The notes beneath the pieces were generated by a model. The model had not been told where the DNA came from, did not search any database, and saw only the letters and a list, made by a program, of their open reading frames with translations. DNA of 64,000 nucleotides from Cercospora beticola (taxonomy: Eukaryota; Ascomycota; Dothideomycetes; Mycosphaerellales; Mycosphaerellaceae): contig NC_088936.1 in the NCBI RefSeq assembly GCF_033473495.1, positions 4,588,001-4,652,000 of the forward strand, read 5' to 3'. The position numbers and the translations under genes are program-made. Below are positions 1-64,000 of this stretch, in pieces (position 1 is the stretch's first letter; each line of letters opens with the position of its first letter).

Positions 1-1006
1 AGAGGGTCGGTCTCATCATGTTTCGCTGTTTTGCGCCTCTTGGTTGGCGGTGGGGCTGAGTTGGTGCCGGCAGGCGATCGCGAGCGGCGCATCTTGCTGA
101 CTTCTAAGTGTTGTTACCGGCGCTGTATTGCAACTGATCGGAAGTCAGGTGGGTAAGGAAATGGGGCAAGGGCCAAGAAATGAAGGTTGATGTTGAGGGC
201 CAAAAGATAGTGGCCGGAGTGGTGAAGGTTGTCTATTTGAAGACGCACCCGGCATGTTGCAAGTGAAGCATGATGAGAAACATGTGAGACCTGTTCACAT
301 GCAAGTGGCGCAAGATGAAATAGGCAACAGGCAGCAATGTGCATGTGAGGTGCTTCAAACGTCAGCAGCCCCCCTGGGTCCCATACTTCACTCCGCTTTC
401 ACGTGCGCACAATCGAATGGCGTTTTCCACCTGCCTTGCAATTTGTGTCAGTGTTGCGGATGGAGAACGCGTAAGTGGAAGTCGTTTCCCAATAGAAGCT
501 GTATGCAAGATGAGCTGTTCTAATCTGAGAGCGTCTTGTGTTTGTGGCGAGGCCTCATGATCTCGTTTCCGGCGTCGGAAGGCGCACCCCGACCCTTTGA
601 TATCGAGCCCGCCATCAATGCGTGCGCTACGCTGTCTGGTAGACTGCTGCAAGTGAAGCAAGCGCGAGCTCATTGCGCCAGCCATGACGCCATGTTTCGG
701 AGAGGCAGCAAACAACGCTGAACCCATGCGATTCGTCCCAGGGAATTATCGGGATCCCGTTTCAGCAAGCCATGCTCGTTGCGCTGGCAAGAAAAGTGTG
801 CCGGCCATTTGTAAGCCATCTGCAGGCCTTGCGCAAATGCGACTGCTCAGGTTCCAGAGCGTGCTCCTCATCTCCATCGCAGCTGGGCACTTCTGAACAG
901 CGCGTCATATAGTAGTTGAACATCGTATCCACTACCGCTTCTTCTTCTGGCCCTTCTTTGCTTCTGCTATCATGTCAGCGCCCATCCGATTCATGCACCA
1001 CAGCTA
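1..1006. other. No recognisable gene; left edge of window
   Basis: Only short open frames are present, on both strands and without recognisable protein motifs. The longest (about 120 codons on the minus strand near 362-727) has no domain I can name. The stretch probably holds the 3' flank of the mS33 gene and sequence belonging to a gene left of the window. Confidence 0.4.
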
Positions 1007-1306
1007 TCACTCACCTGTCTTCGCCTTCTTCTTCTTTGGCGCGCCCTTTCCTCTTGACTTCGCGATCTGTAGATGCTCTAACCGATCCTCTTCAAAGTCA
1101 TCGTATAGTTCATATCCTGGGTACAGCCGCTTCAGGTCCACAAACGTCGCCACTCGTCGGGGGTAATATGCTGCCAGCGAAGGGCCCTTTAATCGTTGGC
1201 GGAGGATTTTATTGCCGAGTCGTTGTGCGGTGGGATTGAAGGTGGTGTTGAAGATGCGGCATTGCGCCTTCATCAAGTCGAGAAGACGTGAGCGAGGGAC
1301 CGACAT
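1007..1306 (-). CDS. RSM27: Mitochondrial small-subunit ribosomal protein mS33 (Rsm27/MRPS33)
   Basis: This single-exon gene encodes 99 residues. The N-terminal half (MSVPRSRLLDLMKAQCRIF, then NPTAQRLGNKILRQRLKGP and a YYPRR motif) matches what I know of the mS33/MRP-S33 family of the mitoribosomal small subunit. The length agrees with yeast Rsm27 (about 110 residues). The C-terminus is lysine-rich, as in many mitoribosomal proteins. I chose the ATG at 1306 because conservation starts there; the frame stays open upstream but that extension looks like non-coding leader. It is divergent from the RNase III gene, with about 206 bp between the two start codons, so they probably share a promoter. 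The protein should act in the mitochondrial matrix as a structural ribosome component. Confidence 0.85.
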   Translation of the reverse strand: MSVPRSRLLDLMKAQCRIFNTTFNPTAQRLGNKILRQRLKGPSLAAYYPRRVATFVDLKRLYPGYELYDDFEEDRLEHLQIAKSRGKGAPKKKKAKTGE

Positions 1307-1512
1307 GGCGGCTGCGTGCGCGATCGATGGCCTGCAATGGCAAGAGTAGGAGTAGGAGTGATGAAGTCGTCGGGAGTCCGGTGCCAAGCCCGCTCCAAGC
1401 TCTCTGAGAAGAAAGTCGCGAACTGCAGGCCTTCCTTTCTGCAATACCGCCATCACCACCGCTCATCTCCTCGTTGTCGTTGGCACAGCGCAGAGGAGGG
1501 CGTGGAGGCACC

Positions 1513-2685
1513 ATGAACCACAAGCGGTCACACTACGGTGACGGCGGCGGCTCGCCAAAGCGACATAAGTCCGGTTCTGGCCACCACCGCAACCACGACC
1601 GACACGACCGACACAACCGCCCACGAGAGGCACGATCGCACCAGAGCGGCAGAACTGAGAAAGCGCAGCACCACGATTTCCTGCCCAATGCCTCGATATC
1701 CCACGCCAAAGCAGTGCAGAAGCTGCCTCCGTCTTCCTCGTCTCCACACTATATGCGCGCTCCCGCCGAAGTGAGCTTGAGTGTAGGGACGGACCTGCCG
1801 CAGCTGCCTCCCGTCAAGGACGAGTACCGTCAAGCATCCTTCCGCCACAAGTCGCACTACAACGTAAGCCGCGAAGTGGCCGCTGGGGACGTCACCTACG
1901 AGCGCCTCGAATTCCTGGGAGACGCCTACCTTGAGCTCTTCGCCTCACGACTCATTTACGGCCGCTATCCACAACTTCCCGCCGGGCGTATGTCGCAGCT
2001 TCGCGAGTTGCTGGTCAAGAATGAGACGCTCGCCGAGTACTCGCGAGCCTACCGCTTTCATGAGCTGGTCGAAGTCGGTGGAGAGGTCGAGAACATGATG
2101 CGCGATAGCCAGGGACGCGGTAACAAGGGATTCAACAAGATCTTGGGAGATGTCTTCGAAGCCTACGTGGCTGCTATTGTGCTGAGCGATTTCAACGCCA
2201 GAGGCTACGATACTGCGGAACAATGGTGTGTGACACTGTGGGCGCCAAGGTTACTCAAGGCGATCGAGCAGGACCCGTTGGCTCACCACAGAGAGTCGCA
2301 AGGCGCGGCGGATCTCACCTCTACGTATGATGTGAATGCGAAGGCCACGCTCCAGAAACGTCTTTGCGGCGCCAACCTCGTCCGTCTTCACTATGACACT
2401 GACAAACCAACCGTGGAGCTCAAGGGTGACAAGCTTGGGCAAAATGTTCACTTCATCGCGCTGTATGTGGAGTCAGCGTTCTTCGCAATTGAGAAAAGAT
2501 TACTCGCCAAAGCTGAGGGCAAGAACAAGGTTGAGGCAGGCAATTGGGCCGCTGTCAAAGCCATGTACGATCCGACCACGATGCAGTTTGTCAAAGAGCT
2601 GGAGCAAAAGGTACTCGCAGAGCGGGAGCGTCGAAATGAAGCCAAGAAAAAGGCTACTTCCGACGTGAAAGCCGATGGAGAATAA
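1513..2685 (+). CDS. RNase III family endoribonuclease (Rnt1-like)
   Basis: This gene encodes 390 residues in one exon, starting at the first ATG of the frame (1513). Residues 1-90 are basic, His/Arg/Ser-rich and probably disordered. The RNase III domain follows. The signature ERLEFLGDAYLE begins at residue 130 and the second metal-binding segment GDVFEAYVAAI lies around residues 212-222, so the acidic residues expected for double-stranded RNA cleavage are present. That argues against the catalytically dead mitoribosomal relative mL44. The C-terminal region (about 270-360) looks like a divergent dsRNA-binding domain. By family knowledge Rnt1 enzymes process pre-rRNA, snRNA and snoRNA precursors in the nucleus. 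It is divergently paired with the mS33 gene. Confidence 0.8.
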   Translation: MNHKRSHYGDGGGSPKRHKSGSGHHRNHDRHDRHNRPREARSHQSGRTEKAQHHDFLPNASISHAKAVQKLPPSSSSPHYMRAPAEVSLSVGTDLPQLPPVKDEYRQASFRHKSHYNVSREVAAGDVTYERLEFLGDAYLELFASRLIYGRYPQLPAGRMSQLRELLVKNETLAEYSRAYRFHELVEVGGEVENMMRDSQGRGNKGFNKILGDVFEAYVAAIVLSDFNARGYDTAEQWCVTLWAPRLLKAIEQDPLAHHRESQGAADLTSTYDVNAKATLQKRLCGANLVRLHYDTDKPTVELKGDKLGQNVHFIALYVESAFFAIEKRLLAKAEGKNKVEAGNWAAVKAMYDPTTMQFVKELEQKVLAERERRNEAKKKATSDVKADGE

Positions 2686-3590
2686 GGAGGAGAGATGGTG
2701 CTGAGATGAGCGCATTGGTATTGCTGCGACGGCTCCGGAGGGGACGGATGTCGGAAGACAGAGTCTAATGATGTCGACCTCAGTGAGATGGGCAGCTCAG
2801 AAGGCAGCAGTCAGTAGCTGGTCCGACTTGATCTTCAGTCGGCAGCTTGCGTGTCCAGCGAGGACTGACAGTGCTACAGCTGACCGTCGGATGACTCTGG
2901 CCTCTTCTCAAGTACGAATGGACAGATAAGTGTCGCTATCGCCAACGAGCTCGAAATGTCCGCTGTCTATTCACGAAGAGAGAGCGTTCCAGCGCTGAGC
3001 TTGGCAATGCCCCGATATGGAGGCATGTGACAGAGACATCCCCAGTTTCGTCAACCAGTCTTCATTGCTGAGACTGCTCTTCGTGGTCCCCCAGGCCAGA
3101 GTGCAATCGACACGACGAAGTCAAATCAAGTTCCGGGAGCCCTTCCCCGCCAATGTTCACGAGCAAGCGATCAGGAGTAACTAGTCCACATCCCTGGTGG
3201 TGGCTTCCACTATCGAGAGGCGACGATAGCCACAGATTCTAGATCTCCTGCTATCGGTGCGCGTGGTCGTATTGAGACAATGGATGCAGCTTCATGGGCA
3301 CGTGCAATGGTCTCGGCCAGAGCAGATACAGTCTAACTGCATTTGCATATTGGACAGCCCGAACTTTCAAATCACGTGCACTTCCAAGTGAGCCATATCG
3401 AGTTAGACGATCAGCCACCGGCTTGCAGCTTCATCCATAAACAGGTAGCACGCGATGTAGCTGCATATCCACGTGGCTGCACGAGGGTAGCATGCAAGCC
3501 ATCGCTTACACCGAGAGCCATGGCTGAGCTGAGCGCTTCTAGATGTTCTCGGAGGACGCGAGTTCAGAGCACCGTATAGGTTTGGGATCA
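2686..3590. other. Intergenic region, no gene seen
   Basis: This stretch lies between the RNase III stop codon and the TATA box of the coiled-coil gene. Only short frames without recognisable motifs are present, and I see no RNA gene. Confidence 0.5.
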
Positions 3591-3597
3591 TATAAAA
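3591..3597 (+). promoter_or_regulatory. TATA box of the coiled-coil protein gene
   Basis: TATAAAA lies 127 bp upstream of the ATG at 3724, a plausible distance for a fungal core promoter with a 5' leader of roughly 90-100 nt. The call rests on motif and position only. Confidence 0.45.
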
Positions 3598-3723
3598 CCA
3601 AGTCCCTTGGACGAGCGCAGTGTCCAATTTGGATACAACTTCTCCAACCTTCTGGTTCGCTGCGTTGTTCAACCAGCTACATTTGTATTCTTTACACATT
3701 GCCTAACACTTAGCACTGCCGAA

Positions 3724-5730
3724 ATGGCCACCCATCATTTCTCACAGCCTACCAGTCTTGGCGAGAAGCTCGACGACGTACAGATCGATGTCGCCGAGAT
3801 TCAGGCGGACTTGCCAACGCCGGACACTGAGCAGCTTACCATGCTGAACCGTGGTTCCCTCGAATCGCCCTTCGCAGTCGTGGAGAAGCCACAGATAAGC
3901 AGATGTCCCCCAGATGTATCCATCGATCGTCCTAGAGATGCGAGCCCAGCGTGCTCTGTGCGAAGCTCTTACAGCAGCACTCGAGTGTCTCGTCGTCGAA
4001 CAAGCCACCGTCACGGACATCACCGTTCTGAGGTATCCAAGGAGCTCAACTTTCAAGCTGAAACCGAATTCTCCGCCTTGATGGAACTCATGACTGGCAT
4101 TTCCAGGCGCAGTATATCTCTACGGGAGGTCTGGACCAAAATCATTTCGGAGCGTGACTCCTGCTATTTGGAGATGGATCGCATGTGCGAGCGCATCGAC
4201 GAGTACACGGAGATCATTGAGCGCAAGGAGCGCGAATGGCACAATCACAACCATGAGCACGAGCAGAGCAAGACTGAGATTGCGAAGCTCAAGATAGAAA
4301 TCACTGCCGCTCTTGCTAGTGTTTCAGAGTTCAAACAAAAGCTGTCTGATCGGGATTGCGAGTTGGGCGAAGCGCGTCGCGAGATCGCCGAGCAAAAGGA
4401 TGTGTTCAAATACCTCAAGGAGGAGAAGGAGAAGACAGAGACAACCCTACAGGAGACTTCTGCGCTTCTGATGCTGACCGAGGAGCGGTGCAAGCACGCT
4501 GAGGTTGATGCAAAGAGACATGAGTGCGAGCTACGTGATCTCAAGGAGACATATCATGAGCTCGAGGCAAAGAGCACCGAAACGAGCACCAAGTATGAGT
4601 CGATGAAGACGGACTTCACTAGTGTCAAACAGAGCTATGCCATTCTCAAGAAGGAGAAGCATGAGTGGTTGCATGAAAAGGGAGAGCTCGAGGAACAACT
4701 TCGCAAGTGCCACCACAAGCATGACGAATCCAAGCGTAAGCTCAAGGAGACGATTGAGTACTATGAGAAGAAGGAAAAGGAGGACAAGGAGACTATTGAG
4801 AGGACAGAGCGAGAAGTGCGCGAATCCAGGGAGAAGGTCATCAAGCTGAAGAGTGAGAAGAAGGAGCTTGAAGAGAGATGCAAGGTCTTGGTGTGCAACT
4901 ATGACGAGGAGCACTGCCGCTGGGAAGATGCCGAAGAACGCTGTGGAAAGTGGAAGCTCAAGTGGGAGCACGCTGAACGCGAGATCACTTCTATTCGGGA
5001 AGAGCTTCGCGTCATTGAGTCCAAGCAGAGCGAACTCAAGGAAACGATCACCAAGAAGACTGAAGAGCTCAAACGCATCACCAAGATTAAGGAGCATCTC
5101 GAGCGCGACTACCACGGCAAGTGCAAGGAGGCGGAGAACAGCCACCGCGAGATTCTTGTGCTCAAGGAATCGATTCGCCGCCACGAGACGACGATCAAGG
5201 AGAAGAGTGAAGAGATTCACACTCTCAGTGAACGCATTGAGCGCCTGCAGTCGGAATGCGAAAGTCATCAAGGTAAATGCACCAATCTGGGAGCAGAGAT
5301 CACCTCCCTGCAAGCTGTTATGATCTCGCTCAAGGCGGAACTCAGCCTCGCACATGAGGACCACGACTGCACGAAGAAGAAGCTGCACGAGTGCGAGACA
5401 AGATATGAGTCAATCTGCGAGACCTACGAGGAAAGCCAAGGCGGTCATTCTGATTACGAGTACCAGCTTACACAGCTGCGTACTATGCTCCGGGAGGCGC
5501 GCAGTGAGAAGGAACGCGCGATCAAGGCTCGCACCGAGGCAGACCATGAGCGCGACGAGGCCGTGACAAGGTATGAGGCCAAGTGCAGGGATTTGGAGGA
5601 ATTAGAGGAGTTCTATGCAAGCAGGCAGCATGAGCATCACCATAAAGAGGGCAGGCGAACGATCAGGGCGAGCTACGGATTCAGGAGTGTGAACAGCATG
5701 GGCAGTGTGGTGAAGAGTGAGGACATGTAG
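3724..5730 (+). CDS. Long coiled-coil protein of unknown function
   Basis: This single-exon gene encodes 668 residues from the first ATG in the frame (3724). Residues 1-75 are acidic and low in order. A Ser/Arg/His-rich patch (SSYSSTRVSRRRTSHRHGHH) follows around residues 80-100. From about residue 130 to 635 the sequence is almost entirely charged Glu/Lys/Arg with regular hydrophobic spacing, the pattern of a long coiled coil. The C-terminus returns to a short His-rich then polar tail. I recognise no enzymatic domain or membrane segment. Such proteins often serve as scaffolds, tethers or cytoskeletal linkers, but nothing here decides which. Cysteine is unusually frequent for a coiled coil (repeated ERC/EEHC segments). 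The neighbouring UstYa gene is convergent, 185 bp away. Confidence 0.75.
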   Translation: MATHHFSQPTSLGEKLDDVQIDVAEIQADLPTPDTEQLTMLNRGSLESPFAVVEKPQISRCPPDVSIDRPRDASPACSVRSSYSSTRVSRRRTSHRHGHHRSEVSKELNFQAETEFSALMELMTGISRRSISLREVWTKIISERDSCYLEMDRMCERIDEYTEIIERKEREWHNHNHEHEQSKTEIAKLKIEITAALASVSEFKQKLSDRDCELGEARREIAEQKDVFKYLKEEKEKTETTLQETSALLMLTEERCKHAEVDAKRHECELRDLKETYHELEAKSTETSTKYESMKTDFTSVKQSYAILKKEKHEWLHEKGELEEQLRKCHHKHDESKRKLKETIEYYEKKEKEDKETIERTEREVRESREKVIKLKSEKKELEERCKVLVCNYDEEHCRWEDAEERCGKWKLKWEHAEREITSIREELRVIESKQSELKETITKKTEELKRITKIKEHLERDYHGKCKEAENSHREILVLKESIRRHETTIKEKSEEIHTLSERIERLQSECESHQGKCTNLGAEITSLQAVMISLKAELSLAHEDHDCTKKKLHECETRYESICETYEESQGGHSDYEYQLTQLRTMLREARSEKERAIKARTEADHERDEAVTRYEAKCRDLEELEEFYASRQHEHHHKEGRRTIRASYGFRSVNSMGSVVKSEDM

Positions 5731-5915
5731 AGTATGCAGTGGCGAAGCGGACGAATTCATTTGTTACTAGCATGGACAATGGAGCAAATGTGCTTGTACT
5801 TTAGATTGCACCTGCGATCACAACCATCAGTATTCTCAGGTTCGAAGCGATTGTATATGACTAAAGGCTATACAGCTTGAAACTAGAAAGAACTTTTGCA
5901 CAGGTCGAGCTCAAT

Positions 5916-7175
5916 TCATGGGCCATATCTCGATCTCAGTGGATTAGGCTTCACATGGGGCAGGCCGTCCATATCATTCCGACCGTAGTCCCCCCCATCA
6001 ACGAATGAGAAATCCTTGGAGCGATCCATCTCCTTCCATCGCCCAATCGATTCAAGCAGCTTAATAGCATGCGCGGGAATCTTGATTTCGTTCGAGTGTG
6101 CAGGTCTCGAGTGGTTCAACATCATGTCGAGCTGCTCCTTACTCATCTGCCGCTCGTTTCTGTAGCGAAGGATGTCATCCCATCGACGACACTGTCTGTC
6201 GATGGTGAAGTATGGGAACGGTAGTCTTTGATGCTCGGACCATACCAACGGCGAGAGATCGAGAGATGCAGTGCACATGAGCTCTTGACGAAGCATGTCA
6301 AGACAATGGTAGAAATGTGACCAGTCTGAGAAAAGATGTGTCAGCGGATACGCTACTCAGGGTACGGCAGTGGCCTAATTCCACTAATCATCTGCAGGCC
6401 GGGAGAAAGTCTTACTCACATAAGGGGTTGATGGGTCTTGCGAATCTAGATTATCGGTCAGCAACTATATGTTCGCCTCGGAATGCCTTTTTAGGCGTCT
6501 TACTCATAGTAGTCCATGAAGGCGCCTCTACGGATCATGTCGAGGCAGTGTATCAAATGGAAGACGTTTATTTCCGCCATGTACGTCTGACCAGTTGGAT
6601 CGCCTACCCATTGAGCACCCACTTGGGGGTCTAAGCCCGTCTTGACCCAGTCCTCTTTGGAGACGAGGATCCGGTTTGCTTCACCCCCGATCAGATCTTC
6701 CCAGGCTTGGTCTGTCTCTGGCGATGGATCTTGGCGGAAGATATTGTTCTCGTCCCACCAGAGCTCGCCGTCAACTCGGACGTGTTCAATGCCAAGCTCG
6801 ATATCGTTGTATACGGGGGCTGAGATGTTGCAAAATGCAGTCAGATGCTCGTTCTTTGTCAATACGCCTTCGTTCGTCACCATTGAACTCACAATACCAG
6901 CTGGTTGAGGCAATCCGGTCTTTAGCTGGGAAGCTCTCCAAGGAGACACTGTATCTCCCAACAATGAAGAAGAACGACGATGCGACGACTAAGCTTAATG
7001 TCCATACCAGGCTATAACGCAACCAGGAAATCGTTCCCCTTCTTGAAATAGTGAGGAGGGGAGGTGTGGCTTGTAGAAGACGCTCAGATTCCAACACATA
7101 GTGTTTCAACAGAGATGAAGAGCAGGAATTCTCTTTTTCGGGGTCGCGATAATTTTCCGTCTTTTGTCGTTCCAT
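5916..7175 (-). CDS. UstYa-family (DUF3328) oxidase, copy 1; four exons including a 17-nt microexon
   Basis: The exons (minus strand) are 7175-6893, 6819-6504, 6436-6420 and 6325-5916. Phases close exactly to give 341 residues. Introns are 73, 67 and 94 nt, each GT-AG with a CTGAC branch sequence. The protein has a short cytoplasmic N-terminus, one membrane segment (about residues 53-77) and a luminal domain with the two HxxHC motifs that define the family: HLIHC at 182-186 and HFYHC at 209-213, followed by LDMLRQELMC. The SPVYNDIE segment created at the first splice matches the family's YSPAxEAxEYE region. UstYa proteins are thought to catalyse oxidative cyclisation or cross-linking of fungal RiPP and some NRPS peptides, acting in the secretory pathway. 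A second family member (24386-25364) and a candidate precursor (27130-27490) lie nearby; before the transposon insertion the two UstYa genes were divergent neighbours. Confidence 0.85.
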
Positions 7176-7694
7176 CTGGAAAAGAGGATAAGATGGACCG
7201 GCAGTGTGAACTTCTCGGTCAGGAATGAGATCAGTCGACCTTTCCGACTTCTACTGTAGAAGTTGCAAGAGCTCAACGGGACATACCAACACATTGTGCC
7301 TGCTAAGCCCCATGCCAATCAGAAGTAGCCCATGCATATCCTTGGACTGGTAGTGCAACAACAAGCTTAGGAGCTGTGCTCCAATTGCATGCGAAGTTCA
7401 ATCCAAGTGTCTAGGTTGGCCTCTTTTAGTGGTCATTCTCGGCCACGGTCTCGCGATGTTCGAACTCAGTTCGCGCTAATGAGTTTGGCCCTGGAAAAGT
7501 CTGTCCTCTTTGACCTTGGCTGGGACAAGGATACTCAATACCCTCTCACATCGACGTGAGTACGAACGTTGATGAGGGATTTACCTACCTGGTAAGCTGA
7601 CCAGGCAGATTTCACCACAAGTCGTGAGCGCACAGCTGCATGCGACTTGTAACAGCTTCACGAACGTGCACTCCCGCAGCAAAGATTGAGCGTC
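7176..7694. promoter_or_regulatory. Left half of the ancestral bidirectional promoter of the two UstYa genes
   Basis: This non-coding stretch lies between the UstYa copy 1 start codon and the Copia target site. Together with 24343-24385 it would have formed a shared divergent promoter of about 570 bp. Three imperfectly spaced inverted repeats cluster here: CCTTG-N7-CAAGG (7514-7530), CTCAC-N6-GTGAG (7545-7560) and CCTGG-N8-CCAGG (7588-7605). Dyads of this kind can bind dimeric regulators such as Zn2Cys6 factors, but no specific regulator can be named. Confidence 0.45.
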
Positions 7695-7699
7695 CATCT
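7695..7699. repeat. Target-site duplication CATCT, left copy
   Basis: CATCT directly precedes the left 134-bp LTR and is repeated at 24338-24342 directly after the right LTR. A 5-bp duplication is the expected footprint of an LTR-retrotransposon integrase. Confidence 0.8.
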
Positions 7700-7833
7700 A
7701 CTTGATGCATGGGGTATGCCTCAGGCAGTCGTCCGTTCACTCTTGGCATTCACTCGAGCGAGTACTTCCATGTAGTTTCTAGCACCTCCGTAGTTCGTTC
7801 CTTAATCAATATTGCAGTCACTATCTCTCGTGT
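7700..7833 (+). repeat. Left LTR (134 bp) of the outer Copia
   Basis: It is identical to 24204-24337 except at four positions (7704, 7722, 7803, 7810). All four are transitions explained by CpA-to-TpA change on one strand or the other; three mutated bases are in a CA/TA context in one copy and not in the other. The ends are AC...GT rather than TG...CA, but the TSD, priming site and purine tract fix the boundaries. Confidence 0.8.
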
Positions 7834-7834
7834 A

Positions 7835-7844
7835 GTTATAAGCC
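7835..7844 (+). promoter_or_regulatory. Primer-binding site of the outer Copia (half-tRNA-iMet type)
   Basis: GTTATAAGCC lies one base after the left LTR. The second Copia in the window has GGTTATAAGCC in the same place (19963-19973, minus strand). Restoring one TG-to-TA change gives GGTTATGAGCC, the complement of the initiator tRNA-Met anticodon loop. That matches the half-tRNA priming known for Drosophila copia. The assignment is an inference from sequence similarity. Confidence 0.6.
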
Positions 7845-10662
7845 GTCGCGCTATATAGCGCGTTAACCTGACTTAGTAGTTTACTACTATACTAATTTAT
7901 AGTATCTACGATAGTATTACTTAAATCCGCGATAGTATCGCTACTACTATAGAGGTAGGTATCGCTATAGAGGTAACTAACTAATAATAGCGAGCCGTAG
8001 AGGCCGACTCGAGTTATCGTTTAATATAATAGCTATCTACTAAACTACTATCGCTACCTCTAATCTCTTAAAGAAGTTAAAGAGTAAAGCTAACTAGCTA
8101 ATATAGTTAACTCTTATTAGAACTAGCTTTAGAGGTTAGGAGCTTCTATTATATATTACTAATAGCGCTAAAATGCCTCTAAAGGCCGAGCCTATTAAGC
8201 TAGCTAGCAAAGATTAAGACGACTTTAAAGTATATTAAATCGATTACGATAGCGCCTATACTAGAGCTTAATCGTTTATTATTAATAACCTCTACGAGTC
8301 GGTATAGTAAAACGTACTAGAATACGACTCTACTATCGAACTCTAGATATACTTCGAAGCTACGTATAGCTCGAGTACTATTAGCGAAGAATATACTATC
8401 TTTCTAAAGTTTTACTATCTATCTTACCTCTCTAGCTCTAATATTCTAAAGTTTATAGAGGAATTTAAAGCTAAGTTTTATATACTTAATAAGACTAAGC
8501 TAAAGTTATTAGACGTAGTCGCTACGTTTATCTTTATTACCTAGATAGAACTAGAGTTTCTATAATAGGTTAATAATAAGCGAGAATAGTTTAGAAATAT
8601 TACTAATAATAAGCGTAATACTCTAATACTCGACGCGTTAATAGTAGAAGTTCTAGATAAAGACTTTATATACTATAATTAAGACGAGTATTAGTATACT
8701 TTAGTATATAGAACTAACTCTAACTCTAACTCTAATACTAGTAACTCTAGCTCGAACGCTAATCGAGAGAGTAGAGGTCGTAGTCGTAGTAATAATAGCT
8801 ATAGTAACTATAGAAATAGATAAAGCTATAGTAGTAGTAGTAGTAATTAGTAATAACTATAACAACTTTATCTAAAGTATTAATATTATAGTAGAACCTC
8901 TTATAAGGAAGCTAAATACTAGGATAAGCCTAGTAATAAGTATAACTACCTAAGTTACCTAAGGAAGCCTAATAATTAGAATTAAAGTACTAATAAGAAT
9001 CGAGAGTTAGAGAGTAGTAGTAGTAGCTAGAAGGCTTACTATACTACTAAACTCGACAAGTATATAACTCTAAATACTAATAGTTCCTTTAGTATATTTA
9101 ATATTACTATCTTAGTAGCTATATAGGCGGCTATATATACCGCTCGTTCTAAGGAATAGATTATCGATAGTAGTACTACTAGCTATATAATAAATAACCT
9201 CGATAATATAGTAATATTAAAACTATATTATATTACTATTATATATAGTAAAGGAACGCTAATAGTAACTCGCTATAGTATTATTAAGCTAGATTTCTAT
9301 ATTATAGGCAAGAAGCGTTTAATATAAGTTCTTTACGTACCTAGACTAGTAGCTAACTTAATTTCGATAGAAATACTATAAAATAAGAGTATTTATTACT
9401 ATAACTACGAATAGGTATTATAGGCTCTAAATAGTAATAGTCGTATTATTATTACCTATCTTTATACTAACTATAGTTTGCTATACCTTAAACTTAGAAC
9501 TTCTTTATTACTAAGTATTAAGATATCCTCGGAAGTTACTTTAGTAAACTCGAAGGTTCTACTATTAGTTAAAGCGACGATAGATATCTAGTATAATCGC
9601 CTTAGCTATACCTCTAGCTATACGCTAGTAATATTAGCTACTAGAGGCTATATCTAGCTTAAATATTCTAATTAGTCTAAGTATTATCTACGCGAGTATA
9701 TTACCTATTATATAGCGACGGTATATAAGGTATATAACTATATTCTAATAATTTGTCTAACCGAGCTAAATACTATTATAGTAGTAGACGTAGTTATAGT
9801 TCGTATAGTATTACTCTTAGAGGCTAAGTACTTTACTTTATTTACTAACTTAGCTACTCTTAAGCGTACGCTTATAGTAGCGATATATAAGTTAGCTATA
9901 TAGTTCTATATTAAGAAGTATTATACTAATAAGCTTATATAAGATAAGAAGAAGATTTAAATCTTCTACTTTAATAGAAGTAGCGAATATAGTAGTTACG
10001 AACTCGAGAAGTTCGCTACTACTAAGAGTATAGTCCTTTAAGTTACTATGCCTTATAGCTTAATATAGAATAGTAAGGCAGAAGTATTAAACTATATTAT
10101 TTATTAATTAGCTAGGAAGTTAATAGCTTAAGGCAAGTTACTACTAGTACTATAGGAGTATACTATAGAGATAGCTACCTACCTTCTTAATATCCTTTCG
10201 AGTTAAGTACTAAAAGATAAGTTACCTTATTAAGTATATATAGAGTAGATATAGAAGCTTCGAATATAGCTAGTACTAGCGTATTTAAAGGCTTATAGCT
10301 ATACTACTATCGTCTATAACTATAGTATAGCTCGGAGTAAGAAGTTCTAGTAGTATAGTAAGGTTAGTCGCCTTATCGGCTATTATAATAAGAATATATA
10401 TAATGTTTACGTCGCTACTAATTATAAGGTTTATATCTCTAAGAATATAAAGTTTATTAAGAATAACTTTACTAGTAAAGTTAAGGATTACGACGATTTA
10501 GAACCTAACTCTAACGCTATAATTCTATTTAAGGAGCTATTTATTATCTACTATAACTTTAAAGAGAAGAACTCGAAACTACTATATATCGTTAACTAGT
10601 ATATCGTCTATATTATTAATTAGCTAGAGTTTAAGGCTAATAACTACGATATTAAGAGAGTA
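7845..10662 (+). pseudogene. Outer Copia gag-protease-integrase remnant
   Basis: The frame starting at ATG 8173 (MPLKAEPIKLASK) is a decayed gag. Around 8870-8930 the frame reads like a CxYCGRxxHKExxCW zinc knuckle in which Cys codons are now Tyr (TGC/TGT to TAT/TAC) and Trp codons are TAG. Integrase-like sequence follows to about 10.5 kb. CpA and TpG dinucleotides are nearly absent while CpG remains common, the mark of saturated RIP. Confidence 0.75.
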
Positions 10663-10679
10663 CTATATAAGCTTCTTAA
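10663..10679. repeat. LINE target-site duplication, left copy (17 bp)
   Basis: CTATATAAGCTTCTTAA occurs here and again at 21851-21867. The Copia sequence resumes after the second copy, so the two mark the LINE insertion point. Variable duplications of this size are typical of target-primed reverse transcription. Confidence 0.75.
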
Positions 10680-13600
10680 AAAAACATAAATAGCAAAGAC
10701 GAAGCAACTACTAGCGATAGCTAGCAAACTAAAGAGCTAGACGAGAGGGCCTCTAGCGACGGTAGCGGAGGAATAGGCGGTTAACTAAGGCCTCCGCCGG
10801 CGATACTAAAAGTTACTCCGAAGGGCGTAACGCGCCCTATAAACCTAGTAACTACTATACTAATATACTAGATATAAATAGACCTAATAGATAGACTTAA
10901 TAGAGCTAGATAGGTCCTCGAGACCGAAACCTTCTTACTTAAGAACTCTATCCTTTCTGCCTTCTACGACGCGTACGAAGTCGCGTCTCTACTCCTCTTC
11001 TGCTCTACTTAGAGCGACCGAATCGACTAGCTTACTAAAGAGGTAAGCAAACTCGCCGCTATAATACGCGCGGCGACTCTAAAGACTACCTCTCTCGCGA
11101 CTATCGAAAGAGAATAGGATACGTACTATATACCCGTAGTTAGCTATATAACTACGATCTAAGTACTAGAAGGAAAGGAACGCGAAGCTCTAAAGGAGAG
11201 GTCCTATATAGATATTCTTAAGAGTATTAAAACTGCGGGCGGCAACGTAGTCGAGGTCTAGAAAACCTACGAAGAGGTAAGAGTATTCGCTACTAGCGAG
11301 GCTAGCCTAAAGGAACTAGAAAAAGACGAAAAGTAGGTAATAGTTTGCCTTAGGAAGTTAGTAAGAATAGAGAAGAGTAGCTTCTAGCTACTAGTATACG
11401 ACGTACTAATAACTAGTATATAAATAAACGCAAACGATACGATTATACGGTTTATCTAAAGTAATAGGATACTATACTCTAGCTTAGTTATCGAATAGGT
11501 ATTCTTCCTAAAAGACCTAGCTTATAGAGTAGATAGGAAGATAACGAGTATAGTTATCGAAGTAAATAATATCGAAACGGCTAGAGAAATCTGCCTACGA
11601 GGCATTACCTACGAGAGGTACTTCCGGATAGTCGAACTATACTCCTCGAAGTATAGACCTATATAATATAGGAAATATATATAATAGAGCTATATCGAGA
11701 AGTACTATAAGATAGAAGTAGAGTATAGGAAGTATATAGGGAAATATAAGATAAGTATATATATAGCTAGTAGTAATAAGTATACTAACTACGGAGGGAA
11801 ATATATAGTATAGTAGTTAGAATACTAGGTAAAATAGATATAGAAAGAGAAGATATAGAGAGCCTATATCGCGCTATATAATATCCTCGACCGAATAACG
11901 ATAAAGATAAGCCTAATAATAGGGAGGATAGGCCTACTACTACCTCTACTACTACTACTAGTACCTATATACGATACGGGAGATAAGTACCTAAGGGCAG
12001 AGTCCCCGATAGATATAATACCGGCTAGGCGAGAGCTAGAGAAGCCGAGGAACGTAGATATTATACGGATAGTAAGAGACTATAGCTAGAGCAAAATTAC
12101 GAGCTTTATAGGAGGCGACGACTATACTTTCGACGTACGTATCCTCCTCTCTAGCGCGCCTAAAGCCTTACGATACGTAATACCGGCCGGGAACCTAATA
12201 GACGATAATATAGTAGACGATAATAAATAATATACCTACTCTTACTATCCTATAGTATAATATAAACTATAGTAGAAACAAAGTAATAATCCTCTTCCTA
12301 TAGATACTCGACCCGAAGAGATACTATATAGTCGCTATTTAAGAACCTTAGATTAATCTATCTACGAAACTAATATCCTAAATACCGGAGTACTATTATA
12401 TTATCTCTAGATCGGGAACTACGAGAACGTATATATATATCTCTAAAGAAATCGACCTCTAGACGTAGAAAGCTATAATAGTAGAAGACGATATCGTTAT
12501 AGTTATAGTCGAAATATACTACGGAAGTATAGTAGTCCTTAACTGCTATAATCTACTATAACTAATAGAGAGCTACGAAGAGAGGACGCTCCCGACTATT
12601 AGAAGACTCCTCGAGGATAAACGGTAGTTTATAATAGTCGGAGACTTTAACCTATACTACTCGGACTAGTTAGAAGGTAACTCTCGACTATATTAGATAG
12701 CGTTAAAGCTAAGAGCTATTATAGAAACTAACGACGTATAACTAGCTATACCTAAGGGACTTATTACTTAGAAATCTCCGAGAAGCCGATAGATACTAGA
12801 TCTCTTATAGGTTAGCAGAGATATATTCCTTAGCCTTACCTAGTATAAGGTAGAAGAGGAACTAGATTATAGCTCCGACTACTAGCCTATAGCTACCGAA
12901 CTCCTTCTATCCTATAAGTATATCTAACGTAAGCTACGCCTATAATAGAAGAAGGCCGACTAGAAAGAGGTTAGAGAAGATATAAGAGCGACTATAGACG
13001 AAATTACTACCCGACGCCTAGACTCTACGACGGATATTAGCTAGATAGCCGTCGACCTAACTACTATAATTACGCTCGCAATCTAGGTAAAAGTGCCGGT
13101 CGCAAAACTCTTACTATACGCTACTATATAGTAGACTACGGAATATAGCTACCTTACGAAATAGGCCCGCCGGGCAAAGCGAGTATAGCGAAGGAGCGGG
13201 AACGTTCTTAACTACGTCCTATACCGAAAGGCCGAGAACGAAAAAAAAAGACAAATTCGACGCAATATAATATAAGTATAGCGAGAGACCGTCCGAGAAG
13301 TTATAGCCGATAATAGCAAAGTATAGAAACTAGCGAAATAGGCGAGATAACCGAAACAAGCTATCCTTCTCTAATTCCCTTCTATTCGATCCTAAAGCGG
13401 CTACCTATAAGATAGTAATAAGAGCAAAGCAAGGGCTCTAGTAGTATACTTCTTCCCGCTACTAGTTAACGTAGACCTAAGCGATATCTAGCTAGTTTAA
13501 ACTCTAATAATCCCTATCGACTAAGAGATTACGATAGAAGATATACTTAAGGCGATAAAACGACTCCCGAAAAACAAGGTACCCGGCCCGGATATAATCC

Positions 13601-14074
13601 CGAACGAACTCCTTAAGGCGTATACTAGTACGCTCGCTCTAGCTCTATCTAATATCTTCTCTATATATATAAGACTAGGCTTCTACTCCGAAACGTAGAA
13701 AGACTTAACTATAGTAGTCCTGCGAAAGCTCTAAAAACCGGACTATATAGAGGCTAAGTTATACCGACCGATCGCCCTACTTAATACGATAGTAAAGCTC
13801 CTTAAAGCTATTATAGCTCGATATATATTAGCTATCGCGGAAGAAAGAGACCTACTTCTAGTAATATAAATAGGAGCCCGACTAAACCGCTCTACTCTAT
13901 CCGTACTAGAGTTAATAACCGAATAGATCTATATAGTATAGAGCTACCTAAAGCCGAAAGTAGTATTAATACTCTACCTAGATATCTCTAGCGCCTTCGA
14001 TAAAGTCTTATATAACTACCTTATCTATATTCTATACTAGAAAGAATTCCTACTATAGCTAATATACTTCGTTA

Positions 14075-14304
14075 TATCGAATTATATTCTCGTAGGCACT
14101 CGTCGGATAGGTATAATATAGTAGAAGTAGAGATAATAAGTAGGAACTAACCGAGTTAATTATATTAGTTAGTTATAGGTTATATCTTACTCCTAAGATA
14201 GGTATTAGCTAGGTTATATAACCTAGTATTATATAACCTATATTACCTAATCCTAATCTCTAAAGTGTCTCTTAGAATATCTAACTAGACTATACTTTCT
14301 AATA
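14075..14304 (-). repeat. 3' LTR of the second Copia
   Basis: This 230-bp sequence is nearly identical to 19974-20203. It also matches 22728-22957 in inverted orientation, with more RIP-type differences. Confidence 0.85.
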
Positions 14305-17300
14305 CTTCTACTTAGGCTAGATAGTTTTCTGCCTATATTCCTATATTTAAATCTATCCCTAAATTATAATAAGTTATTAGGTGCTATAGTTATATAGTTA
14401 GAGCTATATACCTAATCTATCTTAGTTTAACTCTAAGGCCTAGTATTATAAAATAGGTATACTTAGAGGGTACTCCCTTTTTATTTTGTTTCTCCTCTAG
14501 GCTTTTTCCTTTTTAGACTATATATAGGTTCCTAGATCCTAATTACTTATTAAGTATAGCAAGCTACTTCTCCTATAGTATAACTCCTAGGCTTAGTTTT
14601 ATACGTATCGTAATATCTCTAATATTACAGTACGTATCTTTTGTTAATTATCCTAAGGTCTAGAGTTTAATCTATAGTTAGAGTATAAATCTTTTACCTT
14701 TCCCTATATAAGCTAGAGTTGTCTTATAAACTCCTAAAACTATAGCCTATTCTTTAGTTTAGTTAGACTATTAGCAACTATTTCTTTTATTAGAATATAT
14801 TCTACTATAACCTTCCTCTACTACTAGAGATATCTAATATAGTTATATATAATATTAATATATTTAGATCTCTTATAGGTATATATATCCTTAATAAGAG
14901 TTAAAGCTGCCTAATTGTCTCCTATAATTTATACTAGCCTTAGTTCTCTTACTATATTAGGATATACTTTTATAGTTAGTTAGAATAGGTATTCTCCTAC
15001 TAACTCTATATAGTCTATCTCCCTTAAGAGTACTACTAGGAACTAAGATTGCTTTATATATATATTTATAGCTATATACTTAGCTTCTATTATTAATATT
15101 ATAATAGACTTTTGCTTCCTACTTATCTAAGAAACTAGAGCTCTATAAAGGAAGAAGATACTCCTAAGGATTAAGACTCTATCTACTTTATCTATAGTAT
15201 AGTTAGAGTCTAAATATCCTATTAGGCTTCCTCTATTTCTTCTAAATATTAGTTCTAAGTCTTAGGATAACCTTAGGTACCTTACTAGTTTCTTTAGAGC
15301 TTATATATACCTCTTAGTTAGGTCTAAGATATATAAGCTTAACCTTCTAAGAGAGAAAGCAATATCTAGTCTTATTATAACTATAGGCTATATCTAGGTA
15401 CTAGTTTAGCTTTAGTACTCTATCTTGTTCCCTCTTTTATTATATAAGCCTATTAGTTTTAGGCTATTATAACTGTCTATTAGTAAGAGAGTTAGGTTAG
15501 CTATCTCTCTAGTTATTCCTAGCTTTATAAGGTTCTTCTAGATAAAGTATTCTTAATTAAGCTTTAAAGTTCTAGCTTGTCTATTTCTTATTAACCTTAT
15601 TCTAAGGATTTTCTCTAGTTCTCTAAGATCTTTAATTTTAAATACTTTGCCTAGCTGTTCCTTAAACTAAAGTATATCTTCTAGCTTTAGTACTATAATT
15701 AGAATATTATCTATATAGGTTAGGATTAGAATATTCCTTTCCTAGTAGATAAGAAGGTATAGGTCTACTTCTAATTATATAAACCTAATCTGTTTTAACT
15801 TTAAGATATAGAGTTTGTTCTAGTCTCTTGCTACTTGCTTTAGTCTATATAAGCTTTTTAGAATTTATAGGACTATATTAGGTAGAATCTTAACTCTTAG
15901 TAGTAGAATTATAAAGATTTCTTCTTAAAGTTTGCTCTTAGTAAATATATTATTTATATCTACTTAGTAGAGTTCTAGATCCTTCTTATAAACTATAGCT
16001 ATAAATACTCTTAAGGTATTATACCTAACTATTAGTATAAAGGTCTTCTAGAAATTAACTCTAAACTTCTAAGAGAAACCTCTTATAACTAGTCTTGCTT
16101 TAAACTTCTTAATAGCTCTACTAATTAATCTCTTTATATTAAATACCTACTTAGATATAATAAGGTTTGCTCCTTTAGGTAGAATAACCTTTATCTAGGT
16201 ATTATTACTTCTTAATATAGTTAGTTCCTTTTAGACTATATCCTCCTATATATATCTCTATTTAGGATCCTAAATTGCCTTTTTATAGGACTTTAGAATA
16301 GGTACCTCTTATTTCTATATAGAGACTTAAGGAGCAATTACTATAAATATAGACTCCTAAACCTCTAATAGGGCTTCCTAAATCTACTCTTATTCTTAGC
16401 CTTAGACTTAGCTTAGGAATGCCTTATAATACTTAGTACTAGGCTCCTCCTCCTATCTATATTCTCTCTATCTCTTCTAAAGTACTTATTTTATTACTAT
16501 ACTATAAGCTTTTAGCTCTAGGCCTAGTCCTTTATCTAAGATAGATCTCCTTCTCTTTTAGCTATAAGTTTAGTCTTAGTTCCTCTCCTAATCTCTATTT
16601 CCTTATAGGTCCTACTATATAATATTTAATCCTCTTGCTTTAGAATATAGTCTCCTACTAGTACTAGGACTAGCTTGTCTATTAACTTCCTAGCTTAGCT
16701 TAGGTAGTTTAGTAGTTCTACTTTTCTCCTACTAGAGTTATAGTTCTCTAGAGTTTTCTTCTTCTAGATCCTCTATTCTCTAGTACTCCTCCTTATCCTT
16801 TAGTAGAGGTAGTAACTATATAAAGAGTATTTAGCTAGGACTTATAGGTTTAGTTACTATAGCTATAAGTATAGTAGCTATAGAAGGTATAACTACTATT
16901 AGCTTCTTTAGAGGTCTACTAACTAGGTTTCTAATAGGTATACTACTTACTTAATTAAGCTTAGGAATATTTAGCTCTATATCTCCTTCTTTCTTATACT
17001 TAAACTAAGTAGTAGTATTATAGGCTTTAATAGCCCTTATATTAGGCTTCTAGAAGAGCTATATTTTAGTAGTATTAGGAATATACCTAATAAATATAGT
17101 ATCTTTACTTCTATTTATTAGTTTGTCTAATCTTATCTCTACTAGCTAGGACTTAGGATCTATATAGACTACTACTTTGCAACTCTAAACTCTAAAGTAT
17201 AATACTAAGGGTTAAATACCTAAAAAGGCTTCCTTAGGTAATACCTTAAATCTATTAATTTCTAGGCTATTAGGGAGGGAATTTCTAATAACTATATAGG

Positions 17301-19962
17301 CTACTAAGGCTTCTAGCTAGAATTTAATAGGTATATAGGTATCTTCTAGTATTGCTCTTATATAGTCTTTAGAAGTTTAGATTAACCTCTTAACTACTCT
17401 ATTCTAGATAGAGTTATATACTTTAGTTATATAGAAGGAAATTCTATATTCCTTCTCCTACTACTTTAGTATAGTAAGAAGCTCTCTTGCTCTATTACTC
17501 CTTATAATCTAGAGAGGATTTCCCGATTATAGCTTAGCTTTTACCTTCTAGTCTCTAAGGATACTTAGTATATCTTCTCTAGACTTTATTAGGAAAGTCT
17601 ATTTCTTTCTTAAGAAGTTATTAATAATCTTAAGCTACTATTTATATTCTAATCTTAAGATAGGTAAAGGACTATAGATATTAATAGAAACTAGAGATAA
17701 CCTTTATAGTTTCCTCTCGGTTTCTTTCCTTCTATATTTCTTTATCTTTACTAAGGAATATACTCTATAAGGTTAGTATTCCTTTAGAATAGGAATCTAA
17801 GCCTTTAAGTTAGATACCTTATATAGGTTTCTAAGAAGACTCTCTCTAAAATATATAAGTCTTCTATACTAAAGCTTCTACTATTCTTAGGTCTTTTCCT
17901 AGGCTTTAAAGATATAGGCTTTATTCTCTTATTTTTAATTAAAGTATAATATTATAAGCTCCTATAATATATTATTAATCTCCTTAATAAATAGTACTCC
18001 TCTTAATAGTTTTGTCTAGATAACTAGTTTCCTAGATAATAAAACAAGTATAAATTTTAGTAGTTAAATACTATACTACTAGCTAAATTAGCTCTAAGAA
18101 ACAAGATTTACTCCTAGACTAGGTATAAAGAGAACATTTTTAAGAATAATCTGCTTTTCTCTTCTCCTACCTATTACTATATCTCCTATATATATAGCTA
18201 TTAGATAGCTACCTCTAACTTTAATCTACTTTTTCCTCTAAAGAGGTTTTAGTTCTCTAAAAAGTAATTCTTAGTTAGTTATATATAATAAAGCGCAGGA
18301 GTTAAGTAGCTATCTTAATAGTATATACTTGCCTTTTGCTTCTATAGTTAAGTATATAACTTTATTAATATTATTATCCTCTAATAGAGATTAAGATACT
18401 TTAGATACTATAGAAGGTTCTATATCTTCTTAGGTAGTATATACCTTCTTAGAAAACTTCCTTAAGCTTTATTTCTTCTTAAGGGATTAGACTTTTAGGT
18501 TAAGTTTCTTTACTATTTCTTTTAATACTTCTCTATCTAGTAAAGATCTTCTCCTAAAAGTACTCTTTCTAGGTAGTATTCTTCTCTTCTCTACTCTATT
18601 AGCCTATTTTAAGTTAATAGTTCTCTTAGCTTTATTAAGGTATAGATACTTAGTAATACCTCTAAAATGTTCCTAGTTATATAGGTAATATTTTAGCTTT
18701 ATACTTTAGGTCTCTCTTCTCTTAGTAAATATTACTATTTCTTAGGACTAGTACCTATACTATATTAACTCCTCTACTTTAAGGAGTTAGAGGATTTCTT
18801 TAGAGTCTAAGTTCTTCTAAGCTTAGATAGTCTGCTTTATACTTTTATACTTAGCTAGAAGTATAAAGAGTAGATACTTAATCCTTATATTAGGAGTCTT
18901 ATAGTATAACTCTCTCTAGTTAATCTCTATAATCCTCCTCCTAAGGTTACTAAAGTAGACCTATAATTTCCTAATTATATCTCCTAGTTCTATCTTAAAG
19001 GTTATAAATTCTTAGATAATAGCTATTATATATACCTATTAGACTTTACTATATTTCCTATATAGCTTTGTCTAGATATTATATACTCTTGTCTTATCTA
19101 TTACCTTATCTTAGTTATCTATATAAAGACTTTCTATTAGAATATAGATTGCTTTTATATTATCCTTCTACTATTTTAGGCTAAACTCTAAAAAGGTAGT
19201 GCCTTTCCCTTTACTTAATAAAGCCTTAGATACTTTAGATTTAGCTAGGGTAGGTACTAATAATCCCTTTAAGTCTAAGATTATCTAGAAGATTTCTTTT
19301 CCTCTAAGTATATTCTCCTATAGCTTAAACTATAGTCTCTAGTTCTCCTTTATTAGGATTAGTATTCTCCTCCTATCTAATTTACTTATTAAATCTATTT
19401 CTATAAAATTAAATAAATAAATCTAAACTCTAGAAATATAAGCTCTTTTAATCTAATTAGTAGCTTCTAGATTTCTACCTTCTCTAGTTACTAAGACTCT
19501 TCTCTTTTAGCTAAGATATCTAAGGACTCTTCTCTCTTAGAGGAGTTAGTTAGGTTCTTAAGTAGAGAACCTCTAAAAGATCTACCTTCTTAGAAGAGTA
19601 CTACTAGCTAGTTCTAAGGTATTAGTAGTACTTAGTGCTTAGACCTAGTCTTATCTACTTAGATACTATAGTCTAAGGCTAATCCTTTCCTCTTTATACT
19701 CCTTTAGTATACCTCTCTTTTAAAGTAGAGTATACTTTACTAGGCTTTTCTCTATCTTACCTACCCTTTAGGAACTTCTAGTTTATAGCTAGGATCTTCT
19801 AAAGCTTCTAGGTAGTATAGATAGGATATACCTCTAGTCTCCCTTATACTCTTTTCCTACTTCTCTATCTAGTTAATACTATAGGTCCTATAAGAGGTAA
19901 TACGTATTACTTTAAGGATAAGAAGGCTAACTCTTACTACTTAGGGCCTCTCTATAAACCTA

Positions 19963-19973
19963 GGCTTATAACC
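19963..19973 (-). promoter_or_regulatory. Primer-binding site of the second Copia
   Basis: On the minus strand GGTTATAAGCC directly follows the 5' LTR. It shares ten bases with the priming site of the outer Copia, and both fit a RIP-altered complement of the initiator tRNA-Met anticodon loop. Confidence 0.6.
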
Positions 19974-20203
19974 TATCGAATTATATTCTCGTAGGCACTC
20001 GTCGGATAGGTATAATATAGTAGAAGTAGAGATAATAAGTAGGAACTAACCGAGTTAATTATATTAGTTAGTTATAGGTTATATCTTACTCCTAAGATAG
20101 GTATTAGCTAGGTTATATAACCTAGTATTATATAACCTATATTACCTAATCCTAATCTCTAAAGTATCTCTTAGAATATCTAACTAGACTATACTTTCTA
20201 ATA
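19974..20203 (-). repeat. 5' LTR of the second Copia
   Basis: This 230-bp sequence is nearly identical to 14075-14304. The copia-type priming site complement (GGCTTATAACC) abuts it on the left, which sets the element's orientation as minus. Confidence 0.85.
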
Positions 20204-21850
20204 TATTACGTTATTCCTTACGGACTATACGACGAGCCTCCGACTCGGCAACGCTATAAGTAGTAAACAAGCGACAATAACGGGAATCCTATAGAGGTCT
20301 ACTCTATCGCTAATCCTATTCCTATTTTTTGCGTCCGAACTCCTTCTATAGCTAGAGAGTAGAGAGACGATAGAGATAGAGTTCGTCGACGATATAGGAA
20401 TACTAGTAGTCGGTACTACGACCGAGGGAAACTATAAAAGGCTAGAACGGGCCTATAAGAAGTATTATACCTAGGTTAAGCGATATAGAGCTAAGTTTAC
20501 TCCCGACAAATACTAGCTAATCTACTTTATAAGGAAGAGAAAATAGAACAAAATAGTAAAGGTTACGATCGTAGAGTTTAACGGCGAACTAGTAGAATTA
20601 CTACGCTTCCTAGGAGTCTAGGTAGACGCGAAGCTTAACTAGAAGGCGAATATAGAGGCTACTATATAAAAGGTAAGAGCGACTACTAAGGTACTATAAG
20701 GACTCTTATAGTCTACGTAGGGAGCCGACCTGCTCCGTATAAGACAAATATATAATATAATTATATAAACTATACTTATATACGGCAGACCGGTATAGGC
20801 GATACGATAGCGAACGAACGTATAACTCTTTAAAGTCGCCTAGAACGTTAACCTACGCCGAATCGCCGGAGCCTACTATACTATACCGGTAGACGCGCTA
20901 CGCTACGAAATAGGTACTCTACTAATTAAAGACTACTTATACGAGAAGACGTCTCGATATATCTAGAAAATAGAAAACCTAATAGTAACGGAATATATAT
21001 AGCGTTAGTACTATAAGATTAGAAACTCGTACTACCGATAATATATAGAAGATCTCCTCTAAATAAGCAATACTTAACTCGGCCGTAATATATAGAAAGA
21101 AGCGCGGCCTAACGAAGTACGGAATAGATACGATACTCGATACTCTTAGTAGAAGGAAAGCTAGAGAACCGTAGTAGCCTAACGACGGGAGACAGACCTA
21201 TAGGCGCCCCCTATATAGTATATATAGACGAGAGGAGACGATAACCGATACCGGAAATATAAAGAGCTCTTCCGCTCCGAGAGTATAGCTATAATACTAC
21301 TCCGAATAGAGTATATCGGACTTAATATATACCTATATACGAGGAATATCCTAGAGTTCGATAGCCCGGTATACGAGTACGAAGCAAAACGATAAATAGG
21401 GAAATATATCCTACTCTAGTACCCGAATACGGTATAGAGTAGGAACGAGTTTATCCGATTAATAGGGAGTATAAATATATAGACTATACTATTAACTATA
21501 AGGGAGATAAAACTAGTAGTATAACGCCTAATAGTACTTAAGTGCCTCTAATAGTTCGTATAGGCAGAGGTAGAGCCGACGATAGAGTAGAGACGAGGGA
21601 GAGAAACGGGAAAAGAAGAGAGAGAGGAGAGCCTAGACCTAAGAGGGAATAGGTACTCGAGGATCGCTAATCTACGATCGTATATAACGATAACTCGATA
21701 CCTAAAGGCGCCGTAATAGGCACGATATACGAAGTAAACGGAAGATAGGTTTTTATATCGCGAGACTTTTCGCTCTCTAAATAAAGATATATAGATAGCT
21801 CTACGTAGACCTAAATAGGAGCCGGTTTAGGAATATAAGACTTTATCTAT

Positions 21851-21867
21851 CTATATAAGCTTCTTAA
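21851..21867. repeat. LINE target-site duplication, right copy (17 bp)
   Basis: This repeats the 17 bases at 10663-10679. Outer Copia coding sequence continues from here. Confidence 0.75.
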
Positions 21868-24203
21868 TCTACTATCTCTTATTAACGACTTACTATAAGC
21901 TTAGCTAGCGCCTATACTAGTAGCTACTACTATAGAGTTATTAGAAGATAAGTTTAAAGATACTAAAGTAATACCTCTACTCTAGCTACTAGTATAGCTA
22001 TATCGTTCTAAGCGTATCTATAAAGCGCTAAACCGTCCGTACGATTAATACGCTAAGTTCGCGATTCGCGATTAACGATTTAATTACTAATTAAGGTCGC
22101 TATATTAAGTTACTACTATAAGCGACTTAGCGAGCGTTTACTACCTCGATCTAGGAATTATAAACTAGCAACCTACTACCTAAGCTAAAGAGCTATAAGT
22201 AGGTAATATAGTTATTAGAATCTACTCTATAGTTAAAGGCTAAGATAGAAGAATTAGCCGCCTTAACTAAGAATAATATATAGACTACTATTCGTACTTA
22301 GTTAGGTATAAATATTATTAAGGGCCGCTAGGTTTATCGGCGTAAGTTTAACGCTAATAGTAAGCTATTATACTATAAGGTACGATAGGTTATTCGTAGT
22401 TTTACTTAGAAGGCTAGTATTAACTACGACGATACCTATACTACTATAGTTAAGCTATTATTATTACGACTACTATACGCTATACTCGCTTATTATAGTA
22501 TTAAATATAAGCAGTACGATATTATTACGGCGTTTCTTAATATAGCTATTAAGAGCTTAAAGATTTACGTCGAACTACTATATAGCTACGAGTAAGAAGG
22601 TATAGTATATCTCTTAAATAAGGCTCTATACGGTCTTAAGTAGTTACTACTACTATAGTATTAAGAATTATATAAAGTACTAAAAGCCTATAGCTTTAAA
22701 CTAATTAATAGTAATATCTATATCTTCTATTAGAAAGTATAGTCTAGTTAGATATTCTAAGAGATACTTTAGAGATTAGGATTAGGTAATATAGGTTATA
22801 TAATACTAGGTTATATAATCTAGCTAATACCTATCTTAGGAGTAAAATATAACCTATAACTAACTAATATAATTAACTCGGTTAGTTCCTACTTATTATC
22901 TCTACTTCTACTATATTATACCTATCCGATAAGTACCTACGACGATATAATTTAATATCTTCTAGTATATCGATAAGCGTTACTAGATTATTATCTATAT
23001 CGATAATATATTAATTATTACGTCTACCTATAGTAAGATTAACGAGGTAGTAGCGTAGCTAAAGGATAAATTTAAGATAAAAGAACTCGGTAACCTCTAT
23101 TACTATCTCGATATATATATTATTCGCGATAAGAAGAAGCAAACTATCTATATCGTTTAAGACGTATATACTAAGAAGCTAGTAGATAGCTATAGAATTA
23201 ACGAGCCCGCGCTAGCGATACTAATAGAGGCTCGTTACTATTATAAGAAGGCTCTAGACGGCTATACTACTATAGTATTAATTAAGGAAGTATATTAGAA
23301 GCTAGTTAGCGAATACCTCTAGCTCGCTATAAATACTTATATTAAGATAGTATACTATATTAGTTTGCTATATCGATTCCTTACTAATCTAATATAAGGT
23401 TACTACGATACTACGTTCTGCGTTCTTAGATACCTAGTTAGTACTAATACCTATAATATTAGCCTTAAAGTTAAGAGCCTTAACGCTAATATATATAACT
23501 TCTAGTTAGAAGGTTATATTAATATAGCGTAGGTAGATAGTTTAGACGATAGGAAGTTAACTAGTAGCTATATCTTCTTTCTAGTAAATATACTATTTAT
23601 ATAGAAGTCTAGTAAGTAGTCTATTATTACTATATTATTAATAGAAGTAGAATATATCGTATTATCGTAGATAGCTAAAGAGGCTATTACTATTATATAC
23701 TTACTCTATAACCTCTAATATAAGAGGCCTATCGAGCCTATTATACTATTCGAAGATAACGAGCTAGCTATTAAGATTAGTAGTAATAGTAAATCGAACT
23801 CTCGAACTAAGTATATTAACGTTCGTTACTACTTTATCTACGAGGCTATTAAGAATAGCTAAATTAAAGTTAAGTAGATTTCTACTAAGAATTAGAAGAC
23901 TAACGGCCTTACTAAGGCTCTTAATAAGATTAAGTTTAAGGCTTTTATCGAATAGCTCGAACTTACCGACTATACTATATTTATTTAGTAGCAAGCTAGT
24001 CTTAAGAAGGCAGCGTAGTACTAATAGTTAAATATTAAGAGGTATTTTAAACTCTCTTATTAGCCGTAAGAGTTTTATCGTATTTTTAGAGTTTCTAAAA
24101 GCTAGAACGGCTTATAGTACTATCTAAGCTAGCAGCCAAATCAGAGGCCATGTTTATAGTATGTTTATAGTATTAGGCGTAGCGAACAGCCGCCTAGGGG
24201 GTG
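21868..24203 (+). pseudogene. Outer Copia reverse transcriptase and RNase H remnant
   Basis: Near 22.33-22.45 kb the frame reads GRxVYRRKFNANSKLLYYKVRW, then INYDDTYTT, the start of Copia RT. Near 22.99 kb it reads IYIDNILIITSTYSKINEV, the YVDD block, and then KDKFKIKELGNLYYYLDI. Near 23.80 kb SRTKYINVRYYFIYEAI is the classic Copia RNase H end. A solo LTR (22728-22957) interrupts the RT. RIP saturation stops abruptly near 24.13 kb, and the last 75 bases before the LTR still contain CA and TG. An 11-bp tandem repeat (ATGTTTATAGT twice) lies at 24150-24171, and the purine tract AGGGGGTG at 24196-24203 touches the LTR. Confidence 0.75.
22728..22957 (+). repeat. Solo LTR of the second Copia family, opposite orientation
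   Basis: This 230-bp copy is the reverse complement of the LTRs at 14075 and 19974. It is flanked by perfect TCTTC duplications (22723-22727 and 22958-22962), so it was a separate insertion that later lost its interior by LTR-LTR recombination. Confidence 0.85.
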
Positions 24204-24337
24204 ACTTAATGCATGGGGTATGCCTTAGGCAGTCGTCCGTTCACTCTTGGCATTCACTCGAGCGAGTACTTCCATGTAGTTTCTAGCACCTCCGTAGTTC
24301 GTTCCTCAATCAACATTGCAGTCACTATCTCTCGTGT
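24204..24337 (+). repeat. Right LTR (134 bp) of the outer Copia
   Basis: It is 130/134 identical to the left LTR. It is followed by the CATCT duplication and then, 43 bp further on, the start codon of UstYa copy 2, so it now forms the proximal upstream region of that gene. Confidence 0.8.
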
Positions 24338-24342
24338 CATCT
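24338..24342. repeat. Target-site duplication CATCT, right copy
   Basis: It matches 7695-7699 and lies directly outside the right LTR. Confidence 0.8.
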
Positions 24343-24385
24343 GAGACGAACTATCGCAAGATTCCGCGGAACGCAATTTGCCAGC

Positions 24386-25364
24386 ATGGCAAGCAAGAAC
24401 AATTATCTTTACCAGTCCGTTCGAAATGAGCCAATTCATTACTCGTTCCGACAAACTCGCAGCAATCGATGGTATAAGGAGTGGTCCCTCACGATCTTAG
24501 TGGCACACATCGTTGCTATCGTGCTGTGGGCAATCTCAATCGCTTTGATGTATCAATACGCGGCGTTCAGGGCACAGAAAGCCGCAAAGTTCTGTGGCCA
24601 AATGACCTATTGTGAGTCCTCTTCGCTCAGATTTCCTCGTCTTTAGATGCCAACCAAACAAAGCACCCGCGCAAGAAGCCGTCGAGTATGAAGTTCGCGT
24701 CTTCTCTCAAAGCTCTACTGCAGAGCATGCCGACTATTGGGGTCCGCCGAACGCGGACAACAACCGGCTCTGGAGAGAGCTTTGGAACGGTATGTAGTTC
24801 ATCGCCAACGTTAAAAGTGAATCTAGCAATATGTACGACTCACGTTGATAATGGCAGTTGGCGGTGGGCAAGGAATTCTGAGAGAGCAAGCTTTACAACT
24901 TCCGAATCGAACTTCGACGCTTCCCCCGAAATGGCCGGATCTCTACTACGTTGATATTGATGTTTTCCATCAATTGCACTGCTTGGTCAGTAGCCACAAT
25001 CGAGTACACGTCCGCTGTGCATTAATCTGAACGTCTGTATATCTAGGATCACATCCGCCATGCAATAGCCAACGATAGCCACTATCTCCATTCTGCAGCG
25101 CTGCTAGGAAAGGGTCACATTTATCATTGCTTCGAAGCCGTACGCGAGTCCTTGATGTGTCACGCTGACATCTCTCCCATTGTACGGCAGTGGAGTCCTT
25201 TTGACAAGAAGGAGAAGATCCGTGGCGATGTCGTGCATACATGTCGAAACTTCTGGAAGATACATGCTTGGGGAAGAGAGCATGCGGTGGGCGCTGAGTG
25301 GGATGACGATCACGATCATGATGATCGAGAGACAGGCGAACAGGGCATCGGTCTCCTGGTGTAG
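24386..25364 (+). CDS. UstYa-family (DUF3328) oxidase, copy 2; four exons
   Basis: The exons are 24386-24611, 24664-24789, 24858-24985 and 25047-25364, with phases closing to 265 residues. Introns are 52, 68 and 61 nt and GT-AG. The first splice creates YSPAQEAVEYEVRVF, a family signature, which supports the chosen acceptor over a nearer AG. A single membrane segment covers residues 33-56. Family motifs are HQLHC at 155-159 and HIYHC at 184-188 followed by RESLMCHAD, the pair proposed to form the active or metal site. The C-terminus is unusual: an Asp/His-rich run (EWDDDHDHDD) that might bind metal. It is probably a membrane-anchored oxidase of the secretory pathway that modifies a peptide. 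Its upstream sequence beyond 48 bp is retrotransposon LTR, so expression may have changed. Confidence 0.88.
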
Positions 25365-27129
25365 CATGCGGCTGCTGTTGCGTGAGACAGATCCCAAAGA
25401 CTGCGGGACACCCACACACGGCGCGGAAACGATTTCCCAACGATGGTCGCTTGCATAGTGTTCCATCGAGCTTTGCAGCATCCTGTGTTTACATAAGTTG
25501 TTCAACTCGCTGTCTCATACCATGTCAGTTCTGTACGTTTTGGCGCAAGACTTGTAGTGATCGCGGTCAATTACTTGCGATCACGTTGCTGAGAGTGACT
25601 CTGAGGGACAGGCCATGGAAGTGTTATTCAGCACCTTTTCCGTGCCGAAAGATAAATCGATACTTGAGTTCATTCTATCCTGACCCAAACAGAGCCCTAG
25701 ATTGAGAAAAAGCTCTACTCTATCGAACAGCTGCCCAGAAGTGGCAATTGGCTGGATCTCAACCGAGGATCATGCATGAAGCATTCACGGAGAATCTGAC
25801 CTGTTCAATCCAGGTCTCCGCAGTTGTAGGTTATCAGGCGGGGAGTATAACACCAACATTGTCAAGCGAGTACCTGCTGGATCCCAGGTTCGCGTACGTA
25901 GGGGAGCCTGGAACTTCATTGCTTCTGCAACGGTGTGCAGCTGGAAAGGGTTGGGTTCCACACGGATTAAACACTAAGTCAACTCATGGTCAAGTTAGGC
26001 GACTGGTCTCGACTGTCGAGTATGCAAGCTCTCAAAGACCCTACAGATACCGACCCACGTGCGAGAGATATCCTAGGGATGGTGTGAGCACTCGTTTAGA
26101 AGCATAGGAGTGTATCAGCAAGGACAAGGTAGTGTTGGCATGTCTTGTCGATATGTGCAGACCGCAAGACGGTTCTAGACTATTGAGCGCGTGGTTCAAA
26201 CGATCGATCGAGCTAACACAGAGGGCTCTCCAAATAGCCAAACGTGATACATTTGGAGTACGTACGACAACAAGATCGTACACCGACCCAACCATCATCA
26301 GTTGTAGTCGTAGGCCTGCATGCGAGGATCAGAGTCTGAGTCGTGCCGCATAGCATACCTGCTTGATCGCCCCTGGATGCAGCTTGGACTGATTTGGCCG
26401 TATGACAGACGGGTCTGCAGCATTGAGCAACCCAGAGGTGAGCCCCAATGCATGAGCCATGATCGTTAGGGTATATAGACTAGCTCACCGGCGTCATGGC
26501 CATCTATGCTGCCTCCTACGAACCTCAACGCAATGCACCAATGAGATCCCAAATTTGAAGCACCTGCAAATAATGACCTCCAGGGTAAGTCGAACTCTCG
26601 ATTCATGTTATGCCAATCTGGGAACTACTACGAATCAAGCTGCTCTGTCCTCATTGCTGGAATATCTTCTTCACTTCTCTGTGCATACTCTCACATGGGC
26701 ATCCCTGTTACCAGGGTCGTTGAGCACTTATTCCTTCAAGCACGGGCCGATTGCACAATGATCTTTTCAGCTGAATCGTCTGAATGGGCGCGGAGAGGTC
26801 TCTCCCTTGACGCATAGATCCTATGTTCATCATTAACCCCTCCTCGCCGCCGCGAGGTCAGTCGAGTGTCTGGCCACGTCTTGGCATTCACCCAATCGGA
26901 AGTTTAGCAGATCACACGTGTGCCCAGCTACCCATGATCAACAATTCACTTGGCAGTGGTCCATACATGGTGCTCTTAGAGCTCAAGTCTTGACAGTGGT
27001 AGGAGCAAAACGTACAAAGTCGAAGGTAGCGGCAGTTATTCGAAAGGCTTGACAGACCAGCAATCGATTCAAGTCTCACACAACTGCCATATCGTTTTCT
27101 CAGAAACTTCCCCGAGACAACAATAGAAG
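25365..27129. other. Intergenic region between UstYa copy 2 and the candidate precursor; no gene recognised
   Basis: About 1.8 kb separates the two genes. Frames up to 119 codons exist (for example plus 25748-26107), but none shows a domain, signal peptide or membrane segment I recognise. The composition is ordinary and not RIP-mutated. The part just left of 27130 should hold the precursor promoter. Confidence 0.45.
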
Positions 27130-27490
27130 ATGCAAATAATATATCTCATCCCTTTGGTCGCCTTCGTCGCTCAGGCACATCCACTTGGTACGGATGGATA
27201 CGGTCGATATACACAGAAAAGCCACTGACCAGCTACAAGCTATGCCTGAAGAGGCAAAGAATGGCAAAGCCGTCAAGGCCAACGAAGAAAGCTATCAATG
27301 GGCGAGCGACGGTGGCTATGTCTCATTCTACGCGAAAGACAAGAAAGCCATTGCTGAGAAGGCCAAGCGCGAGAATGACAAAGAAAGCTATCAATGGGCG
27401 AGTGACGGCGGCTACGTGTCGTTCTATACGAACGACAAGGAAGCCACTGGTGATAAGTACAAGCGTGAGGATGAAGTTGAAGGCTCTTAG
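27130..27490 (+). CDS. Candidate RiPP precursor: signal peptide plus two Kex2-flanked core repeats
   Basis: The exons are 27130-27187 and 27240-27490 (52-nt GT-AG intron with ACTGAC branch sequence), giving 102 residues. Exon 1 encodes a classic signal peptide (MQIIYLIPLVAFVAQA, then HP). Exon 2 encodes two units, 27284-27370 and 27371-27466. Each contains the same 15 residues, ESYQWASDGGYVSFY (36-50 and 68-82), a charged spacer, and a terminal Lys-Arg (62-63 and 94-95) suited to Kex2 cleavage in the Golgi. This plan matches precursors of dikaritin-type RiPPs such as ustiloxin and asperipin, and two UstYa-family genes are nearby. The core has Trp and three aromatic partners available for cross-linking. 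A pheromone precursor is the main alternative, but the repeats lack the usual W-x-x-x-x-G-Q features. Without the intron the two parts lie in different frames, so the splice needs RNA support. Confidence 0.72.
27284..27370 (+). repeat. Precursor repeat unit 1
   Basis: This 29-codon unit ends in AAG-CGC (Lys-Arg). Over the 15 core codons it differs from unit 2 at six bases, all synonymous. The following six spacer codons already contain three amino-acid changes. Confidence 0.75.
27371..27466 (+). repeat. Precursor repeat unit 2
   Basis: This 32-codon unit ends in AAG-CGT (Lys-Arg). It has the same 15-residue core as unit 1, and a short acidic tail follows to the stop codon. Confidence 0.75.
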
Positions 27491-28411
27491 TTATCCAGGC
27501 GAACGACTTTTAGAAGAGCTCTCGTTGGTACATAGTCCGCATTCAACTGCGGCTCATTTTTCCTCCTGTTTTGCTGCACACTTCCAGTGATGACAATGAG
27601 ATCAAAAGGTGATCTGACGGGATGACACAGATAGTTCACACATATTTGGGAGCGTTCCCAACATATGGAAACATAATGTTCTCGACTGTGCTTAGAAGCC
27701 GTTATTCAACAAACATTTGAGTTTCTGGAGTCATAACGTTCAGGGCCAGCCTATGTCGATCGTTCATAGCAGTCAAAACTTGAGAGATCAAAGAGTTACT
27801 ATTGATGTGCAATTGTATTCCTTTCGAACTTTCGGATAGTGCATGACTCCAAACGGCTAAAAAGCGCAACAATGCACTAATCTCTCTTGACAGCACCAGG
27901 ACAGACTCATGATATTTTGAATGAGTAGATGCGGCAATACTGATTATGTGGTCTACTTTGTACCAGAACCACCAACTTTGTAGTTGCGACAAATGTTTGC
28001 AGCTCGGCGAATTCGTTCCTTGCCCGAAACACCGTGCTCAGCATCGGTGAAGCCGAAACAGGCTAGAGGTGGACACAAGCCCGACGCGACGAGCAGGTTG
28101 CAGCACATACAACGAATCACAAACTACGAGTAACATCATGGTGAACAGTGCCTCGGCGGAAGCACACTATTTGAGCACAATACCACAGTGCGAGAAGCAC
28201 CCAATGTGCCGAAGCAACATTCACTACGCTGAAACACTGCGTGTATAGAACAATGGCATTGTCTGGAGCGGACCAGCCATTCACAGGCGCATCCAAGAAT
28301 CTTCCAAGCATACAAAGTTCGATCTCCATCTAAGATCTCGAGTGCATATCTCTTCTCACAAACCTTGCAACGCCATTTCCACTGTCGCCATCCTACTACG
28401 ATGTGAAAAAA
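27491..28411. other. Intergenic region downstream of the precursor
   Basis: No frame with recognisable protein features was found on either strand. It probably contains the precursor's 3' UTR. Confidence 0.45.
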
Positions 28412-28690
28412 ATGCCCAAATCCAAGCACAATCTCCAAAGCCTTCTCGCGCGTCTCAAAAAGTCGCGCAAGGCCCGACATGAATACAAAACACAAAAGCT
28501 CGTCCAGCGGGACGAGGAACGGCAAAGCTCAGGGCTCCTTCGGATTGCATTGAAGAGACATACGTCGATGAACAGCTTTACTGCGGCCGATCCAGGGAGG
28601 TTTTATCGGAGGAGGGATACCGGCGATGTGCACATCTGCGAAAGAGAGCTTGAAGGGGGCGGATATGCTTTGGGAAGGCGGGGAGCGTGA
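28412..28690 (+). CDS. Possible small basic protein, 92 residues (doubtful)
   Basis: The frame begins at ATG 28412 and encodes a lysine/arginine-rich N-terminal half (MPKSKHNLQSLLARLKKSRK and onward) that could form a basic helix. A less ordered, Gly/Arg-rich tail follows. I recognise no family. Codon composition resembles the surrounding unique DNA, and overlapping minus-strand frames have no ATG at their apparent start. It may be a real small gene or chance. Confidence 0.3.
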   Translation: MPKSKHNLQSLLARLKKSRKARHEYKTQKLVQRDEERQSSGLLRIALKRHTSMNSFTAADPGRFYRRRDTGDVHICERELEGGGYALGRRGA

Positions 28691-29474
28691 TGAGAGATGG
28701 CGATGGAGCATCGAGTGGCCAGGGAGAGCGAGCGTGCAGTTGGACAATGAACGATAAAAGTCCTTTGTTGGCGTGCATGGGATAAAGATTCTTGTCGGAG
28801 GTTGTCAGAGGTTACGAGCTGCTTGATTTGAGACAAGCCCAGCGCGGCGTCTGTCTCTGCCGCAATTGACCCTGGTGGCTGCATAGGATCTCGAGACATT
28901 TCAGGTCAACATGGAAGTCTGCTGGCGGGCTCATGGATTCGACCTGCAGAAGCGGATGTTACGACGGCACAGCGTATGATCGGCGTTGTACTGAAGTCTC
29001 ATTCCGCTGTAAATGCTTTTACATGTTGTACAAAGTATTATGTGGTTCTGCGCCTGCGCTCTGGACTAGGAAATAGCCTAGAAAAAGTTGTGAACATGAA
29101 TGAAATGGCATTTGCCGCTTGCCTTGGTGAATCGGCTGTCCAAATGCCATGAGCAATAGAGTGTACTGTGCTTCTCGTGAACGTTGCCGCTGATCCCGTG
29201 GGTGTTGCGTGTCCAACGAAGTACGAATATGGAGCCTTGGCCGCACTTGCTCTGCTCCAACAAGACGGGTACGTGCAGTACTGGAGGGTGTCGGCATCAT
29301 GATGTGCGACCGCGGGAGCAGTCACTGTGTAGTGCATGTGTCGTCATCCGAAAATCGTTATCACCGTGATCCGACCCAAAGTGATAGATGCATGCCATGC
29401 ATGAGCTCTAGTGCACCAATTCATGCTGTTCTAACAGCCAGCAATCGAAGGATTGAAGAATTTGATGCATCAAA
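28691..29474. other. Intergenic region, no gene seen
   Basis: Only short overlapping frames without motifs are present. It should include the 3' UTR of the minus-strand transporter gene. Confidence 0.45.
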
Positions 29475-30915
29475 TCAACCGGTAAAAGGAGTCTTTGGCG
29501 CATCAAGTCCTACAAGGGACGGGAAAAAGGTGTAGACCACCAGGAAAGCACCGATAATGGTTGCTGCGAGTACCAATCCCTTGGCGCGTGCAGGATTGTT
29601 TTGACGCATTTGCGCAAATGCGAGCTGGGAATCGCGAAGGCCATTCTTGACTCCGTCTGGGCCGAGCTTGTACCAGACAAGGCCGCCAAGAGCGATAGAG
29701 TAGCCGAAGAATTGCAGAGGAGCGACCGGGTCCCGGAAGATGACCATTGATGCGACAACCAAAAGAATGTCCTTGAGGACACCAGCGAGTGTGAGGACGA
29801 CGGCAGACGTTTTGCCAATCTACTCATATTAGCAAGCGCAAAATAAGAGTGCAGATTTTGACTTACCAAGAAGACGACTGAGACGTTCAAGCCGAAAGCG
29901 ACTGCAGCGTTGGCGATGAGAACGAACACGCCCACGTTGTAGATATCGCTCATGCCCATCTTTGGAAGTTCGATAAAGAGTGTGAAGAGGCCGTTGATCA
30001 CAGCGCACGCTGGCGCGTAATAGTAAAGCGAGACCAGCGGGTCCATCTTGAATTCAGGTGCAGACAAGATGCGCTGAACCATGACAAGGCGGATTGCTTC
30101 GAAGATGATGCCAGCCATTTGAACTAGAATACCAAGTCAGTAACCAAGCATAGAGCTGATGTTCAGCTGCCAAACATACTGATGAAGCCAACCATGACGA
30201 ATTTGATCTCGCCGTATGAGGCAATCACAACACCAACCATGATAGCAGAAACGTTGGCGAGCTTCTTCATGTCTGGTGGAGAGATGCCGAAAGCCCATGT
30301 GGCGAGCAGAGTGGCGATGGCATTGGAAGCCTGAGATGTCAGCTTTGGTCAACTCAAATGTAGACCGCTTGATTTACCTTCAGCATCTGAATGAAAGAGA
30401 CACTCAAGTAAAGGTAGGCAAAATTCCCGCAGATCAAGCTGAAGCTGAAGAACAGGCCGATAGGCAAGATAGCTCTCGTGTAAGTCTCACGGGTCATGGG
30501 CACTTTGTGTCGTGAATCGAGGACAGTTGTGAACTTGGCGAGTAGTTGTGTGACTACTGTAGCGAACGCCATGTGCCATGTTGTCAAGAAGAGAGGAAAT
30601 TCTAGTGCATGTCAGTGAGATAGAGCTGTCAAGCTGCCAGCTCTCAGCTGTTTCGTACCGAACTTGGCCGTGCTCAGGACCCATTTGTTGAAGAGAATGA
30701 CACTTCCGGACAGCGCGATCCAGAGTCTGATGAAGCATTAGAAGCGTTTCTTGATGTTCTTGCTTTGTCTTGGTACCCGCATACGCGATATAGAAGGCCG
30801 GGTGGAGGTCATTCTTTGGGGCCTCCGGCTTGGCAGGCGGAGGCGCTTGAGCCTCGCCGCCCTCGAGCTTGCGGTCGTCGTCGCCGGACATCCTGATGTC
30901 GTTCTTGGAAGACAT
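29475..30915 (-). CDS. Triose-phosphate/nucleotide-sugar-type transporter (TPT/DMT superfamily)
   Basis: The six exons (minus) are 30915-30785, 30726-30659, 30601-30378, 30330-30180, 30123-29867 and 29819-29475. Phases close to 391 residues and introns are 47-58 nt. A short acidic, proline-rich cytosolic N-terminus precedes a conserved core: HPAFYIALWIALSGSVILF, FNKWVLSTAKFEFPLFLTTW, SFIQMLKASNAIA, GEIKFVMVGF, FEAIRLVMVQRIL, FKMDPLVSLYY and IGKTSAVVLTLAGVLKDI. About ten hydrophobic segments are visible. These blocks are characteristic of fungal TPT-domain transporters of the drug/metabolite superfamily, which usually sit in Golgi or ER membranes and exchange sugar nucleotides or phosphorylated metabolites. 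The substrate cannot be read from sequence. The gene lies between the RiPP and siderophore loci and shows no clear link to either. Confidence 0.85.
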
Positions 30916-31596
30916 TTCGCGATGCTGTGATCGTGTTGTCGGTGGAATATAGATGCTGGCAGCTCAGGTGAGGTTCAATGGAAAACATGAAAAAGGAGGC
31001 TCAAGGCCGTGAACCCTGGTGGAGCATGGGCCTCCTTGTCGGGGATTGGTCCGTGCGAGCGGGAATCAGAGCTGAAACAAGCTACGGACAGCAGGAGAGT
31101 GAAACTTGACGCGTACCTCTGCTCCATCAACATTTCCCTTCCCTGTACCACTGCGCGCTTCTTACTCGCCGACGCGCTTTGCATCACCTTTTTCTATGCA
31201 CGTCGGCGGTGATGCTCATATTTTTGCGGAAAGTCGATGATTCCATCATGCAGGTGCTTTCAATCTATTTCGAGCGATGCACGGCAACTCCCACGTGCAA
31301 TTTCACCCTCAACGCCACAGCCTATCGCGTCAGTCAGCTCTATCAGCCATCACCAAAATTGAGCGGGCCTCGTAGTTGATGCCGAAGTCTTCCCTCCTAC
31401 TGCTAGAGACTTCGACGCAGTTGCTTTCACATTCTTGCTCGCTGGATCGACAAACAAATTTCAAAATTTGCATTACACTGCTACGACCGCAGCAGACTAT
31501 ACTGTCCTCTATAGGTATCTTTCAAACCGATCTAGCATGCCTTTATTCGCTTCGCGCAGCATGCCCAACTCCTAGAAATGCAATTTCAAACTCCTT
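30916..31596. other. Intergenic region: transporter promoter and NRPS 3' flank
   Basis: The minus-strand NRPS ends at 31597 and the minus-strand transporter starts at 30915, so this 681-bp stretch holds an NRPS terminator region and the transporter promoter. I see no gene in it. Confidence 0.5.
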
Positions 31597-34500
31597 TCAA
31601 TGCTGGGCTGTTAGCTGTTGCAGCTCTCCAACAAACTCTCCCGTCATGCCAATGGCCTCATCCAAGCCCATCATGTCCTCCAAGCAGAAAATGCCGATAC
31701 TCAGCTTGCTATCCTTCACCGCGAGCTCGACATCCACAGCATGCTGATATGCTTCATTCACCTCGAATACCCGCAGCTCTGGCGGCACTTCGAACGACTC
31801 CGGTTTCTGTGGCTCATGCACACGCGCCACTTCTTCGTTCCACTCATCGTTGGCATCAGTGATGGCATTGTCGCCCGTAACCTGCTCATCTTGTTCGGGC
31901 ATCTTCAGGAAGTTGACGAACGTGTCAATCTTCACCCCAGTCCAGCGGTAAATCTCTGCCAAGCTCGCAGACGAGTTTGCAGCTGTGGTGATCTGGCGCA
32001 GATCTTGGTCGATCTGCTTCGCGCTGTCGAGAATGCTGGACTTTGCGGGTGCTTTCACTCGCAGCGGCAGAAGATTCAACGTTGGTGCTGCAAGTTGGTC
32101 AAGCTCTGGTAGGTGCGTGCGATTGGCAATGTAAATGCCAATCACCACGTCAGTCGTGTCTTTTCCGCTCTGTACAGCGTGCTTGCTGTAGACCTTGGCG
32201 TAAGCGGCGAAGAACAGAGCCTGTGTAGAGACGCCCGCGCTTCTCGCCTGACGTTCCAGATCGCCACAGGAAGCGAAAGCTGCAGGCTTGAAGATTTGGA
32301 CCTTCTTCGTTGCATGTTCGTTGGGCTTCCGGAGCTTTGCTTGTTGGGTGCCTTGTAGGTATTCTGTCCAGAACTGCTGACTAAATTTCAATGATCCTGA
32401 GCTGAGGCCGAGTGCCAGGTAGTCACTAAAGTCTACGGCGGGCTTCGAAGGAGCGGCTCCTTCCAGGAAAGAGCCCAGACGCTGCATCAAAAGTGGCAAA
32501 GACACTGCATCGTACAGCGCGTGGTGAATCTGGAGCTGCAAGTCGAAGCCATCGTCAGTCTGCTTTGCAAGCAGGTGCGCGAAGGGCTGTTGTTGCGATG
32601 CTGGCATTACATCGTCCAGGTGAAGGTTATTCGTGACTGTCCTGTGCACAATCTGGATGACAGGCATGCCCGGCGCTTTCGTTTCGCAGAATTGTGTCCG
32701 AAGAATAGCAGTCTCGGCTACAACTTGCCTCCAAGCCTCGCGGAGGTCATCGACTGACTTCTGCGTCCTGACGTGGTATTTGAATGTCGGGTAGAAGAGC
32801 TCACCACCTGTCTTTTGCCAAAGTGAGAACATGTATAGCTGTCCAGCGGTTGCCGGCAAAATGCTCTCAATATCATCAGCAGTGACTCCAAGGCTTTGTT
32901 GAACAGCTGCTCTATCAATGTTGCTCAAAGCGTTGGCAATCACATTCTGTGGAGCCTCTGCGTGATTGGCAGCAGGTTCTTTTTGGCCTACGAGTTGTGC
33001 CATTGCCTTTGGTGTCTGCGCTCTAACGAGGTCGCTCACAGACAATTTGATCGATTGCTTGCGTAGTAGCGAAGCTACCTTGATAGCTGAGATGGAATCG
33101 ATGCCGATTGACTGGATTGTGGCATGCGACGGAACGTCTTCCATTGGCATCTTCGACACTTGAGCAAGAGCTGATCGGATGGCATCGATCACTGCGAGAT
33201 CGTCCTCGGATTCCTCGTCGGAGTCGTCGATGATGTATTGCTCGCGAGTGGTCTGTCTGGAAAGTGCTTCAGAGCGCAGCGTGAACGAGGGCAGTCCGCA
33301 GATGCTGACATCGTTGCCAGAGAAGTCCACAGTGGGCCGGTCTTGGTCGGATGCCAGGAAGCTCAATACTGTATCGAAGCGCTCTAGCAGCAATTGCGTT
33401 CCCTCGGCATCCAAAACAGAAGACTTGCAAGCAGCTCGGAGCACAAGTTTGTCGCCGACAGCCTCTGCCTCGACAGCGACAGGATATTCGACATTGGCAT
33501 CGGCAATAGCAGATTCGTACAGCGCGTCTGTTGCTTCGTCGTTCATCTCACCTCTGCTTTGATACATGAACAAAGTATCGAACAGCCCTTGCTGTGGTCG
33601 GGATTTGCTTGATTGGAGCAGGTCGGCACAGGCAGCCTGGATGTGTCGCAAAGGCGTCCTCTGGTGCTGTCTCATTGCATTGATATTGTCTTGCACATCG
33701 CGCAGCATTTGAGAGGCAGATCCATGGAGTGTCACTCTCGCCGGAACAGTGTTCATGGTCGGGAAAAGTACTTGCTCTGCTTCTTCGCTATCGCGACAGG
33801 CCAGCACGACGCCGTAGATCACATCAATGTCTTCCAGATATGTGGCGAGCAGCAGCGCCCAGGATGTCTGGGCGAGCGATTGTAGAGACACGCCCAAGCT
33901 CGAACATAGTTTGCGCGCTTCAATGCTGGTAAGCGTGGCATTCCTTTCGGCCCGATGTGTTGTCGGAGTCTGAATGGCCATAGTGTTGCTGAATCTGGAC
34001 AATTTGGCACCTGCGAGGTTGTGTCGCCAGAACGCGAGGGACTCGTCACTAGTGGCACCCAGAGCTTGCTCAATGGCTTCATCGTAGCTTGGGCGCTGCT
34101 CCAAGGCTCCATTATAAGCTGCAGTGATGTCGGCATGCAGCAAGCCAATACTGTGTCCATCATATTGTGCGTGAGACAAGGAGAGTACCAGGTACTGCTC
34201 GAGCTCGATTGTGACAATCGCCAGACGGAGTGGCGACGCCTTTGAGAAGGACTGGCGGACGTCCACTTTGACAGCCTCGAAATAGTCGTTGAGGTCATCC
34301 AGGCTGCTTACCTCGATCTGGTCGAAGTGAAGAGAAGAAGTTTTGAGGACGACTTGAGCAAAAGTGGCATCGATATCGGGATCAGAAACGTCGACAAATG
34401 CAGTCCGGAGGATGGGCGAAGCGTCATACACTTGCTGCCATGATTTCTTCAACCGCTCAATGTCTGTATCTTGCGACAAGTGCAGGACATCAGAGTTGAA

Positions 34501-37500
34501 GTACTCTTGAAAGTCTGAGCGGATCATTTCTGCAATCAGTGCTTCCTGACCTGGGGCGGCCGGGATGATGCGTTCGATCTCTTGTGTCGTCTGGGTCTGA
34601 ACCTGTTGAAAGATCGCTTGGAGCTGTCCTTCCAACTTGGAGAACTTGCTCGCAACATTGGATTTCTCGTTCGCGTTGACAGTACTCTGGAGATTGCCCA
34701 GGATCTTTGGAATTGTCTGAGCACTCAGGATCTTGCTGACAGGTACTGGAATCCCAGCCTTTTTCATGCGTGCCGCAAGCTTGACTGCGTCGATACTGTC
34801 CAGGCCAAGGGTGAAAATTGTGACATGCTCTGTGACATCTTCAGGAGTACAGCCAGCAACCTCCGCGATGATCTCTCGTAGCTGAGTAGCGTCTGCTGTC
34901 CACTCAAAGTCGGAAGTTCCGTTGACTTGAGCAGAAAGGTCCTGTTGTTGAGCCGGTGTGGCACTAGTACTGCTCCGGGAGATGGTGAACTTGTCTGAAA
35001 TGCTTCCTTCAATATTGTCGGCCATGCACTGCAAAGCTACTTCGAATTTGTCAAGGAGCTCTGCCAATGCGTCGTTTCTGGCGACTCCAGCCTGCGTCGC
35101 CACAGTAACTTCAGCAGTTCCTGAAGAATAGTGGTCGATGTCAAAGGCGAGAGGATATTCGGCTGGCGTAGATGATGGCAGCAGATGCAAGATGTGATCC
35201 GCTTGGTTGTCCGTCTCATCTTCCGGACGTTGGTAAACGAAAAGCACATCGAAAATCGGATCGCTCGGATGGCGGCGACAGAGCTTGCGAACCTCACGCA
35301 GAGAAGTGTGTTGGTACGGTAGCACTGTAGTGTTTGACTGATGGCACCGCTGCAGCAGTTTCGACCAATTGTCTGTGGGGTCGACATCGATACCATAGGG
35401 CAACGTATTGAACATGGGTCCGATGATGGCGTCCGCATCTTCGAAGTCGATCGACCTGCCGGAAGCCACGACGCCGTAAGTCTGAGTCTGCGGCGCAAAT
35501 TGATGTATAGCAACGGAGAACGCTGCCTGGAAGACCGCTTGGTGAGACACGCCTAGACCCTTCCTGATCTTTTCAATTGACGACGTCGATGCCAATGTTT
35601 TAGTGGCCTTGACTCCATCCGAAGTCGAATCTGGTACGTTTTGTACGAGTGGTGTGAAGTGAAAGCCCTTCATACGTTGCTCCCAGAAGTCCTTTGCATC
35701 GTTGCGTTTACACAATGGACCGTATGGCAGAGCTTCGATGAAGCTCGGCCCGAAGTCAACGCCCAGCTGGGTAGCATAACTCTGCTCGAGTTTACTGATC
35801 ATCAAATCCCAAGAGATTCCGTCGTATAAAGCATGGTGTGCATAGAAAGCCAGTATGGTTTCCGAAGGCGAGCGGACGAGAACCATGTCAAAAGGTCTGC
35901 TGACCTCGTGGTCCGCGAGTGCTTCCCATTTCGCTTTCGCTTCCGCCAAAGTTGGCTGCATCTTGCTCCCATCTTCCACTTCCTGAGTATGTATGGGAAG
36001 ATCGGCCTCGCGCAGAACGACCTGGGCAAAGCCCTCTTCTGTCCGAATGAAAGAGGTGCGCAAGATGGGGATTTCTGACTGCAGATATGAAAGAGCCTCA
36101 TGCAATCGATCTAGGTCGACCTCAGACAGTCGATAGTGGAAAGCATTGAAATAAGGCTTCTGCGAGCCCTTCAATGAGTCAGCAAGCAAACCCTCCTGCA
36201 GAGGCGTGCAAGGTGCGACAGATTCGATATTCGACACGTTGACGGACAGTGTCTGGGCTGCAAGGCTGCGGTGCCGCTGAGTGAATGCAGAAATGCTCAG
36301 TTGTGCCTGCCTCACCGCATTCTTCTCCAATTGGTTCTTGCTGTCCTGGCTCGAGATTGCCGTGGCCAGACCACTGACTGTGGGGTTGCTCATTATGGTA
36401 GCAACGCTGGCATTCTCGAAGCCACTACGCTTCAGCAGTGTAGCCAAGTTGATGGCAGAGACCGAAGACAGACCAAGAGAGAAGACATTCGACGACGCGC
36501 TGATGTCCTTGGTATCGATTGAGAGCAATCGGCTGAGAGCCTTTGCGATCTTGCGCTCACTCGATCGCAGAGGACGATCTGTTCCCTGACTTCCTTTCAG
36601 TTTCTGGAGCTCTTGAGTCGAAAGCGATGAGAAGAGAGCCACTAGACTCTTGGCGTCAACTTTGTTGTTCACAGTCAGAGGAAGGCGAGAGAGCGGTATG
36701 ATGTGCGTGGGCACCATGTACCCTGGCAATCGATCGCGACAAGCTTGGTCTGCTGCAGCCACAATCTCGGTCGCTTGTCCGGATTGTGCAATATGCAGAT
36801 CTCGACTTCGAGCTTCGCTGTCAATGATGAAGGAGACGAGCATCTCTCGGTCACCCTTCACCACAAGCGAGGCGACATCTGATATGCCAGCGTGTGCGCC
36901 TTTAATAACAGCGTCGATTTCGTCGATCTCAAGTCTCTGTCCTCTCAGCTTGGCTTGTGTGTCTTTGCGGCCAGTGAACGAGAAGGAGTCATCTGCGAGG
37001 AGCCGGACCAGATCTCCGGTTCTGTATACGCGCTCGCCCAGACGTTCAAGGTATGGGAATGCCTTCGCGGTGAGATCCGGCCTGTTCAGGTAGCCTTTGC
37101 CTACAAGCTTGCCTGAGACGCAAAGTTCGCCGACTGCACCGCGCATTACGGGCTGATCGGTCTCCGGAGCGAGAACGAATGCGCCAACATTGTCGAATGC
37201 AGATCCGATGTTGGATGGCTTGGCTTCTGGACCGATGTGAACATTCATGGTGCAGCCGATGGTTGCTTCAGTCGGACCATAGCCATTGTAGATCGTATGG
37301 TATGGACCCCAAGCATCAATGATCTCTTGTTTGAGTGCTTCGCCGCCCGTAATGAAGACGTGGTTGTGCAGGCTTGGCACTTCTTCTGGTTTGAGAAGGC
37401 GAGCAAGAGACGGCGTGAGATCGATGTGCGTGATATTGGCTGCGGTAATGAAGCCTGGCAGATCTTCAAGGACCAGGTCGCGAGGAGCACCGACCATGGT

Positions 37501-40500
37501 GATGCCTACACTCCAGCTCCAGAAGTGTTCGAGAACGGAGACGTCGAACCAGTAGCTCGCAAATTGCAACCATCTCGATGAAGACGTCCAGTGGTCAGCA
37601 AATAGTCTTTGAAACGAAAGCATAGCCTGCACAGCATTTTCGTGTGTGATCTCACAACCCTTTGGTGCGCCCGTAGTGCCACTAGTGTAGAGGCAATAGC
37701 TCGTCGAGGTTGGGTCGATGAGACCAATTGAAGGTGCAGTGACGGGTAGGCTCGTTAAAGAGTCCTCTGTCAACTCCACGTTGCGGACTGCGCCAGCCAT
37801 CTCTGCATCGGTCTTGCCGGCGTCCACGAACAAAAGTTGAGAAGCAGAGTCCTCGGCGATGAACTTGCGCCTTGCAAGAGGTAAGTCTGGGTCCATCGCA
37901 AGGAAAGCGCATCCTGCTTTCAAGATACCGATAAACGCAAATGTCGCCTCGGGAGATTTGCTCATGCAGACGCTGACAATACTGCCTGGCTGAACAGAAT
38001 GCTTTCGGATTAAATGTGCCACTTGGTTTGCACGCTCGTCCAGCTCCCGGTAAGTCCATGTCTTCCTGCTCTTAGGCTGGTCCTCCAGGCTGTATATGAA
38101 CTCAAGTGCAACCTTGTCTGGGTGCTCCACGGCGCCTCGCTCCAGGAATTGATGCAGTAATGTTACTTCGCCGGGAATAACGGCGTCCTTTGGCGCAACG
38201 ATAGACATCAGATCAGCGCTTGCCAGATCATGCGGGTCGTTGCCGATCATGGACTGCAGCAGCATGTCGAATTGTCTCAGTATCAGCGCAGCGTGGTCTT
38301 CCGGCACCATCGCGACATCGTACGTCAAGCGCAGTTGTAATCCATCCTTGCCATCAACCTGCATCTCCATCGACACGGTATAGTCGATGCCCAAGCTGTC
38401 ACTGACTGCAGTCCAGCTTAAGCGCTCGTCCTCGTCGGTGTTGCTCCTCTGGTACACAAAAATGGTATCAAATAGCGCTTGGCCTGGACTTCCCGCGAAT
38501 CGCTGAATGTCAGACAGGGGTGTAAAGCGATGCCGCTGAGCTGACGAGTTGTAGGTGACCATGGCTTGGACTACGTCGAGGACTGCCTGTTTTGTGTCGC
38601 AGTGGACAGGCAATGTTGAGATACTTGGAAATGCAACGCCCTTCGTTGCAGACGACGAGAGCCCAGAGAAGACTGTGCCAAATGTCACAGCTGGCTCTCC
38701 GAGATACGCTGCAAGCATTTGTGCCCAGACAGTCTGTCCAACAGCTTGTATAGTTACGCCATTCGCCCTGCAGAAGGTCTCGAGAGTGGAGATGGACACT
38801 TGGGAGCTGAACTCGGTCGATCGGGCTTTGCTTTGCTTAACCACTGTTGGTGTGATGTTTGGAAACTTGACGAGATGCGCGGCTTCGAGTGATTTACTCC
38901 AGAACTGCTCACTGGCGTTCTTCCTTTCCGTTGCGCCATTCAACTGCATCTTCAATACAGCGTCGATGCTGCGAGGTTGTCCAAGGTTTTCTCCTCGCAA
39001 AGCTTGCGCCAAGTCAGACAGGATGAGCTCGAGAGCGTCGGCGTCGTAAAGTGCATGATGTAGCGATACGACCATGCGACGCGATTCTCCAGTATTTTGT
39101 ACGACAGCTCGCCAAGGAGGAAGCTGCAAGTCATTGAGGACGGCCGACCGCATGCTTTGAGACAGCTCCTCCGGTGAGCTCTCGCCAGCTTGAGATACCG
39201 TTTGCAAGGGAATCGAGCTCGACTTGTAGATCAACATTGCAAATGGTGTGGATGCATCCTCGGTCTCGAAGAATCCCATCCTCAACACCTGATGCTTCTT
39301 TTGCACTGCTGCCCAGGCTGATTGAATCTGCTCAAAGTCGACGTCGTCTGGCACTTCGTAAATACTTTGACTGAAGTAGTAATTGCCGCCCGACTGCACA
39401 AACTGAGCAAGCATGCCACTTTGAGCTGATGTGCATGGTCGTATGGCTTCAATCGCATCTTCTTGGACTGAAAAGGTCTCCAGCACTCGTTGCATGTGTT
39501 TAGCCGCAAATGCATCGAAGTCGACTGAATCAGTCGAAACATCTTCTTCGACGTCTTGTTTGGAGCCGATCAATTTTGCCAGGGCAGCTGGTGTTTGCAG
39601 CTGCATCACGTCGGCCGCATCGATCTTCACGCCTCGCTTCCGAAGCTGTGAGGCGACTTGAACTGCATTCAAACTGTCCAGTCCAATCTGATACAGCGAA
39701 GTCTGCTTCGAGATTTGATCTGTACGAATTCCGGCAAGCTCTGCGTAGATTTCTCGAACCATGGTCTCCTCATCCGTCCACAAGTCTGTGGCACCGTTGG
39801 TCGCCGCATTTTCCGCAACAGAGACAGGTAACGGCGCGAGCTTGCCTGCTAGATTCTCGACAGACTCTTCTCCTAGCTCGGTAATACTGCCAGAGGTGTA
39901 CCTCAGGCAGGCCTTCACAGCTGAGACGAAAGCCTTGGCAAACGATGTGGCTGTCGGCTGACTGATCTTGGCGGGCATATAGTGGACCAGCAAAGCATGA
40001 TCATCGCCATGGGGAACGACTTCGATGACAAGCGGGATGCCCATCCCCATGTCTTCATCCTCTTCAATATCCCACGAGTCGTCTCCGACAGCAGGAGGCT
40101 GCAACAAGAGGAGAGTATCGAACAGATGCTTCGATGGATCCTGACTCAAGCCCTGAATGCGACGAAGTGCAGTCAATTGGTATGAGAGGGACTCCAGATT
40201 ATTCTTCTGGAGACTTTGAACGAGATCAAGATTGGTTCGCAAGCCGTCCAGTTCAACACGGACGGGAATCGTGTTGAAGCATGGTGCGATAAGGCGCTCC
40301 ACGTCAGGCACCGAAACCGATCGCCCGCTGACGACGTTTCCGAAGCAAAGATCCGTGATATTTTGAGCGCAAGCGATCGCCTTCGCCAGAGCCGCCTGGA
40401 AAATGCTGAGACTAGTGCATGAATGTCTTTCACTGAATGCACCAACATCTGCAGGCGATACTCCCATTAGCATATCGAAGACCTGCTCGCCGGCCGCAGC

Positions 40501-43500
40501 AGCTTCTTCCAAAGGTGGGAGAGGATGCGGCCGGAACGACTTGATGCGAGAAGACCAGAAATCAAGAGCATCCTGCTTGTTCTGGCGAACGACTTCCGCG
40601 AGGAAAGGCTCAAAGGAAACAGAACTAGGCAGTGTTTCCTCCTTGTACAAGCTGATCAACTCGGAGAAGAGATTGTTGACTGCGATGCCATCATAAACAG
40701 CATGATGCATCTGTAGGTAGATGTCGTGGCCACTTTGCACAACTTGAACAGGTCGATCAGGTGTGACCCCAGGCAACTTTGGCTCCTGAGGCCTCACGTC
40801 CAGTGGGGAATCGCTACGTTTATGGCCGTTGGCATGCCCGTTGGCATGTCCGTTGGCATGTCCGTTGGTGTGATTCGAGGTGCCATTTGATATTGGTTGG
40901 TCTTCGGTAGTCCATGTAGGCAGCGGCTCTTTGAGCACAACTTGGACGAATGGGTTCGAGGACAGCGTTGTCTCGACAAAAGATGTGCGAAGAATCGCAT
41001 GCCTCTGCAGCATTGTGTTCCAACAACTTTTGAGCTTTGCCATGTCGCCCTCGAAATTGATCTTCATGGTGTTGCAGTATGCATCCGCGTTGTCACCACC
41101 TGTCGTCGACAGCATCGCCTCTTGGAGTGGGGTGCATGGGAAGACCGCGTCGACAGCTAGATCGCTCATCGGCAATGCAGATTTGATCTTTTCAATGAGA
41201 CTTTCGTCCAAGATTTGAGTTGTGTCAAGGTCCTCGTGTCCGGAGGTCAGCTCCTCTGTGCCAGAGATAGACCTTGAAAGCCGCGCTATGCTTGAATGGC
41301 GCAAGACAGTGCTGACATTCACATTCAAGCCAGAAGTCTTCTGTAAAGCTCTTGCAAGTTGAATCGCGTTGAGTGAGTTCAACCCAAGCGCAAAGAAAGA
41401 AGCATTTCTCGATACGCTCTCAACTGGCATGCCTAGTGTTTGGGCGACTGCTTCGGCCATATGTTGCTCGACTGGCGTCGAGGGAGAGTCGTGAGCTCCA
41501 ATTTCGTATGAACGCGAAACACCATTCCTGGTTGTCTGGTCAAGGTTTCCGTAGGTGGATTGTAGCAGTCTCTTGTCAAGTTTGCCCTGGGAGGTCATAG
41601 GCAGTTTTGAAACTGGCACGAGCACGCTTGGTGTCATGTACGCCGGCAAAGCATCTTCCAGAAGATCGTACAAAGACGATACAAGTTCGGTTCCTGGACC
41701 ATAGACGCAGAATTCGTGTTCAGTGCTGGCCGCCTTGGGAACCCAGAAGGTGGCCAACATCTGGTTCGAACTGCTATCACCAATGACAATAGTGGCGCAG
41801 TCGGACACCTCCGGATGGTTAGAGACAACTGCATTGATCTCTCCCAACTCAACGCGATTGCCTCTAATCTTGACCTGGTCGTCCAGTCGGCCGGAGATCA
41901 GCAGAGTGCCGTCAGGCAGTATCCGGCCCATGTCACCACTTCTGTAGAGACGACTGTACTGCGGATGGTTCAGGATCTTGGTGGCGTTCAAGTCCTCTCT
42001 GCCAACGTATCCTCGGAAAACCTGCTCTCCGCCGAATACGAACTCTCCGTAGGCGCCAGTGGGCAGTATTTGGAACTCGCCTTCGGGGGCAAGCACAAAC
42101 GCTGATGTGTTTTTGAAAGCTGGGCCAATGTTGCCCAGTACATCATTTGGTGACACATGCATATGTACTGAGCAAATGTTGGTGGTCTCAGACGGTCCAT
42201 ATCCTTGATTGAGTCCACGGCCTGCCCACGTGCGATGCACTTTCTCAGTAATGCCTTCACCAGCTGTGACGAGGAACTTGACGCTGGGAACGTTTTCTGG
42301 CTTCGCTAGAGCTGCGACGGTCGGAGTCAGAGACAGATGTGTGATCTCAAAGGCTCGAATGCTTTGCTCGAAGTCCCTAAACAGAACGTCTTTTGTCGCA
42401 GAGCACAAGCACATGCCTGTAAAGAAGGTGAAGAAGATCTCGAAAACGGAAACATCGAATGCTTGCGAGCAAGACTGCAACAGGCGGTCACCCGGCGCAA
42501 CTTTGTATAGCTCCGCAAGGACAGCAATGTTACCCTTCAGGTTGTCCATAGTGACGGCAACGCCTTTGGGCTCGCCAGTGCTTCCGCTGGTGAAGACCAT
42601 GTAAGCGATGCGGGAGCCGATCTGGCTGACATCTGGTGCGTTGTTCGGTCGCGTCGCCAAGTTCATGCCCGAGACGTCCAATGTTGTGGCATCCGTCATC
42701 GAGCGGAAGCTGGGAGTGGTTTGAGCGTCGCAAACGCACAAGTTTACATTGGCTTGCTTGAGGATCGACTTGACGCGAGCGGCTGGAGTTTCCGGAACAA
42801 GTGGCAGATAACCAGCACCCGCCTTGAAACTCGCGAGCATGGCCACGTATAGATCGATACACTTCTCCATGCAAATACACACAAGGCCCTTAGGCTGCAG
42901 ACCAGCTGCGATGAGCTCGTGAGCCATGCGATTTGCACGCTCGTCCAATTCTTGATAGGAGAAGAATACAGAGTCGATGGATTGATCGTCGATTCTTGTT
43001 GCAAATCTGACTGCACTCCTTGCGGGGTCAAGAGACGCTCTACGTGAGATCTCCTCCGTCAGCTCGAAAGTTGTGGCGAAGCACTTGGGTTTAGGGTTGA
43101 AGATCGAGAGCAGCTCGTCGTTCAACTTGCCGTAGAGCTGTTCGACCATGCCTTCTGCGTCGGTCAGCAGTTGCTTCGCGACACTTTCGATCTGCTGGAT
43201 GAGCATGTCCACTTGTTCCGTGCTCAACAGACGCTGCTGATATGTTGCACGAATCCGCAAGGCAGTTGGCGTGGGGTCAATCTCGAGGACGAGATCGAAT
43301 TCGAGCTGGTCTTCAGAGTCAAGCTCTACTACGTGTTCTCCCGTGCTTTGAGAGGCCAATGTGGTCTCCTGCCAGACGAAGAGACTGTCAAATAGACCCA
43401 CTCCAGGAGCCACGCCGGCTGCCTCGCGGATCGCAGTCGGCGTGGTGAGGAGGTGTTTTTGAATTTGACGATTGCGATCAGTGACTGTGCCTAGGAGATC

Positions 43501-46325
43501 TTTGCAAGTTCTCGCCGCCTTGCTATCGATCCGAAGAGGAAGAGTTGCAAGACAAGGGCCAAAGACATTGTCGATGTCGTCGATTGGCAGCGTGCGACCA
43601 GAGAAGACGGAGCCAAGGACCACATCAGACACCCCAGAGTAGGCGCCCAAGATGAGACTCATGGCTGTCTGGAAAATTGCAGGTGCGCTGCATCCCAGTT
43701 CTTGCGATCGCTTTCTGACCTCGACGCTTTGAAGTGAGGTTGTCTGCCATGAGGTACGCTGGAGGGCATTGGTAGCATGTGTGCCTCTGAGCAGAGGCAA
43801 TGATGTCGGCGAAACGTTGCGAAGTTGGTCTTGCCAGAACTCAAGAGAAGCTTGTGACGAGGACGTCTCTGCGTGAAGGTAGTAGTCGGCCACCGCTTGA
43901 AATGACCGAGATTCAAGAGGACTGGAGCCAGCCAGAATCGCAGCCAGGTCGTTTTGAAGCAAGTCCATTGACCATTGATCGTACAGAGCGTGATGTATCT
44001 GGATCGTAAGCTCGAACTCATTTTGAGAATGTCGTATGTGGAAGCTCATGGGTCTGAGCAAGTCGGAGTCGCTGGTAAGTTCGAAAGGCGAAGGAGCCTC
44101 CTCTGACTCCACGATCTGATGCTCCGCCAACGATCGCCAAACGACTGTAGCATAGCTCTGAGGAAGGCTTGGCGTCGCTATAAAGCCCGATCGTAGGAGC
44201 TGGTGTGATTGGGCTAGTTGCATTAGGCTCTGACGAAGGAGTGATACGTCCGAGCAGCTGGGCAACGCGAATTTGACCCAGTTGCAGTATGCCTTTGGAC
44301 TTTTCGCAGTCTCAGTAAGCATAGCGACCTGGAGTGGCGTACAAGGAAAAGAGGTCTCGACATCTTGCACATCCGCGTCGATTGCAGCGCTGAGTGCACT
44401 GTCAAGACGTGCACGATAGCTATTCTGGGTATCTTCTCGCCAATTCCCGGTATCTTTGGTAAGATCCTGCTCCTTTGAGATTTCCAGGATGTCGGCGGGT
44501 GTCCGCGCCGCGAGGACACGCCCAGCATCAAGCCGTGCGAGGCCTTGTTTTCGCAAAGCAGCAGCCAAACGAATCGAGGAAAGTGAGTCCAGCCCACAAG
44601 CCGCCAAGGAGGAGGTAGAGACAATCTGCGTCCCAAGAACATTTTTCAGGCAATCCAGCACCTGTTGCATTTCCTCACTTTGAGCTGACTCGTCCTTCGC
44701 TACGGCTGCCGCCTGTCGTTCTTCGTATTGTGCTCGTAGAACTTTGCGATCGCATTTTCCAGATGCCAGGTAGGGGAAGGATTCCATTAGCACAACATCA
44801 CCAGGTACCATATACTCTGGGAGCCACTTGCGACAGACGCTGGTCACTGCGTCTCTGCTCAGCTGCTTCGATTCAGTCACGCAGAAAACAACCAATGTGT
44901 TCGCGACAACTTCCGCGACCACGTCGGTGCATCCTGGCGTCCTTGCTGCTGCATGCTCGATTTCTCCCAGCTCAATACGCTGCGAACAGTCAGTGACGAA
45001 TCGACTTCGCTGCGAAGAGATGTAAATCATACCTGGCCTCGGAGCTTCACTTGCCCGCTCGAAATTCGGCCGAGGCATTCGAATGTTCCGTTGGGAAGCA
45101 TTCGTGCTCGGTCTCCTGTTCTGTACAATGTCCCATATTCGGGGTGTTGCACAAACGCTTTTTGTGTTTGTTCATCTCGGTTCAGATACCCATCAGCAAG
45201 CTGATAGCCTCCAACAGCAAGTTCGCCCTCCTCTCCTATTGCCAAGATTTCTGGAGTACTTGTCAATGCGCCATCGATCGCTCTAATGACAAACGCAGAA
45301 ACTGTGTCAAGAGGGATACCGATGCTGTTGCAAGTCATTTTCTTGCCAAAATTCGTCTGCAAAGTGCAATGTATCGTAGCCTCTGTGGGCCCGTACATGC
45401 CATGCAGTATAGCCTCTTCGGATTCGTCGCCACCGAAGCTCTCGACCACGGATGGCTTCAACATTTCGCCAATCGTCAGGAGTACTTTCAACCCGGGCAC
45501 ATTTTCACGAGTCCTTAGCAGATTGCTCGCAACCGACGGAGTCAGCTCGCAAGCATCGATGCGCAAATCGTTGATGACACCGGGCAGATCGTTCAATAGC
45601 CGTCTTCGATCACAACTCACCAGTGTCATCCCTCGAAGCCATGGGAAGAAGATTTCGAAGACTGAAACATCAAAGGTGGGGCTTGCAAATTGCAAGAACC
45701 TTCGAAATTGAGGGATGTGCTTGTCGTGGGCCAGAAGGGCTTGAGTCGCTGCGGAATGTGATAGGACCACGCCCTTTGGCTGTCCAGTGCTGCCACTGGT
45801 GTACATGATGTAGGAGGCATCTGCCGGTTCGACTGAAGAGCTCAACTCCACCGACAGATCGATCGCGCTTTCCTCATCGACAGCTAAAATCTCGACGCCT
45901 TCTAATGATGGTAACTGGGGCTTGAAATTTGATGTCGTCAGCAACACTGTTGCTTCGACATCTTTGAGAATAAATCGAAGGCGCTCCTCTGGAGAGTCCA
46001 GGACGATGGGACAAAAGGCGCCCCCTGCCTTGAGAATGGCCAGTTGTGATATGTACAGGTCGGGACATTGGGGTACGAGCAGAGGCACAACTGTCCTTGT
46101 TGGTTTTGTCGTAGAGCGTTGAATCGCTAATGTGATACGACGTGCCAGACCATCAGCTCGGCTGTGAAAGTCGTCGTAGGTCAACGATGTGTGGGTGCCA
46201 TTTTCGAATGTGTGCTCGATGGCCACCGCACCTTCCTTTCCGGCAGTGCAGATGAGCTTGTGAAGAAGTTGAGGGCCTGGCAGCTTCCTTGGCGAAGGGT
46301 TGCTGATGGAAAGATTCGTTGCCAT
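31597..46325 (-). CDS. Ferrichrome-type siderophore NRPS (SidC/NPS2 family), 4891 residues
   Basis: There are two exons, 46325-45033 and 44979-31597, joined by an intron (45032-44980) that restores KLRGQ/RIELGEIE. The start is the first ATG of the frame. The domain order is A1 (1-540), T1 (Ser 563), C1 (610-1030), A2 (1065-1558), T2 (Ser near 1634), C2 (1680-2120), T3 (near 2197), C3 (2282-2711), A3 (2708-3212), T4 (near 3272), C4 (3348-3761), T5 (near 3827), C5 (3902-4328), T6 (near 4393) and C6 (4465-end). All six T domains keep the phosphopantetheine serine (GLDSL, GLNSL, GLDSL, GLSSV, GLDSI, GIDSI). C domains carry HHxxxD, except C5 with SHAQYDG. Repeated T-C units after the last A domain and no thioesterase are hallmarks of fungal ferrichrome synthetases, in which repeated C domains allow iterative use and cyclisation. 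The siderophore is probably intracellular or secreted ferrichrome-like; A-domain specificity was not decoded. The sidA gene and exporter nearby support the role. Confidence 0.9.
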
Positions 46326-47669
46326 GCTGGAGAGGTGTTGTGGAGAGGCGGGGACTGTGATGACGGGAATGGCTATGCAGAGGGCAGTGGGAAGAACGAG
46401 GGCAGAAATTGAGTCGCCACTATTGAATGCAGCACCACCGCGTCCAACACAGATGAAGTTGTTCGATCCGCCGGCCGGGCCTTGGCCACATGGTTGCACT
46501 GGCGATGGCGATGGGAGAGCCTGTCATGGGACGGGAGGAGGGTCTCAGCGCAAGGCCGCCAGCGTTTGCAGCGTCGGCGCGATGGACATTCTCAGCGTCG
46601 CTCGTCGTCGTCGTCCTGGGATGTCAGTCTGCTCTTTCCGCGAGAATATGCCTTAGCACCTGCCTTCAACACGTCAACACTGCTAGCGCGGACCACATCC
46701 CTGCCCACGCGTGCACGGCCGTGGCTGCTGCCGAAAGTCAGTCGTACTTGCGCGGGATGACGCTGGCGGCTGCCGTTTGTCACCTTTTCGCTTGCACACC
46801 CACACCTCGCCGCGATCAGCGCTCCTCTTGCTCCACAAGCAACAATCGCCGACGCGCTCGCCCTACTGGTGCTACTACTCATCATCATCATCACTTATTA
46901 CGGGACACACACCGGCACGACCTGAACGCGCCGATACCGGCTTCACTGCACACGCCAGCCTCACCATCTGTGGTCTGCCCAGTGCTTGCTAGTCCGTAGC
47001 AGCGCGGCACTCGTACTGCCATGGCGAGCAGAGCATGGGTCTGTACCGCCGAACGACAGCCTTGTGGCCACTCACCCCTGCTCCATCTGATAATCTGATA
47101 ACTTAAAAGTTAGGTCAGAGGTCCCCCTACGAGCCACTACGCTGCTTGGCTTGTAGGCGGTACTGCACCTGGAAGATCGTAGCGACATGCAGCTCCTATG
47201 CCGCTGAAGGCGCCGAATCCGAATGCATTCAGCCTGCCTCCGCAAAAGGCCCACTGGGTCATACGTGCTTCTTTCGAGGCCGCGTCGAAAATTATGGATC
47301 AGTACCAGTACCAGTACCGTCGTAGTCGCGCACACCCGGAGCACATTTCCTCATCTCCCTCCGGTGTGCGTGCAGTGATGCCAGGGTTACCTTGACCATC
47401 TTAGTGTCGTGCACGTTGCTGGACACAGGCCCGACTGCTAACGAAAAGTCACGCAACTAACGAGTCTTCACTACTGCTAGTCTCGAGGTGGCACCGGAAT
47501 CGCACAGCCTGCAGCGGGCCTTTGCTCGGACCAGAGTCGTGCTACCCCGAAGCATGGCACATTCACAACGAGGAGGAGAGTGATCGATTTGTGCTGGCAC
47601 GTACTATCTCCCCCCACCTGAGGGCGTCGACCTGCGACTTTCAGCCTTCCACAATCATCGTTCGTTAGC
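46326..47669. promoter_or_regulatory. Bidirectional promoter between NRPS and ABC exporter
   Basis: This 1.3-kb divergent intergenic region contains two overlapping iron-GATA sites (47085-47101), a CAT microsatellite near 46880-46896 and a CAGTAC triplicate near 47303-47320. No coding frame with recognisable protein features was found. Confidence 0.6.
47085..47101 (+). promoter_or_regulatory. Tandem iron-responsive GATA sites (ATCTGATAA twice)
   Basis: ATCTGATAATCTGATAA contains two ATCWGATAA motifs sharing one A. This extended motif is the known target of the fungal siderophore repressors SreA, Urbs1 and Fep1. It lies 760 bp upstream of the NRPS start and 569 bp upstream of the ABC exporter start, so it could repress both under iron-replete conditions. 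Confidence 0.75.
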
Positions 47670-50600
47670 ATGGGTCCTCCGCAAAGTGTTGGAAAGGGCG
47701 CGCCCCACGAGCCTTTGGATGTGCGTCGCTCTCGTACTGCATCGAACGCAAGTCAGAGCCGTGCGGCATCTCAAGAGCGAAGCATCTCTGTCGGCACCTC
47801 AGAGCCTTTGCCGGAGACGCAGGCAGCGCCCTTCGAAAATGCACGATTTCCAGCAAATCAAAGTCCGGCTGTGGGCTTCTCCAAAAAGATCTACGCTCAG
47901 TTGCTGGGTCTTAACCCATTTGAGAACTCATACTTGAGTCTTTACGACCCTCTGGAGGCGAAGAGTCACAAGGCTATTGCCATCGGAAGTGCCTTCTTCG
48001 CTGTTGTCGCTGGTATACCACTCCCCATCATCGCTTACATTTTCGGCAAAATCATCAACCAATTTCCACCGGCCGAGGATGCTCTCTACGATCGGTTGGT
48101 GCAATTAATCGGAGTGGCGGTCGGCTATTTCGTAGTCACGACAATCTACACCATCGGCTTTGGATTGACTGCGGAGAATGTCAGTATCAAGTTGCGACAG
48201 CAGCTGCTGAAATGCCTACTGCACCTGGACCAAGCCTATCTGGACACCCACGACATCGACGTCAATGGACTGCTTACCGAGAAGATGGATACCATCCAAG
48301 CGGGATGTTCGGAGAAAGTGGGCATCTTCATCCAAGCGATATCCTATTTCGTGGCTGCCTTTGTCGTCGGCTTCATGTTGGATGCCAGACTAACAGGCAT
48401 CCTCCTCGCCTCTGTTGTGCCCGCGGTCACTTTAAGCTTCGCTATCTTATCGCCTGCAGTTTCGAAATGCAGTAAGGCTACCAACGAGAAGAACGAGCGA
48501 GCTAACGGGATCGTCGAGGTGCGTTGATACCACGTTGCACCTAAACTTTATGCATGCTGACATGATATAGAGCGCGCTTGGCGCCGTCCGAATCGTTCAA
48601 GCTTTTGACATGATCGAAGCTCTTTGCCAGAGACACATCGAATTTGTCGGGGAGGCGACTCATGCAAACCTCAAAAAGGCCGTTCTTGCGGCATTGCAAG
48701 CAGCACTGGTCTATTTCATCGCTTTCTCCACGAACGCGCTGGCGTTCTTCCTCGGCAGCCGGTCAGCAGATGGAGGAAATGCGGGAACTGTATATGCCGT
48801 CGTACTTCTGATCCTGGATGCCTCCTTTGTGGTCGGCCAGTTTGCACCGTTCCTGGAGATCTTTGCACGTGCTGCGGCAGCCAAGGCAGCAATTCAGAAG
48901 CTTCTCGACGAGAGCAATACCAGCGACAACACTGGCACGTATCGCAAGACAGATGTGAAGCCCAGCTTCGAAAGCTGCGACATTGAATTCCGAGGAGTTG
49001 AGTTTCAGTATCCCGCAAGACCAACCGTAAAGATATTGAAGGGCTTGAACTTACTCTTTAAAGCGGGCACGTTCACTTCTTTGGTAGGCACCAGCGGTGG
49101 CGGAAAGTCTACGATAGTGGCTTTGCTGTTGCGCATCTACGACTACTCTGGACGCATTGACATTGCTGGCAATGACCTCAAAGCCATCGACTCTGGGCAC
49201 TTGCGTTCCCAAGTTGCGGTCCTGGATCAAGATAACATCTTGTTCTCTGGAACCATCTTCGAGAACGTTTGTTACGGACTTTTGGGTCAAGACGTCACCG
49301 AAGAGGAGAAAGCAAAGCGTTGCGATCAGGCACTCAGGGACGCAAACGTGGATTTTCTGAAGAAGCTACCTCAAGGCGTCCACACTCGCCTTGGAAACGA
49401 GATCCAGCTCTCTGGTGGTCAGCGGCAGAGAGTCTGCTTAGCACGAGCCTTGATCAAACGACCTTCTGTTCTCATTCTGGATGAGCCGACTGCTGCACTC
49501 GATGCAAGGTCCGAAGTTGCAGTCGTGGAGGCTGTAAAGAATGTCGCCGCCACTGGAGTGACTGTCATCATGATCGCCCACCGCCTGTCAACAACACTCG
49601 ACTCGGACACGGTTGCAGTCATCAGTGATGGCCAAGTCGTCGAACAAGGAGCGCCACGCGAGCTCGCTTCGCGTGAAGACTCTGTTTTCCGCGGCCTACT
49701 GGATGCTCAGAACACGAACTTCAGCGATGCCGAGGAATCTCCTGTAGAGGAAAGCACATTTGGCTTGCACAGAACCAGGTCATCATATCTGGTTGGGTCT
49801 GCAGAGTCAGAGGCTACTGAAGAGACTGATTCGGATGATGCTAAAGCGAAGATGAGTCTTTGGAACATTGCGAAGCGCATTGGAAGACTCGCCAAGAAAG
49901 ACAGCTTGCTGGCCGTGGTTGGCATTATTGCCAGCATAGTCAGCGGCGGCATTCTCCTGGGACAAGCTGTTGTTTTTGGAAACTTGATCGAATTGCTGAA
50001 CACTGGCCCGAGCAACCCCAACTACTACGATCGGGCAGATCTATTCTGCCTCATCTTCTTCATACTGGCTTTGGTGGCCTTGACATCGTATTTGGCCAGT
50101 GGCAGCATATTCGGTGCAGTGTCGTCCAGGATCACTGCTTCGATGCAGACGCGGCTCTTGAAGCATATCTTACACCTCGACATGCAGTGGTTCTCCGAAT
50201 CCGGCCATTCTGTGCAGCAACTCATGTCGAAATTCACAAAAGATCCAGGCGACCTTTCTGCTTTGGGTGGTGTGGCACTCGGAGCAATCTTTACCATCTT
50301 CACCTCCGTCATTGGTGGCATCATTTTGTCGCACATTGTTGCTTGGAAAATTGCACTGGTCCTCCTCGCTGCCGTGCCTGTGATGCTTATCGCAGGCTGG
50401 GCACGACTACGCCTGCTCACCGCTTCCGAGAATGAGCATAGGGAAGCATATACAGATGCCACAGCACTCGCCGCGGAAGCCTGCCGCAACCGTCGTGCCG
50501 TGACTGCCTTATGCCTCGAGCAACATCTGATCGACCAATATCGTACTTCCCTCATGACACCCTTCAAGAAGCTGCGGAACTTCGTGTACTATGCCAACAC

Positions 50601-51735
50601 ATTGCTCGCATTTTGCTTCTCGGTTACTTACTTTGTCTATGCTTTGGCATACTGGTGGTAAGTACAGTCTCGCCCAACCTCCATTAACCTTTCTAACCAT
50701 AAGCTTAGGGGAGCGCGCAACGTCAGGAACGGCACATACAGTACGACTGATTTCTTCATCGTACTCCCAGCTCTCCTGTTCTCGGCGCAGTCTGCTGGTC
50801 ACTTCTTCAGTCTCAGTCCCGAAATTGCACGCGCGAAGACTGCATCTCGAAGCATATTCACACTGCTAGACTGTCAACCAAGTATTATGCGAACAGAAGC
50901 TCAGTATGCAGCCCTGAAGTCCCCAACGACACCATCGCTTTCGGACAGCAGTCCCAGCAAGTCGATGGAGCTTGGGCCGAACGAGAAATACGCACAGAAG
51001 CTCGAGTTCAAGAACGTGACCTTGATGTATCCCAACACATCCAAACCATCGCTGAGCGACATCAACTTCACCATCAGCCCGGGACAAACCGTTGCATTTG
51101 TTGGTCCCTCAGGAGCTGGCAAATCTTCTGCAATGGCTCTGATTGAGCGCTTCTACGATGTCACGGAAGGTGCGCTCCTGTTCGACGGCCAAGATGTGCG
51201 AGACATGGACGTTCGCACATTACGCAGCTGCATGGGATTGGTATCTCAAGAACCCGACCTCTTCACAGGATCGATCGCGTACAACGTCAAATTGGGAGCG
51301 CCTCCCGGCGTCACCATCACAGATCGGGATGCGGAAGCCGTGTGCAAGAAGTGCGGCCTCCACGACTTCATCACTAGTCTGCCAGATGGCTATAACACAG
51401 AGTGTGGATCGAGCAGCTCTTCTCGGCTAAGCGGAGGCCAGAAACAACGACTGGCAATCGCGCGAGCACTGGTGCGCAACCCAGAGGTTCTCCTGCTTGA
51501 TGAGCCTACATCGGCGCTCGATGCTCACAGCGAAGCACATGTACAAGAATCCCTGAACGAGGCCGCCAAAGGACGCACAACAATCATCGTCGCACATCGA
51601 TTGGCATCGATCCAGCACGCCGACCAGATATTCGTTTTCGACCAGGGGAAGCTCGTAGCTCAGGGTACGCATGCGGAGCTCGTGCGCCAAGGTGGACTGT
51701 ATGCTACCATGGCCAAGACACAGGCTCTCGTTTGA
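47670..51735 (+). CDS. Full-length ABC-B (MDR/P-glycoprotein-type) exporter, probable siderophore-linked transporter
   Basis: The three exons, 47670-48518, 48571-50657 and 50709-51735 (introns 52 and 51 nt), encode 1320 residues. The order is a disordered Ser/Arg-rich N-terminus (1-75), TMD1, NBD1, an acidic linker, TMD2 and NBD2, the full ABC-B plan. NBD1 has Walker A GTSGGGKST near 454, signature LSGGQRQR near 563 and Walker B LILDEPTAALDA near 583. NBD2 has GPSGAGKSS near 1110, LSGGQKQR near 1219 and LLLDEPTSALDA near 1240. Both ATP sites look competent. It is divergent from the NRPS and shares its GATA-bearing promoter. ABC-B exporters are common in fungal siderophore clusters, so export of the siderophore, a precursor or breakdown product is likely but inferred. 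General drug export is the alternative. Confidence 0.88.
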
Positions 51736-51847
51736 TGTGCAGCTCTAGTCTGCAGATTTTAGCATGGCTTTGGGGCCACTTTGGTGTCGCACTACTCTTT
51801 CGGTTGTAGGCATGGGGTCTGGCGTTTGGCACCAACGAAAAAAGTTT

Positions 51848-51856
51848 TTATCTGAT
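51848..51856 (-). promoter_or_regulatory. Iron-GATA motif (TTATCTGAT)
   Basis: The reverse complement is ATCAGATAA, a match to ATCWGATAA. It lies about 110 bp after the ABC exporter stop codon and 1.84 kb upstream of sidA, so its use by sidA is uncertain. Confidence 0.4.
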
Positions 51857-51884
51857 CCGACATGTCGCCCACTTGGCGAATGGT

Positions 51885-51965
51885 CTAGAAAACAGTAGCG
51901 CACAATGGAGGTTCTCCCGGATCGTCGACCTAGAAAACAGTAGCGCACAATGGAAGTTCTCCCGG
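51885..51965 (+). repeat. Tandem repeat, 36-bp unit twice with 45-bp period
   Basis: The unit beginning CTAGAAAACAGTAGCGCACA occurs at 51885-51920 and 51930-51965 with one base difference (G to A). It lies in non-coding DNA with no known role. Confidence 0.7.
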
Positions 51966-52473
51966 TTCATCAGCAAGGCGAGATGCCCGTGGTGCGTGGA
52001 TGCATTACGATCGCTACTTTGTCCGAAACATCGTACACGTGAGACACTCAGTCGCATTACGCGGTACATAGCTCTGGGTCGTACGATGCAGGGCAACAGC
52101 CACATGAGCGCCCGACCTCGGCACTTGGATGGCATCCACAATATTGTGCACCTGCGAGACATTCAGTCGGAATATTCGATAGCCTTGCTAAGGGCGCTTT
52201 GACGGCTATTTCCGGTAGAACATACGATTCACCTGGAGCTATGGACTCGGGACTTCACCGAGCAGACTGACTACAGCATGGCTGGGTAAACGACAACAAT
52301 GTTGTTTCCTACAGGAGCTACACTTGCAATAGCGGGTTTTTGCCATCGTTCATAATTCATGATCATTGTCACTACGGACCAAGACTTGCCAGGAAGCGGA
52401 GCAAATTTCCCCTCACAGTCTAGATCTTCCAAAACCCATGTCAAGAAATCCTGTTAGCGCAGAACGGCTTCGG

Positions 52474-52482
52474 ATCAGATAA
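52474..52482 (+). promoter_or_regulatory. Iron-GATA motif (ATCAGATAA)
   Basis: This is a perfect ATCWGATAA match 1.2 kb upstream of the sidA-type start codon, consistent with iron repression of hydroxamate siderophore synthesis. Confidence 0.55.
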
Positions 52483-53693
52483 GTCTAACGCGACCACAGC
52501 CCACCCAGTCCAGCCTTCTCGCTTCGCTTAGGGGCCCAAGGTGTTGACAAAAGTACTGATTGTCATTTATCACCCAATCGTGGTGGGTCCATTTTTGAAT
52601 CTCGTCGGCAGGCCACAAAAGCGATATGGACTTGATCGCTACAGTAACCTCTATCTACTGTGCAGGTCTTAGGACTATACACGTCGTGTCACGCCTTCAG
52701 GGTAGGGGTAGAGAACTGTGTTTCCTGATGAGAAATTGCCAAATTGGGCTTAGCCGAGATTACTACTTTTGCCAGCCTCTCTGGAGCCCGCTCAGCACAC
52801 GAACAACGCCCCGTTCTCTTGAATGATCCCTGCATGCATCATCATCTCTGAAGATCCTCGTCCTGCATGCGCGTTCTGCCTGCGACAAATGACGCTAAGC
52901 AAGCGCCGCAACGTCACGAACGGCCAGTCGTGATTGGAGCTCATGCAACAGGAAAAGAAAAAAAAATTAAGCCGGTGCGTAGACGGCGTGGAGTCACTAC
53001 TGTACGGCTGGCGTGCGCTGACGGAATGGGCTTGCAGGCAGGGTGGCAGAAAACGGCCTTTCCCTTGCAAACTTGTCCCTTCTTTTGCGCCATCCGCTCA
53101 TCCTCCACCCCTCCTGCTGGTTTTCCTCGGGCGCGCTCGGCGACACAAGACAGCACAGATGATCAGATTAGATTGTATTGTGGGAACAGGATCATCTTGA
53201 TCCGGAGAATCTCCGCCCGCCGCGTGGGCAAAATGTATGTCACTCGAGTTACGCCATAGACTTTTTTTGTTTGGTTCGAAACAAACGAACGAACCGACGG
53301 GGGCTTGTTGCTGCGTGTGTCTGCCCACGTCCGCTCGATCTCAGCTCACGGATCTGCTGAGCATTACTACTGCGGCCCTCACTCATCCCTTCGTCGGCTC
53401 TTTCTTGTACCTGCCGGTTTCGGGCGTGCTAGTAAACCGAAAGGTCCTGGCAACTTACCTTGGCCCCATACTGAAGCAAGCCCCGAGCTGCGTGCTTTGG
53501 AATAGGCGTGGGAGGAGAAAGTCAATCTATTACTAGAGGAAAGCGAGAGCACTCTTTCCCTTGACAAGTTGAAGTACCTTTTTTTGTGGCACATCGTACC
53601 CATCTTTTATCCTTCCTTGTCTTGTCTGTCATCAACCACCAGCATCACACTTGTTTGTCTGGTCCACTCAAACAATCGAAGACACTTTCCACT

Positions 53694-55283
53694 ATGGCAC
53701 CACATTCACTGCTGGACGACATGTCGTCTTCTCCACACTCGGAGAACTCAACGGCCATCACCTCGCCTGACGACATGTTCAGCATGGTCAACGGCATCAA
53801 GCGATCGAATCTGCATCGATATGGCGACGATGAAGTGCAAGATCTCGTGTGCTGTGGTTTCGGCCCCGCGTCTCTCGCAATTGCTGTCGCTCTCCACGAC
53901 AGCCTGGAGCTGAACGACACTAGGCTATCGACTCGTGCTCCGCGTGTGCGCTTCCTGGAAAAGCAGCACAAGTTCGCATGGCACGCTGGTATGCTGTTGC
54001 CAGGCGCGAAAATGCAAATCACCTTCCTCAAGGATATGGCAACTCTCCGAAACCCGCGAAGCGAGTTCACTTTTTTGAACTACCTGCACAGCAACGACCG
54101 GTTAGTGACATTCACCAACCTGAACACATTCCTGCCTCAGCGGATAGAGTACGAAGACTACATGCGTTGGTGTGCAGAGCACTTCAACAACGTCGTCGAC
54201 TATAGCCAGAATGTGGACACTGTTACTGCTGGCCCACGGAATTCGAGGACGGGCGCTGTAGAGTACTTCAACGTGCAATCGACAAACACCCAGACTGGCG
54301 AACGACAGTCGCTCAAGGCCAGGCATGTCGTCATTGCCGCGGGAGGTCGACCCAACATCCCGCGATCGCTTCCACAGAACCACCCGAGAGTGATCCACTC
54401 TTCGCAATATGCCACACATATCAACAAGATCTTTGCAGAGGGCTCAAGACCGAGGAGGATTGCCGTTATTGGAGGCGGACAGAGTGCTGCTGAGTGCTGG
54501 CATGATGTGCCCACACGTTTCCCAGGAACGCAATCCGTGCTACTGATTCGAGGTGCGGCCTTGAAGCCCAGTGATGACTCGCCTTTGTAAGTCCTACTAT
54601 GAGAAATTCGTTTGCACGTACTGACTAGGCATAGTGTCAACGAAGTATTCAACCCAGACCGAGTGGACCACGTCTTCTCCCAGGATCCACACATTCGCGC
54701 AAATGCTCTGGCCATGGACAAAGCGACCAACTACGGTGTCGTCCGAATCGAATTGCTTGAGCACATTTACAATGAAATGTACACATACCGCCTCAAGGGT
54801 ATCGCAGAAGAGGACTGGCCACAGAGAATCCAGCCCCACCGGGAAGTCACTGGCCTGCGGGATATCACGGTCGATGGCAAGCCGGCCGTCGAGCTGCAGA
54901 TCCAGAACAACTCTGGTCTGTACCAACACCACAGGAATGTTGGCACCGAGACATTGGAGGTTGATCTGGTCGTCGTGGCCAGCGGTTACAAGCGTGACTC
55001 GCACAAGGACATGCTGAAGGAAGTCCGCGGTCTCATGCGGGGCGGCGACGCCGAGGACAACGACTGGACTGTCAAGCGTGACTACGCTGTTGAGTTCGAG
55101 GAGGGAGCTGTCGACCCAGGCGCTGGCGTCTGGCTGCAAGGTTGCAATGAGAAGACACATGGTCTCTCTGATACGCTCCTCTCCATTCTTGCGGTGCGTG
55201 GTGGAGAGATGGTTGAGAACATCTTCGGCTACTCACCTGTTGCGAATGAGAAGCACATGGAGACTTCTTTGAAGCTGAGATGA
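53694..55283 (+). CDS. sidA: L-ornithine N5-monooxygenase (SidA-type), first step of hydroxamate siderophore synthesis
   Basis: The two exons, 53694-54586 and 54635-55283 (48-nt intron with TACTGAC branch sequence), encode 513 residues, the usual SidA length. The start is the first ATG of the frame. An FAD-binding motif CCGFGPASLAIAVAL lies near residues 52-66. The substrate region includes FLEKQHKFAWHAGMLLPGAK and MQITFLKDMATLRNPRSEFTF. An NADPH-binding motif GGGQSAAECW lies near 258-267 and the flavin monooxygenase end motif VVVASGY near 407-413. The enzyme hydroxylates the side-chain amine of L-ornithine with NADPH, FAD and oxygen, giving N5-hydroxyornithine, the precursor of the iron-binding hydroxamates used by the neighbouring NRPS. 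It is likely cytosolic and likely repressed by iron through the GATA sites upstream. No transacylase gene is visible in the window. Confidence 0.93.
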
Positions 55284-57183
55284 TTTGACGATGATATTGC
55301 GGGATGTTTTTCAAGTTAGACTCGCGGGTCTCTTCCCTGTAGCATGATTCCCCCGAAGCTTGGGTGATGGTTGGTATAAAATGGGTTCTTCGCAGCGATA
55401 ATGCCACTTTATCTTGCACAAAGGTTGCCTTTCTTCTCTCATTTCACTCTTTTGTTCCAGTTCAGTCTGGCGTGTTCATATGTCTCGAGCCAACATGCAG
55501 CGTCCGTGCGATGAGTGCTCTTCGGGAGCCTGCTGCTTACTTTCTCGATTCTGCTGATCAAGACGATCGATACCCGGCTCGACCAGTCCTGTCGCGTGGT
55601 GTCACACGTTGATCAAACCTAGTTGTCAGCAACGTGGCGTGCGTGGGAGACATGCGCAATCAAAGGAATGTCGTTCAAACTTCAGCTGGGGTGTAGTCAG
55701 CTCGCAGAATGTGGTCCCGTTGATCTCCTAGATCCGACGATATGATAAGATTGCTGATCACGACCCCAGTCGAACGTGTGTTGCTTGTCTTGCTTGGGAA
55801 CTGCGAACAGTCCAGGTACTGCTTGCATGGCGATGTCGGCGGCATTGTGCTCGCTCGTGTTGTGTTCCTGGTTGATTTCTTCAGAGTGAGGCTTCTTGTG
55901 AAACATTATTAATAATTCCCGGCCAGTGAGTCGGTTGGAGAAATCTCTCGTTGCAAGTGGCGTCTGCGATATGTTTTCCGCTTGCTATGCTCGCGCACGT
56001 TATGTAGCCACTCTGCGCATCAGTCTTGCCGTTCAGCAAGAGACGTGGCGTGTGGTAGATGGATGTTGTGTAGTGTTGTTGGTTAGGCAGAAGGAAGGAG
56101 AGGAGGACACGCCAAGACAAAATCACCTACCGTGACTGCTGGCTGCATCTCCGCTACCTCGCTCCGCTCCGCTGCCTCGTTGCTCGTCAAAACTCTCCAA
56201 CAGCCTTCACGGCAGCTTGCTTGCGAGTTGCTGTCTCCGATACATCGCCCTCGTTGACACGTTCACTCCTGCCAATGCAAGCACACAGGCCGCAACGTGT
56301 GATTCACTCACGCATCGTGCACGGCGTCCTGGAACGCGAAGACGTCGCGATAGCAACTCTTCGTCATGTGCCGAGCACAGTATGACAGCCTTCACGGCGT
56401 AGCTTTGGCATTCTGATGGTCGATTTTGTATTCCCGGTTTTTCCTGTGCGCTGGCCCTCGCTTACACTTCTGTCCGCAGGACAAGACACCCTCTTCCTCT
56501 CCTCTGCAACCTCGAATCAGGCAGCGTCGGTCCTGCTGCCTTGCGATCGGAGGAAAACGCTACGCAGCCCACCAGATTCCTTGCACGATGAGCAGGTGGT
56601 GCATTAGAGGTGGATCCCGCAAGAGGCAGAAGGGTGTCGTGGGGGTTTGGTTGGTGTCAGCACTTTTGCGCGAGACATGACAGGCTGCAAAAGCTGTGAA
56701 CAACCACATGCACCACGCGGCGCATGCATCGAACTGCACCGCATCCAGGCGGGTGTTGCGCTCGTGGCTGGCGAAGCATCGCCTCGTGGCGTGGCCAAGT
56801 CCATTGAGAGAATTGCGGAGCGCTTGGTCAGACGATGACCTCGGCAGCTCATAGGCTGAGAGGCCATACAGACACTGCAACCCACCGTCGCTTGTTGCGC
56901 TTGCCCGCTAGCGCAATGCTGCCCACATCACGAGGAGCAGAGAACGACAGCTCACCACATCCACATCCTCTTACACCTCTTCGCACGCCCTGCTCCAGGC
57001 CGCGCGATATGGTGTTTGCGCCCTCCCGACTGTGCTGAGACGCTGCGACTTCTCCGGGTATCCTGCTGAAGCAAGAGCGTCAGAAACACGAATTGCCAGC
57101 CACTTGGCATCCAGTCAGCCGGCGAATCGCACGTGCAGATCGCAAGCACAAATTTGAGCTACCGTGACAGCTGCACCGAAGAC
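55284..57183. other. Intergenic region; no gene recognised except a doubtful micro-ORF
   Basis: This is 1.9 kb between sidA and the F-box gene. A TATAAAA at 55375-55381 is followed by a pyrimidine-rich leader and a 25-codon cysteine-rich frame (55480-55557: MSRANMQRPCDECSSGACC then LLSRFC). That is too short to call without transcript data. The remainder, including GCTCC-rich sequence near 56150-56180, shows no protein or RNA gene I can support. Confidence 0.4.
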
Positions 57184-58017
57184 ATGGCAGCAGCGACCGC
57201 CACCCTCGACACTGGGGAATTACTCGAGCTCATCTTGCTCAATTTGGACACCAAAACCCTGCTACTCTCCCAGCGCGTCGATAGGAGATGGCACTATATC
57301 ATCCGGCACAGCAAAATGCTGCAAAAGAAACTCTTCCTGCTGCCGACCAATTCTTTTGACGAGATCCTGGAATTGGGACTGCTGGATGCCTCCAAGTCGG
57401 AGAGATACAACATTCTGGACGCGACCTCGCAACGTAGCAAGCAGTTCTTAGAACAAGTCGTCATCCTGAATGATCTCCTATTCGACACAACGAGAGAATG
57501 GAAGCTCAGGAGTGTGGCATTCGCTGATCCGGCCACAAGGAGCGGAACCTTCATCCCATCGTGGCAGAGAATGTTGCTCACTCAGCCTCCGCCCAGCACG
57601 GGCAGAGGAGATGTCATGTTCTGGTTCGAAGACTCGCATGACAATGACGAGCTTTGTGAGGGCGTCAACACTCTCGGAGACATGATGCAAAAGATCTATG
57701 TTAAGGAAGCCAGCTTACCAGGCTTCGACGTCGACTGGCAGTCTGCCGCTGTGCGGCCTGTCAAGCACGCTGTCGACGGCACGTATTATATGAAGCTCAT
57801 GGTACAACGCCAGAAGGATGCTGTCAAGCTTCCGGTGAAGAAGGTCCCTTCGTTGACTGATGTCCGGAAGGCTGCGGAGCTCACGACTCGCTTCGAGAAC
57901 CGCTTCCAGGATGATTTTTTCGTCGACGATGAATTCGATAACGTGCAGACGACAGCAGCGACGCATGACGACGCGAGCTGGCCCTCTGATCAGGGCGCAG
58001 AGTTTGCAAACCTTTGA
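57184..58017 (+). CDS. F-box-like protein
   Basis: This single-exon gene encodes 277 residues from the first ATG (57184). Residues 8-52 (GELLELILLNLDTKTLLLSQ, then RVDRRWHYIIRHS and KMLQKKLFL) fit the F-box pattern of leucine-rich helices with a conserved tryptophan, which binds Skp1 in SCF ubiquitin ligases. The rest is the loosely conserved tail seen in the many small F-box proteins of filamentous fungi and has no WD40 or LRR repeats. The C-terminus is acidic. The substrate is unknown. It has no visible tie to the siderophore cluster. Confidence 0.65.
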   Translation: MAAATATLDTGELLELILLNLDTKTLLLSQRVDRRWHYIIRHSKMLQKKLFLLPTNSFDEILELGLLDASKSERYNILDATSQRSKQFLEQVVILNDLLFDTTREWKLRSVAFADPATRSGTFIPSWQRMLLTQPPPSTGRGDVMFWFEDSHDNDELCEGVNTLGDMMQKIYVKEASLPGFDVDWQSAAVRPVKHAVDGTYYMKLMVQRQKDAVKLPVKKVPSLTDVRKAAELTTRFENRFQDDFFVDDEFDNVQTTAATHDDASWPSDQGAEFANL

Positions 58018-58981
58018 CGACAGTTGTGAAGCCCAGCTTTTATTCTTCAGAGGCGACCTCTGACCCTCAGCTCGCCCCTTGTTCCCTCCGACACGCAACG
58101 CCTTGAGAGTGAGCCTGCATTGGTGACGGCTGCGCAACTCTAGGTGTCATCGGACGTGATTCGTGTTGATGTCAACGCTGCCGCGGTCCGCAACCTGGTG
58201 CAAGTTTATCTCTCGCTCGATGTCGCTGTCGCCAATTGACGAGCAGCTGGTCACATCGGAGCTCATGCCACAGTGCCTGGTTTGCACGCCGAGACGCGAT
58301 CAAGTCTGCAATGCGCGTCGTGGACGTGACTAGCGACGGCATGAAACCAAAGGGCAACGGAGCAGCCATGGATCTCATGCGGCCAGCTTCGACTGTATGG
58401 GCTTGATCGAAGACAGCACTACCGCACACCTTTCAGCATCGACAGCCTACCAGCAGACGCGCTCGAGCATTGACACGAGCGCTTCAGCAGGGCACCCAAC
58501 AGGCATGTCCACCGAAACTCAAAGTCCGCAGCACGGTGGCACTCCTCACACTCCCGCCACGCCTCGATGCTGAACAATATTCTCCACGCGCGGAGTGCCA
58601 ACAAACATTGAAATAGATCTATTGCATTGTCACCTGCCCTCCAATGCAAAAGGGCTTTACCTGCCCAGTGCCAGGCAGCGAATTTCGAGCGCACAGCCAG
58701 AGCTCAAGGAAAGCCCCCCTCTTGGGGGCAGACTGTGCTTGTGCACACAGGGACTGACATGGCTTGTGTCTGGTCTGGTAGCAACTCAAGTCTGCTCGAG
58801 ACACATGCAGAGGGGGAGGAGACTGAGAAGCTAGTGGAAGAGAGCCGCAAGCCCCAAACACAACAGCCGCATCTATCACACAAACAGCCATGTAGAGCCA
58901 CCAGACACAAACCCAGATTTGACATACTGAGACCACGAAATTATTGACACGTCGAGAATGGAGCACATTTTCATTTCCCGT
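58018..58981. other. Intergenic region, convergent gene ends, no gene seen
   Basis: This is 964 bp between the F-box gene (plus) and the 3' end of the dehydrogenase gene (minus). Only short motif-free frames are present. Confidence 0.5.
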
Positions 58982-60180
58982 CTAATATGTGTAGAAGCCT
59001 TTTCCACTCTTCTTACCCAGCCATCCCGCATCCACCATCTGCCTTAGCCTGACAGACGGTCGGTACTTGCTATCCCCAAGCTGCGTATGCAATACCTCCA
59101 TGATTGCCAAACAGGTGTCCAAACCGATGAAGTCCGCCAATTGCAGTGGGCCCATGGGGACGTTAGTCCCGTTCTTCATGATGCTGTCAATGCTCTCCTC
59201 GTCTCCGACACCGGTCTCAAGGCAAATAATAGCTTCATTGATGTACGGCATCAAGATGCGATTGGCGAGGAAGCCGGGAGAATCGGCAGAGATGGAAGGG
59301 ATTTTGCCCATGCGTTTGCAGAACTCAATGGCGGTGGCGAGCGTGGCGGGGGAGGTTTGGAGGCCCGAGATGATTTCAACGCCCTTCTGCACTGGGACAG
59401 GATTCATAAAGTGCGTGGACACGACGCGGGAAGAGGCGCTGAGGTCGGTGGGATCCTATCAGAGGAAAGGTATTTAGCATGACGGTGCATGTACTGCGGT
59501 TCGCATTCTGCAAGTTCATCTGATAATGTAGGGTGACGTGTACGTACTGTGGTGGTGGCAGCGGCGATCCGAGTAATCGAAATGGAAGACGTGTTAGTGG
59601 CCAGGATGGCATGCGCGGGACATGTGGCGGCAAGTTGTGCAAAGATCTTGGTTTTGAGGTCGACGATCTCAGGCACGGCCTCGATGACCATGTCGACGTT
59701 GCTCAGGTCGTTCATGCTGGTGCTGCCGGTGAGACGCCCTCGTATAGCATCTGCATCCTCCTGGGATAGCTTCTGCTTGGAGACATCTTTGCTGAGCAGC
59801 TTGTCGGCAAACGAAAGCCCCTTGTCGAGGGATTTCTGGGAGTTGTCGACGAGAGTGACGGGAACGCCTGCAGCACGGGCAGCCACCAGAGCGATTCCCA
59901 GGCCCTACAATCACGGCTGATCATCAGTCAGCTGCATTACAGTCGATATGATAGGCGGAGCGGCAGGCATACCATCTGGCCAGCACCTGCATGGCATTAG
60001 TCTATGATCCTCTCTCGTCGCTCACGACATGGGAGACTTGCCTATCACTCCGAGCCGGTTTACTGTAGCCGCTTCAGCTAACGCCGCGGGAGTGTGCGAC
60101 AAGGAGCGCCGGTGGAGGCATGTTGGCAATACGAGCCTGGCCGAGACGTGGGGAGCGAGACGTCTCGTCAGCATCATCAT
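58982..60180 (-). CDS. 3-hydroxyacyl-CoA dehydrogenase (HADH family), probably mitochondrial
   Basis: The exons (minus) are 60180-60042, 59986-59973, 59904-59548 and 59455-58982, giving 327 residues with closed phases. Exon 2 is a 14-nt microexon. Intron 1 starts with GC (G/GCAAGT), a GC-AG intron. Splicing assembles the NAD-binding motif GVIGAGQMGLGIA, half of which is encoded by the microexon. The Arg-rich N-terminus ([19 protein letters not shown]) looks like a mitochondrial presequence. Later motifs are [37 protein letters not shown] (catalytic His region) and [17 protein letters not shown], typical of short HADH and 3-hydroxybutyryl-CoA dehydrogenases. It should oxidise 3-hydroxyacyl-CoA to 3-ketoacyl-CoA with NAD in beta-oxidation. 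It is divergent from the TOF1 gene. Confidence 0.9.
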
Positions 60181-60614
60181 GGGCGCGAACGGAAGGGCGA
60201 GAGGAGATTGATGAAAGCGTGGGAGAGTAAAGTGCAAAACAATGTGATGTAGCTTCTCGGCTTAGCAGAGCTCGATTGCCGAGGGGCCCAGGGATCAAAG
60301 TATCGTCGGCTACAATGCGAGTGTGCAGTGCAGTGCGCAGCGCCATGCAACTGTGTGCACGAGCACGCGAGCTGTCAGATGCAACGTTGCATGTGATGAA
60401 GATGCAGTTCCAGCAAATGCAGGCAAATGTCCGAATGGTGAGAGCAGAGCAGAGTGTCGCAGAGCATGGCTTGTGCCTGAGGCAGGAGTACTGGCGCCAA
60501 GCTCGGCTCGGCCCGATCCGTCCCCGCTCCACCTGCTGCACGCGCGAGCCAGACGCGTCTCCGGCAAGAACGCGTTCGCGCTGGCTTCACGTAGAGAGAA
60601 TGTAGAACGCCAAC
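60181..60614. promoter_or_regulatory. Divergent promoter between HADH and TOF1
   Basis: This 434-bp intergenic region separates two start codons pointing away from each other. No specific element was identified. Confidence 0.5.
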
Positions 60615-63600
60615 ATGGACCCATTCGAAAAGAGCACGACGGTCGACGTCGAGGTGCGCGCCTATGTCACCTCGCTCGTCAACGCTGTCGGTGGTCGCTC
60701 CACTTACGACGACAGCTACAGCGTGGGAGACGATGCCGTTGCCGTGCTCAAGGACTTGCAACGATGGCTACGATTATACGACGAGAAGACCAACCGACAC
60801 GATGTGAAGCGCGTGCTGGCTGAGGCGAACTTGGTCAAGGGAGATCTGTTGGAGATCCTTGCCCTGTGGCCCGAAGATGCGCAGGAGAATAAGCACAAGG
60901 CCAAGTTGGCGCTGGCATGTCTGGAACTACTGGTGCCCTTGACATGGCCGCTGCAGTTGGACGAGGAGAAAGCGACAGTCAACCATCATCGGCATGTTCC
61001 ATACTTGCAGCTCGCGCAGGTGGGCTACAAGAGGGCTGTGCTACAATTCGAGGATGCAAAGGTCTTGAGGACTGTGGTGCGGACTGCCTTGCCAGCCATG
61101 GCCACAACGAGGAGGGAGAGGAGCAAGAGGGACGAAGGCATCATCAAGCTAATGATGTACTTCTTCCGGAATATGGCTATGATCACACAACCACAACACC
61201 TCCCCTCGCAAGGAGACGAAAACGACATCAGCCGCTCCGCCACGATCGAGGCTTTCCAGGAGCAGGACGTATTCAATGTGCTGCTGACAGTCGGCTCGGG
61301 AACGGGAGATGAGTTTCAAGAGCAAGACGTGATTCTGTTGGAGGTTCTTTTCCATCTCCTGAAAGGTGTTGACGCGAGGAAATTATTCATGAAAAGAGAG
61401 CAGGTAAACACCGAAGAGACGACAGAGCTCAAGAACCTGCTGCAAAAAGAGAAGGCAATGTTGGATAGCTACAAGAGACATGCTCCGACCAGACACAACC
61501 GATTTGGAACCATGATCTGGGTGAAGCGCGAGGATGAGAAGCTGTCAACAGTGTCAGGACAGACGAGTATGACGAACGAGACCGATACGCTACGACACAT
61601 GGATGCGAGCAAGAAATGGGACAAGCCACTGTACCGTGGCAAGCTCGCGCAAGAGTTTGATGAGAACTCGGAGTTTGGCATGCGAGTGGATCTGTCAGAC
61701 AACTCCCGGAAGCATTTGAGAGCGTTTGTTGGAGATTTCTTGGACTCATCATTCAACCCGCTGTTCTCTTCACTGCGGAAAGCCATTGAGCGCGAAGCAG
61801 ACCGAGTACAGAGCATGCACAACAAACAGTACTTCTACCTAATATCATGGTTCCTCAATGCGGAAGCAGCCCGCCGGGATCAATCGCGTAGAGAAGGTTC
61901 CTGGAACGCAGATCGCGCGACACAAGTAGGTCCAGAGGACAACACGTTCGCCTATATCGCGGCAGTGCTTGATCAGGAGACCTTTGTCCTGCTCAACAGG
62001 CAGATGCAGGAGGCATTCGATAACAAGAGTTGGCAGGATTTGCATGCTACACTTCTTTGTTTCACGCAGATATTGCTCACCGTGCAGAACATGGCGGAAA
62101 GCAAGGATGAAGAGGATCAGGAGATCGCCGAAAATATTCAGAACCGCATTTTCTATGAAGAGTCGACGCATGATCGAATCGTGCAAATCCTCCGTGGTTA
62201 CACGCATCAAGGATTCGCCTACCTCGATGCTGTTACAGAATGTGTGCATGTCTTCGTCCGGATGCTTGAGCGGTACAGCAAGCAGAATGTTGATATGCAG
62301 ATCCGATCGAAACGAAGAGCGAGAAAGAAGAAGCAGCAACAGACGAATGGTGAAGCCGGCGACGACGCTGAAGAAGCGGCAGAAGATGCTCGCGAAGTGG
62401 CCCGAACAGTGTCGGAAAGGAAATTCGACTTTGCGAAATACTCGGCCAAATTCCTGTCGCAGCCTTGCGTCAACACCTTCAACTCCTTCACGCAATACTA
62501 CCGTGACCTCACGCCGGTACAGCTGAAGCGAGCTCATCGATACTTCTACCGCTTGGCTTTCAAGCATGAGCTGGCCGTGCTGCTATTTCGAGTTGATATC
62601 CTTGCCCTTTTCCACAAGCTGATCAAAGGGCCAGAAGGACTTGATTCGGCTATGGAAGGGTACAGAGATTGGGAGCAGCTCGTGCAACAGGTCTTTCGTC
62701 GATGTATCAAATGGGTAGATAGAGAGACTACTGGGCAAGGTTGGCGGGAGGCTTGCATCGTGGAGATGCTTTTCAGCAAAATTCCAAACACACTGTTCTA
62801 CCTGCAGAACGGCTACGAGCAGGTGGTTGAGAAACGACCACCGCGACCCCCAGCTGAGCTTGAGATCAAGCCGTCTGTGGCTGCGGAGCAACGAATCGCT
62901 ATTGCCACATCTCTTCTGATCGAACAGGCTAAGGCTGAAGATCTTGACTGGGTGAAGAAGCAGCTGCAAAATGCGGCAGATGAGCGACAGTCTTGGGAAG
63001 ACGATCAAGCAGCACGCATGGGCCTGGTTAGTCTGGAGGATCGAGCGGAAGCTGCAGCCGATGCGCCCGAGCCAGAGGCAGCGCCCACAATCTTTGCGAC
63101 GCCCGACAATGAGGAGCGAAAGGCTGCTCTGTTCAAGGACAAGCACCTCCGACTTCTGCTGACCACCCTCGGGTTCCAACGACTGGGTCTTGCGGACGAT
63201 GCGGAAGCCGCCTGGATCATTCCTTCCGAACTCTCAGCCTCGCAGCTCAACGATGCACTGAATCAAATCAAAAAAGCTGAGTTCGATCCTCCGACATTCG
63301 AGGACGACAAGACTGCTGCAGACCTTGTTCGATCGAAGGCAGCCGGGAGAAGAGGTGCCACATTTAACGATAACGACTCTGACACCGATGCTAGCGGCAG
63401 TGGTGGGGACATCGATGAAGCAATGTTCCCGCCAAACCTAAAAGAGAAACGGAAGCGCAAAGACGATGACGAGAAGCCTACGAAGAGAAGAAAGAGGAAT
63501 GCAGTGGAAAGGACTGAAGAAGAGCTTGACGATTTGAGAAGAGCGCGAGATCAGAAGGAACGGGAGAAGAACGCAAAGATCAAATCAAAACTCTTCATCA

Positions 63601-64000
63601 CGGAGTCTGACGACGAGAGTGATGCCGAAGCCGATGCGGAGTTCTTCAGACTGGAAGAGCAGAGAAGACAGAAGACTGCTGGCGTCATCCGCAACGCACT
63701 TTTGAAACAGATGGACGATGCTGGGGACGAAGCAGAGAGACAGGTCGATGACATGCAAAAGGGAAAGAAAACAAAGCAGTCGGCTAAGACAGTGGCAAAG
63801 AAGGCGGCGAAGAAGGCGAAAAAGACTTCCAAATTCGTTGACAGCGGCGATGAAGATCAAATCATGATCGATGCTGGGGACCAAAGCAGCGACGACGCAG
63901 CAGAGGCAATAGTGCCACGGAGACGGTCCAGGAAATCCTCACCTCTTGGTGTCGAATCGAGCGATGACGACGATGAATCGGCTCTGGCCCCAAGAAACAG
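60615..64000 (+). CDS. TOF1: Replication-fork protection protein Tof1/Swi1 (Timeless family), 3' end outside window
   Basis: The frame from ATG 60615 (MDPFEKSTTVDVEVRAYVTS) stays open to the window end, about 1128 codons without an intron. The N-terminal Timeless domain covers roughly residues 25-330, with LALACLELLVPLTWPL, IIKLMMYFFRNMAMI and an ILLEVLFHLLKG helix. The central HxxHNRFGTMIWVKR-type segment (APTRHNRFGTMIWVKRED near 292-309) is a strong family mark. The C-terminal third is acidic and lysine-rich with nuclear-localisation-like stretches (KEKRKRKDDD, KRRKRN). Tof1/Swi1 with Csm3/Swi3 stabilises stalled forks and activates the S-phase checkpoint. The protein is truncated by the window edge, not by a mutation I can see. 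Confidence 0.9.
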   Translation, partial: MDPFEKSTTVDVEVRAYVTSLVNAVGGRSTYDDSYSVGDDAVAVLKDLQRWLRLYDEKTNRHDVKRVLAEANLVKGDLLEILALWPEDAQENKHKAKLALACLELLVPLTWPLQLDEEKATVNHHRHVPYLQLAQVGYKRAVLQFEDAKVLRTVVRTALPAMATTRRERSKRDEGIIKLMMYFFRNMAMITQPQHLPSQGDENDISRSATIEAFQEQDVFNVLLTVGSGTGDEFQEQDVILLEVLFHLLKGVDARKLFMKREQVNTEETTELKNLLQKEKAMLDSYKRHAPTRHNRFGTMIWVKREDEKLSTVSGQTSMTNETDTLRHMDASKKWDKPLYRGKLAQEFDENSEFGMRVDLSDNSRKHLRAFVGDFLDSSFNPLFSSLRKAIEREADRVQSMHNKQYFYLISWFLNAEAARRDQSRREGSWNADRATQVGPEDNTFAYIAAVLDQETFVLLNRQMQEAFDNKSWQDLHATLLCFTQILLTVQNMAESKDEEDQEIAENIQNRIFYEESTHDRIVQILRGYTHQGFAYLDAVTECVHVFVRMLERYSKQNVDMQIRSKRRARKKKQQQTNGEAGDDAEEAAEDAREVARTVSERKFDFAKYSAKFLSQPCVNTFNSFTQYYRDLTPVQLKRAHRYFYRLAFKHELAVLLFRVDILALFHKLIKGPEGLDSAMEGYRDWEQLVQQVFRRCIKWVDRETTGQGWREACIVEMLFSKIPNTLFYLQNGYEQVVEKRPPRPPAELEIKPSVAAEQRIAIATSLLIEQAKAEDLDWVKKQLQNAADERQSWEDDQAARMGLVSLEDRAEAAADAPEPEAAPTIFATPDNEERKAALFKDKHLRLLLTTLGFQRLGLADDAEAAWIIPSELSASQLNDALNQIKKAEFDPPTFEDDKTAADLVRSKAAGRRGATFNDNDSDTDASGSGGDIDEAMFPPNLKEKRKRKDDDEKPTKRRKRNAVERTEEELDDLRRARDQKEREKNAKIKSKLFITESDDESDAEADAEFFRLEEQRRQKTAGVIRNALLKQMDDAGDEAERQVDDMQKGKKTKQSAKTVAKKAAKKAKKTSKFVDSGDEDQIMIDAGDQSSDDAAEAIVPRRRSRKSSPLGVESSDDDDESALAPRN

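Follow-up and report, generated by a model that had tools for sequence, protein, structure and literature searches.

The question raised by this locus is whether a short gene carrying two repeat units encodes the precursor of a RiPP, and which of the UstYa-family (DUF3328) genes in its neighbourhood act on the product. The window, meaning the whole 64,000-nucleotide stretch of DNA that was analysed from Cercospora beticola, the fungus of beet leaf spot, is part of a contig of 5,229,751 bases in a genome of 36.07 Mb. We consider it quite probable that this is a minimal dikaritin-type RiPP locus, comprising a two-copy precursor and the nearer gene, UstYa-1, probably together with a second gene, UstYa-2.

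Splice enumeration, in which the chosen solution was one among many GT/AG combinations, joined 27130-27187 to 27240-27490 on the forward strand and gave a product of 102 aa that begins with the ATG at 27130. A protein database search returned a public hypothetical protein of C. beticola, CB0940_06512, that was identical to this spliced product. The first-pass annotation had made its case depend on a splice joining a signal peptide to the repeats, and because the public gene model is identical, a precursor without splicing is unlikely. Removal of the intron fuses MQIIYLIPLVAFVAQAHPL to the repeat region. The N-terminus, MQIIYLIPLVAFVAQA, was strongly hydrophobic in a hydropathy analysis and, by inspection, ended in an AXA-type site; it was on hydropathy and this motif, not on a dedicated predictor, that the signal peptide was judged. 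A Pfam search found no match to the precursor. The features of the gene were as follows.

27130-27187, forward strand: precursor exon 1, with the signal-peptide-like MQIIYLIPLVAFVAQA at 27130-27177 followed by HPL (splice enumeration, identical CB0940_06512, hydropathy)
27188-27239, forward strand: precursor intron of 52 nt, with donor GTACGG, branch-like CTGAC and acceptor ACAAG (splice enumeration)
27240-27490, forward strand: precursor exon 2, containing the pair of repeat units plus the stop codon (repeat search, splice enumeration, public protein)
27287-27331, forward strand: core copy 1, ESYQWASDGGYVSFY (codon comparison; invariant in 3/3 aligned proteins, the window's own included)
27365-27370, forward strand: Kex2-type KR site closing unit 1 (kept in 3/3 aligned proteins)
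27383-27427, forward strand: core copy 2, ESYQWASDGGYVSFY, with 6 synonymous differences from copy 1 (invariant in 3/3 aligned proteins)
27461-27466, forward strand: Kex2-type KR site closing unit 2 (kept in 3/3 aligned proteins)

The units form a tandem 96-nt repeat (27282-27377 and 27378-27473) with 82% identity between copies, and encode ESYQWASDGGYVSFY-AKDKKAIAEKAKR and ESYQWASDGGYVSFY-TNDKEATGDKYKR, with ENDK between them. The signal-peptide-like start and the two Lys-Arg-ended units sharing one aromatic segment, as first described, are therefore present. The core itself needed adjustment: the aromatic segment was real, but the invariant stretch spans 15 residues and encloses the 13-residue core proposed earlier, and no dibasic site stands ahead of the first copy. 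Between the core copies 6 of 45 bases differed, and across the 15 codons compared all 6 differences were synonymous and none non-synonymous, an outcome reached in 6 of 200,000 simulated sets of 6 core changes. The 16 codons after the core, by comparison, carried 1 synonymous and 10 non-synonymous changes between units (codon 32 of the repeat unit, with 3 differences, being left out of this flank count), and Fisher's exact test computed from the core and flank counts gave ~0.0006. This codon pattern indicates that the core residues are strongly constrained and the flanks unconstrained. Gene conversion was rejected as the cause of core identity, because the silent differences would have vanished as well, and they persist.

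Homologues of the precursor were sought among 5.8 billion proteins clustered at 90%, in a search that needs shared 5-residue words, so that precursors with other cores would escape it. Three proteins were recovered among 8 candidates at E up to 10, including the window's own, whose cluster held 2 member sequences. The others were CBER1_04280 from C. berteroae (82% identity) and a protein on a 7469-bp contig (P0004; 84% over 80%). By inspection, the latter resembles intron read-through, its translation fitting the same splice signals as the window intron. In both homologues the 15-residue core was identical and occurred twice, both KR sites were kept, and the flanks varied. We did not find the core outside these 3 proteins in this one word-based search of a database clustered at 90%, and the remark that the core was unfamiliar thus held up, with no match beyond close relatives; nor did own-genome searches find a second precursor copy.

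Pfam searches (PF11807, cut-off 25 bits) confirmed both UstYa genes named in the first-pass annotation, though only one of them is close by.

24386-25364, forward strand: UstYa-1, 265 aa, exons 24386-24611, 24664-24789, 24858-24985 and 25047-25364 (PF11807, 132.3 bits)
5916-7175, reverse strand: UstYa-2, 344 aa, exons 7175-6893, 6819-6504, 6445-6420 and 6325-5916 (PF11807, 70.9 and 60.9 bits in two exons)
8001-24000, no strand: AT-rich repeat island between the UstYa genes, 27-41% GC in 1-kb steps (GC scan; outside the pathway)

UstYa-1 is complete and lies 1.8 kb upstream of the precursor, whereas UstYa-2 lies 17 kb beyond UstYa-1 on the far side of the AT-rich island, which puts it about 20 kb away from the precursor; the membership of UstYa-2 in the locus is probable, and less certain than that of UstYa-1. 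UstYa-1 has an N-terminal hydrophobic helix and the motifs HQLHC and HIYHC, while UstYa-2 carries HLIHC and HFYHC, so that both genes possess the two HxxHC motifs expected of DUF3328 proteins (PMC12048977, in the part cited here). In a 23-row UstYa alignment the first motif kept its H, H and C in every row, and the same three residues of the second motif were conserved to at least 90%. The UstYa-1 orthologue of C. berteroae, CBER1_04281 (P0005; 91%), gave an AlphaFold model with one long N-terminal helix (pLDDT 75.9, pTM 0.64). When this model was searched against PDB folds, 17 matches came up to E 10, of which the best stood at 1.3 and none reached 0.001; the 23-row profile matched no sequence in the PDB at E up to 1.

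The next relatives of UstYa-1 were a fragment (70% over 52%) and then a protein from Grosmannia clavigera (44%); several basidiomycetes followed at 33-41%, and Aspergillus and Fusarium were among those ranking further down. Beyond Cercospora the best named relatives thus belonged to Grosmannia and basidiomycetes, not to other Dothideomycetes. This patchy spread may reflect gene transfer, or simply what a word-based search can reach. The closest own-genome paralogue was at C5:4530994-4531654 (42-53% identity by exon matches). For UstYa-2, relatives were present in C. berteroae (CBER1_04282; 93% over 72%), Zymoseptoria tritici (P0032; 66%), Sphaerulina musiva (48%) and C. kikuchii (41%), and the neighbourhood of the Z. 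tritici gene may carry a precursor with another core. As the proteins searched were grouped into clusters at 90%, neither UstYa gene showed an identical C. beticola record under its own name.

The arrangement recurred in the relatives. CBER1_04280, 04281 and 04282, corresponding to precursor, UstYa-1 and UstYa-2, bear consecutive tags and are all on contigs of 152460 bp, and the third genome has the precursor homologue P0004 and a protein that starts with UstYa-1 exon 1 (P0010; 83% over 75 residues to CBER1_04281), both on contigs of 7469 bp. The precursor and UstYa-1 are apparently linked in 3/3 genomes, a linkage judged in the two relatives from locus tags and contigs of equal size, not from sequence read across them. 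Homologues without a nearby UstYa gene, which had been named as grounds for abandoning the reading, were not seen, because the precursor and a UstYa-1 orthologue are on equal-sized contigs in both other precursor-bearing genomes. The linkage may be mere shared ancestry, since C. beticola, C. berteroae and the third genome are close relatives. The consecutive C. berteroae tags are compatible with a gene-free island there too. In the window, the island contains a repeat family, probably a RIP-damaged transposon: its piece 11000-14000 had 18 further near-full-length genome copies at 90-93%. One of these copies lies ~1 kb from a UstYa group on C8.

Besides UstYa-1 and the precursor, no Pfam family rose above the cut-off in 43 ORFs between 24.97 and 31.38 kb, and the earlier statement that no tyrosinase, methyltransferase or peptidase is visible was borne out within this set. 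These ORFs were stop-to-stop frames of at least 70 aa, from which short exons could escape, and the set excluded frames that overlap exons of UstYa-1 as well as three ORFs bordering the NRPS. Pieces of a TPT-type transporter (29475-29819 and 30354-30611) fell below the Pfam cut-off of 30 and are a hint only; other sub-threshold matches (several at E 0.006-0.1) were left unused. Farther downstream, 31597-55283 is a siderophore-type neighbourhood.

31597-45171, reverse strand: NRPS frame of 4524 codons; a further adenylation domain lies upstream (3 A, 6 C and 6 PCP domain matches in all)
47622-51735, forward strand: ABC transporter, sitting with the siderophore genes
53565-55283, forward strand: L-ornithine monooxygenase

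Four other readings were weighed against the dikaritin-type one. That the repeat ORF is no gene but a frame open by chance has a negligible probability: the ORF is short and without a Pfam match, but its gene model is public and identical, two homologues share the invariant core, and core changes that are all synonymous argue strongly for a gene. Almost as hard to credit is the proposal that the UstYa genes serve the neighbouring NRPS and not the peptide. The large NRPS frame is close by, and UstYa genes are known in some NRPS pathways (PMC12048977, in the part cited), but the precursor is nearer to UstYa-1 and apparently linked to it in relatives. Moreover, the NRPS, ABC transporter and ornithine monooxygenase together have the layout of a hydroxamate siderophore locus, a pathway not known to us to use a UstYa enzyme, and it was on this gene set that the NRPS linkage was rejected. 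The precursor might also yield a linear, unmodified Kex2-processed secreted peptide, such as a pheromone-like signal or small effector, with the UstYa genes acting elsewhere, and this we regard as unlikely. The precursor plan fits linear Kex2-repeat proteins, and the 13-residue core, aromatic at both ends and with a Gly turn, is of a size that we take to be in the alpha-factor range, which favours a linear peptide. Linear Kex2-derived peptides are also known (PMC9769878, in the part cited). Against a linear product stands the apparent linkage of UstYa-1 in all three genomes. In the cited part of the survey of Umemura 2020 (PMC7329392), pheromone-type precursors had no DUF3328 neighbours save for three exceptions, and Tyr occurred in 65.6% of UstYa-linked precursors vs 38.2%, which suits the Tyr-bearing core found here. 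The usual lack of a DUF3328 neighbour does not hold for the present gene, with UstYa-1 at 1.8 kb, and an alpha-pheromone precursor was rejected as the likelier reading on this adjacency, the linkage and the survey's neighbour statistic.

Of better standing, and a real if lesser possibility, is a variant of the dikaritin-type reading in which only UstYa-1 belongs with the precursor, as at the one-UstYa asperipin-2a locus, and UstYa-2 is unrelated. The 17 kb of mostly repeat DNA between the UstYa genes speak for it, as do the 17-21% identity of UstYa-2 relatives to the UstYa-1 orthologue in the 23-row alignment and the occurrence of a UstYa-2 relative in Z. tritici (66%), where the word-based search found no precursor. 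Against it are the consecutive tags 04280-04282 of C. berteroae and the average of 1.7 DUF3328 genes at known loci (PMC7329392, in the part cited).

Under the preferred reading, a minimal dikaritin-type locus, the signal peptide would take the 102-aa precursor into the secretory pathway, with predicted cleavage between AQA and HP, and Kex2 would cleave after both KR sites. Membrane-anchored UstYa-1, probably with UstYa-2, would oxidise the aromatic ESYQWASDGGYVSFY segment in the lumen and form one or more side-chain cross-links, most likely at Tyr, perhaps at Trp or Phe. General peptidases would then trim the charged flanks, and the product would be secreted. Expression, Kex2 processing and cross-linking of the precursor are what we infer. 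Calculated [M+H]+ values were 1542.6536 for YQWASDGGYVSFY (1540.6379 minus 2 H, 1538.6223 minus 4 H), 1758.7282 for ESYQWASDGGYVSFY (1756.7125 and 1754.6969, respectively) and 3467.4822 for the second Kex2 product without KR (3465.4665 and 3463.4509). UstYa proteins reportedly also form dehydro-amino acids, and a JACS paper of 2025 is said, by its title, to describe a copper-dependent DUF3328 macrocyclase. Hydroxylation, chlorination and transacylation are further activities of the family (PMC12048977, in the part cited), and this range of chemistry counts against the preferred reading.

Across the genome, PF11807 gave 72 exon matches, or 34 loci at 8-kb spacing. Twenty loci lay in larger regions whose flanks measured 1.0 kb or more. 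At 6 of these 20, the present precursor included, there was an intact-looking repeat ORF of Kex2 type, a lower bound because the flanks start at 1.0 kb. A candidate required a dibasic pair, of any kind, at the same place in the repeat copies; UstYa-1 and UstYa-2 are two of the 20 loci, and the precursor was credited to UstYa-1 only. Among the 14 loci outside the larger regions, ten were scanned with 1.5-kb flanks only and had no counted candidate, and 4 were left out. The count covers UstYa regions only and gives no rate for regions without UstYa genes. The repeats of the other five candidates, QFYPVYG(V/A)N, PYAYYNNYKDA, EVPYEVGLTYADYGRE, KPDYQYLV and QGYPDGYYEDEAYVPP, were all Tyr-rich.

C7:42394-43248 (L037 1095-1949), reverse strand: candidate precursor with ~16 KR-bounded repeats QFYPVYG(V/A)N; UstYa matches at C7:45089-47452
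C8:1146879-1147208 (L039 9280-9609), forward strand: candidate precursor with three units QYIG(T/V)PYAYYNNYKDA; UstYa group at C8:1139942-1145101
C9:621077-621481 (L042 5178-5582), forward strand: candidate precursor, repeats EVPYEVGLTYADYGRE..KAEKR, flanked by UstYa matches at C9:618998 and 622007-622656
C9:90329-90829 (L043 3530-4030), reverse strand: candidate precursor with five units DVAKPDYQYLV and KK/RK separators, no KR; UstYa at C9:91494-92045
C9:454678-454953 (L044 8679-8954), forward strand: two-copy candidate precursor, ARQGYPDGYYEDEAYVPP..KR twice; UstYa at C9:448075-453667

The two-copy candidate on C9 (QGYPDGYYEDEAYVPP) has the same plan as the present precursor with another core, and a signal-peptide-like frame lies upstream of the C7 candidate. 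Near UstYa at C6:1284726, an AT-rich tandem repeat (L034 6250-6900) has, in one frame, KR-bearing, Tyr-rich units and looks like a decayed precursor; it was not counted (L034/L022), as a stop codon interrupts each unit. A frame near UstYa at C3:570928 (L017 1-500; C3:569428-569927, reverse strand) has a signal-peptide-like start and four AQAYGNEKALR.. repeats, and is perhaps a precursor cleaved by a different protease; with no dibasic site in its four repeats, it was not counted either. Rows at L037, L042 and window positions 27030-27587 were set aside as wrong-frame readings of counted places, and L002/L046 was rejected as a duplicated Cys-rich secreted protein whose dibasic sites are not aligned.

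The present locus is thus one of six intact-looking candidates of its kind in C. beticola, and the high surprise value first assigned to it was not supported: such loci are known and very diverse, and this genome holds five more intact-looking candidates. The locus is a fresh addition to a known, highly diverse family, with a core seen nowhere else in one search. It offers a defined UstYa substrate, a long Trp-containing core with no other tailoring enzyme in sight, and therefore a clean case for what UstYa proteins do alone. Doubtful, if conceivable, is the bolder idea that the UstYa pair builds a large, multiply cross-linked peptide of 13-15 residues with a Trp bond, and that two-copy precursors form a class, missed by a three-repeat cut-off, distributed among the Dothideomycetes that infect plants. 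A precursor with two copies, too few for either survey, can be a real gene on which selection acts, and fungal RiPP loci may therefore be underestimated in number.

A literature search within one library found no paper on the present locus and none on dikaritins of Cercospora; the known systems compared here are taken from the cited parts of their sources. DUF3328 is the class-defining dikaritin enzyme (PMC12048977), and here such a gene (132.3 bits) stands 1.8 kb upstream of a precursor that combines a signal peptide with repeated cores separated by dibasic sites. A Ding-type dikaritin cluster has five gene kinds, including a tyrosinase and a methyltransferase together with a transporter or peptidase (PMC12048977), none of which exceeded the Pfam cut-off in the 43 ORFs at 24.97-31.38 kb. 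Umemura 2020 reported 7878 Kex2-repeat precursors (KEPs) in 1345 of 1461 strains, 22% of them with DUF3328 among the 15 nearest genes, most often as the next gene (PMC7329392). The KEPs of Le Marquer 2019 and Umemura 2020 share the general plan of the present precursor, but both surveys required at least 3 repeats between Kex2 sites, and for this reason the present precursor, which has two, and the two-copy candidate on C9 fall below their cut-off.

The plan recognised in the first reading as that of dikaritin precursors, namely a signal-peptide-like start and Kex2-type units with an aromatic core, accompanied by UstYa genes, is indeed here. Ustiloxins (UstA/UstYa/UstYb) and phomopsins share the signal peptide, KR-bounded core repeats and at least 2 DUF3328 genes, but have 16 or 8 repeats with 4-6-residue cores (PMC6514808), unlike the two repeats found here, with their Trp-containing core of 13-15 residues; the present locus also differs in that no tyrosinase, methyltransferase or peptidase was found among its 43 ORFs. 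Both points, a core longer than the 4-6 residues of ustiloxin, phomopsin and asperipin cores and the lack of another visible tailoring enzyme, count against the dikaritin reading. In asperipin-2a (aprA/aprY) cyclisation is likewise ascribed to a DUF3328 protein without a tyrosinase; its core, the Tyr-rich FYYTGY, is unlike the present one, and its locus combines a single DUF3328 gene with a transporter and a reductase (PMC6514808). AprY, its sole DUF3328 protein, is essential and the proposed maker of both rings (PMC6514808), and a locus with UstYa genes as sole tailoring enzymes is therefore plausible. Epichloecyclins (gigA), from a fungus that lives in association with plants, likewise derive from a short secreted precursor with Kex2-type repeats and have a proposed Tyr cross-link, but have four repeats, nonapeptides and a different core. 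Finally, in Venturia inaequalis, a Dothideomycete plant pathogen with nine dikaritin clusters in one genome, repeat precursors likewise sit beside DUF3328 genes, a likeness by description (PMC9632046).
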